Shown in pieces: positions 1 through 64,000 of a stretch of DNA of 64,000 bases. The DNA lies in assembly GCF_000165795.1 (NCBI RefSeq), contig NZ_CM001022.1, positions 248,001 to 312,000 on the forward strand. The letters run 5' to 3'. The notes beneath the pieces were generated by a model, which was given only the letters and a program-made list of their open reading frames with translations, ran no database searches and had not been told where the DNA came from. The position numbers and the translations under genes are program-made. Origin of the DNA: Aminomonas paucivorans DSM 12260. Lineage in GTDB: Bacteria > Synergistota > Synergistia > Synergistales > Synergistaceae. Within the stretch, counting starts at the first letter, position 1, and every line of letters begins with the position of its first letter.

Positions 1-155
1 AGGGGCTCTGGCGGGACTGGAGCTGGGCCCGCATGGCCCGAGACTCCTTCCCCCCGGTGTTCAACTACTACACCCCCTTCTTTCGCCGGGGCAATCCGGA
101 ACCGGCCCCCCTGTGGCTGCGCCCGGACCCGGCCTACTACCCCAAGAAACCCTGA
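1..155 (+). CDS. 3' end of an unidentified protein (partial)
   Basis: An open frame enters from the left edge and stops with TGA at 153-155, giving about 50 residues that end YYPKKP. The tail is rich in Pro, Tyr and Arg (for example FNYYTPFFRRGNPEP). Codon use is strongly GC3-biased like the genes after it, and a hairpin follows within 10 bases, which supports a real gene end. The family cannot be named from this fragment. Confidence 0.5.
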   Translation, partial: GLWRDWSWARMARDSFPPVFNYYTPFFRRGNPEPAPLWLRPDPAYYPKKP

Positions 156-162
156 CCTGTCC

Positions 163-190
163 GCCCGCCTCCCCCGAGGGGGAGGCGGGC
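163..190 (+). terminator. Stem-loop after the partial gene
   Basis: A perfect 12-bp inverted repeat (GCCCGCCTCCCC at 163-174 against 179-190) with a 4-base loop starts eight bases after the stop codon. There is no clear T-run, so it may act as an mRNA 3' end or a weak terminator rather than a canonical one. Confidence 0.5.
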
Positions 191-218
191 CATTACCTCG
201 AAGGAGAGGAACCCAATC

Positions 219-1844
219 ATGACGACGAAGCATCGCGGAGGGACGGGAATCGGGCTGCTTGCGGCGGCCCTGTTGCTGTGGACAACCGCGGCCTTCGGGG
301 CCCCCACCACGGCGGATCAGGCCCTCTCGGTCGCCCGGAACTGGGCCGCCGGAGGAGAGCGCCTGGGGGAGAAGACCTTTCCCGGGACCGGGACGGTGGT
401 CTCCTACGGGGACGGCAAGGGGCGGACCCTGTTCCACGTCGTCCGCCTGGGAGCGGGGACGGTGATCCTCCCCGGGGACGACCGGATGGAGCCGATCCTG
501 GCGTTCCTTCCCGAAGGGAGCTACGACGACCGCACGGACAACCCCCTTCGGGCCCTGGTGCGTCGGGACCTGGAGGGGCGATTCGCCGCCCTGGCCGCCG
601 CGCCCGTTTCCCTGAAGGCCTCGGGGGAGGGGCACACGACGAGGTGGCGTCGCCTGGAGTCGGGAGGGCAGGCCAAGGGCGGGGTCGGCGGCGTCTCGGA
701 CGTGCGGGTGGCCCCCCTGGTGGCGGCCCGGTGGAACCAGGAAGGGGCCTTCGACGGCGGCCCCCTCTGCTACAACCTCTACACCCCCGAAAACCTTCCC
801 TGCGGCTGCGTGGCCACCGCCCTGGCCCAGGTGATGTACACCCACCGGCACCCCGCCGAAGGGGTGGGGGCCCGATCCTTCCCCATCTCCGTCCGGGGAG
901 CCGCCCAGACCCGGACCCTTCGGGGAGGGGACGGGTCCGGGGGACCCTACGCCTGGGACGCCATGGTCCCTGTCCCGGGGCAGGGGGTCTTTGAGGCGGC
1001 CTGCCAAGCCATCGGCGCCCTTGTCCACGACGCGGGGGTGGCGTCGAACATGAACTACAACACCCAATCCGAGGGCGGGTCCAACGCCATCGCGATCCAG
1101 GGGGTGGAGCGCCTCGTGGAGGTGTTCCACTTCTCCCAGGTCCGGACGGCCTACTCCGGCGCAAGCCTCACCTCCCTTGCCCCGGAGGCCCGGACCCGCA
1201 TGATCAACCCGAACCTGGACGCCTCCCTCCCCGTGGTGCTGGGCATCTCCGGGAAGTGGCTCTTCTCCGACCGGTACGGACACGCGGTGGTGTGCGACGG
1301 CTACGGCTACGACGGGGGAACCCCCTACCACCACCTGAACCTGGGCTGGGGGGGCAAGGACGACGCCTGGTACAACCTCCCCGACGTGGACCTGACCGTC
1401 TACCCCTACTCCGCCTTGGAGAGCTGCGGCTACAACATCTACCCCCAGGGGACCGGGGAGATCGTGAGCGGCCGGGTCCTGGACGGGGCGGGCAACCCCG
1501 TGGCGGGGGCCACCGTGACCGCTTCGGGGGGAGGCGAGACCTTCACGGACGTCACCGACCCCAAGGGCATCTTCGCCCTGGCCCGGATCCCCTCGGGGGT
1601 CACCTACACCCTCACCTCCTCCGCCGGGGGGGCCCGCACCGTGACGGTGGGGGTCTCCGACAGCGCCACCTCCGTCACCGGGAACGTCTGGGGGGTCACC
1701 CTGGGGACGGGGCCCACCGCCTCCCCGGACCCCACGGGGGGAAACACCAAGAGCAGCGGAGGGGGCGGCTGTTCCGGCCTGGACCTCCCGACTCTGGCTG
1801 CGCTGGCGCTGGCGCCCCTGGTGGCCCTGCGGGGGCGGGCCTAA
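219..1844 (+). CDS. Secreted C10-family (streptopain-like) cysteine protease with Synergist-CTERM tail
   Basis: 541 residues, ATG preceded by AAGGAGAGG. Residues 1-28 form a signal peptide ending TAAFGA. The catalytic Cys is C197 in the motif CVATALAQVMYTH, the catalytic His is H355 in GHAVVCDGYGY, and a NLGWGG motif follows, as in the C10/SpeB family. A carboxypeptidase-regulatory-like beta domain (GRVLDGAGNPVAGATV) lies after the protease part. The C-terminus is SSGGGGCSGL, a hydrophobic helix and basic residues, a Synergist-CTERM sorting signal. It probably degrades proteins at the cell surface to feed amino acid fermentation; the substrate is not known. It lies beside another secreted protease with the same tail. 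Confidence 0.85.
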   Translation: MTTKHRGGTGIGLLAAALLLWTTAAFGAPTTADQALSVARNWAAGGERLGEKTFPGTGTVVSYGDGKGRTLFHVVRLGAGTVILPGDDRMEPILAFLPEGSYDDRTDNPLRALVRRDLEGRFAALAAAPVSLKASGEGHTTRWRRLESGGQAKGGVGGVSDVRVAPLVAARWNQEGAFDGGPLCYNLYTPENLPCGCVATALAQVMYTHRHPAEGVGARSFPISVRGAAQTRTLRGGDGSGGPYAWDAMVPVPGQGVFEAACQAIGALVHDAGVASNMNYNTQSEGGSNAIAIQGVERLVEVFHFSQVRTAYSGASLTSLAPEARTRMINPNLDASLPVVLGISGKWLFSDRYGHAVVCDGYGYDGGTPYHHLNLGWGGKDDAWYNLPDVDLTVYPYSALESCGYNIYPQGTGEIVSGRVLDGAGNPVAGATVTASGGGETFTDVTDPKGIFALARIPSGVTYTLTSSAGGARTVTVGVSDSATSVTGNVWGVTLGTGPTASPDPTGGNTKSSGGGGCSGLDLPTLAALALAPLVALRGRA

Positions 1845-1908
1845 GGGGGACGCATCGGCGCCATTGATCCGTGGTCTAGCCTGAAGGATGTTTTTGTCCT
1901 CTGTGTCG

Positions 1909-1937
1909 TGGTGACGTGGCGTGGTATCTGCTATAGT
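1909..1937 (+). promoter_or_regulatory. Possible promoter for the propeptide-like/subtilase pair
   Basis: TATAGT at 1932-1937 is preceded by TGC, an extended -10 arrangement, in an otherwise GC-rich gap. A matching -35 is poor (TGGTGA at 1909-1914, 17-base spacer). It sits 85 bases before the next start codon. Confidence 0.3.
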
Positions 1938-2022
1938 GATCTCGCTGCAAGGCTAAGGCGATGTCCCGTTGGGAAGGAATGTCGACGCATCGGTGCTTCG
2001 CGAAGAGGAGGGAGACGATGAG

Positions 2023-2454
2023 ATGATCCACAAGAGCCTGTTCTGGCTGTTCGCGCTGGTCCTGTTCCTTCCCTGCGGCTCCGTGGGGGCTCAGGCTTCC
2101 GCTCCTGCGTCCTCAGGGGCGGCACCGGGGGAGTATCTGGTGGTTTTTCCGCCCAGCAGCTTTGTGTTGGCATTTCAGGAGGGGGCGAGGGACGTGGCCC
2201 TTAAGGCCCTGGTCTCCACCCAGAAGGAGTATCTGCGAGATCAGTACCAGTTGGAGGTGGTGACGGTCTACGATGCCATCGGCCGCACCAACGGCAAGGG
2301 GATGTACCACGTGCGCAGCTCCAAGGGGGCAACCAGCGAGGAGGAATCCCGCAAGCTCCTGGAGCGCATGGGAAAGGACAGCAACCTGGAGTCCGTGTCC
2401 CCCAACCGGCAGGAAGGGCTGGCGGAGCCCAAGGGGGCCGTGAAGAAGCCCTAG
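2023..2454 (+). CDS. Small secreted protein resembling a stand-alone subtilisin propeptide (I9-like)
   Basis: 143 residues from the ATG at 2023, chosen because GAGGAGGGAG lies just upstream and the product then starts directly with a signal peptide (MIHKSLFWLFALVLF, cleavage near GAQA). The mature part begins PGEYLVVF and continues with a helix-rich stretch, VVTVYDAIGRTNGKGMYHVRSS and LESVSPNRQ. This order matches the propeptide of the subtilase encoded next (EGEALVVL, VAVASGRNIVFLRSS, VLGAQPN). By inference it is a free inhibitor or folding helper for the neighbouring protease. It has no Synergist-CTERM tail, so it should be released to the periplasm or outside. No catalytic residues are visible. 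Confidence 0.6.
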   Translation: MIHKSLFWLFALVLFLPCGSVGAQASAPASSGAAPGEYLVVFPPSSFVLAFQEGARDVALKALVSTQKEYLRDQYQLEVVTVYDAIGRTNGKGMYHVRSSKGATSEEESRKLLERMGKDSNLESVSPNRQEGLAEPKGAVKKP

Positions 2455-2529
2455 GTCTCCCGGGTCCGAAGCGCCACGCAACGATCCGTTCCCCCTTGGG
2501 GGAACCCAAACGAACCGGAGGTGAAGCCT

Positions 2530-4044
2530 GTGAAGAAATGGGTAGCCTGGTTGGCTGTGTGTGCCCTGTTGATGGCGGGGACGGCCTTTGCGGAAGCCAC
2601 ACGGATCCGCGCTGTGGGGGCGTCCCGATATGTGGAGGGAGAGGCTTTGGTGGTGCTCCAGGGGCCGGATCGGACCCTTGCGGCTCAGAACGTCTCGTCC
2701 TTCCGCAGCGCTCTCACGCGACAGGCTGATACCTTGGCCGCCTCGGTGGGGGCGAAGACGGCGGCGACCTACGCCGCCGTGGCGGTCGCCTCGGGGCGGA
2801 ACATCGTGTTCCTTCGGTCCTCCACCCGGACCACGGAGCAGCTTCTGGCGGACCTGAAGGCCAATCCCGCCGTCCTGGGGGCCCAGCCCAACTACCTGGC
2901 CCGGGCCTTCAAGACCCCCAACGACCCGTCCTACTCCCAGCAGTGGGGGCTTCCCAAGATCAACGCCCCCACCGCCTGGGACACCGTGACGGGACCCCTG
3001 GCGGGGGCGGATCCGGTGTATGTGGCGGTGATCGACACGGGGATCGACTACAACCACCCGGACCTGGCGGGCAACATGGGCCGGGACAAGGACAACCTCT
3101 ACGGCAAGCGGTTCTACAACAACGGCACCGTGGGAACGGACCCCATGGACGTGGACGATCACGGGAGCCATGTGGCGGGGATCATCGGCGCGGTGGGGAA
3201 CAACGACACGGGGGTCTGCGGGGTGAACTGGGCGGTGAAGCTCCTGGCGGTGAACGTATTCTCCGAATTCGGGCCAGGGGATTATCGCGCCTACAACACG
3301 GACACCATCGCGGGGATCGACTATATCCTGGCCCAGAAGGCCCGGGGGCTCAACGTCCGGGTGGCCAACATGTCCCTGGGAGGATGGAATACCCCTCCCG
3401 TCGGGGTGGACGCCTACGGTACCGCAATCCAGGCCATGAGCGACGCGGGGATCCTGGTGGCCATCGCGGCGGGCAACGAGTACCAGAACATCGACAGCCC
3501 CGGAGGTCCCGGGTCGGATCCCAGCGACCCCACGGCGGACTACCGGGGGCAGCGCCCCTACCCGGCGTGCTACCGGTACACCAACACCCTCACGGTGGGG
3601 GCCACGGATTCTGGTGATGTCAAGTCCGTCTTCTCCAACTACAGCCCCAACTGGGTGGATCTGGCCGCTCCGGGGACCGGGATTTACAGCACTCTCCCCG
3701 TGTCCAAGGGGAGCTATGGCAACATGAGCGGTACCTCCATGGCCACGCCCTTCGTGGCGGGGGCGTCGGCTCTCCTCATGGCTGCCCAGCCCACTCGGAG
3801 TACCACGGAGATCCGCACCATGATCCTGACATCGGGGAACACGGTAGGCGGCACCTTCTGGAAGAACGGACGGCTGGACGTGGCCAATTCCATGGGGGCC
3901 ACCCCGCCCACGCCCACGGGCGCGGGCACCGCGACCCCCACCCGGGCGCCCTCCGGCGGCGGGGGCGGCGGCTGCTCCGGTCTGGGCTTTGCCCCCTTGG
4001 CGGTGCTGATCCTGCTGCCCCTGCTGGCCCTGAAGCGGCGGTAG
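2530..4044 (+). CDS. S8 subtilisin-like serine protease with Synergist-CTERM tail
   Basis: 504 residues. The GTG at 2530 is preferred over the GTG at 2521 because GGAGGTGA (2517-2524) then lies at normal spacing. A signal peptide (to about TAFA), an I9-type propeptide (about residues 35-125) and the S8 domain follow. The triad is D169 (VIDTGIDYNHPDL), H211 (DDHGSHVAGI) and S403 (GTSMATPFVAG). A Pro/Thr linker leads to SGGGGGGCSGL, a hydrophobic helix and KRR, a Synergist-CTERM anchor. It is likely a surface protease supplying peptides. The preceding small gene resembles its own propeptide. Confidence 0.9.
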   Translation: MKKWVAWLAVCALLMAGTAFAEATRIRAVGASRYVEGEALVVLQGPDRTLAAQNVSSFRSALTRQADTLAASVGAKTAATYAAVAVASGRNIVFLRSSTRTTEQLLADLKANPAVLGAQPNYLARAFKTPNDPSYSQQWGLPKINAPTAWDTVTGPLAGADPVYVAVIDTGIDYNHPDLAGNMGRDKDNLYGKRFYNNGTVGTDPMDVDDHGSHVAGIIGAVGNNDTGVCGVNWAVKLLAVNVFSEFGPGDYRAYNTDTIAGIDYILAQKARGLNVRVANMSLGGWNTPPVGVDAYGTAIQAMSDAGILVAIAAGNEYQNIDSPGGPGSDPSDPTADYRGQRPYPACYRYTNTLTVGATDSGDVKSVFSNYSPNWVDLAAPGTGIYSTLPVSKGSYGNMSGTSMATPFVAGASALLMAAQPTRSTTEIRTMILTSGNTVGGTFWKNGRLDVANSMGATPPTPTGAGTATPTRAPSGGGGGGCSGLGFAPLAVLILLPLLALKRR

Positions 4045-4094
4045 CCCTTCGGCGACTCCAGGGAAGGAGCGCGAAAGGCGCAAGGTCAAGGAAC

Positions 4095-4128
4095 AAGGAG
4101 GGCCTCCCCGGCCGGGGAGGCCCTCCTT
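4095..4128. terminator. Bidirectional terminator between convergent genes
   Basis: A perfect 15-bp stem (AAGGAGGGCCTCCCC at 4095-4109 with 4114-4128) with a 4-base loop lies between the subtilase stop and the end of the minus-strand FmdE gene. It ends in TTT on the plus strand and can serve both directions. Confidence 0.8.
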
Positions 4129-4184
4129 TGTGGTTCCGGATCCTGCCGCTCCCGGTTCGGGGGCGGCTCTGCGCCTCGGGGGCG

Positions 4185-4757
4185 TCAGCGGAAGGTGCCG
4201 TCCGTGACCCCCTGACATCCCCGGCATCGGTCGCCGTGGGCGGGGGGGTAGGCCTCCCCGCAGATCGGGCAGACCACCGGGGGCGTCTTGTCCCGGGGCT
4301 TGAAGACTTGGGGGTCCACCTGCACGGGGCGATGGTCCAGGATGTCGTACCCCGCCCGGCAGATCTCCCCCAGGATGGCCTCCAGGCTCTGGTCCTTTTT
4401 CGGGGTGAGCTTGAAGAACCAGTCGTGGATGACCGGGAAGTTCTTGAGCTTTTCCGTGCTCAGGGAGATGCGGACCCCTTTCCCCGTCCTCTTGTCGTAG
4501 AACACCGCCGCGAACCGCCCCGTGTCCACCACCTTCAGCCAGTGGTTTCCCACGGTGCAGGGGGTCAGAAGCTGGATCGCGTCGGTGAGGCACTTGCGGG
4601 TCTCGCAGATCACGTCCATCTCGATGCCCGGGGGAAGAAGCTCCCAGGCCAGATTGACCATCTGGAGCCCCAGGACGCCCCCCGGCGCCATCTTCCCGTG
4701 GAATTGCTCCAACTCCTTCAGGAAGTCCTCGTAGGAGGCGAAACGCCCGTAGTTCAT
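4185..4757 (-). CDS. FmdE-family protein with C-terminal zinc ribbon
   Basis: 190 residues, ATG at 4757 overlapping the formate dehydrogenase stop in an ATGA arrangement, so translation is coupled. The body (FASYEDFLKELEQFHG, APGGVLGLQMVNLAW, CLTDAIQLLTPCTVGN) is typical of the FmdE domain, named after a subunit of formylmethanofuran dehydrogenase. The tail CPICGEAYPPAHGDRCRGC is a four-Cys zinc ribbon. Methanofuran chemistry is not expected here. As the last gene of a molybdenum/tungsten formate dehydrogenase operon it probably helps handle the cofactor or metal, which is inference from context. Confidence 0.75.
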   Translation of the reverse strand: MNYGRFASYEDFLKELEQFHGKMAPGGVLGLQMVNLAWELLPPGIEMDVICETRKCLTDAIQLLTPCTVGNHWLKVVDTGRFAAVFYDKRTGKGVRISLSTEKLKNFPVIHDWFFKLTPKKDQSLEAILGEICRAGYDILDHRPVQVDPQVFKPRDKTPPVVCPICGEAYPPAHGDRCRGCQGVTDGTFR

Positions 4758-7504
4758 ACCGCGATCTTCTCGATCTTGACAGCGCAGGCCTTGTAGGAGG
4801 GCGTGAGGGTATCGGGATCGAAGGTCTTCACGTCCCCGCTCAGGAGGCGGTTGGAGTTGGTCTCCCAGAAGTGGAAGGTCATCCAGACCATGCCTCGGGG
4901 CATGCGCTTGGTGACGTTGGCCTTGATGCGCACCTCTCCCCGGCGGGACTTCACCCGGATGGTCTCCCCGGTGACGATCCCCAGGGCCTGGGCGTCCTCC
5001 ACGGAGATGTCCGCCCGCTCTTCGGGCATCCGCTCGTTGAGCCCCTTGGCCCGCCCCGTCTGGGTGCGGGAGTGGTAGTGGGTCAGGCGGCGTCCCGTGC
5101 TGAGGACGAAGGGGAACTCCTCGTCGGGCTGCTCGGCGCCGGGCACCCAGTCGATGGCTTGGAAGTTGCCCTTCCCCCGGGAGAAGTTCCCGTCCACGTG
5201 GAGGATGGGCGTTCCGGGATGGTCCTCGGAGGGGCAGGGCCACTGGATGCCGCCGATGGCGTCCAGGCGGTGGAACTTGATGCCCCCGAAGGCGGGGCAC
5301 AGGAGGGAGATCTCGTTGTCCCACAGTTCCTGGCCGCTGTCGGAGGGCCATTGGTGGCCGAAGTGCTTGGCCGTCTCCTTGAAGATCCACCAGTTGGGCT
5401 TGGCGTCTCCCGGAGCTTCCTTGACCTTGCGCACCCGGCTGATGCGGCGCTCCGTGTTGCTGTACGTGCCCTCGTCCTCGCACCAGGAGGCGGAGGGGAG
5501 GATGACGTCGGCGAAGGGGGTGGTCTCGTTCTGGAAGATGTCCTGGACCACCAGGAACTCCGCCGAGTTGAGGCAGTGGGCGATGTGCTCCACGTCCGGT
5601 TCCGTGGCCACCAGGTTTTCCCCGAAGATCCAGAAGGCCTTGAGCCGGTCCGTGGTGAGGCCGTTGGTCATCTCGGCGATCTTGAGGCCCGGCTTGGAGG
5701 GCAGGCTCTCCACCCCCCAGAAGCGGGCGAACTTCTCGTTGATCTCCGGCTTGTCCACGTTCTGGTAGCCGCAGTACATGTTGGGCAGAGCCCCCATGTC
5801 ACAGGCCCCCTGCACGTTGTTCTGTCCCCGCATGGGGTTGACGCCGCCGCCCTCCACCCCCATGTTGCCCAGGAGCATCTGGAGGTTGGCCAGGGACATG
5901 ACGTTCCGCTTCCCCGTGTTGTGTTCCGTGATGCCCAGGGTGTAGATGACCATGGCGGGTTTCACCGTCCCGAGCATCCGGGCGATCTCCACGATGGTCT
6001 CCTCGGGCACGCCGCTGATCTCCGCTGCCCGCTTGGGGGGGTACTCCGCCACCTTCGCGGCCAGGGCCTCGAAGTTCTCGCACTTCTCCTCCACGAACTT
6101 CTTGTCGTAGAGTTCCTCCTGGATCAGCACGTGCATGATTCCGTTGAGGAAGGCGATGTCCGTCCCCACCCGAAGCTGGGCGAAGATGTCCGCGTAGTCC
6201 GCAAGCTCCTGCTTGCGGGGGTCCACCACGATGAGTTTGGTCCCCGTCTTGACCCCGTTCTTCAGGTACGTGGCCGCCACGGGATGGGCCTCCGTCATGT
6301 TGGTGCCGATGCAGAAGAGGAGCTTCGCCTTGGCGTACTCCCCGATGGTGTTGGTCATGCCGCCCGCTCCGAAACTGGACAGTAGCCCCGCTACTGTAGG
6401 AGCGTGTCAGACCCGGGCACAGTGGTCTATGTTGTTCGTGTTGAAGACCATGCGGAAGAGTTTCTGCATGCTGTAGGAATCCTCGTTGATGCTGCGCGCG
6501 CAGCTCACCCCTCCGACCGCATCCGGGCCGTGCTCTTCGATCACCTCCTTGAATCGGGATGCCACCAGGCCGAGGGCTTCGTCCCAGCTGGCTTCACGGA
6601 AGGTGTCTTCCGGGCTTTTCTTTTCCCCTTTCCGGATTCGGATGAGGGGTTTGGTGAGGCGTTCGTCGGAGTAGATGAAGTCGTAGCCGAAGCGCCCCTT
6701 GACGCACAGACGTCCCCGGTTGGGCATGCCGTCGGGGGTCCCGGTGACCCGGGTGATCTGGTCGCCCTTCATGTGGAGGTCCAGCTGGCAGCCCACCCCG
6801 CAGTAGGGGCAGGTGGTGCGGACGACCTGGGTCTGCCACGACCGTCCCTGGCCGATGGTTTTTTTCTCCACCAGGGCGCCCACGGGACAGGCCTGGACGC
6901 ACTGGCCGCAGAAGACGCAGTCCGAATCCTCCAGCTTCACCCCCACCGGCGGGTTGATGGCGGTGTGGATGCCCCGGTGCTGGAAGTCGATGGCGTGGTA
7001 GCCCGACTGCCAGTCGCAGGACCGGACGCACCGGCCGCAGAGGATGCACTTGTTCATGTCCCGGACGTAGAAGGGGTTCGTGTCGTCCAGGGGGATGTCC
7101 GTGTTCACGTCGCCCTCGTCCCGCAGGGGGGACTTTTCGATGCCCAGCTCGTAGGCCAGATCCTGCAGGGTGCAGCGACCGTTGGATTCACAGGAGAAGC
7201 AGTCCAGGGGATGGCGGATGAGGATCATTTCCACCACCGCCTTGCGGGTGGCGATGGCCTTGGGGCTGTGGGTGAGCACCCCCATGCCGTCGGTGAGGGG
7301 AGTGGTGCAGGCCGGCAGAAGCTTGGGGTTGTTCTCCACCTCCACGAGACAGACGCGGCAGGCGCCGCTGGGTGGCAGGGCCGGGTGGTCGCACAGGGAC
7401 GGGATGTGGATGCCGTTGGCTCGTGCGGCCTGCATGATGGTCATGCCCGGTTCTGCGGTGATGGTTTTCCCGTTGATTCTTGCTGTGATGGGATTGGAAC
7501 CCAT
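4754..7504 (-). CDS. fdhA: Selenocysteine formate dehydrogenase, alpha subunit with N-terminal ferredoxin domains (TGA at 6407-6409 read as Sec)
   Basis: 916 residues when the in-frame TGA (residue 366) is read as selenocysteine; without this the gene looks like two ORFs. The context HCARV-U-HAPTVAGL matches the Sec-His active site of formate dehydrogenases, and a SECIS-like hairpin follows. N-terminal Fe-S ligands: [2Fe-2S] C38/C49/C52/C66; His-type cluster H98/C102/C105/C111; two [4Fe-4S] C153-C163 and C196-C206. The molybdopterin domain starts with its own cluster (C232, C235, C239, C267) and ends with a dinucleotide-binding domain (VLSTGRRLTHYHSRTQTG). It oxidises formate or reduces CO2 at a bis-MGD Mo/W centre in the cytoplasm. 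RBS AAAGGAG. It lies downstream of a Moco-riboswitch-like leader and MoeA-like gene, without dedicated NuoEF partners. Confidence 0.92.
6379..6409 (-). promoter_or_regulatory. Bacterial SECIS element and Sec UGA codon of the first formate dehydrogenase
   Basis: The UGA is at 6409-6407 on the minus strand. Nine bases downstream comes an 8-bp stem, ACAGTAGC paired with GCTACTGT, closed by a GGG loop (6397-6379). Position, stem size and a G in the apical loop fit the SelB-binding hairpin of bacterial fdh genes. Confidence 0.8.
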
Positions 7505-7534
7505 GAACCAAAACTCCTTTCCTTGGAAGATTCC

Positions 7535-8554
7535 TCAACTGCGCGCGGAAAAGGCGCATCCAGGGTAAGAGCACGCGTCGCAGCTCCTGCACAATCCCCC
7601 CCTTCCCCAACGTCGGACCTCTTCTCCCGTGGGAGGAGTGCCCGCATAGAGACGATCCAGAAGGACGTCCAGGGACGTCCGTTGTGCAAAAACCGCCGAG
7701 GCGGGAACGCCTACGAGGAATGCCTCCCCTTTCTGGGCAAGCATCAGGTTGGCCCCCGGAATCAGGGGGACCCTTCGGAAAACCACCCGGTCGCAGAGGG
7801 AGCGGATGGCCCGAGGTGTCTGGTCGTCCGCATCCACGCTCATGCCTCCGGTGCACAGGACGATCCGGGCCCCCTTGTCCAGCCACGCGGCGACGGCCCG
7901 GGCGATCTCGGAGGCGTCGTCGGGGCAGAGGGTGTGTCCCATCAGGGGAGCGCCGTAGGGTACGAGTTTGGTTTGCAGCTTGGGCAGGAAGGCGTCCTGC
8001 ACCAGCCCTTCGTAGATCTCCCGCCCCGTGGTGACCAGGGCGGTGGGGAAGGGGTTCCAGGGCAGAACGGAAAGGGGGGCCACCCCCAGCACGCGGTCCA
8101 CCTGTTCTCTTTGGACGGCCAGGGGGCCGATGCGGAAGGCCGCCGTCAGGGTCCCGAGGCTCACGGCGGTCCGGTTGGCCCGGGTGGTGAAGATCCAGTC
8201 GGGGTCCTGGTTGATGAAGTCCACGTCCTCGTCCCGAAAGTGCAGCAGGCCGGGACGGGTCGCCGTGAGGGTGCATTTCCCCTCCTCAGGTCCGCGAAGC
8301 TCCAGCCCTTCCCCTTGGACCCTTCGTCCCAGGAGGAGCGCTGCCTCGTCCTCGTGGACCTCCTCCGGGTCCAGCATCAGAAAGCGGATGTGGGACTTGC
8401 CCATGCGCAGGAGGAGGGGCACGTCCTCCTGCGCGATGCGGTGCCCCCTGCGGAAGCGGGCGCCCTTGAATCCCCCCACGGGATCGATGAGGGTCAAGTC
8501 ATGGGAGAGGATTCTGCCGACGGCCTGCTCGACCGGGAGGGTTTCAGTCTTCAC
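7535..8554 (-). CDS. MoeA/MoaB-like molybdopterin-binding protein with Cys-rich C-terminus
   Basis: 339 residues from a GTG at 8554. The N-terminal part (LPVEQAVGRILSHDLTLIDP, GARFRRGHRIAQEDVPLLLRMG) resembles the MoeA N-terminal region. The second half holds a MoaB/Mog-type molybdopterin-binding domain (ALVTTGREIYEG, CTGGMSVDADDQTPRAIR, PLIPGANLMLA). The last 20 residues carry four Cys in the pattern CX2CX2CX4C (LCRSCDACSYPGC), unusual for MoeA and suggesting a metal or Fe-S site. It probably acts in molybdenum/tungsten cofactor insertion for the adjacent formate dehydrogenase, 30 bases downstream in the same operon. The RBS at this GTG is weak. Confidence 0.75.
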   Translation of the reverse strand: MKTETLPVEQAVGRILSHDLTLIDPVGGFKGARFRRGHRIAQEDVPLLLRMGKSHIRFLMLDPEEVHEDEAALLLGRRVQGEGLELRGPEEGKCTLTATRPGLLHFRDEDVDFINQDPDWIFTTRANRTAVSLGTLTAAFRIGPLAVQREQVDRVLGVAPLSVLPWNPFPTALVTTGREIYEGLVQDAFLPKLQTKLVPYGAPLMGHTLCPDDASEIARAVAAWLDKGARIVLCTGGMSVDADDQTPRAIRSLCDRVVFRRVPLIPGANLMLAQKGEAFLVGVPASAVFAQRTSLDVLLDRLYAGTPPTGEEVRRWGRGGLCRSCDACSYPGCAFSARS

Positions 8555-8583
8555 GTGTCTTCACCGCGATTCCGCCTTTCCAT

Positions 8584-8622
8584 AAAAAAAGGGACCGTGC
8601 CCCATGCAAGGAGCACAGTCCC
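8584..8622 (-). terminator. Intrinsic terminator/attenuator in the MoeA-like leader
   Basis: On the minus strand, GGGACTGTGC pairs with GCACGGTCCC (10 bp with one G-U), followed directly by seven T residues (plus-strand A-run 8584-8590). It lies between the putative aptamer and the start codon, as expected for a riboswitch expression platform. Confidence 0.75.
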
Positions 8623-8624
8623 CC

Positions 8625-8755
8625 TACGTCAAGACGCAGGTGTGCGGCTCTCCTTGCCAAACAAGGGAGGCGTGCCCGTTTCCAGACACACCCTATCGGC
8701 CGCACACCACGGACACGGGGCCCGACAGGCAATGCGGCTCGGAGGCGCTCTATGG
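8625..8755 (-). promoter_or_regulatory. Putative molybdenum-cofactor (Moco) riboswitch aptamer
   Basis: A structured minus-strand leader upstream of the MoeA-like gene and formate dehydrogenase. It contains CCTCCGAGCCGCATTGCC near its 5' side and TGGAAACGGGCACGCCTCCC followed by a GTTTGGCAAGGAG segment near its 3' side. From memory these blocks resemble the Moco RNA motif. Stable pairing (for example GTGTGCGGC with GCCGCACAC) closes the fold, and a strong terminator follows. Ligand identity rests on motif recall plus gene context, so it needs a covariance-model match. Confidence 0.6.
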
Positions 8756-9404
8756 GGTCTCCCCCTGGGGGGAGACTTGGGGTCTTCGGTCGAGTACAGG
8801 AAGTTCCCCGCCGCCGAGGAGTTTTCTCGCGAACCGTCCTCCGCCGGATGTCCGCCGCAGAACGGAAAGCCGCCGCGCCCCGGGGGCACCAACCCCGGAG
8901 TCTGCCTCGGTGCTTCGGGAGTGCAGGCTGCGCATCCTCCCCCCTGTGGTTCTCGCGGAGGATAGGCCGCAGGCCATTCACAACACAGAGCCATCTTCAT
9001 TCAGACTTGGTGGGCGTGTCAAGCATATCTGTGAAATATGTCACTGGAGGCCGGTTTCCTGGGGGAGAGGAAACCTTCGGGATCGGGTTGCGCCAAACCC
9101 CGATCGAGAGGGGGATCGTGGGTCGAGTGAAGGAGTCCCGTCATGGGGAACGGGATTGCCTCGGAGGTTTCCGATGGGCCCAAGATGTCCTTTTTCGTCT
9201 CGGGATTCGGAAAAGCGAGAGCTGGTGCCAAGAAGCACAAACCGGAGGTCCTGTGTGCGACGGGCCTGGCCGGGGAGAAACCGGATCGGACCGAGAGGAT
9301 CCTGTCCCCTGTTTTGTGCAGAGCAGCGGAAAGGGCGGGGCCTTTTTTCTTTCGCGGAGAACCGGAGGTTTCTTGTGCAAGAACAGGGGGGGCTTTCTTT
9401 GCCC
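8756..9404. other. Intergenic region without a recognised gene
   Basis: No frame here has a convincing start, RBS or domain. Several hairpins are visible, including TCCCGT/ACGGGA near 9146-9165 and a short AAAGG/CCTTT stem followed by TTTTTT near 9340-9356. Short phrases such as ACCGGAGGT recur at 9241 and 9361. It may hold the promoter of the minus-strand riboswitch transcript and possibly a small RNA, but I recognise none. Confidence 0.4.
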
Positions 9405-9433
9405 TTGCCCCTTCCGGGAAATTTGTGCATAAT
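9405..9433 (+). promoter_or_regulatory. Candidate promoter of the formate dehydrogenase module
   Basis: TTGCCC (9405-9410) and CATAAT (9428-9433) are separated by 17 bases and stand in a local AT-rich patch, the only one between the two divergent operons. It would give a 5' leader of about 420 bases before the SnoaL-like gene. Confidence 0.4.
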
Positions 9434-9859
9434 ATATCCAAATGTCGTGGCCGCACGTTCCTCTTGCCCCGAGCTCTTTTCGGGCGAGCCGGCCTACGTT
9501 CCCCCATTGCCGACGCCGTATCCCCGCTTTCCGTCCTTTTTCGAGCGCGAAAGGGAGAGGGTTCGTTTGCATATCTTGTGAATTTTAGGTCGACCGGGTC
9601 CCGTGGGGGACCCACCCTGGGCTGGGACAGCCCTGGCAGCGTGTGCAGGATCCACGGGGATCCTGGGGCGAAGGAGGGCCTTCGCCGGAGTTCTCAAATC
9701 CTTTTTCTCATTGCTCGGCATTCCAACAAGGGTCGTTACTCCCCAAACGGGGAGGGAGGTCTGTTCCCCGGGAGCGGTTCCCCTGGGAACAGGCTTTGGC
9801 GTGTTTTGTCCTGCCTGCGGACTTCAAGGGAGTGCGCAGGAGAAGATGGGAGGTCTGTC
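9434..9859 (+). other. Long structured leader upstream of the SnoaL-like gene
   Basis: No coding gene is supported. Hairpins include GGCGAAGG/CCTTCGCC (9667-9686) with a T-rich tract 16 bases later, and CTGTTCCC/GGGAACAG (9761-9792) enclosing a second small stem. It could be an attenuator or regulatory leader; no known riboswitch class was recognised. Confidence 0.35.
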
Positions 9860-10228
9860 ATGAAGGTTCAGGAGGAGATTCTCGGCTGCTTCGACGCATG
9901 GAACCGGGCCCTGCAGAGCGGGGATCCCGGGGAGGTGGCGAAGCTGTACGCGGCGGACGCCATTCTGTTGCCCACGGTGTCCAACGCGGTGCGGCACAAT
10001 TTCGCGGAGATTCGGGACTACTTCGCCCATTTCATGGAAAGCCATCCCAGTGGGCGGATCGACGAACCCAACGTGCGGGTCTACGGGGACCTGGCCATCA
10101 ACTCGGGGGTGTACACCTTCTCCTTCCCCGATAAGCCCCCCATCCAGGGGCGCTTCACCTTCGTCTACCGGAAGAACGGACAGCGCTGGGAGATCGTGGA
10201 GCACCATTCCTCCCGGATGCCGGAGTAA
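9860..10228 (+). CDS. SnoaL/CaMKII-association-like (DUF4440-type) small protein
   Basis: 122 residues from ATG 9860, preceded by GGGAGGT. An open frame extends far upstream, but that part has no domain and poor codon bias, so the internal ATG is used. The sequence ILGCFDAWNRALQSGDPGEVAKLYAADAILLPTVSN, then DYFAHFMESHPSG and GRFTFVYRKNGQRWEIVEHHSSRMPE, is the cystatin-like NTF2 fold of the SnoaL/DUF4440 group. Members bind small molecules or act as isomerases; the substrate is unknown. It is the first gene before the formate dehydrogenase module, 180 bases away. Confidence 0.75.
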   Translation: MKVQEEILGCFDAWNRALQSGDPGEVAKLYAADAILLPTVSNAVRHNFAEIRDYFAHFMESHPSGRIDEPNVRVYGDLAINSGVYTFSFPDKPPIQGRFTFVYRKNGQRWEIVEHHSSRMPE

Positions 10229-10407
10229 CGCCTCCGGGGGCGTCCTCTCTCGGAGGGGCGGCGGATTTGCGAGGGGTTCTTCCCCCTTCCCGAGGTTTTC
10301 GGGGTGGTCCGGAGGGCCGGATCTAAGGGGGTGCAGTTGCGGGAATGGGGTATCGGGTGTTTCTCCTCGGGGGTTTGGAGAAACGTAGGGCGATGGGAGG
10401 TATGGGA

Positions 10408-10875
10408 ATGCTGGAAAGAGAAGAGGTCGTTTCCAGGACGCGGGAGATCGTGGCTCCCTGGAAGGGCCGCAAGGGCGGGTTGATCCCCATCCTGCAGGGG
10501 GCCCAGAACGCCTTCGGCTATCTGCCGGCAGAGGCGCTCCAGACGATTTCCGAGGAGCTGACGGTGCCGCTTGCGGAGATCTACGGGGTGGTGACGTTCT
10601 ACGCCCAGTTCCACCTCAAGCCCCGGGGTCGTCACATCATCCGGGTGTGCCGGGGGACGGCGTGCCACGTCCGGGGGAGCCTGAAGCTGCTTCAGACCGT
10701 CAAGGAGTCCCTGAAGGTGGAGGAGAACGGCACCACCGAAGACCTGCGCTATACCCTGGAGCCGGTGGCCTGCATCGGGGCGTGCGGTCTGGCGCCGGTC
10801 ATCATGGTGGATTCGGACACCCACGGCCGACTGGTTCCGGAGAAGCTCAAGGAAATCCTGGACCATTACGAGTAA
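10408..10875 (+). CDS. NuoE/HndA-like [2Fe-2S] thioredoxin-fold subunit
   Basis: 155 residues; ATG 10408 is chosen over 10402 because GGGAGG (10395-10400) then lies 7 bases away. The N-terminal helical part (ILQGAQNAFGYLPAEAL) and IYGVVTFYAQFHLKPRG are typical NuoE. The four cluster Cys are in CRGTACHVRG and CIGACGLAPV. In the HndABCD/FdhABC type complexes this subunit passes electrons between NAD(P)-linked flavin and ferredoxin clusters. First of three subunits directly preceding a formate dehydrogenase catalytic gene. Confidence 0.88.
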   Translation: MLEREEVVSRTREIVAPWKGRKGGLIPILQGAQNAFGYLPAEALQTISEELTVPLAEIYGVVTFYAQFHLKPRGRHIIRVCRGTACHVRGSLKLLQTVKESLKVEENGTTEDLRYTLEPVACIGACGLAPVIMVDSDTHGRLVPEKLKEILDHYE

Positions 10876-10906
10876 CCCAATCACGAGTTCGGAGGGGGAC
10901 ACCACG

Positions 10907-11278
10907 GTGGCGAAGATCACGAGCCTCGAGGATCTGCGGAAGATCAAAGAGCACGCGAAGGACCAGACGTCCGCGAGGTCCGAGGGAAAGACCCGCATCA
11001 TCATCGGCCTGGGGACCTGCGGCATCGCCGCGGGGGCGCGGGCGGTGATGGAGGCGGTGATGGAGGAGCTGAACAAGAGGGGACTCAAGGACGTCTCCGT
11101 GGAGGGGACCGGGTGCATCGGCATGTGCCAGCAGGAGCCTCTCCTGGACGTGATCCGTCCCGGGGAGCCCCGGATCACCTACGGCCGCGTGACGGCCCAG
11201 GACGTGCCCCGGATCGTTGCGGACCACCTGGTGAACGGCCGGATCGTGCAGGACAAGCTCATCGGCCGGGCCGAGTAG
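10907..11278 (+). CDS. HndB-like [2Fe-2S] ferredoxin-domain subunit
   Basis: 123 residues from GTG 10907 with GGAGGGGG upstream. The sequence begins ITSLEDLRKIKEHAKDQ and contains GTCGIAAGARAVMEA and TGCIGMCQQEPLLDV, the thioredoxin-like ferredoxin fold of NADP-reducing hydrogenase subunit HndB. It should carry one [2Fe-2S] cluster bound by Cys in TCG and GCIGMC. It sits between the NuoE- and NuoF-like genes with short gaps, and has a paralogue in the hydrogenase operon at 19003. Confidence 0.85.
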   Translation: MAKITSLEDLRKIKEHAKDQTSARSEGKTRIIIGLGTCGIAAGARAVMEAVMEELNKRGLKDVSVEGTGCIGMCQQEPLLDVIRPGEPRITYGRVTAQDVPRIVADHLVNGRIVQDKLIGRAE

Positions 11279-11293
11279 GAGGACGAGAAGATC

Positions 11294-13087
11294 ATGCCGA
11301 CATACCGGAGTCACGTACTGGTCTGCGGAGGCACGGGCTGCGTCTCCAGCGGCAGCGCCAAGCTTCAGGAGGCCCTGCAGAAGGAGCTGGGCAAGCAGGG
11401 TCTGGACAAAGAGATTCTCCTGGTCCAGACGGGCTGTCACGGGATGTGCGAGGCCGGGCCCATCATGGTGGTGTACCCCGAGGGGACCTTCTACACCCAC
11501 GTGAAGCCCGAGGACGCCGCGGAGATCGTGGAGGAGCACCTGCTCAAGGGGCGGGTGGTCCAGCGGCTTCTGCACAAGGAGGACCTCACCGCCGAGGCGG
11601 TGGCCCACTACAAGGAGCTGCCCTTCTACTCCAAGCAGATGCGCATCACCCTGCGCAACTGCGGCTACATCAACCCGGACAACATCGACGAGTACATCGG
11701 CCGGGACGGCTACCAGGGGCTGGCCAAGGTGCTCCAGGATCTTTCCCGGGACGACGTGATCAACGAGATGAAGACCTCCGGCCTGCGGGGGCGGGGCGGT
11801 GGCGGCTTCCCCACGGGGATGAAGTGGGAGTTCTGCAAGAAGTCCCCGGGGGACAAGAAGTTCGTCATCTGCAACGCCGACGAAGGGGACCCCGGGGCCT
11901 TCATGGACCGCTCCCTGCTGGAGGGGGACCCCCACGCCATCCTTGAGGGCATGGCCATCGGGGCCTACGCCATGGGGGCCGACGAGGGCTACATCTACTG
12001 CCGGGCGGAGTACCCCCTGGCCATCAAGCGGCTGCACCAGGCCATCGCCCAGGCGGAGGAATACGGCCTGCTGGGCAAGAACATCATGGGCACGGACTTC
12101 TCCTTCGAGATCCACGTGAAGGAGGGGGCGGGGGCCTTCGTCTGCGGCGAGGAGACCGCCCTCATGGCCTCCATCGAGGGGCAGCGGGGCATGCCCCGTC
12201 CCCGGCCGCCCTTCCCCGCCAACAAGGGGCTGTGGGAAAAGCCTTCCAACATCAACAACGTGGAGACCTGGGCCAACGTGGCACAGATCATCCTCCACGG
12301 GGGAGCCTGGTATGCCTCCGTGGGCACCGAGAAGTCCAAGGGCACCAAAGTCTTCGCCCTCACGGGGAAGGTGAAGAACACCGGGCTGGTGGAGGTCCCC
12401 ATGGGCACCACCATCCGGGAGGTGGTCTTCGAGATCGGCGGCGGCATCCTGAACGACAAGAAGTTCAAGGCTGTGCAGATCGGCGGACCCTCCGGGGGCT
12501 GCCTCACGGAGGAGCACCTGGACCTGCCCATCAGCTACGAGTCCCTCACCGCCGCCGGGGCCATCATGGGTTCCGGGGGACTGGTGGTGGTGGACGAGGA
12601 CACCTGCATGGTGGACGTGGCCAAGTTTTTCCTGGAGTTCACCCAGGCGGAGTCCTGCGGCAAGTGCGTCCCTTGCCGGGAGGGCACCAAGAAGATGCTG
12701 GACATCCTGACCCGGATCACCGAAGGCAAGGGGCAGGAGGGGGACATCGAAAAGCTCCAGTACCTGGGCACCCAGATCAAGGACGCGTCCCTCTGCGGCC
12801 TGGGGCAGACCGCCCCGAACCCGGTGCTCACCACCATCCGCTACTTCCGGCACGAGTACGAGGCCCACATCAAGGACAAGAAGTGTCCCGCCGGAGCCTG
12901 CGTCGCCCTGACGAGCTTCGTCATCGACCCCGCCAAGTGCATCGGCTGCACCAAGTGCGCCCGGGTCTGTCCCGTGAACGCCATCACCGGGGAGATCAAG
13001 AAGCCCCACGTGATCGACGCGGAGAAGTGTGTCAAGTGTGGTGCCTGCGCGGAGGCCTGTCCCGTGAAGGCTATTTCCCGACGCTAA
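11294..13087 (+). CDS. NuoF/HndC-like NAD(P)H- and FMN-binding Fe-S subunit
   Basis: 597 residues. An N-terminal ferredoxin-like domain (VCGGTGCVSSGS, TGCHGMCEAGP) precedes the NuoF core: FMN/NAD site GLRGRGGGGFPTGMKW and NADEGDPGAFMDRS, GAGAFVCGEETAL, then the [4Fe-4S] ligands SCGKCVPCREGT. Two C-terminal [4Fe-4S] motifs, CIGCTKCARVCP and CVKCGACAEACP, make it the long HndC/HydB form. It is likely the flavin-bifurcating subunit exchanging electrons between NAD(P)H, ferredoxin and the formate dehydrogenase encoded next. The same length as its hydrogenase-operon paralogue at 19426 (597 residues). Confidence 0.9.
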   Translation: MPTYRSHVLVCGGTGCVSSGSAKLQEALQKELGKQGLDKEILLVQTGCHGMCEAGPIMVVYPEGTFYTHVKPEDAAEIVEEHLLKGRVVQRLLHKEDLTAEAVAHYKELPFYSKQMRITLRNCGYINPDNIDEYIGRDGYQGLAKVLQDLSRDDVINEMKTSGLRGRGGGGFPTGMKWEFCKKSPGDKKFVICNADEGDPGAFMDRSLLEGDPHAILEGMAIGAYAMGADEGYIYCRAEYPLAIKRLHQAIAQAEEYGLLGKNIMGTDFSFEIHVKEGAGAFVCGEETALMASIEGQRGMPRPRPPFPANKGLWEKPSNINNVETWANVAQIILHGGAWYASVGTEKSKGTKVFALTGKVKNTGLVEVPMGTTIREVVFEIGGGILNDKKFKAVQIGGPSGGCLTEEHLDLPISYESLTAAGAIMGSGGLVVVDEDTCMVDVAKFFLEFTQAESCGKCVPCREGTKKMLDILTRITEGKGQEGDIEKLQYLGTQIKDASLCGLGQTAPNPVLTTIRYFRHEYEAHIKDKKCPAGACVALTSFVIDPAKCIGCTKCARVCPVNAITGEIKKPHVIDAEKCVKCGACAEACPVKAISRR

Positions 13088-13115
13088 AGCGCTAAAGAGA
13101 GAGGGTTGAGAGGGT

Positions 13116-15824
13116 ATGCAAGGAATCGAAGCAATCATCAACGGTCGAACGATCGTCGCGGAACCGGGGATGACGATCCTTCAGGCTGCCAGGGCCCACG
13201 GGATCCACATCCCGACCCTGTGCGACCATCCGGTACTCAAGGCCGTGGGGGCGTGCCGAGTGTGCCTGGTGGAGGTGGAGAAGAACCCGAAGCTGCTGAC
13301 CGCCTGTTCCACTCCCCTGAGCCCGGGGATGGTGGTGCACACCCATTCGCCCCGGGTCCTGGAGGCCCGTCGGGCGGTGGTGGAGCTTCTCCTGATCCGT
13401 CATCCCCTGGACTGCTTCAGCTGTTCCAGCAACGGGAAGTGCGAGCTTCAGGACGTGGCCTACGAGCTGGGGATCCAGAAGTCTCCCTTCGCGGAGGAGG
13501 GGGACACCTGCACGAAGTACGCCCTGGAGGACGCCAACCCGTTCTACGTCCGGGACATGAACAAGTGCATCCTCTGCGGTCGGTGCATCCGGGCCTGCGA
13601 CAGCCTGGCCCAGTACCACGCCATCGACTTCCAGAACCGGGGGATCAAGACCATGGTCCAGCCTCCCGTGGGGGTCGACCTGGAGCACTCGGACTGCACC
13701 TTCTGCGGCCAGTGCGTCCAGGTGTGCCCGGTGGGGGCGCTTTCGGAAAAGACCGCCCGGGGGCTGGGTCGGCCCTGGGAGATGCGGTCCGTGAAGACCA
13801 CCTGTTCCTACTGCGGGGTGGGGTGTGAACTCCACATCCAGGTGAACGCCAAGACCGGAAAGATCGCCAACGTCACCACGGACTACGAGAGCAAAAGCGC
13901 CCTGAACGAGGGGCGGAGCTGCGTGAAGGGGCGATTCGCCTGGCAGTTCGTGCACAGCGAGGAGCGCCTCACCAGGCCGCTGATCCGGGAGAACGGCGTC
14001 CTGCGCGAGGCCACCTGGGAAGAGGCCCTCAACGCGGTGGTGGGAGGGCTGGGGCACATCCGGGAGCAGCACGGCCCGGATACCATCGGTTTCTTCTCCT
14101 CCGCCCGGTGCACCAACGAGGAGAACTACCTGCTCCAGAGGCTGGCGAGGGAGGTGATCGGCACAAACAACGTGGACCATTGTGCCCATCTCTGACACAG
14201 CGCTACCGTGAAGGGTCTCGGTGAGACCCTCGGAAGCGGCGCCATGACCAACGATTTCCGGTCCATCCGGAAGGCGGACGTGCTGTTCGTCATCGGTTCC
14301 AACACCACGGAGGCCCACCCGGTCATCGGCTCCTGGATCAAGGAGCGTCGCCGGGCGGGGGCGAAGCTCATCGTCTGCGATCCCCGGAAGATCGAGCTGG
14401 CGGAGTACGCCGACGTGTACCTGCGGCAGAAGAGCGGCACCGACGTGGCCCTGGTGAACGGGCTGATGCACGTCATCCTGCGGGACAACCTGCAGGACGA
14501 GGCCTTCCTCGCCCAGCGGGTGGAGAACTTCGAGGCACTGAAGGCCCAGGTGGCTTCCTACACCCCCGAGGTGGTCTCGGAGATCACCGGGGTGGCCCCG
14601 GAGCTGATCGAAGAGGCAGCCCGGATCTACGCGAAGGGGCCCAACTCGGCGATCTTCTACACCATGGGGATCACCCAGCACGTCACGGGAACCAACAACG
14701 TGCGGAGCATGGCCAACCTGGCCCTTCTGTGCGGCATGCTGGGGCGCCCGGGCACGGGGGTGAACCCCCTTCGGGGGCAGAACAACGTGCAGGGGGCCTG
14801 CGACATGGGCTGTCTGCCCGACGTGTACTCGGGCTACCAGAAGGTGGCGGACCCCCAGTCCCGGGAGAAGATGGGCAAACTCTGGGGGGCGGAACTTCCC
14901 GCCGGGCCGGGGATGACCCTGGTGCGGATGATGGAGGCGGCGGGAAGCGGCACCTTGAAAGGGCTGTTCATCATGGGGGAGAACCCCATGGTGACGGACC
15001 CCGATACGAACCACGTGCGCCACAGCCTGGAGAAGCTGGACCTCCTGGTGGTGCAGGACATCTTCCTCACCGAGACGGCGCAGATGGCGGACGTGGTCCT
15101 GCCCGCCGCCTGCTGGGGGGAGAAGGACGGCACCTTCACCAACACCGCCCGTACGGTCCAGCGGGTCCGCAAGGCGGTGGAGTCTCCGGGGGAGGCCCGG
15201 GGGGACTGGGAGATCCTGCAGGACATCGCCGTGCGCCTGGGGGCGCCCTGGAACTTCCGCAGCGCCTCGGAGGTGTTCGACGATCTGGCCCGGGTCACCC
15301 CGAGCTACGGCGGCATGAGCTACCGCCGCCTGGAGGAGAAGGGGCTGGCGTGGCCCTGCCCCACCCCGGAGCATCCGGGAACGCCGATCCTGCACACGGA
15401 GAAGTTCCCCCGTCAGGGCGGGAAAGCCACCTTCTCCCCCTGCGAGTGGAAGGCTCCCCACGAGTGGCCCGACGAGGAGTACCCGTACCTGGCCACCACG
15501 GGACGTCTTCTGTACCACTACCATTCCGGGAGCATGACCCGACGGAGCGCCCCGGGAGAGTTCGTCAAGGAGCTGTACGTGGAGGTGCACCCCGCCGACG
15601 CGGCGGCCCTGTGCCTGGAGGAGGGGCAGCTGGTCCGGGTCACGTCCCGCCGGGGCAGCGTGGAGGGCAAGGCAAAGGTCACCGACCGGGTCCCCCCGAA
15701 GATGGTCTTCCTGCCCTTCCACTTCGGCGAGGCTTCGGCCAACGTCCTCACCGCCGCGGTGATCGACCCGGATTCGGAGACTCCGGGTTACAAGGTCAGC
15801 GCGGTTCGGGTGGAAAAGGTCTGA
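13116..15824 (+). CDS. fdhA: Selenocysteine formate dehydrogenase, catalytic subunit of a NuoEF-linked complex (TGA at 14193-14195 read as Sec)
   Basis: 902 residues with Sec at 360 in HCAHL-U-HSATVKGL. The architecture equals that of the 4754-7504 gene: N-terminal [2Fe-2S], His-ligated cluster (RHPLDCFSC), two [4Fe-4S] (CILCGRCIRACD, CTFCGQCVQVCP), then the molybdopterin oxidoreductase (CSYCGVGCE) and its C-terminal dinucleotide-binding domain (LATTGRLLYHYHSGSMT). It lies 28 bases after the NuoF-like subunit and before a FocA channel, so it probably forms an NAD(P)- and ferredoxin-linked formate dehydrogenase. Conventional calling would split it at the TGA. Confidence 0.93.
14193..14230 (+). 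promoter_or_regulatory. Bacterial SECIS element and Sec UGA codon of the second formate dehydrogenase
   Basis: After the UGA (14193-14195) and a 16-base spacer comes an 8-bp stem AGGGTCTC (14212-14219) paired with GAGACCCT (14223-14230), loop GGT. The overall placement fits a bSECIS, though the spacer is a few bases longer than in the first gene. Confidence 0.75.
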
Positions 15825-15841
15825 CGGAACCGAGGAGGGGG

Positions 15842-15870
15842 GAGCGGGGCGCTGCGCCCCCTCCCTCCCC
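15842..15870 (+). promoter_or_regulatory. Hairpin between formate dehydrogenase and focA
   Basis: GGGGCG and CGCCCC form a compact stem inside a longer GGAG...CTCC pairing. No T-run follows, so it may slow RNA decay or partly attenuate rather than terminate. Confidence 0.35.
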
Positions 15871-15900
15871 ATCCAAACCATAGGAGGGAGATCAAAAGTC

Positions 15901-16728
15901 ATGAATTTCAAGACCCCTGCGGAGCTGGCCAAGTCCGGCTGCGCCGTCGCCAAGGCCAAGTGCGCCTGGTCGGTCCCCCAGATGCTCATCATGGGCATCC
16001 TGGCGGGGGCCTACATCGCCTTCGGAGGCTTTCTGAACACCGTGGTCACCCAGGACCTGGCGAAGTACGCCGGGGTGGGGGTGACGAAGTTCCTGGGCGG
16101 GGCGGTCTTCTCCGTGGGACTCATGTTGGTGGTCATCGGCGGAGCGGAGCTGTTCACGGGGAACTGCCTCATGCCCATGGGGGTCATGGCGGGCTGCGCC
16201 ACCTTCAGCGGGATGCTGCGCAACTGGTTCTGGGTGTACACCGCCAACCTCATCGGCTCCCTCCTGGTGGCCCTGCTGGTCCACCTGGGAGGCATGGACA
16301 CCGGCGCGGTGGGGGTCAACGCCCTGAAGATCGCCTCCGCCAAGATGAACCTTTCCATGGATCAGGCCTTCTTCCGGGGCATCCTCTGCAACTGGCTGGT
16401 GGTGATGGCGGTGTGGATGAGCATGGCCGCCCAGGACATCGTCGGCAAGGTTTTCTCCATCTTCTTCCCCATCATGGCCTTCGTCGCCTCCGGTTTCGAA
16501 CACAGCATCGCCAACATGTACTTCATGGCCCTGGGGATCTTTGCCAAGGGCGACGCCGCGGTGGTGGCCGCCGCGGAGCTGGCCCCGGAGAAGCTGGCCT
16601 CCGTCGGTCTGGGGGGCTACCTGCACAACCTGATCCCCGTCACCCTGGGGAACATGGTGGGAGGCATCCTCTTCGTGGCGGTGGCCTACTACCTGGTCTT
16701 CCAAAAGAACCTGGAAAACATGGAGTAG
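15901..16728 (+). CDS. focA: Formate/nitrite transporter family channel
   Basis: 275 residues, RBS TAGGAGGGAG, ATG 15901. Six predicted membrane segments and the family signatures AELFTGN (residues 82-88) and GFEHSIANMYF (198-208, with the conserved gating His H201) identify a FocA/NirC-type pentameric channel. Next to formate dehydrogenase it most likely moves formate across the inner membrane, in or out depending on flux direction. Followed three bases later by mobA. Confidence 0.9.
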   Translation: MNFKTPAELAKSGCAVAKAKCAWSVPQMLIMGILAGAYIAFGGFLNTVVTQDLAKYAGVGVTKFLGGAVFSVGLMLVVIGGAELFTGNCLMPMGVMAGCATFSGMLRNWFWVYTANLIGSLLVALLVHLGGMDTGAVGVNALKIASAKMNLSMDQAFFRGILCNWLVVMAVWMSMAAQDIVGKVFSIFFPIMAFVASGFEHSIANMYFMALGIFAKGDAAVVAAAELAPEKLASVGLGGYLHNLIPVTLGNMVGGILFVAVAYYLVFQKNLENME

Positions 16729-16730
16729 CC

Positions 16731-17387
16731 GTGGTCCCCAAGCGGAAGAACTCCTTGGGCGGAGGCGGGGCGATCCCCGCTTCCGCCATTGTGTTAGGGG
16801 GGGGAGAGGGCCGCCGGATGGGAGGCAACAAGCTCTTCCTGGCGGTGGACGGGCTGCTGCTGCTCCACTGCGTCCTGGATCGGATCTGTCCCTGGTTTCG
16901 GGAGGTCCTCCTGGCGGTGGGGCCCAAGGACGCCTCGTCCCTGTCCCTTCTGCTGGAGGGTCGGTCCTGGGCCTCCCCGGTGCGGGTGGTGGTGGACCGG
17001 GCCCCGGGAAAGGGTCCCCTGGCGGGGTTGGTCGCGGGGCTGCGGGAGATGGATTCCCCCTGGGCCTTCCTGATGGGGTGCGACATGCCCTGGATCCAGG
17101 AGCCCCTGGTTCGGCGCATGTGGGCCCTGCGGGAACGGGAGGAAGGGGTTCTCTGCTGGGAGAGGGAGGGCTACCTGGAACCGCTCCACGCCTTCTACTC
17201 CCGCTCCTGTCTTCCCTTCGCGGAGGAGGCCCTGGCCCGCAAGGACCACAAGCTGAAGAGCTTCTACCCCCAGGTGCCGGTGCAGGTGGTGCCCGAGGAG
17301 GCCTTCGCGGACCTTCCGGGACACCGCCGATCCTTCGAGGGGATCAACACCCCTCTGCAGCTGGAGCGGTTCCGGGAGTCCCGATAG
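16731..17387 (+). CDS. mobA: Molybdenum cofactor guanylyltransferase
   Basis: 218 residues from GTG 16731, with GGAG overlapping the focA end. The nucleotide-binding motif is AIVLGGGEGRRMGGNKLFL; VDRAPGKGPLAGLVAGL and LMGCDMPW are the other MobA signatures. It adds GMP to molybdopterin to give the MGD cofactor needed by both formate dehydrogenases in the window. The 3' end overlaps the convergent fdhD gene by 44 bases. Confidence 0.87.
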   Translation: MVPKRKNSLGGGGAIPASAIVLGGGEGRRMGGNKLFLAVDGLLLLHCVLDRICPWFREVLLAVGPKDASSLSLLLEGRSWASPVRVVVDRAPGKGPLAGLVAGLREMDSPWAFLMGCDMPWIQEPLVRRMWALREREEGVLCWEREGYLEPLHAFYSRSCLPFAEEALARKDHKLKSFYPQVPVQVVPEEAFADLPGHRRSFEGINTPLQLERFRESR

Positions 17388-18174
17388 CCCCAGGTTCCGT
17401 CAACCCTTCGATCCGCTCCGGCCACGCGTACACGTTCATCCGTCCCTCCCGGGCGAAGCCCACCAGGGTGATCCCTCCCCTTCGGGCCGCGTCCACCCCT
17501 GCGGCTGTGGCGGCGGAGACGCTGGCCAGGAGGGGAATCCGCGCCCCCTGCGCCTTGTAGACCATGTCCGCCGGGAGGCGTCCCGAGACGGCAAGGAAGC
17601 AGTCCTCCGGTTCCAACCCTTCCTTCAGAGCCCACCCCACCGCTTTGTCCACCGCGTTGTGTCGCCCCACGTCCTCCACCAGGAAACGCCTCGAGGTGGT
17701 CGTCGAGACGAGCACCGCCACGTGGACGCTGCCGGTCTTCCGAAAGAGAGGACCCTCCGCCAGCTGCGCCACAACCCCTTCCAGGGAGGCGAAGGGCAGG
17801 GACCACCGCACCTTCAGGGGACCCAGACGCGCCGCCTCCAGGTCCTTGGGGTCCACCAACCGGGTGGCGGCGGTGTGCAGCCTCCGGGCCAGGGGAGGGA
17901 TGCCCTCTCGGGGGGTCCTTCGGGTCACCCGGACCCGTCCCGGCTCCAGGGAGAGGTCCTCCACGTCCTCCCGGGAGAGGATGCGTCTGCGACAGGCCAG
18001 GTTTCCCAGGGCCCAGAGTTCCTCGTTCCCCCGGGTGAGGATCACCTGTGCCTCCTCCAGCCCGTCCACCTCCAGGGTCAGGGGAACCTCCTCCAGCAGC
18101 TCGTCCGTCCAGGGGCGGCAGGTGCCGTCCCGAAAGGCCCGAAGGATCTCCATCCGACGTACCGGCGTTTCCAT
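17344..18174 (-). CDS. fdhD: FdhD-family formate dehydrogenase accessory protein lacking the CxxC motif
   Basis: 276 residues; ATG 18174 (METPVRR) has AAAGGAGG seven bases upstream. Family motifs are clear: PLTLEVDG, FRKTGSVHVAVLV, EDVGRHNAVDKAVGWAL, SGRLPADMVYKAQGARIPLLASVSAAT, LVGFAREGRMNVYAWPERI. FdhD carries sulfur from the IscS desulfurase to the Mo/W cofactor. The Cys pair usually found in the central loop (CxxC) is absent; the equivalent segment reads REGIPPLARRLHTAAT. Function with selenocysteine enzymes may differ, which is inference. Convergent with and overlapping mobA. Confidence 0.88.
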   Translation of the reverse strand: METPVRRMEILRAFRDGTCRPWTDELLEEVPLTLEVDGLEEAQVILTRGNEELWALGNLACRRRILSREDVEDLSLEPGRVRVTRRTPREGIPPLARRLHTAATRLVDPKDLEAARLGPLKVRWSLPFASLEGVVAQLAEGPLFRKTGSVHVAVLVSTTTSRRFLVEDVGRHNAVDKAVGWALKEGLEPEDCFLAVSGRLPADMVYKAQGARIPLLASVSAATAAGVDAARRGGITLVGFAREGRMNVYAWPERIEGLTEPGAIGTPGTAPAAEGC

Positions 18175-18351
18175 GGGGTCGCCTCCTTTTCTTGGCATTG
18201 TAGCCTTGACGGAGGAGGAAGAGTCCCTCCAATTTCCTGAAACTTTGTTGCAATAACTCCGCTTTCCCCTTAGCCTGGATTGCGGAAAAAACAGGGGGTG
18301 TTTGCCTTTGAGAAAAGCAAAATTGCGTTTTTTTGTATGGGTCAAAGCACC

Positions 18352-18380
18352 TTGTGAGGATCCGGGGTGTGAGGTATCAT
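18352..18380 (+). promoter_or_regulatory. Candidate promoter of the hydrogenase operon
   Basis: TTGTGA (18352-18357) and TATCAT (18375-18380) are spaced by 17 bases in the AT-richer 317-base gap between fdhD and the operon. A second TATGAT lies at 18439-18444. The gap otherwise shows no gene. Confidence 0.4.
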
Positions 18381-18491
18381 CGTGGACGCCTTTATTTTGT
18401 GAAACCGTGGACGTTACCTCGGGAAGGCGTGGGCAGGGTATGATAGGGCAAGGATCGAACAGAAGCACTATAAAGGAGGCGAGGTAAAGCG

Positions 18492-19010
18492 ATGAGCTGC
18501 GGTGAAAACAATCCTCAGTACCAGGAGTTGGGGGCCTTCATCGACGGGCTTCCGGAAAAGCGCGGGGAGCTCATCACGGTGCTCCACAAGGCCCAGGGCA
18601 TCTTCGGGTATCTGCCCGAGGAGGTGCAGGCCTTCGTGGCGAAGAAGCTGGACATCCCCCTGGCGAAGGTCTACGGGGTGGTGACGTTCTACTCCTTCTT
18701 CACCATGGTGCCCAAGGGCAAGGTGGTGGTGTCGGTGTGCATGGGAACGGCCTGCTACGTCCGGGGGGCCGAGGAAGTGCTGGCGGAGCTGGAGAAAGTC
18801 CTGGGGATCAAGGCGGGGCAGGTGAGCGCCGACGGGCATTTTTCCCTGGATACCCTGCGGTGTGTGGGGGCCTGCGGCCTTGCGCCGGTGGTCATCATCA
18901 ACGGCAAGGTCTACGGACGCCTGACTCCCGCCCAGATCCCGGGGATCATCGCTCCCTACCGCCCCGTGACCCAGACCGCTTCCCAGGAGGTGTGTTCCTG
19001 TCATGTCTGA
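18492..19010 (+). CDS. hndA: HndA/NuoE-like [2Fe-2S] subunit of bifurcating hydrogenase
   Basis: 172 residues, RBS AAAGGAGGCGAGG. Motifs VLHKAQGIFGYLPEEVQ, VYGVVTFYSFFTMVPKG and the cluster Cys in CMGTACYVRG and CVGACGLAPV are typical. The C-terminus adds a short Cys-containing tail (EVCSCHV) not present in the paralogue at 10408. It passes electrons within the HndABCD complex. Overlaps the next gene by 8 bases. Confidence 0.9.
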   Translation: MSCGENNPQYQELGAFIDGLPEKRGELITVLHKAQGIFGYLPEEVQAFVAKKLDIPLAKVYGVVTFYSFFTMVPKGKVVVSVCMGTACYVRGAEEVLAELEKVLGIKAGQVSADGHFSLDTLRCVGACGLAPVVIINGKVYGRLTPAQIPGIIAPYRPVTQTASQEVCSCHV

Positions 19011-19407
19011 GAAGATCCGCTCCCTCGACGAACTGCGCAAGATCAAGCAGCAGATGAAGGACGGCACGGACCTTCGCGAGAAGGGCCAGAACATCGAGAA
19101 CCTCATCGACGTGAAGGTCAGCATGGCCACCTGCGGGATCGCCTCCGGCGCCCGGGAGACCATGTCGGAGATGATGGAGGAGGCCAAGGCCCGGGGGTTG
19201 GACAACGTGGTGTTCACCCAGTGCGGCTGCATGGGCCTCTGCCACTCCGAGCCCACCATCATGATCACCCGCCCCGGAGAGGAGCCGGTGACCTACGGCA
19301 ACGTGAAGGGACGGGAACGCATCAAGGAGATCTTCGACCACACCATCGAAAAGGGCGAGCTGGTGGACGGGGTCATCCCCGTAAGCTACCGCACCTCCCA
19401 CGAATAA
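19003..19407 (+). CDS. hndB: HndB-like [2Fe-2S] subunit of bifurcating hydrogenase
   Basis: 134 residues. It begins IRSLDELRKIKQQMKDG and contains ATCGIASGARETMSE and CGCMGLCHSEPTIMI, a thioredoxin-like ferredoxin fold. Paralogous to the gene at 10907. The overlap with hndA indicates coupled translation. Confidence 0.88.
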   Translation: MSEKIRSLDELRKIKQQMKDGTDLREKGQNIENLIDVKVSMATCGIASGARETMSEMMEEAKARGLDNVVFTQCGCMGLCHSEPTIMITRPGEEPVTYGNVKGRERIKEIFDHTIEKGELVDGVIPVSYRTSHE

Positions 19408-19425
19408 GGGGGCCGCTGGACGATC

Positions 19426-21219
19426 ATGGCTCAGATGAAGATGCACATCCTGGTCTGCGGCGGCACGGGCTGCATTTCTTCCCAGAGCGACGTGCTGGCC
19501 CAGGCCCTGAAGGACGCCCTCAAGGAACAGGGGTTGGAGAACGAAGTGAAGGTGGTCCTCTCGGGCTGCTTCGGCTTCTGCGAGCAGGGGCCCATCGTCA
19601 AGGTGGCCCCGGACAACACCTTCTACGTGAAGGTGACCCCGGAGGACGCGGGGGAGATCGTGGCGGAGCACATCGTCAAGGGGCGCAAGGTGGACCGCCT
19701 GCTCTACCAGGACCCGGAGACCCGGGAGCACGTCGCCGACTCCAAGCACATGGATTTCTACAAGAAGCAGATGCGCATCGCCCTCCGGAACTGCGGCTTC
19801 CTGGATCCGGAGAACGTGCAGGAATACATCGCCCGGGACGGCTACGAGGCCCTGGGACGGGTGCTCTCCACCATGAAGCCCGCCGACGTGGTGGACACGG
19901 TGAAGAAGTCCGGCCTCCGGGGTCGCGGTGGCGGCGGGTTCCCCACGGGGCTCAAGTGGGAGATCGCCAGCAAGTACGGGGCGGACCAGAAGTACGTCAT
20001 CTGCAACGCCGACGAGGGAGATCCCGGGGCGTTCATGGACCGGTCCATCCTCGAAGGGGATCCCCACTCTGTGGTGGAGGCCATGGCCATCTGCGGCTAC
20101 GCCATCGGCGCCAGCAAGGGCATGGTGTACATCCGCGCCGAGTACCCCCTGGCGGTGGAGCGCCTCCAGAAGGCCATCGTGGCGGCTCGGGAGATCGGCC
20201 TGCTGGGAAAGGACATCCTGGGCACGGGCTTCGACTTCGACATCGAGCTGCGCTACGGCGCCGGGGCCTTCGTCTGCGGCGAGGAGACCGCCCTCATCCA
20301 GTCCCTGGAGGGCAACCGGGGCGAGCCCACCAGCAAGCCCCCCTTCCCGGCGGAGAAGGGCTTCTGGGGCAAGCCTTCCAACGTGAACAACGTGGAGACC
20401 TTCGCCAACGTGCCGCCCATCATCCTCAAGGGGGCGGACTGGTTCGCCTCCATCGGCACGGAGAAGTCCAAGGGCACCAAGGTGTTCGCCCTGGCGGGGA
20501 AGGTGAACAACGTGGGGCTGGTGGAAGTGCCCATGGGCACCACCCTCCGAGAGGTCATCTACGACATCGGCGGCGGCATCCGGGACGGCAAGGCCTTCAA
20601 GGCCGTGCAGACCGGCGGTCCCTCCGGGGGCTGCCTCACCCAGAAGCACCTGGACACCCCCATCGACTTCGACAACCTCATCGCCGCGGGTTCCATGATG
20701 GGCTCCGGCGGGATGATCGTCATGGACGAGGACAACTGCATGGTCTCGGTGGCCAAGTTCTACCTGGAGTTCACCGTGGAGGAGTCCTGCGGCAAGTGCA
20801 CCCCCTGTCGGGTGGGCAACAAGCGGATGCACGAGATCCTGGAGAAGATCACCCAGGGCAAGGGCACGGAGAAGGACCTGGCCCGGCTTCGGGAGCTGGC
20901 CCTGGTCATCAAGGACACGGCCCTCTGCGGTCTGGGACAGACCGCCCCGAACCCGGTGCTGTCCACCCTGGACAACTTCGGGGACGAGTACCTGGCCCAC
21001 GTGCGGGATCATCGGTGCCCTGCGGGCAAGTGCAAGGACCTGGTGCAGTACGTCATCGATCCGGAGAAGTGCAAGGGATGCACCCTGTGCGCCAAGGTCT
21101 GTCCCGCCGGGGCGGTGACGGGCAAGCTGAAGGAAGCGCACGTCATCGACCAGGAGAAGTGCGTCAAGTGCGGCGCCTGCTTCAGCGCGTGCAAGTTCGG
21201 CGCCATCTCCAAGAGCTAG
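19426..21219 (+). CDS. hndC: HndC/NuoF-like flavin and NAD(P)-binding subunit of bifurcating hydrogenase
   Basis: 597 residues. N-terminal ferredoxin-like domain (VCGGTGCISSQS, SGCFGFCEQGP), FMN/NAD motifs GLRGRGGGGFPTGLKW and NADEGDPGAFMDRS, GAGAFVCGEETAL, SCGKCTPCRVGN, and two C-terminal [4Fe-4S] motifs (CKGCTLCAKVCP, CVKCGACFSAC). It carries the flavin that links NAD(P)H and ferredoxin to H2 metabolism. Close in sequence and identical in length to the formate-module paralogue. Confidence 0.92.
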   Translation: MAQMKMHILVCGGTGCISSQSDVLAQALKDALKEQGLENEVKVVLSGCFGFCEQGPIVKVAPDNTFYVKVTPEDAGEIVAEHIVKGRKVDRLLYQDPETREHVADSKHMDFYKKQMRIALRNCGFLDPENVQEYIARDGYEALGRVLSTMKPADVVDTVKKSGLRGRGGGGFPTGLKWEIASKYGADQKYVICNADEGDPGAFMDRSILEGDPHSVVEAMAICGYAIGASKGMVYIRAEYPLAVERLQKAIVAAREIGLLGKDILGTGFDFDIELRYGAGAFVCGEETALIQSLEGNRGEPTSKPPFPAEKGFWGKPSNVNNVETFANVPPIILKGADWFASIGTEKSKGTKVFALAGKVNNVGLVEVPMGTTLREVIYDIGGGIRDGKAFKAVQTGGPSGGCLTQKHLDTPIDFDNLIAAGSMMGSGGMIVMDEDNCMVSVAKFYLEFTVEESCGKCTPCRVGNKRMHEILEKITQGKGTEKDLARLRELALVIKDTALCGLGQTAPNPVLSTLDNFGDEYLAHVRDHRCPAGKCKDLVQYVIDPEKCKGCTLCAKVCPAGAVTGKLKEAHVIDQEKCVKCGACFSACKFGAISKS

Positions 21220-21238
21220 AGGGCGGGAGGCAGAAACG

Positions 21239-22996
21239 ATGATCAGCCTGAATATCGACGGCAAGTACGTCAAGGTCCCCGAGGGCTCCACCATCCTGGA
21301 CGCGGCGAAGGCCCTGGGCATCGAGATCCCCACGCTGTGCCACCTGGATCTGCATGCGGTAGGCCTGGTGAACAAGGGCGCATCCTGCCGGATCTGCGTG
21401 GTGGAGGTGAAGGGGCGCCGCAACCTGGCCCCCGCCTGTGCCACCCCGGCGGTGGAGGGGATGGAGGTCAAGACGAACACCATCCGGGTGCTCAACGCCC
21501 GGAAGACGGTGCTGGAGCTGCTCCTTTCGGACCACCCGAAGGACTGCCTCACCTGCGCCAAGAGCGGCAACTGCGAACTCCAGGAGATGGCGGAGCGCTT
21601 CTGCCTGCGGGAGAACCGCTACGAGGGGGGCCTGCAGTCCACCTACAAAAAGGACCATTCTCCCTCCCTGGAGCGGGACATGGACAAGTGCGTCATGTGT
21701 CGGCGCTGCGAGACCATGTGCAACGAGGTCCAGACCGTGGGGGTGCTCTCCGGGGTGAACCGGGGCTTTACCTCCGTGGTGGCTCCGGCCTTCGAGAAGC
21801 CCCTGGAGGAGTCGGTGTGCACCTTCTGCGGCCAGTGTGCCGCCGTGTGCCCCACCGGGGCGCTGGTGGAGCGGGACTACTCCTGGCAGGTCATTGAGGC
21901 CCTGGCGGACCCGGAGAAGGTGGTGGTGGTGCAGACTGCCCCGGCGGTGCGCGCCGCCCTGGGGGAGGAGTTCGGTCTGGAGCCCGGCACCCTGGTGACG
22001 GGCAAGATGGCCGCGGCCCTTCGGGCCCTGGGTTTCGACCACGTCTTCGACACGGACTTCGCCGCGGACCTCACCATCATGGAGGAGGCCTCGGAGTTCC
22101 TGGACCGCCTCACCCGACACCTGAACGGGGACAAGGACGTGCGGCTTCCCATCCTCACCTCCTGCTGCCCCGCCTGGGTGAAGTTCTTCGAGCACCAGTT
22201 CCCCGACATGCTGGACGTGCCCTCCACGGCCAAGTCCCCCCAGCAGATGTTCGGGGCCATCGCCAAGAGCTACTTCGCCCAGAAGCTGGGGATCCCCCGG
22301 GAGAAGATGGTGGTGGTCTCCATCATGCCCTGCCTGGCGAAGAAGTACGAGTGCTCCCGACCCGAATTCGCCGAGAACGGGAACCCCGACGTGGACATCT
22401 CCATCTCCACCCGGGAGCTGGCGCATCTCATCAAACGGGCCAACATCGACTTCCTGGCTCTGCCCGACGAGGACTTCGACAAGCCCCTGGGCGAGTCCAC
22501 GGGCGCCGCGGTCATCTTCGGCACCACCGGCGGGGTCATCGAGGCGGCGGTGCGCTCTGCCGTGGAGTGGGCGACCAAGCAGCCCCTGGATTCCGTGGAC
22601 TTCACCGCCCTTCGGGGCTTCCAGGGATGCCGGGAGGCGAAGCTCCCCGTGGGAGATCTGACGCTGCACATCGGCATCGCCCACGGCCTGGGCAACGCCC
22701 GGCGGCTTCTGGAGGCGGTCAGGAAGGGAGAGGTGGAGCCCTTCCACGCCATCGAGATCATGGCCTGTCCCGGCGGCTGCGTGGGCGGCGGCGGCCAGCC
22801 CTACCACCACGGCAACCTGGAGATCGTGAAGAAGCGCGCCGAGGCCATCTACCGAGAGGATCGAAACAAACCCATCCGGAAGTCCCACGAGAACCCGGAC
22901 ATCATCCGGCTCTACGAGGAGTTCCTGGGCAAGCCCCTGGGCGAGGTGTCCCACCACCTGCTCCATACTCACTACTTCAAGCGCAGCGAGCAGTAG
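21239..22996 (+). CDS. hndD: [FeFe] hydrogenase catalytic subunit (group A, HndD type)
   Basis: 585 residues, RBS GGGAGG. Fe-S ligands: [2Fe-2S] C34/C50/C53/C67; His-ligated H99/C103/C106/C112; [4Fe-4S] C151-C161 and C194-C204. H-cluster motifs are L1 TSCCPAW (C309, C310), L2 MPCLAKKYE (C365) and L3 MACPGGCVGGGGQP (C510, C514), followed by the small C-terminal domain. It evolves or consumes H2 in the cytoplasm, fed by hndABC encoded just upstream. A strong terminator follows, closing a four-gene operon. HydEFG maturases are not in the window. Confidence 0.95.
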   Translation: MISLNIDGKYVKVPEGSTILDAAKALGIEIPTLCHLDLHAVGLVNKGASCRICVVEVKGRRNLAPACATPAVEGMEVKTNTIRVLNARKTVLELLLSDHPKDCLTCAKSGNCELQEMAERFCLRENRYEGGLQSTYKKDHSPSLERDMDKCVMCRRCETMCNEVQTVGVLSGVNRGFTSVVAPAFEKPLEESVCTFCGQCAAVCPTGALVERDYSWQVIEALADPEKVVVVQTAPAVRAALGEEFGLEPGTLVTGKMAAALRALGFDHVFDTDFAADLTIMEEASEFLDRLTRHLNGDKDVRLPILTSCCPAWVKFFEHQFPDMLDVPSTAKSPQQMFGAIAKSYFAQKLGIPREKMVVVSIMPCLAKKYECSRPEFAENGNPDVDISISTRELAHLIKRANIDFLALPDEDFDKPLGESTGAAVIFGTTGGVIEAAVRSAVEWATKQPLDSVDFTALRGFQGCREAKLPVGDLTLHIGIAHGLGNARRLLEAVRKGEVEPFHAIEIMACPGGCVGGGGQPYHHGNLEIVKKRAEAIYREDRNKPIRKSHENPDIIRLYEEFLGKPLGEVSHHLLHTHYFKRSEQ

Positions 22997-23013
22997 GCTC
23001 CCAGCTCTGTCCG

Positions 23014-23042
23014 AGGCCCCCGGATCCCCCGGGGGCCTTTTT
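23014..23042 (+). terminator. Rho-independent terminator of the hydrogenase operon
   Basis: AGGCCCCCGG (23014-23023) pairs with 23029-23038, loop of five, followed by TTTTT. Confidence 0.9.
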
Positions 23043-23119
23043 CGTGGGGTGGTCCCGCAAACCCTCCGGCGTGCCTTAGAATCGAAGCAGTTTGTGTCCA
23101 CCCGAAGGAGGAAAGGCCC

Positions 23120-24430
23120 TTGAACATCGGGATCATCGGCGCGGGGGTCACGGGGCTCACCGCGGCCTACAGGCTTGCCCGGGCGGGGGAGAAGGTGACG
23201 GTGTTCGACCGCTCCCCGGAGGCGGGGGGCATGGTGCGCACCTTCCAGATGGGGGGAACCCGTCTGGAGTCGTTCTACCACCACTGCTTCAACAGCGACA
23301 CGGACCTGGTGTCCCTGGTGGAGGAGATGAACCTGGGGGCCCGGCTTCGCTGGAAGGCCCCGATCAACGCCCTCTGGGTGCCCCAGGGGCTGTACCGCTT
23401 CACCACTCCCGGGGACCTGCTGCGCTTTCGTCCCCTGTCCCTTGCCGGGCGGGTGCGCTTCGGCCTCCAGGTGCTGGGGGCCAAGCGGGTGAAGGACTGG
23501 AAGACCCTGGAGGGGATCACCGCCCGGGACTGGGTCTGCGCGGGCGCGGGGCGGGACGTGTGGGAGACCCTCTGGGGGCCCCTCATGCGCTCCAAGTTCG
23601 GGGACTCCGCGGAGGACGTGGCGGCGGTGTGGCTGTGGAACAAGCTGGTCCTCCGGGGGGGCAGCCGCTCCAAGGACCTGAAGAACGAGGAACTGGGCTA
23701 CCTGGAGGGGAGCTTCGGGGTGCTCTGGGACGAGGTGGCCCGGCGGATCCGCACCCTGGGCGGCCGGATCTGCCTGGGGGAGAGGGTGGACCGGATCGTC
23801 CCCCGGGAGGAGGGGGTGGAGCTTTCCGTTTCCGGAAGCCTCCAGTCCTTCGACCAGGTGCTCTTCGCCGCCGCCCCGGCGCTGTTGCCTCCCCTGGCCC
23901 CGGACCTGCCGGGGGACTACGCCGCCTCCCTGGGGGAGCTGCCCTACCAGGCGAACCTGTGTTTGTGCCTCAAGCTGGAGGGGCCGCCTCTCTCTCCCTT
24001 CTACTGGATCTCCGTGGCTCGGGAGGACTGCCCCTTCGTGGCGGCCATTGAGCACACCCGGCTGGTGGATCCCGCCGCCTACGGCGGCACGGTGCTCTAC
24101 CTCTCCCGGTACCTGGACGCGACGGACCCCCTCTTCTCGGCGGACGACGAGACGGTGGTGGCCCGCTTCCTGGAGTCCCTCACGGACCTGTACCCCCTCT
24201 TCTACCCCGACCTGGTGACGGAGAGCCACCTTTCCCGGGAACGATACGCCCAGCCCGTGGTGGGACTGGGGTACAGCGGACGGATTCCGGACCTTCGCAC
24301 CCCCCTGAAGGGGCTCTACCTGGCCTCCATGTCCCAGATCTACCCGGAGGACCGGGGGCAGAGCTACGCCGTCCGGCTGGGACGGGAGGCGGCGGAAGAG
24401 ATGCGCCGCGACGTCCGGAGGGGGCTGTAG
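23120..24430 (+). CDS. FAD-dependent amine-oxidase/protoporphyrinogen-oxidase-like protein
   Basis: 436 residues from TTG 23120 with AAGGAGG upstream. The N-terminal dinucleotide-binding motif is IGIIGAGVTGLTAAYRLARAGEKVTVFDRS with the GGM motif after it. The C-terminal FAD motif (LKGLYLASMSQIYPEDRGQSYAVRLG) is present. The family includes phytoene desaturase, protoporphyrinogen oxidase and UDP-sugar-linked oxidoreductases; the substrate cannot be read from sequence. The adjacent YYY-domain membrane protein starts one base after its stop, so both probably act together on a cell-envelope lipid or glycan. Confidence 0.75.
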   Translation: MNIGIIGAGVTGLTAAYRLARAGEKVTVFDRSPEAGGMVRTFQMGGTRLESFYHHCFNSDTDLVSLVEEMNLGARLRWKAPINALWVPQGLYRFTTPGDLLRFRPLSLAGRVRFGLQVLGAKRVKDWKTLEGITARDWVCAGAGRDVWETLWGPLMRSKFGDSAEDVAAVWLWNKLVLRGGSRSKDLKNEELGYLEGSFGVLWDEVARRIRTLGGRICLGERVDRIVPREEGVELSVSGSLQSFDQVLFAAAPALLPPLAPDLPGDYAASLGELPYQANLCLCLKLEGPPLSPFYWISVAREDCPFVAAIEHTRLVDPAAYGGTVLYLSRYLDATDPLFSADDETVVARFLESLTDLYPLFYPDLVTESHLSRERYAQPVVGLGYSGRIPDLRTPLKGLYLASMSQIYPEDRGQSYAVRLGREAAEEMRRDVRRGL

Positions 24431-24431
24431 C

Positions 24432-26606
24432 ATGCACGCCCTGGAGGTGTTGGGCCGGGTGCTGGTGCTGCTGGGGGACCTCCTCCTGCGGGAGGGAGGG
24501 CGCCTGGTGGTGTGGTGGGGGGTGCTCACCCTCCTGGGGGCGGCGACCTACCCCCTGGTGTTCCCCCTCTGTCGTCGCCTGGGCGACCGGGGCTGGGGGG
24601 TGGCCCGGGCGACGGGGCCCTTCCTGGGGGCCTACGGGGCCTGGCTGCTCTCTTCCCTGAAGCTCCTTCCCTTCGCCACCGCCTGCTGGGTCTCCGCGGC
24701 GGTCCTGGTGGGGCTGGGGGTCTGGCGGGGCCGGGGGATGCGGGACGAGCTGCTCCGCACCCTGCGACGGCGCCGGGCCCTCTTCCTGACGGAGGAGGGG
24801 GTGCTGCTCTTCGCCGGGGGGGCCTGGGCCCTGCTGCGGTCCTTCCGCCCGGACATCCTGGACCTGGAGAAGTTCATGGACTTCGGCTTCCTCAACGCCG
24901 CCCTCAAGGCCGTCTCCATGCCCCCCGTGGACATGTGGCAGGCCGGGTCGGGGATCAACTACTACTACTTCGGGCACGTCACCGCCGCCTTCGTCACGCG
25001 CCTTTCCGGGATCGCCCCGGAGCGGGCCTACAACCTCATGCTGGCCACCCTGTGCGCCCTGGCCTGCATGGTGCCCCTGGCGCTGGTCTACAGCCTGGTG
25101 CGCCGCCTGCGGGGGCAGAACTTCCGCAACGCCCTGGTGGCGGGGTTCCTGGCCGCCTCCCTGGTGGCCCTGGGGGGGAACCTCCACGGCTTCCTCTACG
25201 GCTACGCCCTGCCCCTGGCCAAGCAGGCGGGGTTGTACTCCGGGGAGGTGAAGGCCTACTGGTACCCCGACGCCACCCGGTTCATCGGGTACTTCCCTCC
25301 TACCAACGACAAGACCATCCACGAGTTCCCCGTCTACTCCTTCGTGGTGTCGGACCTGCACGGACACGTCCTGGCCATTCCCCTGGTCCTGGCCCTGGTC
25401 AGCCTGGCCTGGTGTCTGGTGCCCCGGTTCCGCCGTCCCCTCTCTCGCACCTGGCGGGACCTGCTTCCCCGGGGCTGGCCGGAGCTGCTCCCGGGGCTGC
25501 TTTTGGGGATCCTCTTCATGACCAACGCCTGGGACTACCCCATCTACTGGGGGCTCCTCTGTTGGACCGCCTTCCTCCTGCCCCTGCGGAACCTCTCGGG
25601 GAAGGAGCTGGCGGCGCGGTTCGTCGCCGCGGCCCGATGGGGCCTTCTGGCCCTGGGGGTGAGCCAGATCGTCCTTCTGCCCTTCACCCTGCACTTTTCC
25701 TCCATCGCCAAGGGCATCGGGGTGGCGAAGGACCACACCCCCCTGTGGCAGCTGGGGGTGCTCTGGGGCGGCCCCGCCCTGTGGGCCCTGGTGCTGGGGG
25801 GCTTTCTGTTCTTGGAGGGGCGTCGCCGCCGCAGGGAGGGGATCCCCACCCGCCTGTCGGAGCCGGACCGGTTCGGCCTGCTGCTCTTCGCCTACGGGGC
25901 CTTTCTGGTGCTGGTGCCGGAGCTGGTCTACCTCCGGGACATCTACGAGAACGGCTACGCCCGGGCCAACACCATGTTCAAGTTCACCTACCAGGCCTTC
26001 ATCCTCCTGGCCCTGGGCAGCGCCTACGCCGCCGGGCGGGTGCTCTCCTCCCTGGAGCGGCCGCTGGTGCGGATCCCCGGCCTCATGGCCGGGGCGCTGC
26101 TTCTGGCCATGCCCCTCTTCTACCCCCCCCTGGCGGTGTCGGGAGGCTACGCCCCTCCCGCCCGGGGGGACTATCGGGGGTTGGACGGTCTGGCCTTCCT
26201 GAAGGCCAAGGATGCGGGGGACTATGCGGCGGCCCTGTGGCTTCGGGACCGGGAGCCCCGGCAGGTGGCCATCCTGGAGGCCTACGGGGACAGCTACTCC
26301 GACCACGGACGCATCTCCATGGCCACGGGGCTGCCCACGGTGCAGGGGTGGTACGTCCACGAGTGGCTCTGGCGGGGGGACCCCCAGGTACCCCGGGACC
26401 GGGAGGGGGAGGTGCGCCGGGTGTACGAAAGCCCCGGATCTCCCGAGGCCCGGAAGGTGCTGGACCGCTACGGCATCCGGTACATCGTGGTGGGGGAGAT
26501 CGAACGGAAGAAGTTCCCCACCCTGGACGAGGCGGGGCTGGAAGCTCTGGGCAAGCAGGTCTTCTCCTCCGGCAAGACCCGGATCATCCAGGTGGAGGGG
26601 CGCTAG
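24432..26606 (+). CDS. DUF2298 / YYY-domain multi-spanning membrane protein
   Basis: 724 residues with about a dozen hydrophobic segments. It contains DILDLEKFMDFGFLNAALKA, the signature GINYYYFGHVTAAF, and YFPPTNDKTIHEFPVYSFVVSDLHGH, all typical of the Chlor_Arch_YYY/DUF2298 family. Similar proteins resemble GT-C glycosyltransferases in layout, so a polyprenyl-linked sugar transfer is possible but unproven. The C-terminal part is soluble (WLRDREPRQVAILEAYGDSYSDHGRISMATG). Its 3' end overlaps the convergent lspA gene by 23 bases. Confidence 0.8.
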   Translation: MHALEVLGRVLVLLGDLLLREGGRLVVWWGVLTLLGAATYPLVFPLCRRLGDRGWGVARATGPFLGAYGAWLLSSLKLLPFATACWVSAAVLVGLGVWRGRGMRDELLRTLRRRRALFLTEEGVLLFAGGAWALLRSFRPDILDLEKFMDFGFLNAALKAVSMPPVDMWQAGSGINYYYFGHVTAAFVTRLSGIAPERAYNLMLATLCALACMVPLALVYSLVRRLRGQNFRNALVAGFLAASLVALGGNLHGFLYGYALPLAKQAGLYSGEVKAYWYPDATRFIGYFPPTNDKTIHEFPVYSFVVSDLHGHVLAIPLVLALVSLAWCLVPRFRRPLSRTWRDLLPRGWPELLPGLLLGILFMTNAWDYPIYWGLLCWTAFLLPLRNLSGKELAARFVAAARWGLLALGVSQIVLLPFTLHFSSIAKGIGVAKDHTPLWQLGVLWGGPALWALVLGGFLFLEGRRRRREGIPTRLSEPDRFGLLLFAYGAFLVLVPELVYLRDIYENGYARANTMFKFTYQAFILLALGSAYAAGRVLSSLERPLVRIPGLMAGALLLAMPLFYPPLAVSGGYAPPARGDYRGLDGLAFLKAKDAGDYAAALWLRDREPRQVAILEAYGDSYSDHGRISMATGLPTVQGWYVHEWLWRGDPQVPRDREGEVRRVYESPGSPEARKVLDRYGIRYIVVGEIERKKFPTLDEAGLEALGKQVFSSGKTRIIQVEGR

Positions 26607-27117
26607 AGGGATCCTTCCCCGGGGGCCTCAGAAGGTCCGCAAGCAGCAGAAGGGCCCCGGCGGAGAGAAACAGGTCCGCCAGGTTCAGGGAAGGCAGGGG
26701 GAGGGGGTGGCGCAGCGCCAGGTAGTCCACCACCCCTCCCCGGAGGAACCGGTCCGTCAGGTTGCCCAGGGCCCCTCCCCAGAGGAGGGCCAGCTCGGGG
26801 CACCGCAGGGGCGAGGAACGCAGCCGCGCCGAGAGCGCCCCCAGGGCGGCGAGGCCCCCCAGGGCCAGGAGGAGGCCCCACCCCCCGGAGGCCCCCAGGG
26901 AGAAGGCCACCCCCCTGTTGAGGGAGGGGGCCAGGGCGGCCCACCCGGCGTCCCGAGGGAGGAGCCCCTCCGCGCCCAGGCGCAGCACCTGGGCCTTCAC
27001 CCCCTGGTCCAGGAGCGCCAGGGCGAGGGCCCACCCGGCGAAGGACCAGCGGCGGGGGGGACGAACCGGGGGGGGCGGGGTCGCCCCCGCCCCCCCCGCG
27101 CATCCACGGGGCTTCAC
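26584..27117 (-). CDS. lspA: Lipoprotein signal peptidase (signal peptidase II)
   Basis: 177 residues from GTG 27117, three bases after the aldolase stop. Four membrane helices; conserved LDQGVK, SLNRGVAFSLG, and the catalytic aspartates D122 in GNLTDRFLRGGVVDYL and D148 in LNLADLFL. It cleaves lipoprotein signal peptides at the inner membrane. The first 20 or so residues are Gly/Pro-rich and could be a mis-set start. No good RBS is visible, suggesting coupling to the upstream aldolase gene. Confidence 0.85.
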   Translation of the reverse strand: MKPRGCAGGAGATPPPPVRPPRRWSFAGWALALALLDQGVKAQVLRLGAEGLLPRDAGWAALAPSLNRGVAFSLGASGGWGLLLALGGLAALGALSARLRSSPLRCPELALLWGGALGNLTDRFLRGGVVDYLALRHPLPLPSLNLADLFLSAGALLLLADLLRPPGKDPSSAPPPG

Positions 27118-27120
27118 GCC

Positions 27121-28182
27121 CTAGGCCACCGTGACGTCCCGGTTCAGGTACACGTCCTGCACCGCCTGGATGAGGGCGACCCCCTCCTTGAAGGGCTTCT
27201 GGAAGGCCTTGCGCCCCAGGATGAGCCCCGTGCCGCCCCCCCGCTTGTTGAGCACCGCGGTGTGCACCGCCTCCTCCAGGTCCCGGGACCCGGAGGCCCC
27301 GCCGGAGTTGATGAGCCCCATGCGGCCCATGTAGCAGTTGGCCACCTGCCAGCGTACCCAGTCGATGGGGTGGTCCGGCACCAGGTCCCCGTAGACCCGG
27401 TCGTCGGTCTTCCCGAACTTCAGTGCCCGGAACCCCCCGTTGTTCTCCGGCAGCTTCTGCTTGATCAGGTCCGCCTCGATGGTCACCCCCAGGTGGTTTC
27501 CCTGTCCCGTGAGGTCCGCGCTGACGTGGTAGTCCGTCTTGCCCTGCACGAAGGCGGGGTTGCGCAGGTAGCACCACAGGATGGTGGCCATGCCCAGCTC
27601 ATGGGCGTGGTGGAAGGCCTCGGAGATCTCCAGGATCTGTCGACGGCTTTCGGGAGAGCCGAAATAGATCGTGGCTCCCACCGCCGCCGCCCCCATGTTC
27701 CAGGCCTGGTCCACCGAGGCGAAGAGGGTCTGGTCGTGCTGGTTGGGGTAGGAGAGAAGCTCGTTGTGGTTGAGCTTCAGGACGAAGGGGATCTTATGGG
27801 CGTACTTGCGGGCCACGGACCCCAGGACCCCCAGGGTGCTGGCCACGGCGTTGCACCCCGCCTCCAGGGCCAGGCGCACGATGTTCTCCGGGTCCAGGTA
27901 GAGGGGGTTGGGGGCGAAGGAGGCTGCGGCGGAGTGCTCGATGCCCTGGTCCACCGGCAGGATGGACAGGTAGCCCGTGCCCCCCAGCCTTCCGTGGCCG
28001 AAGAGCTGCTGCAGGGACCGCAGCACCGGCACGGAACGGTCCGAGGGGAGGAAGACCCGGTCCACGAAGTCCGGTCCGGGCAGGTGGATCTGGTCCTTGG
28101 GGATGCCTGCGCACCGATGGGTCAGCAGTTCCTTGGCCTCTGCGCCCAACAGTTCCTCCAGCTTCGCCTGTTTCTTGGCCAT
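27121..28182 (-). CDS. fbaB: Class I fructose-bisphosphate aldolase (FbaB/DhnA type)
   Basis: 353 residues, ATG 28182 with AAAGGAGG upstream. Near full-length match in memory to the E. coli FbaB pattern: [95 protein letters not shown] (active-site Lys) and [10 protein letters not shown]. It splits fructose 1,6-bisphosphate in glycolysis or joins trioses in gluconeogenesis. Forms an operon with lspA. Confidence 0.92.
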
Positions 28183-28339
28183 GGGGACACCTCCTTTGGT
28201 TTCCTCCTCCGGGGAGGGTTTCGCGTTCCCATTCTACCCGCATGGTGGGAGCTCCGGGGCGGGAGGAAACGGGAATCGGTGGACGGGAAGCTCCGGGAGG
28301 CGCATCATGGCTCTATCCGAGACGGGAGGTGTGTAGGAA

Positions 28340-28678
28340 ATGCGGGAACTGGACTGGGAGGGGCTGCAGACGGTGGCGGCGGCCCCGGTGCGGCCCGTGG
28401 TGGTGGACGTGTGGGACCCCTGCTGTCCCCCCTGCGTGGCCCTGGGGCCCTACTTCGAGGAACTGGGGGAGTCCTACGGAGACCGGCTGGACTTCTACAA
28501 GTACAACCGGGCGGAGGATCGGCGGATCATGCAGGGCCTGTCCCTGCGGGGGGTGCCCACCCTGCTGTTCTACCTGCCCGGGGGCGAGCTGATGCGCCGC
28601 CTCACGGGGGACCAGGAGGCCACCCGTGAGGCCCTGAGACAGGGGTTGGAGGATCTGCTGGCCCGGGTCGCCGGCTGA
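28340..28678 (+). CDS. Thioredoxin-fold protein with CPPC active site
   Basis: 112 residues, RBS GGGAGGT. Motif VVDVWDPCCPPCVALGPYFEELG gives a CxxC active site CPPC preceded by an extra Cys, instead of the CGPC of standard thioredoxin; the cis-Pro motif is GVPTLLFY. No signal peptide, so cytoplasmic disulfide chemistry is expected. Divergent from the aldolase gene. Confidence 0.85.
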   Translation: MRELDWEGLQTVAAAPVRPVVVDVWDPCCPPCVALGPYFEELGESYGDRLDFYKYNRAEDRRIMQGLSLRGVPTLLFYLPGGELMRRLTGDQEATREALRQGLEDLLARVAG

Positions 28679-28743
28679 GCGATAGGGGGACAATACGACA
28701 AAAAAACCGGCACAGCCGGGATCATCGAGAGGAGGAAAGAGGA

Positions 28744-29931
28744 ATGACGAAACTTCGCACGGGGATCCTCGGGTTGGCGGCGGGGCTGCTTCTGTGGGCC
28801 CTGCCCGCCTGGGCGGCGGCGCCCTTCCACATCGGCGTGGTGACGGGGACGGTCTCTCAGGGGGAGGACGTGCTCCGGGGGGCGGAGCGCCTTTTGGCCC
28901 AGTACGGAGACGTCTCCAAGGGGGGCATGGTGAAGCACGTGACCTACCCGGACAACTTCATGTCCGAGATGGAGACCACCATCGCCCAGATCGTGGGGCT
29001 GGCGGATGATCCGAAGATGAAGGTCATCGTGGTGAGCGAGGCCATCCCGGGGACCACCGAGGCCTTCCGGCGGGTGAAGGAGAAGCGCAAGGACATCCTC
29101 TGCTTCGCCGGGGAGGCTCAGGAGGACCCGGCGGTCATCGCCAGCGCTGCGGACCTGTCGGTGAGCCAGGACTTTCTCTCCATGGGCTACATCATGGTCC
29201 TGGCGGCGAAGAAGATGGGGGCGGACACCTACGTGCACATCTCCTTCCCCCGGCACATGAGCTACGAACTCCTCTCCCGGCGCCGGAAGATCCTGGAGCA
29301 GACCTGCAAGGACCTGGGGATGAAGTTCGTCTTCGAGACCGCCCCGGACCCCACCAGCGACGTGGGGGTGGCGGGGGCCCAGCAGTACGTGCTGGAAAAA
29401 GTCCCGGCGTGGCTGGCCAAGTACGGCAAGAAGGCGGCGTTCTTCAGCACCAACAACGCCCAGGTGGAGCCCCTGCTCCGGCGCATCGCCGAGCTGGGAG
29501 GTTTCTACGTGCAGACCGATTCTCCCCTGCAGGGGTATCCCGGGGCTTTCGGCATCGACCTGTCCAAGCAGAAGGGCAACTTCCCCGCCATCCTGAAGAA
29601 GATCGAGCAGGCGGTGGCCGCCCGGGGCGGCTCGGGACGTCTGGCCACCTGGCCCTACGCCTCGGGGTACGCCATCACCGCGGGTCTGGGAGAGTTCGGC
29701 AAGCGGGTGGTGGAGGGCAAGGCCCGTCTGGGGAACTTCCGGCACCTCATGCAGGCCCTGGACGCGGTCTCTCCGGGCATCGCCTGGAACGGCAGCCTCT
29801 ACACCGACGTGGCCACGGGGGTGAAGACCCGGAACTTCGTCCTGGTCTACCAGGACACCTACGTGCTGGGCAAGGGACGGCTGGGCCTGGACAAGGCCTC
29901 GGTGCCCCAGAAGATCTACCGGATCAAGTAG
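28744..29931 (+). CDS. Secreted DUF3798-like periplasmic-binding-fold protein
   Basis: 395 residues, RBS GAGGAGGAAAGAGG. Signal peptide ends near PAWAAA. The mature protein starts FHIGVVTGTVSQGEDVLRGAERLL and has alternating beta/alpha segments (IVVSEAIPGTTEAF, ADTYVHISFPRHMSYELLSRR, AAFFSTNNAQVEPLLRRIAELGG) like type 1 periplasmic binding proteins. I place it in the DUF3798 family from memory. Ligand and partner transporter are unknown, and no permease lies nearby. Confidence 0.7.
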   Translation: MTKLRTGILGLAAGLLLWALPAWAAAPFHIGVVTGTVSQGEDVLRGAERLLAQYGDVSKGGMVKHVTYPDNFMSEMETTIAQIVGLADDPKMKVIVVSEAIPGTTEAFRRVKEKRKDILCFAGEAQEDPAVIASAADLSVSQDFLSMGYIMVLAAKKMGADTYVHISFPRHMSYELLSRRRKILEQTCKDLGMKFVFETAPDPTSDVGVAGAQQYVLEKVPAWLAKYGKKAAFFSTNNAQVEPLLRRIAELGGFYVQTDSPLQGYPGAFGIDLSKQKGNFPAILKKIEQAVAARGGSGRLATWPYASGYAITAGLGEFGKRVVEGKARLGNFRHLMQALDAVSPGIAWNGSLYTDVATGVKTRNFVLVYQDTYVLGKGRLGLDKASVPQKIYRIK

Positions 29932-30001
29932 CGTTTCTCTGCCGAGGGAGGCGCAGGGAAGGGGGGAGGGTTTTCGACCTCCCCCCTTCCGGCGGAAGCG
30001 C

Positions 30002-30291
30002 TCAGGGACACGGCTCCTCTCTTCGGGGGGGCCGTGTCTTTTCCTGTGCTCTGCGAGCCTCCAGGGCACGGCGGATTTCCCGCACGCTTTGGAACACGTC
30101 CACGTTCCAGACGTCCGCCCCGATTTTCTCGGACCACCCTCGGGACGTCCTCCCTCCTGCCCGCAATCTCCTGCGGCGTGGCGAAGCAGGGGTCGCTGGC
30201 CTCAAGGATTATCCAGCGCCTACAGCAGGGTCGTCTTGCCGCTTCCCAGAAAGCCCGAGAGGAGGAAGACCCGGCACTTGCGGTCCCTCAC
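30002..30291 (-). pseudogene. Broken CobW/P-loop GTPase remnant
   Basis: A GTG at 30291 overlaps the stop of the preceding gene (GTGA). It encodes MRDRKCRVFLL-SGFLGSGKTTLL, a classic CobW/COG0523-type Walker A start, and then hits TAG at 30220-30222. A second, frameshifted piece on the same strand (to about 30002) reads IGADVWNVDVFQSVREIRRALEARRA and resembles a protein C-terminus. The middle of the gene seems deleted. In this corrinoid-activation operon it probably was a metal or cofactor chaperone GTPase. Confidence 0.55.
30007..30042 (+). terminator. Terminator after the DUF3798-like gene
   Basis: GACACGGC (30007-30014) pairs with GCCGTGTC (30031-30038), extended inward by CTCC/GGGG pairing, followed by TTTT. 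Confidence 0.8.
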
Positions 30292-31031
30292 GATTCGGCC
30301 TCCCGGGAGTCCATCTGAAGCCCCAGATGGCACCCCCCCAGCTGGTAGTACAGGCACCGCCTTCCCGCGCAGGGGCTGCAGGGAGAGGGGCCTCCGAAAA
30401 ACGCCCCCCCCTCCTTCCCCAGGCACAGGAAGGAGTATTGGGTCTTTCGGGGGTGGAACATGACGGAGCCGCGGGTTTCCGCCCCGAGGGTGGCCGCCGT
30501 CCTCCCCAGGCGTTCGACGCTCTCCACGAGGGGGCGGGAGGTGTTCCCGGAGCCGGGGTAGAACTCCCCGACGACGCGGTTTTCCCCGAAGGGGCGATCC
30601 GGGGAGCCGACCCATTCCCGCAGCAGGCGGTGCATGTCGTAGAGGGCGATGGAGCCCGCCACGTCCAGGAGCAGTCCCCACATGGCGTTTCCCTGCTGGC
30701 TCATGACGCGTTCGCACTCCCGTTCCAGCCCGTCCCCCAGGGTCCAGACCATCAGGACCAGCGTCCCCGCGCTTCCGGTCACCTCCCGGGGGAGCACGTC
30801 CACCACCTCCTCCGGGGCGATCCCCGCGACGCTGGCCCTGGGGGCGAGGAGCCCTTCTCCCTCCTGGGCCCAGAATCGGCGGAACGCTTCCACCTTGGGG
30901 ACGTGCCGCTTCCCGAGGGCCTGGTAGTGCCGCTTTAGGGGGGAGAGGTCGACGGCCAAGGGGAGTCCCGGGAACTCCCGGGGGGGATCGTCGCTTCGCC
31001 CGGAAGAGAAGTGGATGGTCATGGGTCTCAT
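30288..31031 (-). CDS. Methionine-synthase-activation-like corrinoid protein with Cys motif
   Basis: 247 residues. The region LVLMVWTLGDGLERECERVM, MWGLLLDVAGSIALYDMHRLLREWV and VGEFYPGSGNTSRPLVESVERL resembles the B12-dependent methionine synthase activation fold found in corrinoid methyltransferase clusters. A C-terminal Cys set (CSPCAGRRCLYYQLGGC) may bind an Fe-S cluster. It follows the RACE protein by 34 bases and probably helps keep a corrinoid protein in the Co(I) state. The family call is from pattern recall. Confidence 0.55.
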   Translation of the reverse strand: MRPMTIHFSSGRSDDPPREFPGLPLAVDLSPLKRHYQALGKRHVPKVEAFRRFWAQEGEGLLAPRASVAGIAPEEVVDVLPREVTGSAGTLVLMVWTLGDGLERECERVMSQQGNAMWGLLLDVAGSIALYDMHRLLREWVGSPDRPFGENRVVGEFYPGSGNTSRPLVESVERLGRTAATLGAETRGSVMFHPRKTQYSFLCLGKEGGAFFGGPSPCSPCAGRRCLYYQLGGCHLGLQMDSREAES

Positions 31032-31065
31032 GGGTTCACCTCCATTGTGTTGCGCAGACAGGGGT

Positions 31066-32685
31066 TCAGAACGTCATGGCCCGGACGAAGCGCTCCTGAA
31101 AGTCCGGAAGGCGGGAAAGCTCGATGTAGCGCATCCTTTGGGCCGTCCGGGTCGTCCGCTCGTAGAAGCTTCGCGAGGCGAGGGCGCGGCAGGCTCCCAG
31201 GCCGGAGGTGTTCTGGACGCTTCGCACCTTTTCCGGGGGGACGTCCGGGACCAGGCCGACGGCGATGGCGCTGGGGACGTGGAGGTTGTTCCCGAAAGCC
31301 CCCGCCAGCAGGACCTCGTCCACCTCCTCCCGCGTCACGCCCCGTTCCGCAAGCAGCACCTCCACGCCGGTGTGGATGGCCCCCAGGGCCAGCTGGACCT
31401 CCCGGACGTCCTTTTGCGTCAGCGCCACCCCTTCCCGATGGTCCCCCAGGAGGAAGATCGTCATGCCCCTCTCGTCCCGGGCGAGGCGTTCCCGAAGCTG
31501 CGGGTGGGTGCACCGTTCCGGGGGAACGAACCGCCCGCTCCGCTCCACGATGCCCTCCCGGAGCAGAAGCGCCAGGGCGTCCACCAGCCCGGAACCGCAG
31601 AGCCCCTGGGGGCGCCCCCCTCCGATGACATCCAGGCACAGTCCCTCCGGCGCGAGCCTCACCCCTTCCACCGCTCCCTGCTGGGCCCGCATGCCCCACC
31701 GGATGCGCGCCCCCTCCAGGGCCGGACCCGCCGCGGTGGCGCAGCAGTGCAGGGCCTCCCGGTTGCCCAGCACGATCTCGTTGTTGGTGCCGATGTCCAC
31801 GAGAAGCCGCAGGGGGAGTTCCCCGTCCATCTCCATCGCGGTGGTCCCCGCCACGATGTCCCCCCCCACGTAGCCCGCCACGTTGGGGATGAGCCGCACC
31901 GGCGCCTCCGGGTGGGGAGCCCGAAGCCCCAGGGATGCGGATCGAACGGGCTCGTGGGCGAGGAAGGCCGGGGCGTAGGGGCTTTTCCCGATGCTCTCCG
32001 GGGAGACCCCCAGGAGAAGGTGCTCCATCACCGTGTTTCCCGCCACCACGATTTCCCGGATCTCCCGAGGGGGGACGCCGCTTTGCGCCGCCATCTCCCG
32101 GAGGGCGTCGTCCAGCCCGCGGACGATGGCCCCCTGGAGCCCCTCCAGGCCCTGGGGATGGGCCGTGGAGGCGGAAATCCGGGAGATGACGTCGTCCCCG
32201 AAGACGATCTGGGGGTTCAGAAAGGAGTGCAGCCCCAGGGGCTTTCGTCCCTGCAGGTCCAGGAGGCAGCAGGCCACCGTGGTGGTGCCCAGGTCCACGG
32301 AGACCCCCAGGCCGGGGCGCGGGTCGTCCCAGGGGAGCGTCGTATGCGGGGCGAGGTTCTCCAGGATCTTCTCGTTCGTCCCCTCGGTGGTGTCCAGCAC
32401 CAGGACGGCGCCGCTTCCGCGCAACGTGGCGCAGCAGGCCAGGCGGACCCCCGATGCCCGATCCGCAGGGGACAGGGTCCGCTCCTCCGTGGGCGATAGG
32501 GGGCTCAGGAAGGCGCCCCCCTCCTTCGGGCGGATGCGGCACTTCCCGCAGACCCCCACGCCGCCGCAGGAGTGCCCCAGGGGGACGCCGGCCCGAAGGG
32601 CCAGGTCGTCGATCCGTTCCCCCGGGATGCCCTCCGCAGTGGCGCCGGAGGGGAGGAAGACCAGGCGAAGGGGTCGGTCGGCCAT
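31066..32685 (-). CDS. RACE-type corrinoid-protein activator (2Fe-2S ferredoxin plus ASKHA/DUF4445)
   Basis: 539 residues, ATG 32685. The N-terminal plant-type ferredoxin has C40/C46/C49 (SCGGVGVCGKCRI) and C84 or C85. The large ASKHA domain follows: VSVDLGTTTVACCLLDL, NPQIVFGDDVISRI, LLVDIGTNNEIVLG, GSGLVDALALLL, LAGAFGNNLHVPSAIAVGLVPD. This is the reductive activator of corrinoid enzymes (RamA/RACE/DUF4445) group, which uses ATP and a low-potential electron to return Co(II) to Co(I). No corrinoid protein or methyltransferase is encoded next to it in the window. Confidence 0.82.
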   Translation of the reverse strand: MADRPLRLVFLPSGATAEGIPGERIDDLALRAGVPLGHSCGGVGVCGKCRIRPKEGGAFLSPLSPTEERTLSPADRASGVRLACCATLRGSGAVLVLDTTEGTNEKILENLAPHTTLPWDDPRPGLGVSVDLGTTTVACCLLDLQGRKPLGLHSFLNPQIVFGDDVISRISASTAHPQGLEGLQGAIVRGLDDALREMAAQSGVPPREIREIVVAGNTVMEHLLLGVSPESIGKSPYAPAFLAHEPVRSASLGLRAPHPEAPVRLIPNVAGYVGGDIVAGTTAMEMDGELPLRLLVDIGTNNEIVLGNREALHCCATAAGPALEGARIRWGMRAQQGAVEGVRLAPEGLCLDVIGGGRPQGLCGSGLVDALALLLREGIVERSGRFVPPERCTHPQLRERLARDERGMTIFLLGDHREGVALTQKDVREVQLALGAIHTGVEVLLAERGVTREEVDEVLLAGAFGNNLHVPSAIAVGLVPDVPPEKVRSVQNTSGLGACRALASRSFYERTTRTAQRMRYIELSRLPDFQERFVRAMTF

Positions 32686-32686
32686 G

Positions 32687-32854
32687 TCAGGCCCAGCCCC
32701 TGGCGAAGGCCAGGACGTCGTCGCCTATCTTCCCGGCCCGGTAGTCCCGGATGGAGGCCGCCTTGAAGGGGGCGTAGGGAGGCTGGGAACGGGGAGAGAG
32801 GACCTCCTCGTCCCTTCGGAGGATGTGAAGACACGGGGAGATGCGTTTTTTCAC
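32687..32854 (-). CDS. Small unidentified protein, or 3' part of a frameshifted gene
   Basis: 55 residues from GTG 32854 with AGGAAGGGG upstream; the stop lies one base before the RACE start codon. Sequence ends YRAGKIGDDVLAFARGWA. The frame shifted by one upstream of the A6 run at about 32848-32853 stays open to about 33130 with coding-like GC3 (for example VTLVAFSFLSGDLVPG), so this could be the end of a longer, broken gene. No family recognised. Confidence 0.4.
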   Translation of the reverse strand: MKKRISPCLHILRRDEEVLSPRSQPPYAPFKAASIRDYRAGKIGDDVLAFARGWA

Positions 32855-32869
32855 GGTAGACACCCCTTC

Positions 32870-33182
32870 CTGCCCGGATCGGGCGGAGGTCTTTCGGGGA
32901 TGGGGAAAAGCCCGGACCGGGCCACGGGGGCTTGAGCATCCGCCCCGGGACCAGGTCGCCCGAGAGAAAGGAGAAAGCGACGAGGGTGACCCTGTCCCCT
33001 GGGGAGTGTACCCCCTTGAGCAGGGGAGTGAGCAGCACCTCCCTGCAGCGGCAGCCTTCCATGATGCACCCCAGGACCAGGGGCAGGGCAAAGGCAATGC
33101 AAGAGGCGCGAAGGACGTTGCCTCCCAGGGGGAGACGAAGGGGGTGTTTCGTTTTTCCTGTTTTGTCGCGATGGTTCCCCTT
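32870..33182 (-). other. Possible decayed coding segment upstream of the corrinoid-activation operon
   Basis: One minus-strand frame is open and GC3-rich from about 33130 to 32850, with stretches such as GCRCREVLLTPLLKGVHSPGDRV. No start with a convincing RBS and no domain are visible. The plus strand holds nothing but the approach to the cobalamin operon promoter. Confidence 0.3.
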
Positions 33183-33211
33183 TTGACAGGAGCCTTCGGG
33201 TCTGCTAGCGT
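33183..33211 (+). promoter_or_regulatory. Promoter of the cobalamin uptake operon
   Basis: A perfect TTGACA (33183-33188), 17-base spacer and TAGCGT (33206-33211) lie just before the riboswitch. Confidence 0.7.
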
Positions 33212-33217
33212 TTTGTC

Positions 33218-33380
33218 CACAAGGGCGCGACCTGCGCCCCCATACGTAGGGTCGCGGCGGAGGAAGCCGGTGCAAAGCCGGCACAGCCCCGCTACGGTAA
33301 GGAGGACGACGTGCGGACGATCGCCACGGGGGGACCCCTGGAAGGCCCGCACGGAGGAGGATTCCAAGTCCGGATACTGC
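33218..33380 (+). promoter_or_regulatory. Cobalamin riboswitch
   Basis: The conserved core is GAAGCCGGTGCAAAGCCGGC followed by ACAGCCCCGCTACGGTAAGG (about 33264-33302), the B12-box arrangement, and the closing block AAGTCCGGATACTGC (about 33365-33379). A CCTTCC/GGAAGG hairpin followed by TTTT (about 33403-33427) may be the expression platform. It precedes a B12 receptor and ABC transporter operon and should repress it when cobalamin is plentiful. Confidence 0.9.
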
Positions 33381-33550
33381 GCCGATGGCCCCACGGCTCC
33401 TTCCTCGAGGGCGGAAGGTGTCCTTTTGATTGCCCAAGGACTCCGCCCCAAAGGGACCCCTTCCCTCCCGAGGAGGAGTGTCTTCTGCGCCCGAGGACGG
33501 CGGCGGTCCCGAGGGGGACCGGAGGCGATGAGGAACGGAGGAGAGGGACC

Positions 33551-34795
33551 ATGAGGAAGGGGTTTGGACGGGTTCTCTGGGGTGCCGCTGCGGGGATCGT
33601 CCTGCTGGCGGGGTGCGCCTTCGCCGTGGAGGCGGACAGCGCGGTCTACGCCACCAGCGACTTCACCACCGGGAGGCTGGGGGTGGCCGCGGGGAACGCC
33701 CTGACGCAGGTGGGCACCGTGGCGGGCGACCCGGGGGTGCTGGTCTTCCGCAAGAACGGGGCGGAGAAGGTGCTCTACCGGGAGCCGGTGAACTACGGGG
33801 CGGGGGAGGACACGGTGACGGTCTTCGACCCCGCCAACTGGTCCGCCCCGGAGGCGAACCTGCGCATGGGCCACAACATCTGCGGCGCCGTCGCCTCGGG
33901 ACAGCACCTGTTCTGTGCCAACTACTACAACGACGGCACGTCCTCCTTCCTCACGAAGCACGACATGAACGACCGGTACAAGCTGGTGGCCAGTCTGGAC
34001 CTGGACGACAAGAACGCCGCCAACGGGTCGGAGTACGTGAAGGACGTGGCCCTGGTGGACGGGGCCCTCTTCGTCCTGGTGGAGCGGCGGGACGGGGCCT
34101 GGCCTCCCGCCTTCTTCCCCAGCTCCCTGGTGAAGGTGGACCCCTCCGCCCTGACGGTTCAGGGAAGCGCGGAGCTGAACCCCAACCCCTCCACCATGGC
34201 CTATTCTTCCATCACAGGGAAGTTCTACGTGGCCTGCGTCGGCGGAACCCGCAACGCCGCGACCCTGCCCGCCACCTCCATCCAGACGGTGGTGCCCTCC
34301 ACCTTGGCGGTGGGGACCTTCGCCACGGCGGAAAACCTACCCGCTTCGGACAGGCAGTACGCCTTCGACCAGATCGGCGTGGCGGGAGGGGTGCTCTTCG
34401 TGACGGGGTACTTCAACGGCCCCGTGACCTGGCCCGCTCCGAACCCCTGCAAGGTCTACTCCTGCACCCTTCTGGCCCCGGCCATGACGGAGCGGGGCAG
34501 CTTCACCGGCTGGATCAACGACGCCGCCGCAGACCCGGAGCAGGGACGTTTCTGGGTGTCCCACCGGGGCACCGGGCAGGCCGACGGGGCCCTGGTGCTC
34601 TACGGTCTCTCGGGATCGGAGGTGCGCCGGTTCGATGAGGCGAAGCTGGGCGGCGTGCCCTACGCCGTGGCGCCCCTGACCCGCACCGGCGGCGGAAGCG
34701 GCGGCGGGTCCGGCGGCGGCTGCTCCGCTGCGGCCTTCTCCCCCTTCGCCCTGTTCCTGCTGCTGCCCCTTCTGGCCTTGCGGTGGCGGCGCTAG
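33551..34795 (+). CDS. Secreted beta-propeller-like protein with Synergist-CTERM tail, under B12 control
   Basis: 414 residues, ATG 33551. Signal peptide to about CAFA. Repeated strands such as SAVYATSDFTTGRLGVAAG, GVLVFRKNGAEKVLYRE, VTVFDPANW, SLVKVDPSALTVQGSAELNPNPSTMAYSSITGKFYVACVGG suggest a beta-propeller of about six blades. The tail GGGSGGGSGGGCSAAAF, hydrophobic helix and RWRR is a Synergist-CTERM signal. It is the first gene after the cobalamin riboswitch and overlaps the receptor gene by 13 bases, so a surface role in capturing cobalamin is inferred. No homologue of known function is recalled. Confidence 0.7.
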   Translation: MRKGFGRVLWGAAAGIVLLAGCAFAVEADSAVYATSDFTTGRLGVAAGNALTQVGTVAGDPGVLVFRKNGAEKVLYREPVNYGAGEDTVTVFDPANWSAPEANLRMGHNICGAVASGQHLFCANYYNDGTSSFLTKHDMNDRYKLVASLDLDDKNAANGSEYVKDVALVDGALFVLVERRDGAWPPAFFPSSLVKVDPSALTVQGSAELNPNPSTMAYSSITGKFYVACVGGTRNAATLPATSIQTVVPSTLAVGTFATAENLPASDRQYAFDQIGVAGGVLFVTGYFNGPVTWPAPNPCKVYSCTLLAPAMTERGSFTGWINDAAADPEQGRFWVSHRGTGQADGALVLYGLSGSEVRRFDEAKLGGVPYAVAPLTRTGGGSGGGSGGGCSAAAFSPFALFLLLPLLALRWRR

Positions 34796-36792
34796 ATTCC
34801 TACCCGGGGGGCCGGGCGGAACGCCCGGCCTCCCTCTCCCGCTGGGCCCGGCTCCTCCTTCTGGGAGGAGCCTTGGCATTTCTGGGCGCCCCCGCCCGGG
34901 GGGAGGACCTGCCCCCGGTGACGGTAACGGACACCCGTCTGGAGGCGGAGGAGGGGGCCGCTTCTCCGGGGTGCGTCACCATCCTCCGGCCCGAGGAGGT
35001 CCGGGGGGAGGCCAAGACGGTGGCGGACCTGCTGGAGCAGAGCGCGGGGGTGCACGTGGTGCGCCTCCGGGGTCGGGGCAACTACACCGTGGCCCTGGTG
35101 CGGGGCAGCACCGCCGCCCAGGTGGCGGTGTACCTGGACGGGACCCTGGTGAACTCCGCCGGGGAATCGGCGGTGGACCTCTCCACCCTCCCGGTGGAGT
35201 CGGTGGAGCGCATCGAGGTGTACCGGGGGGCCATCCCCGCCCGGTTCGGCGTCTCCGGCGCGGGGGCGGTGGTCTCCATCCTCACCCGGCGTCCCCGGGG
35301 ACGGGAGGGGTCCGTCCTGGTGCAGGGAGGCTCCTACGGTGAGTGGGGACTCTCGGGACGCTACGGCAACGATCTGGGGGACGGGCGCTACCTGGTCTCC
35401 TTCGGGTTCTCCGGATCCCAGGGGGATTTCTCCTACCACAACGACAACGGCACCCCCTGGAATCCCTCGGACGACTACGACGCCACCCGACAGAACAACG
35501 ACTGGACGGAGGGGAACCTGCTCTTCCGCTACCAGGGGGACGACGGCTGGCGCTTCCGCGCGGAGGCCTACCGTCGGGACCAGGACCTGCCCCGCAAGGC
35601 CTCGGGGAACGACCGCCCCGGGGACCCGCCGGGGTCCAACCTGGACACGCGACGGCTGCGCCTCGCCGCGGGGAAGGAGGGAAGCTGGGAAGGGGGCTCC
35701 TGGAGCTGGGACCTGACCTACGGTCGCCTGGAGAAGGAGTTCTTCGATCCCCTGGACCCCCGGACCCTGCCCACCCCCCGGTCCACCCGCAACCAGTACG
35801 ACACGGACCTGTGGGACCTCTCCGGCGGGACCACCCTGACCCCCTGGAAGGGGCACCGGGTGGACCTGCGCATGCGCCTGGCCCACGAGGCCCTCTCGGT
35901 GAAGGGGGACTACGTGGACCGCTACGGCCTGCGGGGGGAGTACACCCAGAACGCCACGGACCTCACCGCGGAGGACCGCATCGACCTGGGCGGGGGGACG
36001 GTCCTGGTCCCCACCCTGCGCTGGAACCGGGTGGACGACGAGTCCCACCTCTCCGGCGGCCTGGCCCTGGAGGGGCGCTTCTCCTCCTCCCTGGGGTGGC
36101 ACGCCTCCTGGGGGGTGTACCACCGGGCGCCGAACCTCTACGAGCGCTACGGCGACGGGGCCCTCATCCTTCCCCGGCCGGACCTGGAGTGGGAGCGCTC
36201 CGTCCAGTGGGACGCGGGGCTCCGCTGGTCCGGCACGGTCGCGGGGGGCCGGACGACCCTGGACGTGTCCTACTTCCAGGCGGACGCGGAGGATCTCATC
36301 GAGTTCGTCATGGCGGGGCCCTACGTGGGGTACTACGACAACATCGGCAAGAGCTTCGTCCGGGGGGCGGAGGTGGAGGCCACCTACGCCCGGGACACCT
36401 GGGACGCCGTCCTGGCCTACACCTACACGGACGGGGAGAACCGGACCCCCGGGGGAAACTACGGGAAACCCCTGCCCAACCGGCCCAAACACGCCGCCAC
36501 CCTGCGGGTCAACGGGGACCTGCTCCCCCGCCTCCGGGGTTTCCTGGAGGTGGAGTACCTGGGGGAGAACTGGGTGGACGCGGGGGCCAACCTGGCCTAC
36601 GAGGACCTCACCACGGTGGGGCTGGGGATCAAGTGGAGCCTCCGGGAGGGGGGCGTCCTCACCCTGGGGGTGCGGGACCTCTTCGACCAGTCCTCGGACC
36701 GGAAGAACCTCCCCACCTACGGCCCCTCGGAGCTGGCCTGGTACCCCGACCCGGGGCGCACCTTCTACGCATCCTACCTGTGGACCTTCTGA
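34783..36792 (+). CDS. btuB: TonB-dependent outer-membrane receptor, probably for cobalamin
   Basis: 669 residues from GTG 34783. Signal peptide ends near ARGE; TonB box LPPVTVTDTR; plug domain with VADLLEQSAGVHVVRLRG, VAVYLDGTLVNSAG, VESVERIEVYRGAIPARFG; then a 22-strand-type barrel ending with an aromatic residue (YLWTF). The gene lies in a riboswitch-controlled operon with btuFCD-like genes and exbB/exbD/tonB, which sets the likely substrate as a corrinoid. Confidence 0.87.
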   Translation: MAALDSYPGGRAERPASLSRWARLLLLGGALAFLGAPARGEDLPPVTVTDTRLEAEEGAASPGCVTILRPEEVRGEAKTVADLLEQSAGVHVVRLRGRGNYTVALVRGSTAAQVAVYLDGTLVNSAGESAVDLSTLPVESVERIEVYRGAIPARFGVSGAGAVVSILTRRPRGREGSVLVQGGSYGEWGLSGRYGNDLGDGRYLVSFGFSGSQGDFSYHNDNGTPWNPSDDYDATRQNNDWTEGNLLFRYQGDDGWRFRAEAYRRDQDLPRKASGNDRPGDPPGSNLDTRRLRLAAGKEGSWEGGSWSWDLTYGRLEKEFFDPLDPRTLPTPRSTRNQYDTDLWDLSGGTTLTPWKGHRVDLRMRLAHEALSVKGDYVDRYGLRGEYTQNATDLTAEDRIDLGGGTVLVPTLRWNRVDDESHLSGGLALEGRFSSSLGWHASWGVYHRAPNLYERYGDGALILPRPDLEWERSVQWDAGLRWSGTVAGGRTTLDVSYFQADAEDLIEFVMAGPYVGYYDNIGKSFVRGAEVEATYARDTWDAVLAYTYTDGENRTPGGNYGKPLPNRPKHAATLRVNGDLLPRLRGFLEVEYLGENWVDAGANLAYEDLTTVGLGIKWSLREGGVLTLGVRDLFDQSSDRKNLPTYGPSELAWYPDPGRTFYASYLWTF

Positions 36793-36825
36793 TCGAGGTC
36801 CCGGGGTGAAGGAGACGAGACATCC

Positions 36826-37992
36826 ATGAACGACCCACAGAACCCGGGGCGGCGCCGATTTCGAGCCCCCCTTCTCCTGTGCTGCCTGGCGGCGCTGCTT
36901 GCGGGAGGCCTTCCCGCCTGGGGAGCCCCGAAGGGGGAGGCCCCCCGCCACGCCCGGCTCTTCTCCCTGGATCGGAAGGAGGGGCTGACGGTGCTGCACA
37001 ACCGCCTCCCCTGGGGAGGGGCGACGGAAGAGCTGGCCTGGGTCCTGACCCCGGACCCCTCCGCCCCGGTTCCTCCGGCCCTGGCCGGACTCCCCCGGCT
37101 TCGGTGTCCCGCCCGGCGCATCGTGGCCCTCACCATCCCCGCGGTGAGCGCCCTCTCCCTGTTGGGTTGCTCGGACCGCATCGTGGGGGTGGGGGGCAAA
37201 CGGTTCCTCTACGATCCGGGGAAGGAGCTGGCGGGGGTGACGGAGGTGGGACCCGAAGGGGGCATGGGGCCCGACGCGGACCTGGAGCGCATCGTGGCCC
37301 TGAAGCCCGACGTGGTGCTGGCCTACGTCTACACGCCCCAGGAGAGGGCCACGGCGGAGCGCCTCGCCTCCCTGGGGGTCCCGGTGGTGTTCCTCTCGGA
37401 GTACCTGGAGGCGACCCCCCTGGGGATGGCGGAATGGCTGGTGGCCGTGGGAGCCCTGGTGGGTCGGGAGGCCCAGGCCCGGGCCTTCTACGACCGCACG
37501 GTTCTGGACTACGGGGCGATCCGCGCCCGGGCCCTGGGGGCTCAAGGTCGGCCCAAGGCCCTGGCGGGAGCCCCCTTCCAGGGGAGCTGGTACGTGGCGG
37601 GACGGGACAGCTGGCTGGCCCGCCTGGTGGGGGACGCGGGGGGGGACTACCTCTGGAAGGACCTGCCCGGCCGGGGCTCCGTGCCCGTGGAGGCGGAGAC
37701 GGTCTTCTCCCGGGCTTCGAAGGCGGACGTGTGGGTGCAGTGCGGTCTCTGGCGCTCCCTGGAGGAGATCCGCCGCAGCGACCCCCGGCTGGCCCAGCTG
37801 GCTCCCTTCCGGGGCGGTCGGGTCTTCAACAACGACGCCCGATCCCGGCCCGGAGGGGGCAACGACTACTACGAGAGCGGGGTCTGGCGCCCCGACCGGA
37901 TCCTGGGGGACCTGGCGGCGGTGCTGCACCCGGAGCGCTTCCCGGGGCACCGGTTCACCTACTACCGCAGACTCCCGGTAGGGAAGCCTTGA
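36826..37992 (+). CDS. btuF: ABC transporter substrate-binding protein, probably cobalamin
   Basis: 388 residues. Signal peptide ends near PAWGA. The fold is the BtuF/FepB class: RIVALTIPAVSALSLLGCSDRIVGVGG, DLERIVALKPDVVLAYVYTP, LGVPVVFLSEYLEATPLGMAEWL. The N-terminal part is longer than typical BtuF. Its stop overlaps the next start (TTGA). Confidence 0.85.
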   Translation: MNDPQNPGRRRFRAPLLLCCLAALLAGGLPAWGAPKGEAPRHARLFSLDRKEGLTVLHNRLPWGGATEELAWVLTPDPSAPVPPALAGLPRLRCPARRIVALTIPAVSALSLLGCSDRIVGVGGKRFLYDPGKELAGVTEVGPEGGMGPDADLERIVALKPDVVLAYVYTPQERATAERLASLGVPVVFLSEYLEATPLGMAEWLVAVGALVGREAQARAFYDRTVLDYGAIRARALGAQGRPKALAGAPFQGSWYVAGRDSWLARLVGDAGGDYLWKDLPGRGSVPVEAETVFSRASKADVWVQCGLWRSLEEIRRSDPRLAQLAPFRGGRVFNNDARSRPGGGNDYYESGVWRPDRILGDLAAVLHPERFPGHRFTYYRRLPVGKP

Positions 37993-39017
37993 GGGCGGAC
38001 GCCCTCCCCCGGGGCCTCTGGCTTCTGCTGCTGGCGGGGGCGGCCCTGGTCGCCTTCGGGGCGGACCTGTTCCTGGGCTCCGTCTCCATCCCGCCGGAGC
38101 GGGTGCTGCGGGCGCTCCTCTCCTGGGGGGTCCAGGACCCCCAGGACCGCATCGTCCTGGCCTTCCGCCTCCCCCGGGCGGCCACGGCCCTGCTGGCGGG
38201 GGCGGCCCTGGCCGCCTCGGGGCTGCTGATGCAGACCCTCTTCGAGAACCCCCTGGCGGGGTCCTTCGTCCTGGGGGTGGACTCCGGGGCGGGGCTGGGG
38301 GTGGCCCTGCTGCTTTTGGCGGCGGACTCCCTGGGGGCGGGGATCTCCCGCTTCCTGGCCCTGGGGGGGGTGGCGGCGGCCTCCTGGGCCGGGTCCCTGG
38401 CGGTGCTCCTGGTGGTGCTGCTGGTCTCCCGGCGGGTGGAGAACAACACGGTGCTCCTCATCCTGGGGCTCATGTTCGGCTACGCCTCCGGGTCCCTGGT
38501 GACGGTGCTGCTGCATTTCTCCTCGGGGGAGCAGGCCCACGGGTACCTGGCCTGGAGCTTCGGCACCTTCTCCGGCACCACGGGGGCCCAGGTGGGGGTG
38601 ATGGCCCTGGGCATCCTCCCCGCCCTTCTGGCGGCCTGCGCCCTGGCCAAGCCCCTGAACGCCCTCCTCCTGGGGGAACGCTACGCCGCCACCATGGGGG
38701 TCCCGGTGCGCCGCCTCCGGGGGGGGCTCATCGTGGTGGCCGCCCTCCTGTCGGGGAGCGTCACCGCCTTCTGCGGTCCCGTGGCCTTCCTGGGCATCGC
38801 CACCCCCCACCTGTGCCGGGCCCTGCTGCGCACCGAGGACCACCGGGTCCTCCTGCCCGCCTGCGTCGCCGCCGGGAGCCTCCTGGCCCTGGGGGCGGAC
38901 CTGGCCTCCCGGGGGCTGGGGGGCGGTCTGCCCCTGCCGGTGAACGCCGTCACCTCCCTCCTGGGGGCGCCGGTGGTGGTCTGGGTGGTGCTCCGGGGAA
39001 GGGGAGGACGACGATGA
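37989..39017 (+). CDS. btuC: FecCD-family ABC permease, probably cobalamin
   Basis: 342 residues from TTG 37989 overlapping the btuF stop. About ten membrane helices; family motifs FRLPRAATALLAGAALAASGLLMQTLFENPLA, LGVDSGAGLG, and FCGPVAFLGIATPHLCR with the coupling helix before it. It forms the membrane channel of the importer. Its stop overlaps the ATPase start (ATGA). Confidence 0.88.
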   Translation: MRADALPRGLWLLLLAGAALVAFGADLFLGSVSIPPERVLRALLSWGVQDPQDRIVLAFRLPRAATALLAGAALAASGLLMQTLFENPLAGSFVLGVDSGAGLGVALLLLAADSLGAGISRFLALGGVAAASWAGSLAVLLVVLLVSRRVENNTVLLILGLMFGYASGSLVTVLLHFSSGEQAHGYLAWSFGTFSGTTGAQVGVMALGILPALLAACALAKPLNALLLGERYAATMGVPVRRLRGGLIVVAALLSGSVTAFCGPVAFLGIATPHLCRALLRTEDHRVLLPACVAAGSLLALGADLASRGLGGGLPLPVNAVTSLLGAPVVVWVVLRGRGGRR

Positions 39018-40042
39018 ACGACCCCATCCTGGAACTGCGGGACCTGTCCGTGGGCTACCGGCTGGGGCGGGGGCGGACCGTACCCCTGGCGTCGGGGCTC
39101 AACCTGGCCCTGGCCCCGGGGACCCTCACCGCCCTGGTGGGGCGCAACGGGGCGGGGAAGAGCACCCTGCTGCGCACCCTGGCCCGGCTGCTTCCCCCCC
39201 TGGAGGGGCAGGTGCTCTTCCGGGGGCGTCCCGTGGGGACCCTGGGAGCCCGGGACTTCGCCCGATCCGTGAGCCTGGTGCTTCCGGAGCGGGACGCCCC
39301 CCCGAACCTGACGGTGCGGGACCTGGTGTCCCTGGGGCGCACCCCCCACACGGACTGGCGGGGCCGGTTGGGGGAGGGGGACCGCCGGGCGGTGGAAGAG
39401 GCCCTGACGACCCTGGAGCTGGAGGCGCTGGCGGACCGGAGGGTGGTGTCCTTGAGCGACGGGGAGCGGCAGCGGGCCTTCGTGGCCCGGGCCCTGGCCC
39501 AGGAACCGGAGCTGCTGCTGCTGGACGAGCCCACGGCCTTCTCGGACCTGCTGCACAAGGCGGAGGTGCTGCGCATCCTTCGGGAGACCTGCCTCCGGGG
39601 GGCCACGGTCCTGCTGATCCTCCACGACATCTCCGTGGCCCTTCGGTTCGCCCACCGCATCTGGGTGCTGGAGGAAGGACGGGTGGAGGAGGGGATCCCG
39701 GAGGACCTGCTCTTAGCCGGGACCCTGGAACGGCTCTTTTCTTCTCCTCGGCTGCGCTTCGACCCCCTTCGGGGGACCTATCGGGTCCCCCAGGAGGAGT
39801 TCCGGGGGGCCGTGGCCCTGCGGGGAGAGGGGCGGGCGGAGGCCTGCGCCGCCCTGGCCCTGGAGCGGTGGAAGCTGCGGCAGGACCCGGATGCGTCCCT
39901 GGTCCTGGAGGCCCGGGACGGGGTCTTCCGGCTCCGGGAGGGGGACCGGGACCTGGGGGTCTTTGGGCGTCTGGAGGACCTGGAGCGGGAACTCCGACGG
40001 CACCTTCCGGGGGAGGCCCCGGGAACGGCGGAAGGGAGCTGA
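39014..40042 (+). CDS. btuD: ABC transporter ATPase, probably cobalamin
   Basis: 342 residues. Walker A GRNGAGKST (about 43-51), signature LSDGERQRA from residue 147, Walker B LLLLDEPTAF, switch His in LILHDISVA. A C-terminal extension of about 95 residues follows the standard domain (RLRFDPLRGTYRVP onward), as in some FepC/BtuD-like ATPases. It powers uptake by BtuC. Confidence 0.87.
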   Translation: MNDPILELRDLSVGYRLGRGRTVPLASGLNLALAPGTLTALVGRNGAGKSTLLRTLARLLPPLEGQVLFRGRPVGTLGARDFARSVSLVLPERDAPPNLTVRDLVSLGRTPHTDWRGRLGEGDRRAVEEALTTLELEALADRRVVSLSDGERQRAFVARALAQEPELLLLDEPTAFSDLLHKAEVLRILRETCLRGATVLLILHDISVALRFAHRIWVLEEGRVEEGIPEDLLLAGTLERLFSSPRLRFDPLRGTYRVPQEEFRGAVALRGEGRAEACAALALERWKLRQDPDASLVLEARDGVFRLREGDRDLGVFGRLEDLERELRRHLPGEAPGTAEGS

Positions 40043-40046
40043 GAGC

Positions 40047-40682
40047 GTGGGGTTGCTTGAGATCATGCGGCTCGGGGGGGCCATCATGTGGGTCCTCCTG
40101 GGAATTTCCGTGGCCGCGGGGGCGGTGGTGGCGGAACGGCTGCTCTTCTTCCGACGGGCCTCCACCGACCCGGTCCGCCTGGAGGAGGGCATCGGCACCG
40201 CCCTCTGGGAGGAAAGCCCCGAAGAGGCCCTGCGCCTGGCCGCCTCCCGGGACGGATCCCTCCATCGGATCTTCGCCGCCGCCCTGGGGCACTGGGACGC
40301 CCCGGCGGAGACCCTGAAGCTCCTCCTGGAGCAGGAGCTGCGTCGGGAGGTGTTTCGCTGGGAGAAGGGGCTTTCCCTCCTCTCCGCCCTGGCCCGGGTG
40401 GCCCCCCTGCTGGGGCTTCTGGGGACGGTGCTGGGGATGGTGGAGATCTTCCGTGCCCTCCCCTCGGCGGGGATGGCTTCCCCCATGCTGGTGCTCTCCG
40501 GGGGCATCTGGAAGGCCCTGCTCACCACCGTGGCGGGGCTGGTGGTGGCGGTGCCCATCGTCCTGGCCCACACCTACCTGGTCTCCCGCATCCTGCGGGC
40601 GGAGGAGGGGCTGGAGCGGGGGGCTGACTTCCTCCTGCGGGAGAAGCTCCTGGGCCGGGGGGCCCGAAGGAACGGGGCATGA
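40047..40682 (+). CDS. exbB: ExbB-like MotA/TolQ/ExbB proton channel subunit
   Basis: 211 residues from GTG 40047. Three membrane helices; the family block RVAPLLGLLGTVLGMVEIFRAL and GGIWKALLTTVAGLVVAVPIVLAHTYL is clear. With ExbD it uses the proton gradient to energise TonB. ATGA overlap with exbD. Confidence 0.9.
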   Translation: MGLLEIMRLGGAIMWVLLGISVAAGAVVAERLLFFRRASTDPVRLEEGIGTALWEESPEEALRLAASRDGSLHRIFAAALGHWDAPAETLKLLLEQELRREVFRWEKGLSLLSALARVAPLLGLLGTVLGMVEIFRALPSAGMASPMLVLSGGIWKALLTTVAGLVVAVPIVLAHTYLVSRILRAEEGLERGADFLLREKLLGRGARRNGA

Positions 40683-41074
40683 AGGGCTTCTCCTCCCGCC
40701 GGGCCTCCCCGGACCTGGACATCACCCCCCTCATCGACATCCTCTTCATGCTGATCCTCTTCTTCGTCCTGGCGGCCACCTTCGACCGCGGGGGGCTCTC
40801 GGTGGACCTGCCCCGGGGGACGGCCCAGGAGGCCCAGAACCGTCCCTTCACCCTGACCGTGACCCCGGAGGGGACGATCCTGGCGGAAGGAACCCCGGTC
40901 GCCCCCGGGGAGGCGGTGCGCCGGGCCGCCGAGGCGGCGGGTACGGGGCGCCCCGTGGCCCTGGCGGGGGACCGAAAGGCCCCCTACGGGGTGGTGGCGG
41001 AGCTGCTGGACGGCCTCCGGGTCCAGGGAGTCCGGGCCGTGGGGCTCCTCACCCGCACCGGAAAGGCCCCCTGA
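40679..41074 (+). CDS. exbD: ExbD-like biopolymer transport protein
   Basis: 131 residues. DITPLIDILFMLILFFVLAATF is the single membrane helix with the conserved proton-pathway D20; the periplasmic domain follows (VDLPRGTAQEAQNRPFTLTV). Operates with ExbB and TonB. Confidence 0.9.
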   Translation: MKGFSSRRASPDLDITPLIDILFMLILFFVLAATFDRGGLSVDLPRGTAQEAQNRPFTLTVTPEGTILAEGTPVAPGEAVRRAAEAAGTGRPVALAGDRKAPYGVVAELLDGLRVQGVRAVGLLTRTGKAP

Positions 41075-41082
41075 CCCTCCCC

Positions 41083-41793
41083 ATGAAGCCCTACGCCCTG
41101 CCCCTGCTGCTCAGCCTGGGGATCCACGCCCTCCTGATGGGGGCCCTGGGGCTGTGGCGTCCCGCCCCCCTCCCCGAGGCGCCGGAGCGGGTGCTGGTGT
41201 TGCGCTTCGCCCCGGCTCCCCCGCCCCCCGTGGCCCCCCCCCGCAGGACGCCCCGGGCCGCGCCGCAGGCAGCCCCCCCGGAGCCCCGGAAGGCACCCGC
41301 CCCGGCGGCGGCGCCCAAACCGCCCCAGGCTCTCCCCCGCCGTGCCGCCGCCCCCGTTCCGGCTCCCGTCGCCCCCCTCCGCCCCGTTTCCCGGACCGCC
41401 GAACCCCCCGGAGCGGGGGAGGCGGAGGAGGTTCGAGGGGACGCCGCCCCCGCCTCGGGCTCCGGGACGAAGGAAGCGCCCCCTCCTCGGGAAGAGGCCG
41501 CAGCTCCGGGAGGCGAAGGACTGAAGGACGCGGAGGTGGTGGACGTTCGGGGCGTGGAGGTGCTCCGTCGCGTGGTGCCGGACTACCCCCCGTCGTGCCG
41601 CAGACGGGGCCAGGAGGGCACGACGGTGCTGGTGGCCCAGGTGGAGGGGGGAGCGGTGCGCTCCCTTCGGGTGGAACGGTCCAGCGGCTTCGGGGCCCTG
41701 GACGAGGCCGCCGCGGACGCCCTGAAACGCTGGCGCTTCGCCCGGGGCGTCACCGCCTCCGTCCGGGTCCCCGTGATCTTCCGGCTTCAGTGA
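41083..41793 (+). CDS. tonB: TonB energy transducer
   Basis: 236 residues. N-terminal membrane anchor LLLSLGIHALLMGALGLW, then a Pro/Ala-rich periplasm-spanning linker of about 130 residues, then the TonB C-terminal domain: RRVVPDYPPSCRRRGQEGTTVLVAQV and VERSSGFGALDEAAADALKRWRF. Last gene of the B12 operon. Confidence 0.88.
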   Translation: MKPYALPLLLSLGIHALLMGALGLWRPAPLPEAPERVLVLRFAPAPPPPVAPPRRTPRAAPQAAPPEPRKAPAPAAAPKPPQALPRRAAAPVPAPVAPLRPVSRTAEPPGAGEAEEVRGDAAPASGSGTKEAPPPREEAAAPGGEGLKDAEVVDVRGVEVLRRVVPDYPPSCRRRGQEGTTVLVAQVEGGAVRSLRVERSSGFGALDEAAADALKRWRFARGVTASVRVPVIFRLQ

Positions 41794-41833
41794 ACGGGGA
41801 AGGGCGGGAAGCGGCTTCCTGTTTGTCAGAGCC

Positions 41834-42172
41834 TCAGGGAAGAACGGAAGTCAGGTGGCTATTCAGGTAGCGGTTGAGACTGACCTTGGCTTCCGTCGCC
41901 TGGACCGCCAGCTTGCGGTGCAGCTCCGGAGTGGTCCGAAGAAGGATCTTGCCCGAATAGACCCGATCCGATAGCGGTTCGGGGATCGGCTCGCCGTTGC
42001 GCTCCATGTCCTCCACCGTCTCGGCGACGAGGGCCATGATCCCGCTGAAAGCCTTCTGCGGGTCCTTCTCCAGCCAAGAAAGGCTTGGGAACTCGGAACA
42101 GAGCCCGACGTACTCGTTGTCTCCCTGGGACCACTCCACCCGGTAGATGTAGTGGGACGTGTTTTCGTTCAT
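41834..42172 (-). CDS. hicB: HicB-family antitoxin with RHH-type C-terminus
   Basis: 112 residues from ATG 42172 with AAAGGAG upstream. The N-terminal HicB fold is YIYRVEWSQGDNEYVGLCSEFPSLSWLEKDPQKAFSGI; the C-terminal DNA-binding part is SGKILLRTTPELHRKLAVQATEAKVSLNRYLNSHL. It would neutralise a HicA-type RNase and repress its own operon. No complete toxin gene is adjacent, so it is an orphan. Confidence 0.8.
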   Translation of the reverse strand: MNENTSHYIYRVEWSQGDNEYVGLCSEFPSLSWLEKDPQKAFSGIMALVAETVEDMERNGEPIPEPLSDRVYSGKILLRTTPELHRKLAVQATEAKVSLNRYLNSHLTSVLP

Positions 42173-42307
42173 GACGGGCTCCTTTCTTCGCCTTCCAGTA
42201 GGCGATCGGTGGGCCTTGATGACCTGCTTGACCTGGTATCCTTTGGCTTTGCCGCCTTCGCCTTTCTGAATGTTGACCCTCGGGTCACCGGGCCAAGGCG
42301 TCTTGAA
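42173..42307 (-). pseudogene. Remnant of a small protein (possible toxin 3' end)
   Basis: The 135 bases between hicB and the CRISPR array read in one open minus-strand frame: DPRVNIQKGEGGKAKGYQVK then QVIKAHR. It looks protein-like but has no start, because the repeat array begins directly upstream. By position it may be the end of the partner toxin cut off by the array. Confidence 0.35.
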
Positions 42308-42739
42308 GTCATAGCTCCCTGCCGCACTCCGAAATGCTATGCTTATAACCTTGCTTATGTCATGCGCCGGGCGGTCATAGCTCCCTGCCGCACTCCGAAA
42401 TGCTATGCTCGGGGGCGCAGCCCCTCGAATGCCGCCTACGTCATAGCTCCCTGCCGCACTCCGAAATGCTATGCTCACGACCGTTGTGGTGTCCACCGAT
42501 ACCGCGTCATAGCTCCCTGCCGCACTCCGAAATGCTATGCTTAGAAAAACCCCGCCAAAAGACAAAGAATCGTCATAGCTCCCTGCCGCACTCCGAAATG
42601 CTATGCTCCTAGTCCGGGCGTTTGATGCTATGTTCCCGTCATAGCTCCCTGCCGCACTCCGAAATGCTATGCTAGGGGGCCACCTACCCCCGGTGTCGTA
42701 TAAGTCATAGCTCCCTGCCGCACTCCGAAATGCTATGCT
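42308..42739 (+). CRISPR. Type II-C CRISPR array, 7 repeats
   Basis: Seven identical 36-base repeats (start GTCATAGCTCCC, end GAAATGCTATGCT) at 42308, 42374, 42440, 42506, 42572, 42638 and 42704, with six 30-base spacers. The repeat resembles the Neisseria type II-C repeat (GTTGTAGCTCCC ... CAGTGCTACAAT), which sets the crRNA direction as the plus strand, opposite to the cas operon. Each repeat ends in TGCTATGCT, an extended -10-like element. Confidence 0.95.
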
Positions 42740-42743
42740 GTTC

Positions 42744-42787
42744 CGCCGAGAGGCCCTCTTCCCCAGCGGGTTGAGGGCCTCTCGGCG
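42744..42787. terminator. Strong hairpin between the II-C array and cas2
   Basis: A perfect 15-bp stem (CGCCGAGAGGCCCTC with 42773-42787) and a 14-base loop lie between the oppositely transcribed array and cas2. No long T-run; likely a shared bidirectional terminator. Confidence 0.6.
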
Positions 42788-42801
42788 CTTCAAAAATAAG
42801 G

Positions 42802-43140
42802 TCAGAACAGGAGCATCTGGCAGGCGGGGACCTTCTTTTCCTGGCGGGTGCGTCCCCCCACCAGCAGCTTCATGCGGGCGTACTGTCGGTCCGTGACCTG
42901 GAGGAACCGGACGGACCCTTGGGGGGGCAGGTTGTGGGCCAGGCGCTCCAGATGCTTGGACACCGCATCCTCGCCGTTGACGATGCGGCAGTAGACCGAG
43001 AACTGAAGCATGTCGTATCCGTCCTCCAGGAGAAAACGGCGGAACCTCACATAGTTCCGTTTGGCCTCCTGGGTGGTGACGGGCAGGTCGAAGAACACCA
43101 GCAGCCTCAGGAGTCGCGGGCCTCCTCGCCCTTCAGCCAT
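42802..43140 (-). CDS. cas2: CRISPR adaptation protein Cas2 (type II)
   Basis: 112 residues. LLRLLVFFDLPVTTQEAKRNYVRFRRFLLEDGYDMLQFSVYCRIV is the Cas2 ferredoxin-like fold with the conserved Asp in FFDLP. The first 10 residues may be dispensable. Overlaps cas1 by 8 bases. With Cas1 it integrates new spacers. Confidence 0.9.
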   Translation of the reverse strand: MAEGRGGPRLLRLLVFFDLPVTTQEAKRNYVRFRRFLLEDGYDMLQFSVYCRIVNGEDAVSKHLERLAHNLPPQGSVRFLQVTDRQYARMKLLVGGRTRQEKKVPACQMLLF

Positions 43141-44020
43141 CCGGGGAAATCAGCGCAGGAAGGGCCAGCAGGTCCGGGTTCTTCTCCCGGCAGGCAGCGG
43201 CGAAGCCCTCCGCGCACAGCTCCGTTCCCCGAAGGATCGTGTGTCGTTCCCCCTGGATCTCCATGCGTCGATGCAGAAGCCCCACGAGGGATGCCCGATG
43301 CTCCGGGGAGAAGGGGTCGTCGTCCGAGACGTTTCGGAAGACCCAGAGGTCCACCTGGGGGCGGAAGAGTTCCAGCAGGTCGTCCGCCAGGTTGAAGGGA
43401 TTCAGTTCGTTGTGGTGTTGGATGCCCAGGGCGGGAAGGAATCCGTGGGCCGCCAGACTTCGGGCCAGGGCGCCCCGGAGCACGGAGTAGCCGTAGTCCA
43501 GGGCGGCGTTCCGCGAGGTGGGGTCGTCCCGGGTCCGCCCCGGCATCAGACGGGAGAAGTACAGCCGGGCCGCCACCCCTTCCCGCTGGTCCGGATCGCC
43601 GGAGCGCACCTGGGAGGCCAGAGCGTGCAGCTCCTCCGCACCGGGGAGGTCCAGAAAGCGCAGGCAGGCTGCCTGGTTGAGGATCTTGCGCCGCACCACC
43701 CGCTGCCAGCAGTTCTTGGCGAAGGGGCGGGAGAGTCCCATCTGGGCGCGCAGGACCTTCTCCTGACGACAGTGGGCGTGGAAAGGCAGCAGCACCCCGC
43801 AGGGCAGATGACGCCGGTCGCAGACGAACAGGGGCACCCGGTTCTCCGCCAGCTCCCGAAGAAGGGGAACCGTGAGGGACACCTGGGGGGATTCCAGTAC
43901 CAAAGCCCCCAGGTCCTCCAGGGGGACGGAGGCGGCTTCCCCTTCCTGCTCCACCTGCAGGCGTCCCCCTCCCGTGGAAAGCCGGGCGGGGTTCGCGATG
44001 AAGACGCTGCGCCAGCCCAT
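43133..44020 (-). CDS. cas1: CRISPR adaptation endonuclease Cas1 (type II)
   Basis: 295 residues. Conserved metal ligands lie in REGVAARLYFSRLM (Glu), LGIQHHNELNPFNLADDLLE (His and Glu/Asp). Length and sequence match type II Cas1. It starts 3 bases after the cas9 stop. Adaptation could remain possible in principle even though cas9 is broken, although type II spacer choice needs Cas9. Confidence 0.92.
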   Translation of the reverse strand: MGWRSVFIANPARLSTGGGRLQVEQEGEAASVPLEDLGALVLESPQVSLTVPLLRELAENRVPLFVCDRRHLPCGVLLPFHAHCRQEKVLRAQMGLSRPFAKNCWQRVVRRKILNQAACLRFLDLPGAEELHALASQVRSGDPDQREGVAARLYFSRLMPGRTRDDPTSRNAALDYGYSVLRGALARSLAAHGFLPALGIQHHNELNPFNLADDLLELFRPQVDLWVFRNVSDDDPFSPEHRASLVGLLHRRMEIQGERHTILRGTELCAEGFAAACREKNPDLLALPALISPDG

Positions 44021-44023
44021 GGC

Positions 44024-47000
44024 CTACAGGACGAAGGGAGGCTTTTCGCTCCCCACGAGGCGGATCTCCCCCAGGGGGTCCACCTGGTACTTGCTCATGG
44101 ATAGCACGTCTTTCCGTGTGGAGACGTAGAAGGTCCCGCAGTCGCTTTCCCGGGGCATGCGATCGTGTCGGTCCAGTAGAAGCCGTCCGTCTCCTCGATG
44201 GCAAGACTTGTAATACCCTAAGTAAGCGCCATCCTTTTTTTCAATCTCCACCAGATCCCCTGGAAACAGGCTGAACCGGAAATCGAAGGACCCGTCCACC
44301 AGATCCCATTCTTCTTCTGATTTGTGAGCCACGATGGCCCGATTCTTCACGATTCCTCGGGCCACGTCGGCCACGTACACCGGCACCAGATAGAACCGGT
44401 TTTTCTTGGCGTACACGTCCACCCGGACCATGGACTCATGGTCTGCCACGGCGTAGACTTCTCCCCCATCTCGGAGTTCGACTCCGGAGTAACCGGAATC
44501 GAAGATCCGAAGGGATCGGACCAGGGGCCCCTCCCCGGAGCGACAGGGCTTGCGGAAAGGTGCGACGAAGGCCTTCTTCCCGTTGCCCCCGAAGGCTGCG
44601 AGACGTTCCCGAAGAGCTTCGTAGAGCTTCCGGTCCCGGTCCTTCCCCACCATCCTCTCCAGCTTCTCAAGGTTCAGATCCTTCAGGGGAATCCGGGAGG
44701 CCGTCCGGGGGCCTTCGGGGTGATCCTTCCACTTGGGACTGCGCAGTGTTTCCATGTGGGCCTTGCCCCGGAGGCGTCGGGAAGGGGCGCGGGAGACGAA
44801 GACCGGTCGAAGGCCGTTCCGGAAGGCCTCGTCGTATCCCACTCCCCCCTGGTCCAGACGCAGGAGGATCTCCTCCCGAGTGGGGCACAGCCGGGCCAGC
44901 ACCTCCGAACGAAAGGCGGGGTAGGGGAGGGAAAACCCGTTTTCCGCCTCCCGCCCCCGGGGAAGCTCGCCCCAGGCGGCGTTGTGGCTGGAGAGCCGAT
45001 AGACGAAGGAGCGGCTGGCGACGGCCAGGACCGCCGCGTCCAGGGCGTGGTGGAGGTCGCCGTTCTTCCGGTTTTTGTGGAGCCCCCATTGCTTTCGGAG
45101 GAAGGCGGTGAGCCGTCCGTTGAGGGTCATCACCGGGTCCTTTGGGGCTTCGGGGTGGAAGGTCAGCCGATCTCGCAGAAGCGTGGCGGCGGTCTTGGTG
45201 ATGAAGCGGGTGTCCGTGAGGTTGCGGTCCTTCAGCTCTCGTTCCGCCTCTTCGCCGAAGTCCTCCCGAAGCAGGTTGCGTTTCTTGGGGGCGGAGAGGT
45301 GGGACGCCTGGACCCAGGCAACCAGGCGGTCCCATCGGGCCGTGTCTCCTCCGAAGGCCTCGAAGGGGGTGCGGTTGCCCTTGTCCCGGTTGTCCTTTCC
45401 GTGGACCAGGACCCGGTTGTGCCACCCGTTGTCCAGACTGCGGCTGTAGGGGAGGATGTGGTCCATCTCCGCGTACCCCGGCTCCGCCAGCCTGGTGGGA
45501 TTCAGGTACTCCTCGCAGTAGGGGCAGAAGCCGCCCTGTTCCCTCCAGAGGCGCATCTTCAGCAGGTCTCCCGGCCCCGGGGCGGTCCCCACGATGTCCA
45601 GAAATTCCCGCTCCGCCTGTTGCTTCTTCTTCTCGTTGGCCTGCTGCTCCGTTTCGATGCGGCGGCGGACCTTGGCGGGCTGGGAGAGTTCCCGGGCGGT
45701 CTCCAGGTGGATGCACCAGGGGGGGCCGTAGCGCCGCACCAGGGCATTGACCACCTTGCGGGTCTGGGTCAGGGCGCGGAACACCACGGGGTTCCGCCAG
45801 TCGGCCTCTTCCAGGGGGGGCAGCTTGGGGTGGCGATCCGGGGGAGGGGCGGCGTAGCCCGCGTCGGCCCGGGCCTGGGTGTAGCTTTTCCCTTCCTCCA
45901 GGTGGGGCAGAAGCTTCCCCAAAGCCGAGAGGGAAAGATGGGCTGTGCCGCTGAAGGAGAGGGGAGCAAGGGCCCGGGCGTTCTCGGGGGAAAGGCCCAG
46001 GGACTCCAGTCGGGGCAGGATTTCGTCTTCGTTTTTGTAGAAGGTGAGGGTGTCCGCGATGGAATCCAACAGGTCCCGTCGGGACCGGAGGGTATCCCAG
46101 ACCGCAGGGTCGGGGCCCTTATCCAGGGCCTTGCGGATTTCATGGATTCCCGCGAGGTGGACGAAGAGCTTCTCCTCCGCCTTGTCGCCGGATCGGTGGT
46201 AGGGAAGCCCGGTGAATAGCCACTCCTCCGGGATCTCCAGGTGCCGGCGAAGGGTCTTGTGGGTGACCTTCTCCTGTTTCCAGGCCAGGAGGTGGATCTG
46301 TTCCCGTTCCTTGTCGGTGAGAGGCCGTTCTTCCCCGGTGCGCCGGTGGATCAGCCGAAGGTTGCCGGTTTTCTGGAGCAGCATGAAGGTCTCCGCCGAG
46401 GCGCTGCGACGGGGAGCCCGGATCTGATCCGGTTCGAGGCTGCAGTGGCCTGCCTTGTTGCGGATGTCTTCCCCCGAGGCGAAGGGGTTCTGGAAGGCGA
46501 CGAGATGGAGGAAGGCTTCTTCCAGGTTCGAGGAGGCGTGGGGGTTTCCCAGGGTCCGCTGGGATTGGAAGAGCCGACGGGCTTCCTCCAGGAGAAGGGA
46601 CCGGGAAAGGGTGTGGCTGTAGTCTCCCGCCCGGTTGCGTCGGTGGTCCTGGAACTTGGGGTCTCGGGCCAGCATTTCCCCGGCGGTGCGGTAGCCGCCT
46701 TCTCGAAGGAGGCGTTCGTTCTCTCCGACGCCGGAGAGCAGTTTTCCTTCCTCTTCCTGACGGCTTCTTTCTTGCCCATCCTCCACGGGGTTTCTGCGGT
46801 TGGATTGAAAGCCCCGGTGTTTGGTGATGTGGTAGAGGACCCGGACCCACTCGGGAAAGGAGAGGGGACGGTCCAGTCCCTCGGCCCGAAGCTGGTAGGG
46901 GTCCTTCGCGGGGGTTTCCCGGAAGAGGGTCTCCAGGTCCGAAAGGGAGAGGACGCCCTCCTTTGCCAGAAGGCGGCGCAGGTCCTCCAGACGCTGGGTT

Positions 47001-47182
47001 TTCCTGCGGAGGCGTCTTCGAAGCCCCCGGGCCTGGCGTCGAGGTTCCGCCAGAGAGCTGCCGTCCTTGGGGTTTTCCGCCTTCGTGAAGGTCCGGACTG
47101 TATTCGGTAATCTAAAAGCCCCCCAGTTTGGGGTCCAATGATCGTCGAAAAGGCACCCACCCCGCACATGTTCCCCTATCAT
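44024..47182 (-). CDS. cas9: Type II-C Cas9, 5'-truncated: RuvC-I motif missing
   Basis: 1052-residue open frame. Present: FTKAENPKDGSSLA at 32-45, Arg-rich bridge helix (47-72), REC region, RuvC-II Glu E494 (IHLETARE), HNH with C553/C556, H575 (MDHILPYSRS) and N589, RuvC-III H711/H712 and D715 (HHALDAAVLAV), and a C-terminal PAM-interacting region. Missing: the first 40 or so residues, including the DIGxxSxGWA motif with the RuvC-I Asp. The first 28 residues here (to RLPNT) are encoded by insertion-element sequence, and homology begins abruptly at VRTFTKAENP. So the RuvC nuclease should be dead. Expression would need a new promoter from the IS. Confidence 0.9.
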   Translation of the reverse strand: MIGEHVRGGCLFDDHWTPNWGAFRLPNTVRTFTKAENPKDGSSLAEPRRQARGLRRRLRRKTQRLEDLRRLLAKEGVLSLSDLETLFRETPAKDPYQLRAEGLDRPLSFPEWVRVLYHITKHRGFQSNRRNPVEDGQERSRQEEEGKLLSGVGENERLLREGGYRTAGEMLARDPKFQDHRRNRAGDYSHTLSRSLLLEEARRLFQSQRTLGNPHASSNLEEAFLHLVAFQNPFASGEDIRNKAGHCSLEPDQIRAPRRSASAETFMLLQKTGNLRLIHRRTGEERPLTDKEREQIHLLAWKQEKVTHKTLRRHLEIPEEWLFTGLPYHRSGDKAEEKLFVHLAGIHEIRKALDKGPDPAVWDTLRSRRDLLDSIADTLTFYKNEDEILPRLESLGLSPENARALAPLSFSGTAHLSLSALGKLLPHLEEGKSYTQARADAGYAAPPPDRHPKLPPLEEADWRNPVVFRALTQTRKVVNALVRRYGPPWCIHLETARELSQPAKVRRRIETEQQANEKKKQQAEREFLDIVGTAPGPGDLLKMRLWREQGGFCPYCEEYLNPTRLAEPGYAEMDHILPYSRSLDNGWHNRVLVHGKDNRDKGNRTPFEAFGGDTARWDRLVAWVQASHLSAPKKRNLLREDFGEEAERELKDRNLTDTRFITKTAATLLRDRLTFHPEAPKDPVMTLNGRLTAFLRKQWGLHKNRKNGDLHHALDAAVLAVASRSFVYRLSSHNAAWGELPRGREAENGFSLPYPAFRSEVLARLCPTREEILLRLDQGGVGYDEAFRNGLRPVFVSRAPSRRLRGKAHMETLRSPKWKDHPEGPRTASRIPLKDLNLEKLERMVGKDRDRKLYEALRERLAAFGGNGKKAFVAPFRKPCRSGEGPLVRSLRIFDSGYSGVELRDGGEVYAVADHESMVRVDVYAKKNRFYLVPVYVADVARGIVKNRAIVAHKSEEEWDLVDGSFDFRFSLFPGDLVEIEKKDGAYLGYYKSCHRGDGRLLLDRHDRMPRESDCGTFYVSTRKDVLSMSKYQVDPLGEIRLVGSEKPPFVL
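47111..47138 (+). mobile_element. IS3-type terminal sequence at the cas9 break
   Basis: AAAGCCCCCCAG followed by TTGGGGTCCA (47128-47137) lies between the cas9 remnant and the IS21 element. The same TTGGGGTCCA occurs in the same orientation at 50061-50070, the end of the IS3 transposase remnant. It looks like the end of another IS3 copy. Confidence 0.45.
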
Positions 47183-47229
47183 CCTGCGAAAGGAACGGGC
47201 ATTCCGGTTCGCAGGGAGGACGAGAGGAG

Positions 47230-48699
47230 ATGTACGGGGTGGTTGACAGGGAGTATATCCGCAAGCAGCACTTCCGGGAAGGTTGGTCCATCCGGAAGAT
47301 CGCCCGGCAGTTGGGGATGTGCCGCAAGACGGTCCGCAGGCTGTTGGAGGATTCGCAGGTTCCCACCTACACCCTCAAGGAGCCCCGTCCGCGTCCGGTC
47401 ACGGGGCCCTACCTGGAAGTCATCCGGACCTGGCTTACGGAGGACCTCCAGGCTCCCCGCAAGCAGCGTCATACGGCTCGTCGGGTGTACGACCGGCTGG
47501 TGACGGAGAGGGGGTTTGGGGGCAGCGAGTCCATCATCCGCAAGGTCGTTGCGGAGCTGAAAAGAGAGATCGCTCCGAAGAAGGGGTTCCTTCCCCTGGA
47601 GGCGGACCCGGGAGAGCAGGCTCAGGTGGATTGGGGGGAGGCGATGGTGCGTCTCGAAGGGGAATCGACGCGGGTGCATCTGTTCTGCATGAGGCTTCGT
47701 CGCAGTGGAACTCCCTTCGTCTACGCCTTCCCCGACGAAGGGCTGGAGGCGTTTCTGGCGGGGCACCGTCTGGCCTTCGAGTTCTTCGGCGGGGTTCCCA
47801 GGGAGTGCGTTTACGACAACCTCAAGTCGGCGGTCACCAAGGTGCTCCAGGGACCCCACCGGGAGGAGAACCGGCAGTTCTCGGCCCTTCGCGGCCACTA
47901 CCTCTTCGAGAGCGTCTTCTGCAATCCTCGAAGCGGCCACGAGAAGGGGGCGGTGGAGCACCTGGTGGGGTTTGTCCGCAGGAACGTCCTGGTTCCCGTT
48001 CCGGATCTGCCCTCCCTGGAGGAACTCAATCTCTGCCTGGCCCGGTGGTGCGAAAAGCAACGCAGGAGCCGAGGGACCTCCTTCGACGAGGAAGCGACCT
48101 GTCTGCTGCCGTTACCGGCGCTGCCCCATCCGTGCGCCCTTCAGACCGTTGCGGTGGTAAGCCCCACATCTCTGGTGCGGTTCGAGGGAAACGTCTACTC
48201 CGTTCCCGTGGGCCACGAGGGGGAAGCGGTGAACCTCTCCACCACCTGGGACCGGATCCGCATCTCCCGTAACGGCACCCTCCTGGCGGAACATCCCCGG
48301 CTTTCCGGGAAGGGGAAGGCTTCCATGGAGCTGGTCCACGTTCTCCCGTTGCTGCAGTTCAAACCGGGGGCGGTGCGCAACGCGGCGGTTCTCCGGCGCT
48401 TGGCGGAACCCTGGCAGAAGGCCCGAACGCTCCTGTGCGCTCAACCGGAGGGCTATCGGGAGTTCTGCGCCATCCTCCTGCTGCACCGGGACCATTCCCT
48501 GGAGGTTCTCACGGAAGCCCTGGAGGAGGCCCTTGCCCTCAAGCGGGTCACGGCAGAGACGGTTCGTCAGCTGGTGTGGAACCGAACCCCCTCGGTGGTC
48601 CCGGAGGCCTCGGTCCCGGATCCCCTGGCGGAGTTGCCCGCCGGCTGCGCCCCCGACCCGAGCCGCTACGACACCTTGCTGGGGGAGGCGGTGGCATGA
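47230..48699 (+). CDS. istA: IS21-family transposase IstA
   Basis: 489 residues. N-terminal HTH (YIRKQHFREGWSIRKIARQLGMCRKTVRRLL), integrase core with the DDE residues in QVDWGEA, VYDNLKSAV and GHEKGAVEHLVG, and a C-terminal beta domain. It catalyses strand transfer of the element. ATGA overlap with istB. Confidence 0.93.
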   Translation: MYGVVDREYIRKQHFREGWSIRKIARQLGMCRKTVRRLLEDSQVPTYTLKEPRPRPVTGPYLEVIRTWLTEDLQAPRKQRHTARRVYDRLVTERGFGGSESIIRKVVAELKREIAPKKGFLPLEADPGEQAQVDWGEAMVRLEGESTRVHLFCMRLRRSGTPFVYAFPDEGLEAFLAGHRLAFEFFGGVPRECVYDNLKSAVTKVLQGPHREENRQFSALRGHYLFESVFCNPRSGHEKGAVEHLVGFVRRNVLVPVPDLPSLEELNLCLARWCEKQRRSRGTSFDEEATCLLPLPALPHPCALQTVAVVSPTSLVRFEGNVYSVPVGHEGEAVNLSTTWDRIRISRNGTLLAEHPRLSGKGKASMELVHVLPLLQFKPGAVRNAAVLRRLAEPWQKARTLLCAQPEGYREFCAILLLHRDHSLEVLTEALEEALALKRVTAETVRQLVWNRTPSVVPEASVPDPLAELPAGCAPDPSRYDTLLGEAVA

Positions 48700-49445
48700 G
48701 CGGACCGACCCACGACCGGGACACGGCCGTCCAAACCCTCTGCCGGGACCTCAAACTCCCCGGGGTCCTGAGACACTACCGAAACGGCATCGTCCCCACC
48801 GACCCCAAGGACTACCTCCAGGAAAGCCTGGAGGCGGAACGGACCTCCCGACGGGAGAAACGGCTGAAGAACCTCCTGAAGGGAGCGAGGCTTCCCTACG
48901 CCCGCACCCTTTCGGAGTACGACTTCCTGCGCCTTCCCTCCCTGCCGAAGGAGCAGATCCTCTCCTTGGCCCAGGGGGACTTCCTTCGTCGCCGGGAGAA
49001 CCTGGTTCTCCTGGGGAACTCGGGGACCGGCAAGACCCATGTGGCCATTGGCGTAGCCGCATCCTGCATCGCCGCAGGCTACGCAGTCCGGTTCACCACT
49101 GCCCTGACGCTGGCCCAGGAACTGCTCCTGGCCCAGGACGAACACCGCCTCCCCCGGGTGCTCAAATCCTACGACCGGTATGACCTCGTGGTGGTGGACG
49201 AACTGGGTTACCTGGGCCTGGGTCCCGGAGGAGCCCCCCTGTTCCAGTTCTTTGCGGAGCGGTACGAGAGAAAGAGCGTCTGCATCACCACAAACCTGGA
49301 GTTCGGCCGTTGGGCCGAGGTCTTCGGGGACGCCACCCTGACGGAGGCCCTCCTGGACCGCCTGACCCACCACGCACACATCTTTGTCTTCAGGGGGGAA
49401 TCCTATCGGTTTGCTCAGCGCAGCGCCAGGACAATGACCGCCTAG
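48696..49445 (+). CDS. istB: IS21-family ATPase helper IstB
   Basis: 249 residues. DnaA-like AAA ATPase: Walker A LLGNSGTGKTHVA, Walker B YDLVVVDELGYL, sensor ITTNLEFGRW, and C-terminal LLDRLTHHAHIFVFRGESYR. It assembles with IstA to select target DNA. Confidence 0.93.
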   Translation: MSGPTHDRDTAVQTLCRDLKLPGVLRHYRNGIVPTDPKDYLQESLEAERTSRREKRLKNLLKGARLPYARTLSEYDFLRLPSLPKEQILSLAQGDFLRRRENLVLLGNSGTGKTHVAIGVAASCIAAGYAVRFTTALTLAQELLLAQDEHRLPRVLKSYDRYDLVVVDELGYLGLGPGGAPLFQFFAERYERKSVCITTNLEFGRWAEVFGDATLTEALLDRLTHHAHIFVFRGESYRFAQRSARTMTA

Positions 49446-49499
49446 GCGGCATCCATCAGGCAAGGGGGATTGGGGTGGGTCCCTTTTCGAGGATCACAC

Positions 49500-50070
49500 T
49501 GGGCGCATTTTCGGTTGACGAAAACACTCCATTGACAGGCCGAACCAGGTATGGAGCACGGACATCACCTACCTTCCCATGAACAGCGGCTTCCTGTACC
49601 TTGTGGCGGTGATCGACTGGCACAGCCGGTACGTCCTGTCCTGGGGACTGTCCAACACCCTGGACGCGACCTTCTGCATCGAAGCTCTGGAAGAGGCCCT
49701 GTCCCAGGGGACACCGGAGATATTCAATACCGACCAGGGCAGCCAGTTCACCAGCAAGGCCTTCCTGGGGCCACTGAAGGACCGGGAGATCCGCATCAGC
49801 ATGGATGGCCGAGGGCGAGCGTTGGACAACATCTTCGTGGAACGTTTCTGGAGGACCTTGAAGTACGAATGGCTCTACCTGAACGACTACCAGGAGGTTC
49901 GAGAGCTCAAGTTGGGACTTAGAGAGTATATGAAGTTCTACAACGAGCAACGGCTTCATTCATCGCTGCGCTACCGGACTCCACAGGAAGTGCACTTCAC
50001 CACCCCGGGTTCCATGGCGGTCTGACCTTAACAAACCTTGCCGCTCCCGTGGTCTTGACATTGGGGTCCA
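49500..50070 (+). mobile_element. IS3-family element remnant
   Basis: It holds the 3' half of an IS3-type transposase gene and the terminal sequence TTGGGGTCCA at 50061-50070. The left end and orfA are missing, cut at the IS21 boundary. Confidence 0.7.
49517..50025 (+). pseudogene. 5'-truncated IS3-family transposase (OrfB, rve domain)
   Basis: The open frame after a TGA at 49516 reads RPNQVWSTDITYLPMNSGFLY then LVAVIDWHSRYVLSWGLS, IFNTDQGSQFTS and DNIFVERFWRTLKYEWLYL, the DDE integrase core of IS3 OrfB (D in WSTDIT, D in NTDQGSQ, E in VERFWR). The N-terminal HTH part is absent. An internal ATG at 49579 gives a 148-residue product, but it would lack the first catalytic Asp. Confidence 0.85.
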
Positions 50071-50106
50071 CCATACCTCCGGTCACGTCCATCGACTCGT
50101 CACGGC

Positions 50107-53100
50107 GTTTCCATACCTCATAGGAAGGCTTGAAGCGAAGGCCGCCGCTTCCGCTCGCTGCGGCGCGGGGCCTCGTTTCCATACCTCATAGGAAGGCTTG
50201 AAGCCAAAGGGTGACAAGGGACACCAGGCGATCCCTTGAGTTTCCATACCTCATAGGAAGGCTTGAAGCGCGGCGGTGATGATGGCCCGAACCGTTGGGA
50301 AGACCATGTTTCCATACCTCATAGGAAGGCTTGAAGCCTGGACGTGGATTACTCGGCGCACTGGGTCCGAGGTTTCCATACCTCATAGGAAGGCTTGAAG
50401 CCGTGGGTGGGTGTGCGTGGGGAGTTTATTGAGGGTTGGGTTTCCATACCTCATAGGAAGGCTTGAAGCGAGGGATCGAACGTCCTCCAAGGCCAGCACC
50501 AGAGCGTTTCCATACCTCATAGGAAGGCTTGAAGCGTAGTCTGCCCGCAGTGCCTCCCTCCACATGGCGAGTTTCCATACCTCATAGGAAGGCTTGAAGC
50601 GGCCTGGTATCCATGTCCATGATGCCAGCGCCAATGTTTCCATACCTCATAGGAAGGCTTGAAGCTCGGACCAGGACCTCATCTACACGAGACTCCACCA
50701 GGTTTCCATACCTCATAGGAAGGCTTGAAGCGGAGGGCACAGCCCCCAGCCTGGTGGCCGGACCACTGTTTCCATACCTCATAGGAAGGCTTGAAGCCAC
50801 CCCGCGCTTGATCGTGTGACCTCGACGGACCGTAGTTTCCATACCTCATAGGAAGGCTTGAAGCGAAAGCGGGGTTCGCGCACGGGCTCGCGGTGTCCCA
50901 GTTTCCATACCTCATAGGAAGGCTTGAAGCACAGGGGCTTAATTGGTGTGTGACCCTGTTGATGCGTTTCCATACCTCATAGGAAGGCTTGAAGCACAGT
51001 CCCGAGGCTTCGAGCCAAGGCGGCACCTTGAGTTTCCATACCTCATAGGAAGGCTTGAAGCGATATTATGGAAGAACCCGGCGTACTTTACGTTGAGTTT
51101 CCATACCTCATAGGAAGGCTTGAAGCTTGGTGGGCACAGTCTATCGCGGGGGATCGCTTCTGTGTTTCCATACCTCATAGGAAGGCTTGAAGCGCAGAGC
51201 TGCGGAGGCCAGGGACCAGGCGACGAAGCGTTTCCATACCTCATAGGAAGGCTTGAAGCCCAAGGGGTTGCACGTGTAGACCAAACAGTCCCGCGTTTCC
51301 ATACCTCATAGGAAGGCTTGAAGCTTTCCACCCTTGAGCGCCTTCACGGGACTGGAAAGGTTTCCATACCTCATAGGAAGGCTTGAAGCTCCCTTTCATG
51401 GAATCGTCCATCCCCACGACGAAGGTTTCCATACCTCATAGGAAGGCTTGAAGCAACCACGTTCGGCCCCTCCGGTGTGTTCTCCTTGAGGTTTCCATAC
51501 CTCATAGGAAGGCTTGAAGCTCGATCTCTTCTTCGATCTCGCTGGCGATCCTCTCAGTTTCCATACCTCATAGGAAGGCTTGAAGCTGCCCCATCACCCT
51601 CGCCAAGCCGAACCGAGCCACACGTTTCCATACCTCATAGGAAGGCTTGAAGCGAGGAACCAGTCTTTCGGGGACGGCCCCTTGCTCAGTTTCCATACCT
51701 CATAGGAAGGCTTGAAGCGCACAGGGCGTCGTGGCACTCCACTCGCCCGTCTTCAGTTTCCATACCTCATAGGAAGGCTTGAAGCGCGGACGAACCGGGT
51801 TCGCCTCCGCACGTAGGAGACCGGTTTCCATACCTCATAGGAAGGCTTGAAGCGAGTACGACTCCGTCTCGGTGCCCTTGGTGGTGTAGCGTTTCCATAC
51901 CTCATAGGAAGGCTTGAAGCCACCCGCGCCTCCACGAGCAAGCTCGTGGAATCGTGTTTCCATACCTCATAGGAAGGCTTGAAGCTCGTAGTCCGAGGTC
52001 GTCGAGACGGTCAGCCACGTGTTTCCATACCTCATAGGAAGGCTTGAAGCGAGCGGCAGAGCTGGTGTGCGCCTACGGGGTAGGGTTTCCATACCTCATA
52101 GGAAGGCTTGAAGCCCCACGATGGCCGCCAGCGCATACCTTCGGGCGTAGGGTTTCCATACCTCATAGGAAGGCTTGAAGCGAACGCTTCCGCCCCCCGG
52201 ATGGTCACTGCATGCCGGTTTCCATACCTCATAGGAAGGCTTGAAGCGAACGGGGTCGTAGCCTTCGTCTCAGACCCGTACCTCGTTTCCATACCTCATA
52301 GGAAGGCTTGAAGCTGTTGCGGTTGCGCTAGGACCTATTCGTGATGACTGGTTTCCATACCTCATAGGAAGGCTTGAAGCGGCCACCTCCTTTCTGTGTC
52401 CTTACGATGAGTATAGTTTCCATACCTCATAGGAAGGCTTGAAGCCGTGGCGGAGACATACTGGTTGTAGACGACTACTGGTTTCCATACCTCATAGGAA
52501 GGCTTGAAGCGGATCGTATCCTTGGCGGGGATAGGGTACTGGAAAATGTTTCCATACCTCATAGGAAGGCTTGAAGCGTTCTGCGACCTCATGCACGAGG
52601 TCGCCCAGATGTAGTTTCCATACCTCATAGGAAGGCTTGAAGCCGTCCGCCCCGGTGGCGGTGCTGTCCAGGTCCTCGAGTTTCCATACCTCATAGGAAG
52701 GCTTGAAGCGCGGGAAAGGCCGCCATCACCGCCATCCGAGACGAGCGTTTCCATACCTCATAGGAAGGCTTGAAGCTTGAGACGACGCACAGCGTCAGAA
52801 GCAGGCAAAGGTTTCCATACCTCATAGGAAGGCTTGAAGCGGAGTGCCTGGCATCCGTGATCGAGATTGCCCGGGAGTTTCCATACCTCATAGGAAGGCT
52901 TGAAGCGTCTCCGAGGGCACGCAGTGGGCTGAGTTCGAGAAGTTTCCATACCTCATAGGAAGGCTTGAAGCGGCATGGCAAGCATTCCCTCTCACTCGCC
53001 AGCATAAGTTTCCATACCTCATAGGAAGGCTTGAAGCTAACTGGCCCCGTGGTGTGGACCCTCGCACAGGCAGGTTTCCATACCTCATAGGAAGGCTTGA

Positions 53101-54945
53101 AGCTCTAGATACTCCAGAAGCTCTTCAGTGGTGGTACATCGTTTCCATACCTCATAGGAAGGCTTGAAGCGGGTAGGGAGGAAATTGCCTATCAAATCAA
53201 GACTAGTTTCCATACCTCATAGGAAGGCTTGAAGCTGGTCTTACTGGACGTTGCCCACGGAGCAGATTCTGTTTCCATACCTCATAGGAAGGCTTGAAGC
53301 CAGACACGACCGGTCCTATCGCTGCTGTCATCGACGTTTCCATACCTCATAGGAAGGCTTGAAGCTGGCCTAGCGGTCTTCCCCGGACCGAGGAGGGACA
53401 CGTGTTTCCATACCTCATAGGAAGGCTTGAAGCGGCCGAGGGGGGAAGGGGGATGCGGTCTCTGCTGGAGTTTCCATACCTCATAGGAAGGCTTGAAGCG
53501 AACGGGCTTTCCGGCTAGGGGTGGCCGCCGCCATGTTTCCATACCTCATAGGAAGGCTTGAAGCCTGTATTGGCTGGCGGCTGGGCGGCACCCCTACCAG
53601 TTTCCATACCTCATAGGAAGGCTTGAAGCATGGAACCGAAGGTGGCTCTGGCGGGAATCAGAAGGTTTCCATACCTCATAGGAAGGCTTGAAGCTAGGGG
53701 GGGAGAACCACGTCCTCTGCGGCACACAGGTGTTTCCATACCTCATAGGAAGGCTTGAAGCGGAGCTGAAAGGAGAGGAAACCACATGTGCATGAGGTTT
53801 CCATACCTCATAGGAAGGCTTGAAGCGGGGCCCGGGTCATCTTCCGGGGAATGAAGGACGCGTTTCCATACCTCATAGGAAGGCTTGAAGCGGCCCGGGC
53901 GGGTTGTCCCTTGCCCGGGACGCGACAGTTTCCATACCTCATAGGAAGGCTTGAAGCATCTCCTCGGTCACCTGAGTCAGGTGACCCTCATCGGTTTCCA
54001 TACCTCATAGGAAGGCTTGAAGCCACAGAGGGGCGTAGAGGGGCTTGGGTGCCCCGAAAGGGTTTCCATACCTCATAGGAAGGCTTGAAGCCCGAGAGAA
54101 GCGGATCATCTGCAAGTTCTTTGCCCGTTTCCATACCTCATAGGAAGGCTTGAAGCCGAATGACGCCCTGTGCCTGGACTTCTTCGAGTCGGTGTTTCCA
54201 TACCTCATAGGAAGGCTTGAAGCGGACCTGGCTGTGGGTCTCCGGCGACACCCGCCCCGTGTTTCCATACCTCATAGGAAGGCTTGAAGCGAAGTCCCCG
54301 GAAACCACGAAGTTATCCCGAAAGTCGTTTCCATACCTCATAGGAAGGCTTGAAGCAGGGCGAAAGAGCGGATGGGACTTGCAGAGGATGAGGTTTCCAT
54401 ACCTCATAGGAAGGCTTGAAGCCTCTCCGAGACGTCGCCTGCTGCCTTCGGGAACCTGTTTCCATACCTCATAGGAAGGCTTGAAGCCGGCGGAAAGGAG
54501 GGGTCACCCGTGAGCCGCGGCTAGTTTCCATACCTCATAGGAAGGCTTGAAGCCATCCCCCTGACCTTCGCCAACGCGTCTTTGGCAGGTTTCCATACCT
54601 CATAGGAAGGCTTGAAGCCATCCCCCTGACCTTCGCCAACGCGTCTTTGGCAGGTTTCCATACCTCATAGGAAGGCTTGAAGCAGGGGGGGCAGAAGCCC
54701 CCCCTTGTCCTTCTTGTAGTTTCCATACCTCATAGGAAGGCTTGAAGCCACACCAGTCGCAGACATGCGGCTTCTTGCCTCGTAGTTTCCATACCTCATA
54801 GGAAGGCTTGAAGCGAGAGGTCCTGACAGGGAAACCCTCCATGGACAAGAGTTTCCATACCTCATAGGAAGGCTTGAAGCTGGAAGGGCTCAACCCCTTG
54901 CGGTTGTGGTTGCCGGTTTCCATACCTCATAGGAAGGCTTGAAGC
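50107..54945 (-). CRISPR. Type I-B CRISPR array, 74 repeats
   Basis: By hand count, 74 identical 30-base repeats (plus strand: start GTTTCCATACC, middle TCATAGGAAGG, end CTTGAAGC) with 73 spacers of 34-38 bases; period 64-68. The reverse complement ends CCTATGAGGTATGGAAAC and matches the type I-B consensus of clostridial arrays (CCTATGAGG ... ATTGAAAC), so crRNAs should be read from the minus strand with the leader at the right, next to cas2. Spacers at 54554-54588 and 54619-54653 are identical. Confidence 0.96.
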
Positions 54946-55134
54946 CGCTGGCGATGCTTGGTGTGTCTACGATCTCCTGTGCCCCTGAAGATGGGGCAGG
55001 TTCGATTGTCAAGGTGCATGGTAAGGCAGGAATCCCAGGTTCTGCAAGGGGGTGGGAGCCCTAGGGCTTCGGTGTCGATCCCCTGGGGTTTCTGCATGAT
55101 CGGAGGTCGACGAGGCACACACCCCATGGGGAGA
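54946..55134 (-). promoter_or_regulatory. Probable leader of the type I-B array
   Basis: 189 bases between the last repeat on the right and the cas2 stop, without any coding frame. Its position beside cas2 and upstream of the array in the crRNA direction marks it as the leader where transcription and spacer insertion start. Promoter boxes are not obvious. Confidence 0.55.
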
Positions 55135-55398
55135 TCAGAGGAACGGATCTCCCGTGCCGCGCTCCTGCCCCAAAATCTCACGGGTGCTGTATCGTTCGGT
55201 GCGCCATGTGTAGAAGATCACGCTGTCGTGGGTTTTGTCGAGCAGGTGCCCCATGTCCGCCTTGAGCTGCTGGTAAAGGGCCGGAGAAAGCTCTCCTTCG
55301 AAGACGGAGTTCTGGACCCAGGAAAGGTAGCGCCTTCCCACCTTCAGCGCCTTGTTCACCCGCTTTTCCCCCACATCATAGACCATGAGGACGAACAC
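55135..55398 (-). CDS. cas2: CRISPR adaptation protein Cas2 (type I-B)
   Basis: 87 residues. MFVLMVYDVGEKRVNKALKVGRRYLSWVQNSVFEGEL is the Cas2 N-terminal fold with Asp in YDV; VIFYTWRTERYSTREILG closes it. Three bases downstream of the cas1 stop. Last gene before the leader. Confidence 0.93.
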   Translation of the reverse strand: MFVLMVYDVGEKRVNKALKVGRRYLSWVQNSVFEGELSPALYQQLKADMGHLLDKTHDSVIFYTWRTERYSTREILGQERGTGDPFL

Positions 55399-55401
55399 GG
55401 T

Positions 55402-56412
55402 TCACCATCGCGAAGCGAAGGCTTCGTAGGGCTGGTCGCCCAGGATGTGTTTCTCCAGTTTGTAGGCTTCCATGCGAAGAAGGGTGCGGTAGCTCACCTT
55501 GCGGTTCAGCGTGGGGTGGTCGATGGTTCCCTGAAGGCGTTCCTCCCAGGTTTTGAGGACGATCTCCCGACCTCCTTCTGTGAGAAACACCCCATTCCCC
55601 GTTTCGGAAAAGTGTTTCACCTGGAGCGCCCTGCGGTTGAGCAGGGAGAAAATGACTCGGTCTACCAGCAGAGGTTTGAAAATTTCCGAAAGATCCAGGT
55701 TGAGGCTGAACCTGCGGAAATTGGTCTCGTGCAGGTAAGCGATGCGCGGGTCCAAATGGGTCCGGTAAATCTGAGAGAGCACTGACACGTAGCAAAGGGT
55801 GTTGCAGAAGCTGATGAGGGCGTTCATGCGGTTTCCGGGGGGACGCCGGGTGCGGGATTCGAAGAGAAACCGATCGTCCTCCACGATGGCGTCGAAGGCT
55901 CCGTAGTAGGCTTCTCTGGCATTGCCTTCGAAGGCCATGACCTGCCCCACGTCGCCGGCATCGTTCAGGTTCTCCCGGAACCGTTGCACCGCCGCTAGGG
56001 AGTTTTGCAGGGTCTGTTTTTGGACCGGGTCTTCCTTGCGGTTGCCATAGTAGACAAGCACTTTTTCCATGTTGGCGAGAGCGCCTCGCACGAAGCGGCC
56101 CGCCAGGTCCAACCGCGCGGAGTCGTCCAGATACGCCTTGACTTGGGCCACGATGACCGCTCCGGCGTTGAGGTGTTCCCGGGGATAGTAGCTTCCCTGA
56201 TAGTAGCCGTGGTGGTTGAAGAAGTGCAGGATCAGCTGGGTCTGCGTGGCAAATTCGAGGAAGCGTTTGTTCAGGGTCACTTCCCCGAAGACGAGAATTT
56301 CGTCGGTGGTCTCCACGGGCACGAACCGTCGTCCGGCGTCGCCCTCCACGACAATGGTGTTGTCCTTGCGCTTCAGTTCTCCGGAGGAAAGAAGATAGAG
56401 CGTGCGTCCCAT
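55402..56412 (-). CDS. cas1: CRISPR adaptation endonuclease Cas1 (type I-B)
   Basis: 336 residues from ATG 56412 (MGRTLYLLSSGELKRKDN), chosen because GGAAGGG lies upstream; the frame is open further 5' without similarity. Metal ligands lie in VMAFEGNAREAYYGAF, YLHETNFRRFSLNLDLSEIFKPLLVDRV. Acts with Cas2 and Cas4 to insert spacers. Confidence 0.95.
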   Translation of the reverse strand: MGRTLYLLSSGELKRKDNTIVVEGDAGRRFVPVETTDEILVFGEVTLNKRFLEFATQTQLILHFFNHHGYYQGSYYPREHLNAGAVIVAQVKAYLDDSARLDLAGRFVRGALANMEKVLVYYGNRKEDPVQKQTLQNSLAAVQRFRENLNDAGDVGQVMAFEGNAREAYYGAFDAIVEDDRFLFESRTRRPPGNRMNALISFCNTLCYVSVLSQIYRTHLDPRIAYLHETNFRRFSLNLDLSEIFKPLLVDRVIFSLLNRRALQVKHFSETGNGVFLTEGGREIVLKTWEERLQGTIDHPTLNRKVSYRTLLRMEAYKLEKHILGDQPYEAFASRW

Positions 56413-56452
56413 GAAGTCCCTTCCTTCCTGATGCTCTGGCCGGTTCCGTTTT

Positions 56453-56974
56453 TCAGCTCCAGCACCATTCGGCATAGGCGCAGGATCGACAATAGGAACA
56501 TCGCTTTCGCGGCGGGGGATCTTGGACCTCCGCGATGGCGGCGATGGCCGTGTAGAGTTCGTCCAACCGCCGACGAAGGGGGTCGTCCAGGAGCACCTCC
56601 TCTCGGCGCCGTTCCTTCGGAAAGAGCAGCAGTCCCTTGGCGTGTTGCCCCTGTTTTTCCAGTTCATAAAGGTAATGGCCCAGTTGGAGCCGGGCTGCGT
56701 CGAGACTGCGGGAGCTTTTCTTCACCTCCGCCACCACCAGGGCGCCGCCCTCCTCCCGGAGGATGTCGAAGCGGTTATCCCCGAAAACGATGTCGTGGCG
56801 GTCTCGGACGTAGGTCTCTCGGTCGTTCAGGCGCCCCAAGCGGAGCAGTTCGTCCCGTCGGTCCGGCTCCACTCCCCGGGCCATGAGCCACACTTGGCGA
56901 GAACAGATGGCGGCATACCAGACCAGGGTGCCGCCGATGCGAGGGGGTTCGGAATAGCTCACAAGGGTGGTCAT
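56453..56974 (-). CDS. cas4: Cas4 exonuclease with [4Fe-4S] cluster
   Basis: 173 residues. Cluster Cys: one in AAICSRQVWLM and three in the C-terminal KRCSYCRSCAYAEWC. RecB-type nuclease motifs: DNRFDILREEGGALVVAEVKKSS and LQLGHYLYEL. It trims prespacers and helps choose PAM orientation. ATGA overlap with cas3. Confidence 0.92.
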   Translation of the reverse strand: MTTLVSYSEPPRIGGTLVWYAAICSRQVWLMARGVEPDRRDELLRLGRLNDRETYVRDRHDIVFGDNRFDILREEGGALVVAEVKKSSRSLDAARLQLGHYLYELEKQGQHAKGLLLFPKERRREEVLLDDPLRRRLDELYTAIAAIAEVQDPPPRKRCSYCRSCAYAEWCWS

Positions 56975-59340
56975 AGGTCAGGCCAATCCTCGTCGCGCCG
57001 GGTTTCGGCCACCCGGAACCCGGCGCGGCCATAGGGATGGGCGCGTTCCTCTTCCCAGGTCGCCCAGGTGCGGCACTCCGAGCGCGGCAGAAGCACCGCG
57101 TCTTCCGATAGGGTCTCCAGGAGTGTCGGTGTCTCGCCCCAGAAATTGCTGCCCAGCGCGGTTTCCCAGCGACGAAGCTCCTCCCGGGATACCTGGATGG
57201 CCCATTGGCGGAGGCGCCTTGCCAGGTAGCGTCTTCGGTCCAGGGTCTCCAGACCTTTGTCCAGGGTCTCCAGCTCTGTCAGATCCTGTCGGGGGCGACC
57301 GTTTCTCTCCACGTAGACCGTCACCAGGTCCTCCTGCCGGCGCTCTTCGTAAAGGTCCGGCAGGCAGTCCCACGTTCCCTCCTGGATGCCGGACCACAAG
57401 TCGCCTTGCTTGATGTTTTCCGCAACCCCGTCGAAGTAGTGTTGCACCCGTTCCGGCATTTCCGGTTCGTCGAACCGCTGATCCGACAGGGTCGTCTGAT
57501 TTCCCCCCAGAAAATGTCGGCTGTGCCCCAGCAGGATGGGGGAGTAGACGAAGGAGGAGAAGGATTTTCCTCTGTCGTTCTCCAGTTCCGCGATCAGAAC
57601 GGTTCCGACGAAATCGGGACGAGCGTGGCGGTTGCATCGTCCCGCCACCTGAACGATGGAATCCAACGGTCCCAGATCCCGAAAGACCCAGTGGAAGTCC
57701 AGGTCCACCCCCGCTTCCACTACCTGGGTGGCCACCAGGAGACGAGGGGTACCCGCCCGTTCCATCCGTCGCAGGATGCGCAGCGTGAGGGCTCGGTGTG
57801 CCGGGGTCATCCAACGGGACAGGAATAAGACTTTGCGCTTCTGGGGTTTTCCGTCCTTTTCTGCGGGAGCCCGGTGTTCCTCCAAGGATCGGATCAAGTC
57901 GTAGGCCGCCAAGGCGCTTTTCTTGGTGTTGCACACCACAAGCCCTGAGGAGGCGGGATCGTCCAGAAAACCCTCCAACAGGTGGGGCAAGTCCTCGATG
58001 GAGCGTTTCCCTCCGAAGACGCGGTAACGGTGTCGCAGGGCCGGGAGGGTGTGTCGGTGCTTCGGCGCCAGTTCCACCGCCCCCGGAACGATGCGGGGCT
58101 GGGTGGCGGTGAGGAGGAGGAAGGTGGTGTGCTGTTTTTCCACCAGAAGCTCCATGACCTTGCCGAAATCTCCCCAGAGTTGGGGAGGAATGCTCTGCAC
58201 CTCGTCCAGGATTACCACGGCGTGTGCCAGACGATGGAAGTCCATGGCTCCGTTGGCGCGGCGGTCGAAGAGGGCCTCCCAGAGGTGGGCGAAGGTGGTC
58301 ACCGTCACCGGAGCGTTCCAATAGCGGAAACTGGAGAGCATCCGGCGCAGGGGACTCCCTTCGTCCTCCGAATCGACCTTCCTGTCTTGACGGGGTCTCT
58401 TGGTTTCCAGAAGGCTGTGGTCCTCCTGCACCGCCTCGGGTCCGTAAAGCCCCCGGGCCACGGCGGCGTTCTGCTCCACGATGGCGATGAAGGGAAGGGC
58501 GTAAACCAGGTTGGCTGCCCCGATCCGCTGAGCATAGGCGAGGGCGATGTCCAGGCCGATGCGGGTCTTGCCGGCACCGGTGGGCAGGGAGAGGGAGTAG
58601 ATTCCAGGCCCCTTGAAGGTTTGGGTGGCCTGTTCGAGGCAGTCCCGGTGGGTCTCCCGCCGCCACTGGTCCAGTTCCCGCCGCGGTTCGGGGAGAGGGA
58701 TTGTGGTGGGAGCCAGGGGAAGGGATTCCAGGGAGCGTACCCCCAGGGCGTCCATCCGGTCCGCGGTCACCAACAGGGAGAGGAGCATGCGGTAACGGAG
58801 CCATTCGCTCTCCAGATCTTCGCCGCCTTCCAGGAGTAGCTTTTTTTTAAATGCTGCGGCTGCCTTTTCGGGCAAGGAGAAAGGCCACGGTCTGGAGGAG
58901 TGTCCAAGAGTTTCTTCTATTTTTCGGGTTAGCGTTCTAAGGTTTGCGGAGGCAAGCTGATTTGTCCAGTAAGTCTCTGCGCCCTCTCGGGGATGCGTCC
59001 GGGTATGGTGGCACCGGATCGCTTCCAAGGAAGAGACGTCCTTCTCGTTTCCCTCTAGGAGCAGGGTCAGCAGAAACCATGTCGAAGGCTCCGCGTGGGG
59101 AATGCCTTTCCCCATGCCTCGCAAGTATGCCTGGAAGTGTCGATGGATCTTGCCCAGGTCGTGCACAAGGCAAAGCCGCCGGAGCGACCGTGCCTCCACC
59201 TCGCCGCCCTGGCGGAGGCGGAGCGCCTCCGCCAGGGCGGCGGTGCCTTCTAGGTGTTCCGCCAGAGGGCGGCCGGGGTGGCTCCAGATGTCACCAGGGA
59301 GGGAAGAAAGCCACGATGTCAGATCCGCATCGGGCCACAT
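56971..59340 (-). CDS. cas3: Cas3 HD nuclease-helicase (type I-B)
   Basis: 789 residues. HD domain: SHPGRPLAEHL with H21, HDLGK at 60-64, and H101/H102-type HHTRTHP. SF2 helicase: Walker A SLPTGAGKTRIG (251-262), DEVQ box at 379-382, and motif VVEAGVDLDF plus QVAGRCNRHAR. It unwinds and shreds target DNA after Cascade binding. The start overlaps the end of cas5 by 50 bases. Confidence 0.95.
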   Translation of the reverse strand: MWPDADLTSWLSSLPGDIWSHPGRPLAEHLEGTAALAEALRLRQGGEVEARSLRRLCLVHDLGKIHRHFQAYLRGMGKGIPHAEPSTWFLLTLLLEGNEKDVSSLEAIRCHHTRTHPREGAETYWTNQLASANLRTLTRKIEETLGHSSRPWPFSLPEKAAAAFKKKLLLEGGEDLESEWLRYRMLLSLLVTADRMDALGVRSLESLPLAPTTIPLPEPRRELDQWRRETHRDCLEQATQTFKGPGIYSLSLPTGAGKTRIGLDIALAYAQRIGAANLVYALPFIAIVEQNAAVARGLYGPEAVQEDHSLLETKRPRQDRKVDSEDEGSPLRRMLSSFRYWNAPVTVTTFAHLWEALFDRRANGAMDFHRLAHAVVILDEVQSIPPQLWGDFGKVMELLVEKQHTTFLLLTATQPRIVPGAVELAPKHRHTLPALRHRYRVFGGKRSIEDLPHLLEGFLDDPASSGLVVCNTKKSALAAYDLIRSLEEHRAPAEKDGKPQKRKVLFLSRWMTPAHRALTLRILRRMERAGTPRLLVATQVVEAGVDLDFHWVFRDLGPLDSIVQVAGRCNRHARPDFVGTVLIAELENDRGKSFSSFVYSPILLGHSRHFLGGNQTTLSDQRFDEPEMPERVQHYFDGVAENIKQGDLWSGIQEGTWDCLPDLYEERRQEDLVTVYVERNGRPRQDLTELETLDKGLETLDRRRYLARRLRQWAIQVSREELRRWETALGSNFWGETPTLLETLSEDAVLLPRSECRTWATWEEERAHPYGRAGFRVAETRRDEDWPDL

Positions 59341-60001
59341 CGGCTTTGCCCCTTTCCTTCAGTACCAAAGCTTGGTCGGGATGGGGGGAGAAGTATACGG
59401 ACAGACTGTCCGCAAGACCCCGTTCCCGGGTCATCCGGTAGGGCAGGATCTCCCGAAAGGCACCCCCCGAGGCGAGCACGTCGAAGACCAGATCTTCCGC
59501 CTCCGGCACCACCGAGGACACCTGCACGGGACCGGTGGGTAGATCCTCCTTGGGCCATCGCCCGATCCAGCGCAGGTCCCCCAGGGCGTAGGCCACTCCC
59601 AGGTAGGGGGTGTAGCGGAATCCCCCTCGGGAGAGGATCTCCTCCAGCGGTTCCTCCAAAGGGCCCTCGAGGTAAATGCGGTAGCCCACGTTTTTGAGGA
59701 ACTGGTGCTTCACCTGGACGTGGGTGTTCTTCTGGGGGTCCTTGACGTTCCAGAAGTTGAGGGACCCCCGGAAATACCGAAGGGGTTCCAGAATCCGCAG
59801 GGCCACCCGGTTTCCCGCGAGGTGGTCCCAATAGAGCGCCTGCTCTCCCCGGGCGGAAGCGCCCGAGTCGATCCCCAGGATCGCGGCGACGAGCCCCCCC
59901 AGAGCCGTGGGGGGAGGCAGGGGAAAGGAGACGGAGGAGGTGGTGGTGTACCCTTTGCGGAACAGGGCAAGCCCGCCCCGCACCTCGAAGACGGCGGCCA
60001 T
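59291..60001 (-). CDS. cas5: Cas5 Cascade subunit (type I-B)
   Basis: 236 residues. Typical N-terminal block LALFRKGYTTTSSVSFPLPPPTALGGLVAAILGI, then RYFRGSLNFWNVKDPQKNTHVQVKHQFLKNVGYRIY. It caps the crRNA 5' handle. ATG is six bases after the cas7 stop. Confidence 0.9.
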   Translation of the reverse strand: MAAVFEVRGGLALFRKGYTTTSSVSFPLPPPTALGGLVAAILGIDSGASARGEQALYWDHLAGNRVALRILEPLRYFRGSLNFWNVKDPQKNTHVQVKHQFLKNVGYRIYLEGPLEEPLEEILSRGGFRYTPYLGVAYALGDLRWIGRWPKEDLPTGPVQVSSVVPEAEDLVFDVLASGGAFREILPYRMTRERGLADSLSVYFSPHPDQALVLKERGKADVARCGSDIVAFFPPW

Positions 60002-60007
60002 GACGGA

Positions 60008-60913
60008 TCACCTCGTTTCTTCGGTATAACGTTCCTTCAAGGTGTCCGTCCCATCCCAGCCGGTCAGGGCGATGGCATCATCCCGCAGAACCTTCACCGA
60101 GGCCACCTGGGAGTTGAGGGATTCCAGGCGTTTCCCGATTTCCCCCATGTCCAGGGCAAGTCCGTCCAGGGAGCGCAGGTTCCGCTGTTCGTCCTCGGAG
60201 AGGAGGCCTCCTTGACGGTGCACCAGCCGGACTTTTTCATCCAGGGAACCGATGGCCCCGTCGAAGCCATCGCGGTAGCGGATCTCCAGGAGCAACCGGG
60301 GGCGGTGTTCCATCTTGCTGCGGGTGATGAGATTGGCGGTGCCCTTCCAGAGTCCTTCCGTCAGGGCGTTCAGGTCTTCCTCGGTGGCGCCGGTTTCCCG
60401 GGAGGGGTACTGGTTGGCGATGCCGTAGACCCCCAGCAGGCAGAAGGGAACCCGGTACTCGTTGCGGAAGGAACGCTGTGCGCTTTCCTCTTTGGTGGCG
60501 AAGGCTGCCGTCCCCTGTGCCATCTCCACCTTGGCCCGGTGAAGAGACCGGCCCCACTTGAACTGTACCGGTCCGGTCCAGGAGAAGGCCTCTTTGCCCA
60601 AAGCGAAGGTCACGCCGAAGAGGCGCGTGTCGATGCACTGTTCCAGAAGGTCCTTGCCCTGTGGGGAGTTGAAGGTCATTCGAAGGGCCTCCACTCGTTC
60701 CTTGAGGGTGTTCTTCTCCCCGTCCACGAAGACGATTTTCCCCTCCCGAATCCACTGATCCCGCACGGTACGCTTGACCCGCACATCGGAGACCAGGATC
60801 TGCTCCGTGTCTTCGTCGTAGCGGGGGTGGTTCGCGTTGAGGGGATCTCCGTTGGGGTTTGCGTCCTTCACAGTGTAGGCGAAATAAAGCTCCCTGCGTC
60901 CCGTAAACGCCAT
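60008..60913 (-). CDS. cas7: Cas7 (Csh2-type) backbone subunit
   Basis: 301 residues, RBS AAGGAGGAATG. TGRRELYFAYTVKDANPNGDPLNANHPRYDE and VSDVRVKRTVRDQWI are the RAMP signature of Csh2/DevR-type Cas7, followed by LFGVTFALGKEAFSWTGPVQFKWGRSLH. Multiple copies line the crRNA in Cascade. Confidence 0.93.
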   Translation of the reverse strand: MAFTGRRELYFAYTVKDANPNGDPLNANHPRYDEDTEQILVSDVRVKRTVRDQWIREGKIVFVDGEKNTLKERVEALRMTFNSPQGKDLLEQCIDTRLFGVTFALGKEAFSWTGPVQFKWGRSLHRAKVEMAQGTAAFATKEESAQRSFRNEYRVPFCLLGVYGIANQYPSRETGATEEDLNALTEGLWKGTANLITRSKMEHRPRLLLEIRYRDGFDGAIGSLDEKVRLVHRQGGLLSEDEQRNLRSLDGLALDMGEIGKRLESLNSQVASVKVLRDDAIALTGWDGTDTLKERYTEETR

Positions 60914-60994
60914 GGTTTCTCATTCCTCCTTGTGGTGGTTGTTTGCTGCTCTCGGTATTTTCGGTTCGGATCTCAAGGGATTCTGCTCAGCCGT

Positions 60995-63043
60995 TTAAGC
61001 GTTCTCCCCGTTTTCTTCCTCCCCTTCCGTATTCGTAGGGGTTTCCTCTCCCGGAGACATTGCATCGGCTGTTTCTTCCTGAGGTGCCGTTTTGCCGAAG
61101 CATCGCCAAAAGTAACCCGTTGCCGAGAGGAAGCCGGCGGCGAAGGCGAAGTTCCCTTCTTCCCCCAGCTCCTTGGGGGTTCCCTCCAGGAGGAGACGGG
61201 TTACCTCTCCCGCCAGGGATTGGATGGCTCCCGCATGGGGTACTCGGTACTGGTGAACCAGGCCGGGTAACCGTCCCAATTGTCCTTGAAGATCCCTTCG
61301 GCGAAGTCGGCCGAAGTTGAGTTGTTTGAAGAGGGGTGCCGATCCCAGATCTCCGCCTTTGCCCACCTGTTCGCGGGCGAAGACCCCCAGAACCACTCCA
61401 GCGAGAAACACCCCCTGTCCGAAGGGTTCCTGCAGGTAGGGATCGGCGAAACCCTTCAGCATCTCCTCCATTGCTTCTCTTACGTGTTTACGGGGTGTCG
61501 TCTTCAGAACATCTGCCGTCTCCTCGGGGCGCATCGTTTCGTCCTGCACGTCGATTTCCTCCTCTCCATGGTTGCCGCGTTGTCCGAAGTGCTCCTGGTT
61601 CACCCGGGCAAGAAAATCCACCAACCGCTCTGCCCTGCGGACGGGAGGAATTTTATCCTTCATCGGTTTGTTGGGGTCCTTCAGCAGCCCCGGGAGACGG
61701 GCGCAGACGATCCCTTTGATCAGCCCCAGGTCCACTGGCTCGTCCTGGAGGAGCTTGCCCGTCACCGCCAGGGCCAGATCCCGCATCGCCGTCTGATCCT
61801 GCTTGCTCTTTCCCGCGAAAGAACCCAGAACGCCGAAGACGAAGCGCATGCCTGCGGAAAGACTTTGTTTCTCTTCGGGGGACATCGTTGCGCTGGGGCG
61901 TTGCGTTTCTGGGAACATGCGGCAGGATCGTCTCCAGGCATGGAGCAGTTGGGTCAGGCGCAGGGGGGGGACGTCTTCCGCCATCAGGTGGATGCGTTCC
62001 TGTGCCTGGATCTGTTCCCAGAAAAGGAAGTGGTACACCAAAACATCATCCTGATCCAGAAGGGCCTCGAAAAGCCCCGGAGCGTTGGTCAGGCCGGTAT
62101 TGAGAAAGTCCTTCGTTTTGCGCTCAAGGGGACGACGTCCCATGGAGGGGCCGCTACCGAAGAGTTCCGGGATTACGGTGAGATGCAAGGGATAGGCCAT
62201 GCGGTCCTCCCGGAAAAGGGTATCCCCGTGATCTTTGCCCCGGCTCAACCAGCGGAGGCATTCTCGGCACAGAGGAAAGACCTTCTCCGGGGTTCCCGGC
62301 ATGTTGCGGATTCCCGGCAGAAAACTTTCCTTGTCGAAGGTGGCGAAGGCGAAGACCTGGTTCAGGTTGACCGCGTGTTTCTCCTCTTGGCCGCAAAGGG
62401 AACACCGCGCTTCTTTGCCCTTGGAGAGAACCACCCCCAGCTTGGCCCAGAAATAATCGGAGAAGAGCGCGTTTACGGGAGTATCGCCCGGGTAAAGGAA
62501 TCGCTCTCCCGATCGGATACCGAAGACCAGGAGGAAGGAAGCGGTCTTCTTGTCCCGTTTGGCCGCATCCAAGGCATCCTTGCCCAACAGGGCCAGCTCG
62601 TCCCGGTGTTGCCGGAGTCCTGTCAGGATGCGCGGGATGCTTCCCGACTGAAAAACCTGAAACGTTCCTTCCGAAGCTGAAGATTCGGTAGGGGTGGTAA
62701 GGGGTGTCTCGAATTCCTTGAGAACCTTCGTTTCCAGTTTCTTCAGATAGGCTTCGTCGAAGTTCAGCTCTTTCTTCTGCATCCGCACCACCGAGGAGTA
62801 GCAGTAGGAGAAGTTCGACCCCTCCGTGTCTCGATATAGATAACGGGATTTGTTGCGGGGATCCACATCCGCCAACGTCACCCTGTGGACCCCCAGAACG
62901 TTCAGGGGGCGTGCGGCGGGGTCCTCCACGTCCAGCCAAATCTGGATTTCCGTGCCCTCAGCCATGGGCATCTTGGTGGCGCACTCTAGTTCGTCTCCGC
63001 CCAGGGCCTTTCCGATGTCCAGAAGCGCATTCAGCATTCCCAT
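60995..63043 (-). CDS. cas8b: Cas8b (Csh1/TM1802 type) large Cascade subunit
   Basis: 682 residues. Sequence pattern and a central zinc-finger (C214/C217 and C259/C262: ARCSLCGQ, FPLCRECLRW) place it in the TM1802/Csh1 family, the marker of subtype I-B. It recognises the PAM and supports target binding. The C-terminus is acidic (TNTEGEEENGENA). Confidence 0.88.
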   Translation of the reverse strand: MGMLNALLDIGKALGGDELECATKMPMAEGTEIQIWLDVEDPAARPLNVLGVHRVTLADVDPRNKSRYLYRDTEGSNFSYCYSSVVRMQKKELNFDEAYLKKLETKVLKEFETPLTTPTESSASEGTFQVFQSGSIPRILTGLRQHRDELALLGKDALDAAKRDKKTASFLLVFGIRSGERFLYPGDTPVNALFSDYFWAKLGVVLSKGKEARCSLCGQEEKHAVNLNQVFAFATFDKESFLPGIRNMPGTPEKVFPLCRECLRWLSRGKDHGDTLFREDRMAYPLHLTVIPELFGSGPSMGRRPLERKTKDFLNTGLTNAPGLFEALLDQDDVLVYHFLFWEQIQAQERIHLMAEDVPPLRLTQLLHAWRRSCRMFPETQRPSATMSPEEKQSLSAGMRFVFGVLGSFAGKSKQDQTAMRDLALAVTGKLLQDEPVDLGLIKGIVCARLPGLLKDPNKPMKDKIPPVRRAERLVDFLARVNQEHFGQRGNHGEEEIDVQDETMRPEETADVLKTTPRKHVREAMEEMLKGFADPYLQEPFGQGVFLAGVVLGVFAREQVGKGGDLGSAPLFKQLNFGRLRRRDLQGQLGRLPGLVHQYRVPHAGAIQSLAGEVTRLLLEGTPKELGEEGNFAFAAGFLSATGYFWRCFGKTAPQEETADAMSPGEETPTNTEGEEENGENA

Positions 63044-63093
63044 GGTCGATTCCTCCTTGTATCAGGCAATCAACAGGTCCACGAATGCACGGG

Positions 63094-63924
63094 TCAGGCG
63101 TTCACCTCCTCCGCAAGCTCCACGCAACCCCAGCCGCTGGAGTTCTTGGCCCCCAGACCCGCGTCCAGGGCCAGCTGCAGCAGTTCCGTCGGGCCCTCCA
63201 AAAGAAACGTGCCCTCCCATCCCTTGATGAGGAAGGTGTCTCGGGGAGAGAACCGACCTGTGACACGGTGTACCTTCCCGGCGGGGCGGAAACGCAGGGG
63301 GACCGAAACGTCGAGGGGGAAAGGTGTTTGGGGGGATGGGGTTTCTTCTTCTCCTGAGAGGGGGAGAGTCAAAGGGAAGGAGGCGCCGCGCAGGGCGGCG
63401 TGCTTCTTCCGGAGGTTGGCGGTGATCTGCTCCGCGAAGGTGGTTTCTTGGGGTTCGTAGTACACCGCGTAGGGTTGCCCGTCTTGTTTTTTTAATGTTG
63501 AATAACAAGTAATGGGGGAGCAGGTGTGCAGGCGAAGGCGGGTTCCCGTCGTCTTGGGGGCCGCCACCTCCACCCCAGAGCAGACCAGATCATTGTTTCC
63601 CAGGCGGAGGGATCTGCCTGCAAGAAGCCCCTGGGCACAGTCTTCCAGGATGTCCAGGACGGGAGAGGACAGGATGAAAGAAAGGGGAGGATCGAAGAGC
63701 AGGATGTCCTTCCCCATGCTGCGGGGAGGTCGGGGGCTGCGGAGGGTGGAAAAGACGAAGAGTCGAAAGGACCGCTTCTCGTAGAGGAACCCCGGGCCAT
63801 GCAGGAAATCCGCGAGCTCCTCGGAAAGCAACCCGTACACGGCGGATTGGAGGAAATGATGGTAAGCCCTGGGGAGGCGGACTTCGAGACCGCTTCGGGG
63901 GATGAGATGGATGCTCAGTCGCAT
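63094..63924 (-). CDS. cas6: Cas6 crRNA-processing endoribonuclease
   Basis: 276 residues. Two RAMP-like halves: MRLSIHLIPRSGLEVRLPRAYHHFLQSAVYGLL at the start and the Gly-rich loop KNSSGWGCVELAEEV at the end. H22/H23 in AYHHFL are candidate catalytic residues. It cuts the pre-crRNA of the 74-repeat array. First gene of the operon. Confidence 0.9.
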   Translation of the reverse strand: MRLSIHLIPRSGLEVRLPRAYHHFLQSAVYGLLSEELADFLHGPGFLYEKRSFRLFVFSTLRSPRPPRSMGKDILLFDPPLSFILSSPVLDILEDCAQGLLAGRSLRLGNNDLVCSGVEVAAPKTTGTRLRLHTCSPITCYSTLKKQDGQPYAVYYEPQETTFAEQITANLRKKHAALRGASFPLTLPLSGEEETPSPQTPFPLDVSVPLRFRPAGKVHRVTGRFSPRDTFLIKGWEGTFLLEGPTELLQLALDAGLGAKNSSGWGCVELAEEVNA

Positions 63925-64000
63925 GAGCGCCGTCCAGAGCGCCGTTCTATTGCGTTCATTTTTAAGTACCCCCTATAGACTGCTTGATATTATATTATTC
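63925..64000 (-). promoter_or_regulatory. AT-rich upstream region of the I-B cas operon
   Basis: The base composition drops sharply. On the minus strand TATAAT occurs at 63994-63989, a good -10; the -35 would lie at or beyond the window edge. The leader to cas6 would be about 65 bases. Confidence 0.45.

Follow-up and report, generated by a model that had tools for sequence, protein, structure and literature searches.

A P3-less riboswitch of the RF01055 class precedes a selenocysteine formate dehydrogenase operon in Aminomonas paucivorans and probably acts as an OFF attenuator

Within a 64,000-nucleotide stretch of the Aminomonas paucivorans DSM 12260 genome (Synergistota; hereafter, the window) lie two operons encoding selenocysteine (Sec) formate dehydrogenases (FDHs), and one of them follows a minus-strand leader that an earlier note, made from the letters alone, had called Moco-riboswitch-like. 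This raises the question of whether the leader belongs to that riboswitch class and, if so, which gene it serves, which cofactor it senses, and whether the ligand would switch the operon on or off. The features discussed below are collected in Table 1.

Table 1. Features of the riboswitch locus in the window (positions are those of the whole stretch)
Feature	Position	Strand	Basis or remark
Perfect palindromic hairpin directly 5′ of the aptamer	8757..8776	−	By sequence
P3-less Moco/Tuco riboswitch aptamer	8650..8744	−	RF01055 match; pairing in 8 leaders
Aptamer P1	8744-8741/8653-8650	−	4/4 pairs invariant in 8 leaders
Aptamer P2	8738-8728/8708-8699	−	RF01055 alignment
Aptamer P4, GAAA loop	8692-8669	−	Compensatory changes in 8 leaders
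Antiterminator 5′ strand GCAAGGA, overlapping the P5/P1 3′ strand	8651..8657	−	Complementarity in 8 leaders
P2 mimic GCCGCACACC, complementary to the P2 3′ strand (8708-8699)	8639..8648	−	Shuffles
Small CUUG-loop hairpin between aptamer and terminator	8623..8640	−	RNA folding
Antiterminator 3′ strand UCCUUGC, loop side of the terminator	8606..8612	−	Paired with 8657-8651
Intrinsic terminator hairpin core	8622-8613/8600-8591	−	10 bp; two-sided changes at 7/10 pairs (8 leaders)
U7 tract of the terminator	8584..8590	−	Sequence
MoeA-like molybdopterin-binding protein, 339 aa	7535..8554	−	PF00994; no MoeA_N match
fdhA, FDH alpha subunit with Sec	4754..7504	−	TIGR01591; in-frame TGA 6409-6407, codon 366
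FmdE-like protein, overlapping the fdhA stop	4185..4757	−	PF02663, E = 1e-35
Second fdh operon (NuoE-like, NuoF-like, Sec fdhA2, TGA at codon 360); riboswitch-free	10345..15824	+	

Searching the whole window on both strands with the Rfam covariance model RF01055 gave the significant match that the earlier note had named as its test, at 8744-8650(−), scoring 52.7 bits (gathering score, 36; E = 9.3e-10). The structured RNA with Moco-motif-like blocks was likewise borne out by folding: the 176-nt leader lay 5.8 standard deviations below its dinucleotide shuffles (z = −5.8), none of 200 of which reached it. The aptamer has the conserved P1-P2-P4-P5 core, a GNRA loop, and supporting covariation, including two P4 pairs with two-sided changes in an alignment of eight leaders, across which 92.5% of the aptamer and terminator cells were paired. 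No P3 stem lies between P2 and P4, which are joined by GGCC-GAU-AGGG. Mo/W-type genes (moeA-like, Sec-fdhA, and fmdE-like) follow on the same strand. The note had held that its idea would fall if there were neither a covariance match nor conserved pairing in relatives; the match was found and the pairing is kept. The leader RNA truly belongs to the known Mo/W-cofactor riboswitch class RF01055, and it is conserved. A promoter scan found none, and a literature search, short of full reading, returned no report of this class before a formate dehydrogenase in Synergistota. A hairpin of different sequence occupies the position equivalent to that of the 5′ hairpin in five of the eight orthologous leaders. 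Elsewhere in the window, a cobalamin riboswitch (RF00174, 74.8 bits) lies at 33261-33378(+).

The gene order given in the note, a MoeA-like gene and then a Sec fdhA, also held up. For fdhA we found an FDH alpha subunit, an in-frame TGA (within CARV-U-HAPTV), and Sec machinery in the genome (SelB, 350 bits; tRNA-Sec, 82 bits); the SECIS_3 match reached only 19.7 bits, below its gathering score. The first gene of the operon matched PF00994 alone, without MoeA_N, and the MoeA models fell far below their curated cut-offs, short of the MoeA_N plus MoCF_biosynth pair by which we would recognize a MoeA insertase. A structure model built from four sequences (mean pLDDT, 79.6) retrieved MoeA, Cnx1E, and gephyrin E first in a Foldseek search of the PDB (best E = 2e-8), with a TM score of about 0.3. 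Given that score and the PF00994 match alone, we call the gene MoeA-like and no more. A single-protein scan with its product returned no named relatives. As the note had also claimed, the switch is confined to one of the window's two fdh operons: window 4000-18000 yielded no further RF01055 match at E ≤ 5. At window 219-4044(+) are two secreted peptidase-like proteins that by eye have similar glycine-rich, Cys-containing C-terminal tails.

We then asked which gene the switch accompanies. Of 185 phylum genomes, eight encode window-type FdhA (78 to 100% identical, E ≤ 1e-200), the relatives compared being Synergistales/Synergistaceae assemblies. Upstream of it, every one of the eight (the window, G024, G025, G026, G040, G042, G023, and G039) has an RF01055 match that exceeds the cut-off. 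In G039 only a C-terminal remnant is left of the MoeA-like gene, and it is fdhA that the switch precedes. In G023 the locus occurs twice, at sites about 25 kb from each other on a single contig. One (L085) has the switch before an intact fdhA with a broken moeA-like gene between them; the other (L079) has an intact moeA-like gene, no fdhA, and no RF01055 match at E ≤ 1, with a terminator-like stretch remaining. Among moeA-like loci generally, six of the seven orthologue-group loci and none of the 13 in the paralogue group had the motif. Since the switch was kept through loss or breakage of moeA and decayed without fdhA, it follows fdhA; as read from these loci, evolution has retained the switch with fdhA and not with the MoeA-like gene. 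The second FDH is present in all seven genomes tested that have window-type FdhA (G039 was outside this set), and in five relatives the six stretches that contain it gave no Rfam match, RF01055 included, at the gathering threshold. Outside the phylum, none of nine loci encoding FdhA1 relatives (62 to 65% identical; several with an incomplete upstream flank) had an RF01055 match, in a search that covered L090 to L098 and left out 67 loci (L099 to L165).

As to the ligand, Regulski 2008 (PMC2408646), in the portions drawn on here, divides the class by P3, ties the P3-less form to the tungsten cofactor (Tuco) via gene context, shows direct binding for neither cofactor, and calls the ligands unstable. 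RF01055 is present in 92 of the 185 phylum genomes. Six loci pass the cut-off in the A. paucivorans genome, and P3 is absent from all six. One stands before the window operon; the other five precede tupA, a molybdopterin aldehyde oxidoreductase gene, genes for a response regulator and for an ABC-type binding protein, and an ORF with an amino-acid-kinase-like gene behind it. The TupA model NF041772 scored 341 and 175 bits beside a P3-less copy, both below its cut-off of 400, and it is through these sub-cut-off matches that we count tungstate-specific transport (tupA/B or wtpA) as present; the genome also encodes two ModA-like proteins. We read 82 loci, not a random sample: the 6 own copies, the 30 best of the phylum search, 5 orthologues, 40 chosen by hand from the results of that search (with unusually long matches deliberately among them), and L085. 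P3 was absent by eye from 78, an extra stem being seen in L189, L197, L203, and L204. A TupA match lay downstream of 39 of the 82 (tblastn; that of L022 spans a piece of 36 residues), and P3 was absent from all 39. Other P3-less copies precede wtpA (L035), a WtpB-like permease gene (L191), or aldehyde ferredoxin oxidoreductase (AOR) genes (L024 and L198). The P3-bearing copies precede modA/modB genes (L197 and L204), a full MoeA gene (L189), and an aldehyde oxidoreductase gene (L203). Aldehyde oxidoreductase genes thus occur downstream of both forms, and one P3-less copy (L166, in G178) breaks the rule by preceding a modA-like gene. Because the window aptamer is P3-less, Tuco is a better guess for its ligand than Moco, by a rule that is correlative in its source. 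Of the earlier label, the family therefore stands and the ligand probably shifts. Two back-to-back pairs of RF01055 loci on opposite strands were also seen, at G042:C188:5708-6089 and G041:C73:17018-17412.

The 10-bp terminator with seven Ts that the note had described was found, with a stem longer than stated (16 pairs as scanned, 8625-8588). The antiterminator register is common to all eight leaders, with 92.9% of cells paired versus 36 to 60% for slid registers. It contains one compensatory pair (C-G to A-U), and a shuffle control for the aligned helix was modest (24/500). Summed over the eight leaders, the duplex energy was −140.6; shuffled partners averaged −89.8, and 0 of 1,000 reached the observed sum. 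By leader, the shuffle counts per 1,000 were at most 6 in five, 39 in G023, and 374 in G024; an antiterminator that uses the P1 3′ strand and excludes the terminator was found for the eight together and is weaker in the window alone (68/1,000). When the growing transcript was folded, the antiterminator was the best fold before completion of the terminator in G025, G026, G042, G040, and G039. In the wider survey, the aptamer core was parsed in 79 of the 82 loci and the terminator finder was positive in 60 of these 79; it overlooked some visible terminators (e.g., those of L028, L036, and L182) and put those of L038 and L047 in the wrong place. Antiterminator complementarity exceeded the shuffle mean in 50 of the 60, and in 17 the number of shuffles reaching it was below 25 in 500; related sequences are tallied separately. 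The terminator loops of one own-genome copy (L004, C1:728123) and the window (8617-8602) are nearly the same over 14 to 16 nt, a likeness that suggests within-genome copying or a common constraint.

Since P1 needs the same strand as the antiterminator, ligand should favor the terminator. With Tuco bound, P1 would close and occupy 8657-8651, the terminator would form, and transcription would stop; without ligand, 8657-8651 would pair with 8612-8606, the terminator would be delayed, and FDH would be made. The P3-less, Tuco-type switch is thus likely to be an OFF transcription attenuator of the moeA-like–fdhA(Sec)–fmdE-like operon. We infer the ligand, this direction, and the physiology set out below as the probable ones; conservation of both alternative pairings, like the class of the RNA, its lack of P3, its terminator, and its linkage to fdhA, is read directly from the sequences.

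In the window copy, the same riboswitch could instead work with the opposite sign. Without ligand, the P2 mimic would invade P2 and the terminator would form; ligand would protect P2 and allow read-through. The mimic is a perfect 10-bp complement, equaled by only 5/1,000 shuffles in the window and 18/1,000 in G024 (85/1,000, weaker, in G023), and it dominates the ligand-free ensemble of the 155-nt window RNA before the terminator is complete (0.73, versus 0.20 for the antiterminator). Making the enzyme when its cofactor is present would also be the simpler physiology, from which the predicted OFF logic differs. An ON switch nevertheless seems quite improbable: no good ligand-compatible antiterminator was found for it, folds with candidate B2 being 0.8 to 18 kcal worse than folds lacking B2 when P1 and P2 are held, and the mimic is missing from five of the eight leaders, whereas all eight keep the OFF antiterminator register. 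An ON antiterminator considered in the window, GCACA/UGUGC, was not favored with P1 and P2 held. Because the window antiterminator is weak and the mimic competes with it, OFF control of the window copy rests mainly on the relatives. The full-length window RNA always prefers the terminator on folding, so switching must be kinetic.

A further alternative has the switch feed back mainly on the MoeA-like insertase, with fdhA as a passenger. The MoeA-like gene is the first of the operon, and Methylorubrum has separate, metal-specific MoeA paralogues for its W- and Mo-FDHs, according to the part of PMC13197769 used here. This reading is very improbable, given that the switch stays before fdhA in G039 and G023, which have a deleted and a broken moeA, respectively, that it decayed at the locus that lost fdhA, and that none of the 13 paralogue-group loci carries it. 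As for what is sensed, the RNA might respond to Moco, or to both cofactors, with the absence of P3 a feature of the lineage only. The ModA-like proteins would fit, as would the P3-less copies before molybdopterin aldehyde oxidoreductase genes in several genomes and before the modA-like gene at L166, and the source paper, as noted, showed direct binding of neither cofactor. We consider it unlikely, because P3-less copies go with tupA, wtpA, and AOR and two of the four P3-bearing copies go with modAB, as in Regulski 2008.

Repression of an enzyme by its own type of cofactor is odd, and OFF control by Tuco makes sense if two FDHs are exchanged. Probably, this FDH would be lowered when the tungsten cofactor is ample and the second FDH left on. 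A tentative and rather doubtful extension is a metal-isozyme switch, in which high Tuco terminates one Sec-FDH, the Mo form, and the riboswitch-free paralogue, the W form, stays on; assigning molybdenum to the window FDH is a guess. If true, the isozyme switch would be an RNA-level mechanism for the Mo/W exchange of formate dehydrogenases. The Tuco branch of the class has so far stood on correlation alone, as far as PMC2408646 was drawn on. In this phylum, P3-less and P3-bearing copies precede tungstate and molybdate transporter genes, respectively, and one P3-less copy tracks a single Sec-FDH through gene losses; these contexts and this tracking make a clean natural set for testing the metal specificity of P3 and RNA-driven Mo/W exchange of FDHs. 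What the locus probably adds to the known class is a tungsten-type ligand assignment, a defined target gene (fdhA), and an OFF mechanism.

A comparable pair of enzymes is found in Nitratidesulfovibrio vulgaris, which, in the part of PMC13397495 used here, has two Sec-FDHs per cell; with W present, the Sec-Mo enzyme FdhABC3 is lowered and the Sec-W enzyme FdhAB dominates. That part names no riboswitch, and in the window organism the exchange is only predicted. The Moco riboswitch of E. coli moaA, as far as described in our sources, shares the class and the P1-based OFF principle; it differs in having P3, in acting on translation with the RBS in P1, and in controlling cofactor synthesis rather than an enzyme. 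Closest is the P3-lacking group of Regulski 2008, which in the portions used has the same aptamer sequence, P1, P2, P4, P5, and GAAA loop, no P3, a downstream terminator in some published examples, and the Tuco-type gene association. Relative to that group, the window leader comes from a phylum outside those listed in the 2008 abstract, its closest leaders have the P2 mimic and the 5′ hairpin in addition, and it is attached orthologously to one of two Sec-FDH operons.

Follow-up and report, generated by a model that had tools for sequence, protein, structure and literature searches.

What is the role of the protein encoded at the head of the cobalamin import operon of Aminomonas paucivorans DSM 12260, directly before a gene for a BtuB-like receptor? 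The original prediction saw in it a surface beta-propeller that might capture corrinoids, in the manner of the surface lipoproteins paired with BtuB in Bacteroides. Those proteins, BtuG1, BtuG2 and BtuG3 of Bacteroides thetaiotaomicron, are seven-bladed beta-propellers (PMC6143338, PMC10404256); BtuG binds B12 with femtomolar affinity and forms a lid on BtuB, a mechanism established by experiment (PMC6143338, PMC10404256), and has been described as exclusive to Bacteroidetes (PMC6143338). We consider it highly probable that the gene is the Synergistota counterpart of BtuG, capturing corrinoids at the cell surface for the adjacent BtuB-like receptor.

The operon and its riboswitch

The propeller gene begins with an ATG at 33551, its stop codon ends at 34795 and its product (P0001) is 414 amino acids long. 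Its surroundings in the window (the whole stretch of 64,000 nucleotides analysed) contain the following features:

33261–33378, + strand: cobalamin riboswitch aptamer RF00174 (74.8 bits against a gathering threshold of 31.5, E 1.3e-16; model positions 46–168 of 189)
33551–34795, + strand: predicted BtuG-like propeller protein, 414 aa, P0001 (translation; family matches in 70 of 188 Synergistota genomes; btuB linkage)
33551–33628, + strand: putative N-terminal signal peptide, residues 1 to about 26 (by sequence; contains a lipobox-like LLAGC with Cys22)
33626–34675, + strand: predicted propeller domain, residues 26–375 (family alignments A2 and A6, PDB profile matches, low-confidence models)
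34709–34792, + strand: Synerg-CTERM sorting tail, residues 387–414 (TIGR04564, E 1.3e-9; Cys391, transmembrane stretch, basic end)
34783–36792, + strand: BtuB-like TonB-dependent receptor (PF00593, PF07715; start GTG at 34783)
36826–37992, + strand: BtuF-like periplasmic binding protein (PF01497, E 1.4e-20)
37992–39017, + strand: BtuC-like permease, start approximate (PF01032, FecCD, E 4.1e-68)
39014–40042, + strand: BtuD-like ATPase (PF00005, E 2.6e-31)
40065–40682, + strand: ExbB, start approximate (PF01618, E 3.3e-28)
40679–41074, + strand: ExbD (PF02472, E 1.1e-19)
41092–41793, + strand: TonB, start approximate (PF03544, E 4.8e-11)

The riboswitch ends 172 nt before the propeller ATG, the propeller and receptor genes share a 13-bp overlap, and by Pfam the order is propeller, TonB receptor, btuF, btuC, btuD, exbB, exbD and tonB. 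Riboswitch control, the overlap with the receptor gene and the place of the propeller gene at the front of a complete B12 import operon, all claimed in the original prediction, were thus borne out. The receptor carries the plug (PF07715) and barrel (PF00593) of TonB-dependent receptors and is the sole PF00593 match in the A. paucivorans genome. Its best PDB matches are to E. coli BtuB and its best NCBIfam match is the B12 receptor model TIGR01779, at 147.7 bits below the equivalog cut-off of 599.7; the BtuF-like protein also matches IsdE (NCBIfam). For the propeller protein itself Pfam gave no match and NCBIfam only that to the Synerg-CTERM tail, and a single-sequence search of the PDB returned nothing beyond noise.

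The genome contains four cobalamin riboswitches, which also precede cbi- and hem-like genes (names assigned by eye); on that ground it seems to make cobalamin, and import would then add to what the cell produces itself. A riboswitch at L036:2715-2879 (genome C1:35714-35878) precedes aconitase-, isocitrate dehydrogenase- and citrate lyase-like genes (also named by eye), perhaps a B12-repressed alternative to the B12-dependent glutamate route. Divergent from the operon, on the − strand, lie genes for a RACo/AcsV-like corrinoid-protein reactivase (31066–32685; PF14574, PF17651) and for a 247-aa protein without family match (30288–31031), possibly a corrinoid-enzyme partner. Elsewhere in the window we found a molybdenum/tungsten cofactor riboswitch (RF01055, 8650–8744, − strand, 52.7 bits) and, directly 3' of tonB, a CRISPR-like short-repeat array (about 42150–42800, seen in the translations of open reading frames).

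Family distribution and linkage to btuB

Relatives were collected by sequence alone, without use of gene neighbourhood. An initial search found matches in 19 of 61 genomes (A. paucivorans and its relatives), most of them adjoined by the riboswitch and btuB; a scan of genome contigs with a two-sequence alignment returned one locus, L031 (Synergistaceae UBA5560). Profile A2 extended the family matches to 70 of 188 Synergistota genomes, in 35 of 63 genera. No relatives turned up in the viral or plasmid collections. PF16819 (DUF5074) was considered as a label for the family and dropped, given no match in the A. paucivorans genome and a weak match in two of 19 relatives.

Linkage was tallied for 66 propellers, taken from the flanks of 60 places together with the earlier loci. 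A BtuB-like receptor adjoins 51 of them (within 700 bp, same strand), receptor-linked propellers occur in 26 of 30 genera, and 36 of the 48 propeller-receptor pairs scanned have RF00174 within 1 kb on their upstream side. Neither btuB nor the riboswitch was nearby in 11 of the 63 riboswitch-scanned members, several of which are at contig ends. Linkage to btuB is thus conserved across the phylum, which was one of the two points, with B12 binding, on which the original prediction could have failed; together with the riboswitch it supports a corrinoid-capturing partner of BtuB, by analogy with the Bacteroides surface lipoproteins.

Propeller and receptor have also diversified together. Their distance matrices (48 pairs) correlate with a Mantel r of 0.85, where permutation gave at most 0.18. 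In genomes with two or three pairs, 10 of 11 tests showed the propeller tracking its own neighbouring receptor better than another copy, and the remaining test was tied. Since these paralogous pairs are compared inside one genome, species relatedness is controlled for. Such co-diversification could come from inheritance as an operon or cassette alone, without physical partnership.

Some members depart from the simple arrangement. Three larger relatives (L005:1321-3552, L020:1465-3702 and L074:1682-5239, about 750–1190 aa) have sequence added to the propeller, and in the two that were scanned the only curated family above cut-off was the tail; an added domain (BtuH) is found in BtuG1 too. One genome has six family matches altogether, with four family propeller genes within 25 kb (G087:C1:1326626-1351102; L100, L127), one of them about 1.1 kb from btuB.

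The predicted surface anchor

The surface-sorting tail claimed for the protein is present: residues 387–414 match TIGR04564 with 38 bits (cut-off 22.5). The A. paucivorans genome encodes 15 such Synerg-CTERM proteins and a single CPBP protease; the latter matches the model of MrtS, the protease of the Synerg-CTERM system (NF040589, 243.4 bits against 130). A rhombosortase had been considered as the sorting protease; the genome encodes none, and MrtS, a CPBP protease, takes its place as the candidate. The system resembles that of the MYXO-CTERM proteins and the myxosortase MrtX, in which the C-terminal tag likewise consists of an invariant Cys, a transmembrane segment and a basic end and is matched by a CPBP intramembrane protease. 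MYXO-CTERM proteins are cleaved by myxosortase and displayed on the surface (PMC11980579), and by analogy the C-terminal Cys of the Synerg-CTERM tail may be lipidated. The open-licence literature yielded no experimental work on the Synerg-CTERM system.

A Gly-rich Cys motif ends 61 of the 66 relatives. In the deepest lineage both members sampled (L131 and L132) instead have N-terminal lipoboxes (LLWGC and TALWGC) and no tail, and across four genomes of that lineage there was just one Synerg-CTERM match, in one genome, and no CPBP match other than weak ones. With the tail in most relatives and the lipobox in the deepest lineage, one Cys-based anchor has seemingly been exchanged for another. The A. 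paucivorans protein itself contains LLAGC, a lipobox-like stretch that ends at Cys22 and that relatives of the same order mostly lack. In one single-contig genome (G014:C1:1468458-1472385) the gene for MrtS and a family propeller gene are about 2 kb apart, with two cobalamin riboswitches between them.

Relation to BtuG and proposed role

The beta-propeller fold of the original prediction found support in profile matches to solved propellers and in the Foldseek matches of low-confidence models, and none in the Pfam and NCBIfam propeller models, which do not match the A. paucivorans protein. Two AlphaFold models from two-sequence alignments reached a mean pLDDT of 49 both times. The Foldseek lists of both include many beta-propellers, with BtuG2 second and fourth for one model and BtuG1 second for the other; VIA-align placed BtuG level with many unrelated seven-bladed propellers, which supports a propeller only. 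Structure prediction, which had been suggested as a check, thus brought propellers to the fore, BtuG included, and the comparison of the B12 pocket was abandoned because the models were too poor.

Profile searches were more specific. With profile A2, BtuG1 structures rank first in the PDB (E 1.1e-11). The 66-sequence alignment reaches BtuG1 with E 1.5e-11, where designed kelch propellers, which have internal repeats, score alike; on the best single stretch BtuG1 has 5.5e-8 against 0.006 for designed kelch. Profile-profile comparison (hhalign) scored 97.5 for BtuG against 57.7 for YncE. The family HMM (A6) gives BtuG1-type sequences 27–44 bits, YncE types at most 16, the kelch protein NanM 9, and TolB and Pgl about 0; BtuG2 and Persicobacter sequences, at 9–12 bits, are near noise, and it is largely a single blade that carries the match to BtuG. 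Even between BtuG1 and BtuG2 the similarity is weak (E about 1e-5). The protein had been held to be unrelated in sequence to the Bacteroides lipoproteins; this is not clearly so, as the family profiles match BtuG1, if remotely, above the YncE, kelch and TolB controls. We take these matches as support for, and not proof of, a remote kinship with the BtuG1 branch.

The loci can be compared as well. Plasmid records supplied the BtuG sequences of Bacteroidota used here, and four of the five stretches fetched have a cobalamin riboswitch; a Bacteroides finegoldii locus shows the same order of YncE-family protein, TonB receptor, substrate-binding protein and permease. The Synergistota protein thus resembles BtuG in its predicted propeller fold, in a gene that adjoins btuB and stands with btuF and btuC under a cobalamin riboswitch, in acidic charge, in its strongest profile similarity (to BtuG1) and in the gene order of the B. 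finegoldii locus. It differs in its very low sequence identity, in a B12 binding that is so far predicted, and in its C-terminal Synerg-CTERM where BtuG has an N-terminal lipobox and Bacteroidetes export signal. We have not filed the family under BtuG because this N-terminal anchor is not the family's and its kinship with BtuG is remote and tentative. The net charge (family median −15.5, A. paucivorans protein −10) would suit electrostatic capture, and BtuG2 is acidic too (PMC10404256). The conserved residues of the BtuG2 pocket for B12, Trp194, Tyr239, Trp272, Tyr316 and Tyr335, were located in a BtuG2 sequence, and its alignment to the family is too uncertain to map them. BtuH and DUF4465 (BtuJ) of Bacteroidota, accessory surface proteins that capture B12 and are encoded in btu loci under riboswitch control (PMC8941943, PMC13398666), are unlike the Synergistota protein: they are not propellers (BtuJ1 is a beta-jelly-roll; PMC13398666), and it has no match to their domains in Pfam or NCBIfam. 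YncE is the other propeller with a comparable neighbourhood, its YVTN-type gene adjoining the TonB-dependent receptor gene pqqU in E. coli K-12 (L136:964-4369), on the opposite strand; its profile score is below that of BtuG, and we know of no cobalamin riboswitch there.

A BtuB-partner propeller may have been recruited separately in Synergistota, BtuG-like in action and of other propeller ancestry, a reading that we hold possible, though doubtful. The lack of pairwise similarity, the equal scores of designed kelch proteins with the larger alignment, the VIA-align tie with unrelated seven-bladed propellers and the different anchor all speak for it; the preference of the family profiles for BtuG over YncE, kelch, TolB and Pgl controls and the gene order shared with B. 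finegoldii speak against. The fuller version, in which Synergistota evolved a surface corrinoid-capturing propeller for BtuB independently of Bacteroidota and sorted it via Synerg-CTERM and MrtS, seems to us rather unlikely. If an independent origin were true, lid-type B12 capture would have arisen at least twice on a propeller scaffold.

Linkage and co-diversification indicate a partnership with the receptor and not ligand binding, and E. coli YncE, also a propeller, is encoded beside pqqU with no known ligand transfer; the propeller might then bind the receptor or another envelope component, helping to assemble, gate or shield the receptor, without binding corrinoids. We think this improbable, as the acidic charge of the family suits capture and the nearest studied propellers with such linkage, the BtuG proteins, bind B12 (PMC10404256, PMC6143338). 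That the pair imports another ligand, such as a metal or haem complex, and is merely regulated by cobalamin is more improbable still: the weak BtuB and BtuF assignments, with the IsdE match, would allow it, but in both the PDB and NCBIfam the receptor is matched best by B12 receptors, pair after pair has the cobalamin riboswitch, and cobalamin-repressed import of a different substrate would be unusual.

Returning to corrinoid capture at the surface, very likely the propeller works like BtuG. The N-terminal signal peptide would export it, and MrtS would presumably process the Synerg-CTERM tail at or near the invariant Cys, the tail serving as anchor. Sitting at the outer face of the cell like a lid over the co-encoded BtuB-like receptor, the propeller would capture external cobalamin or other corrinoids and hand them over to the receptor; the co-encoded TonB-ExbBD would drive import through the receptor, BtuF-BtuCD would then carry the corrinoid inward, and abundant cobalamin would turn the operon off through the riboswitch.

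What is new here is the phylum, Synergistota, and the anchor, a C-terminal Synerg-CTERM with MrtS or, in the deepest lineage, an N-terminal lipobox. The open-licence literature held nothing relevant on BtuG in Synergistota, and it has been proposed that Bacteroides generally take up small molecules with the help of lids (PMC10404256). With a BtuG-like partner next to BtuB in 26 Synergistota genera, lid-type vitamin capture would extend to another phylum. An N-terminal lipid anchor and a C-terminal Synerg-CTERM on the same protein offer a natural test of the tail as a lipoprotein-like surface anchor, the propeller is a named candidate substrate of MrtS, and the operon provides a defined, testable B12 locus in a phylum with little transport work.
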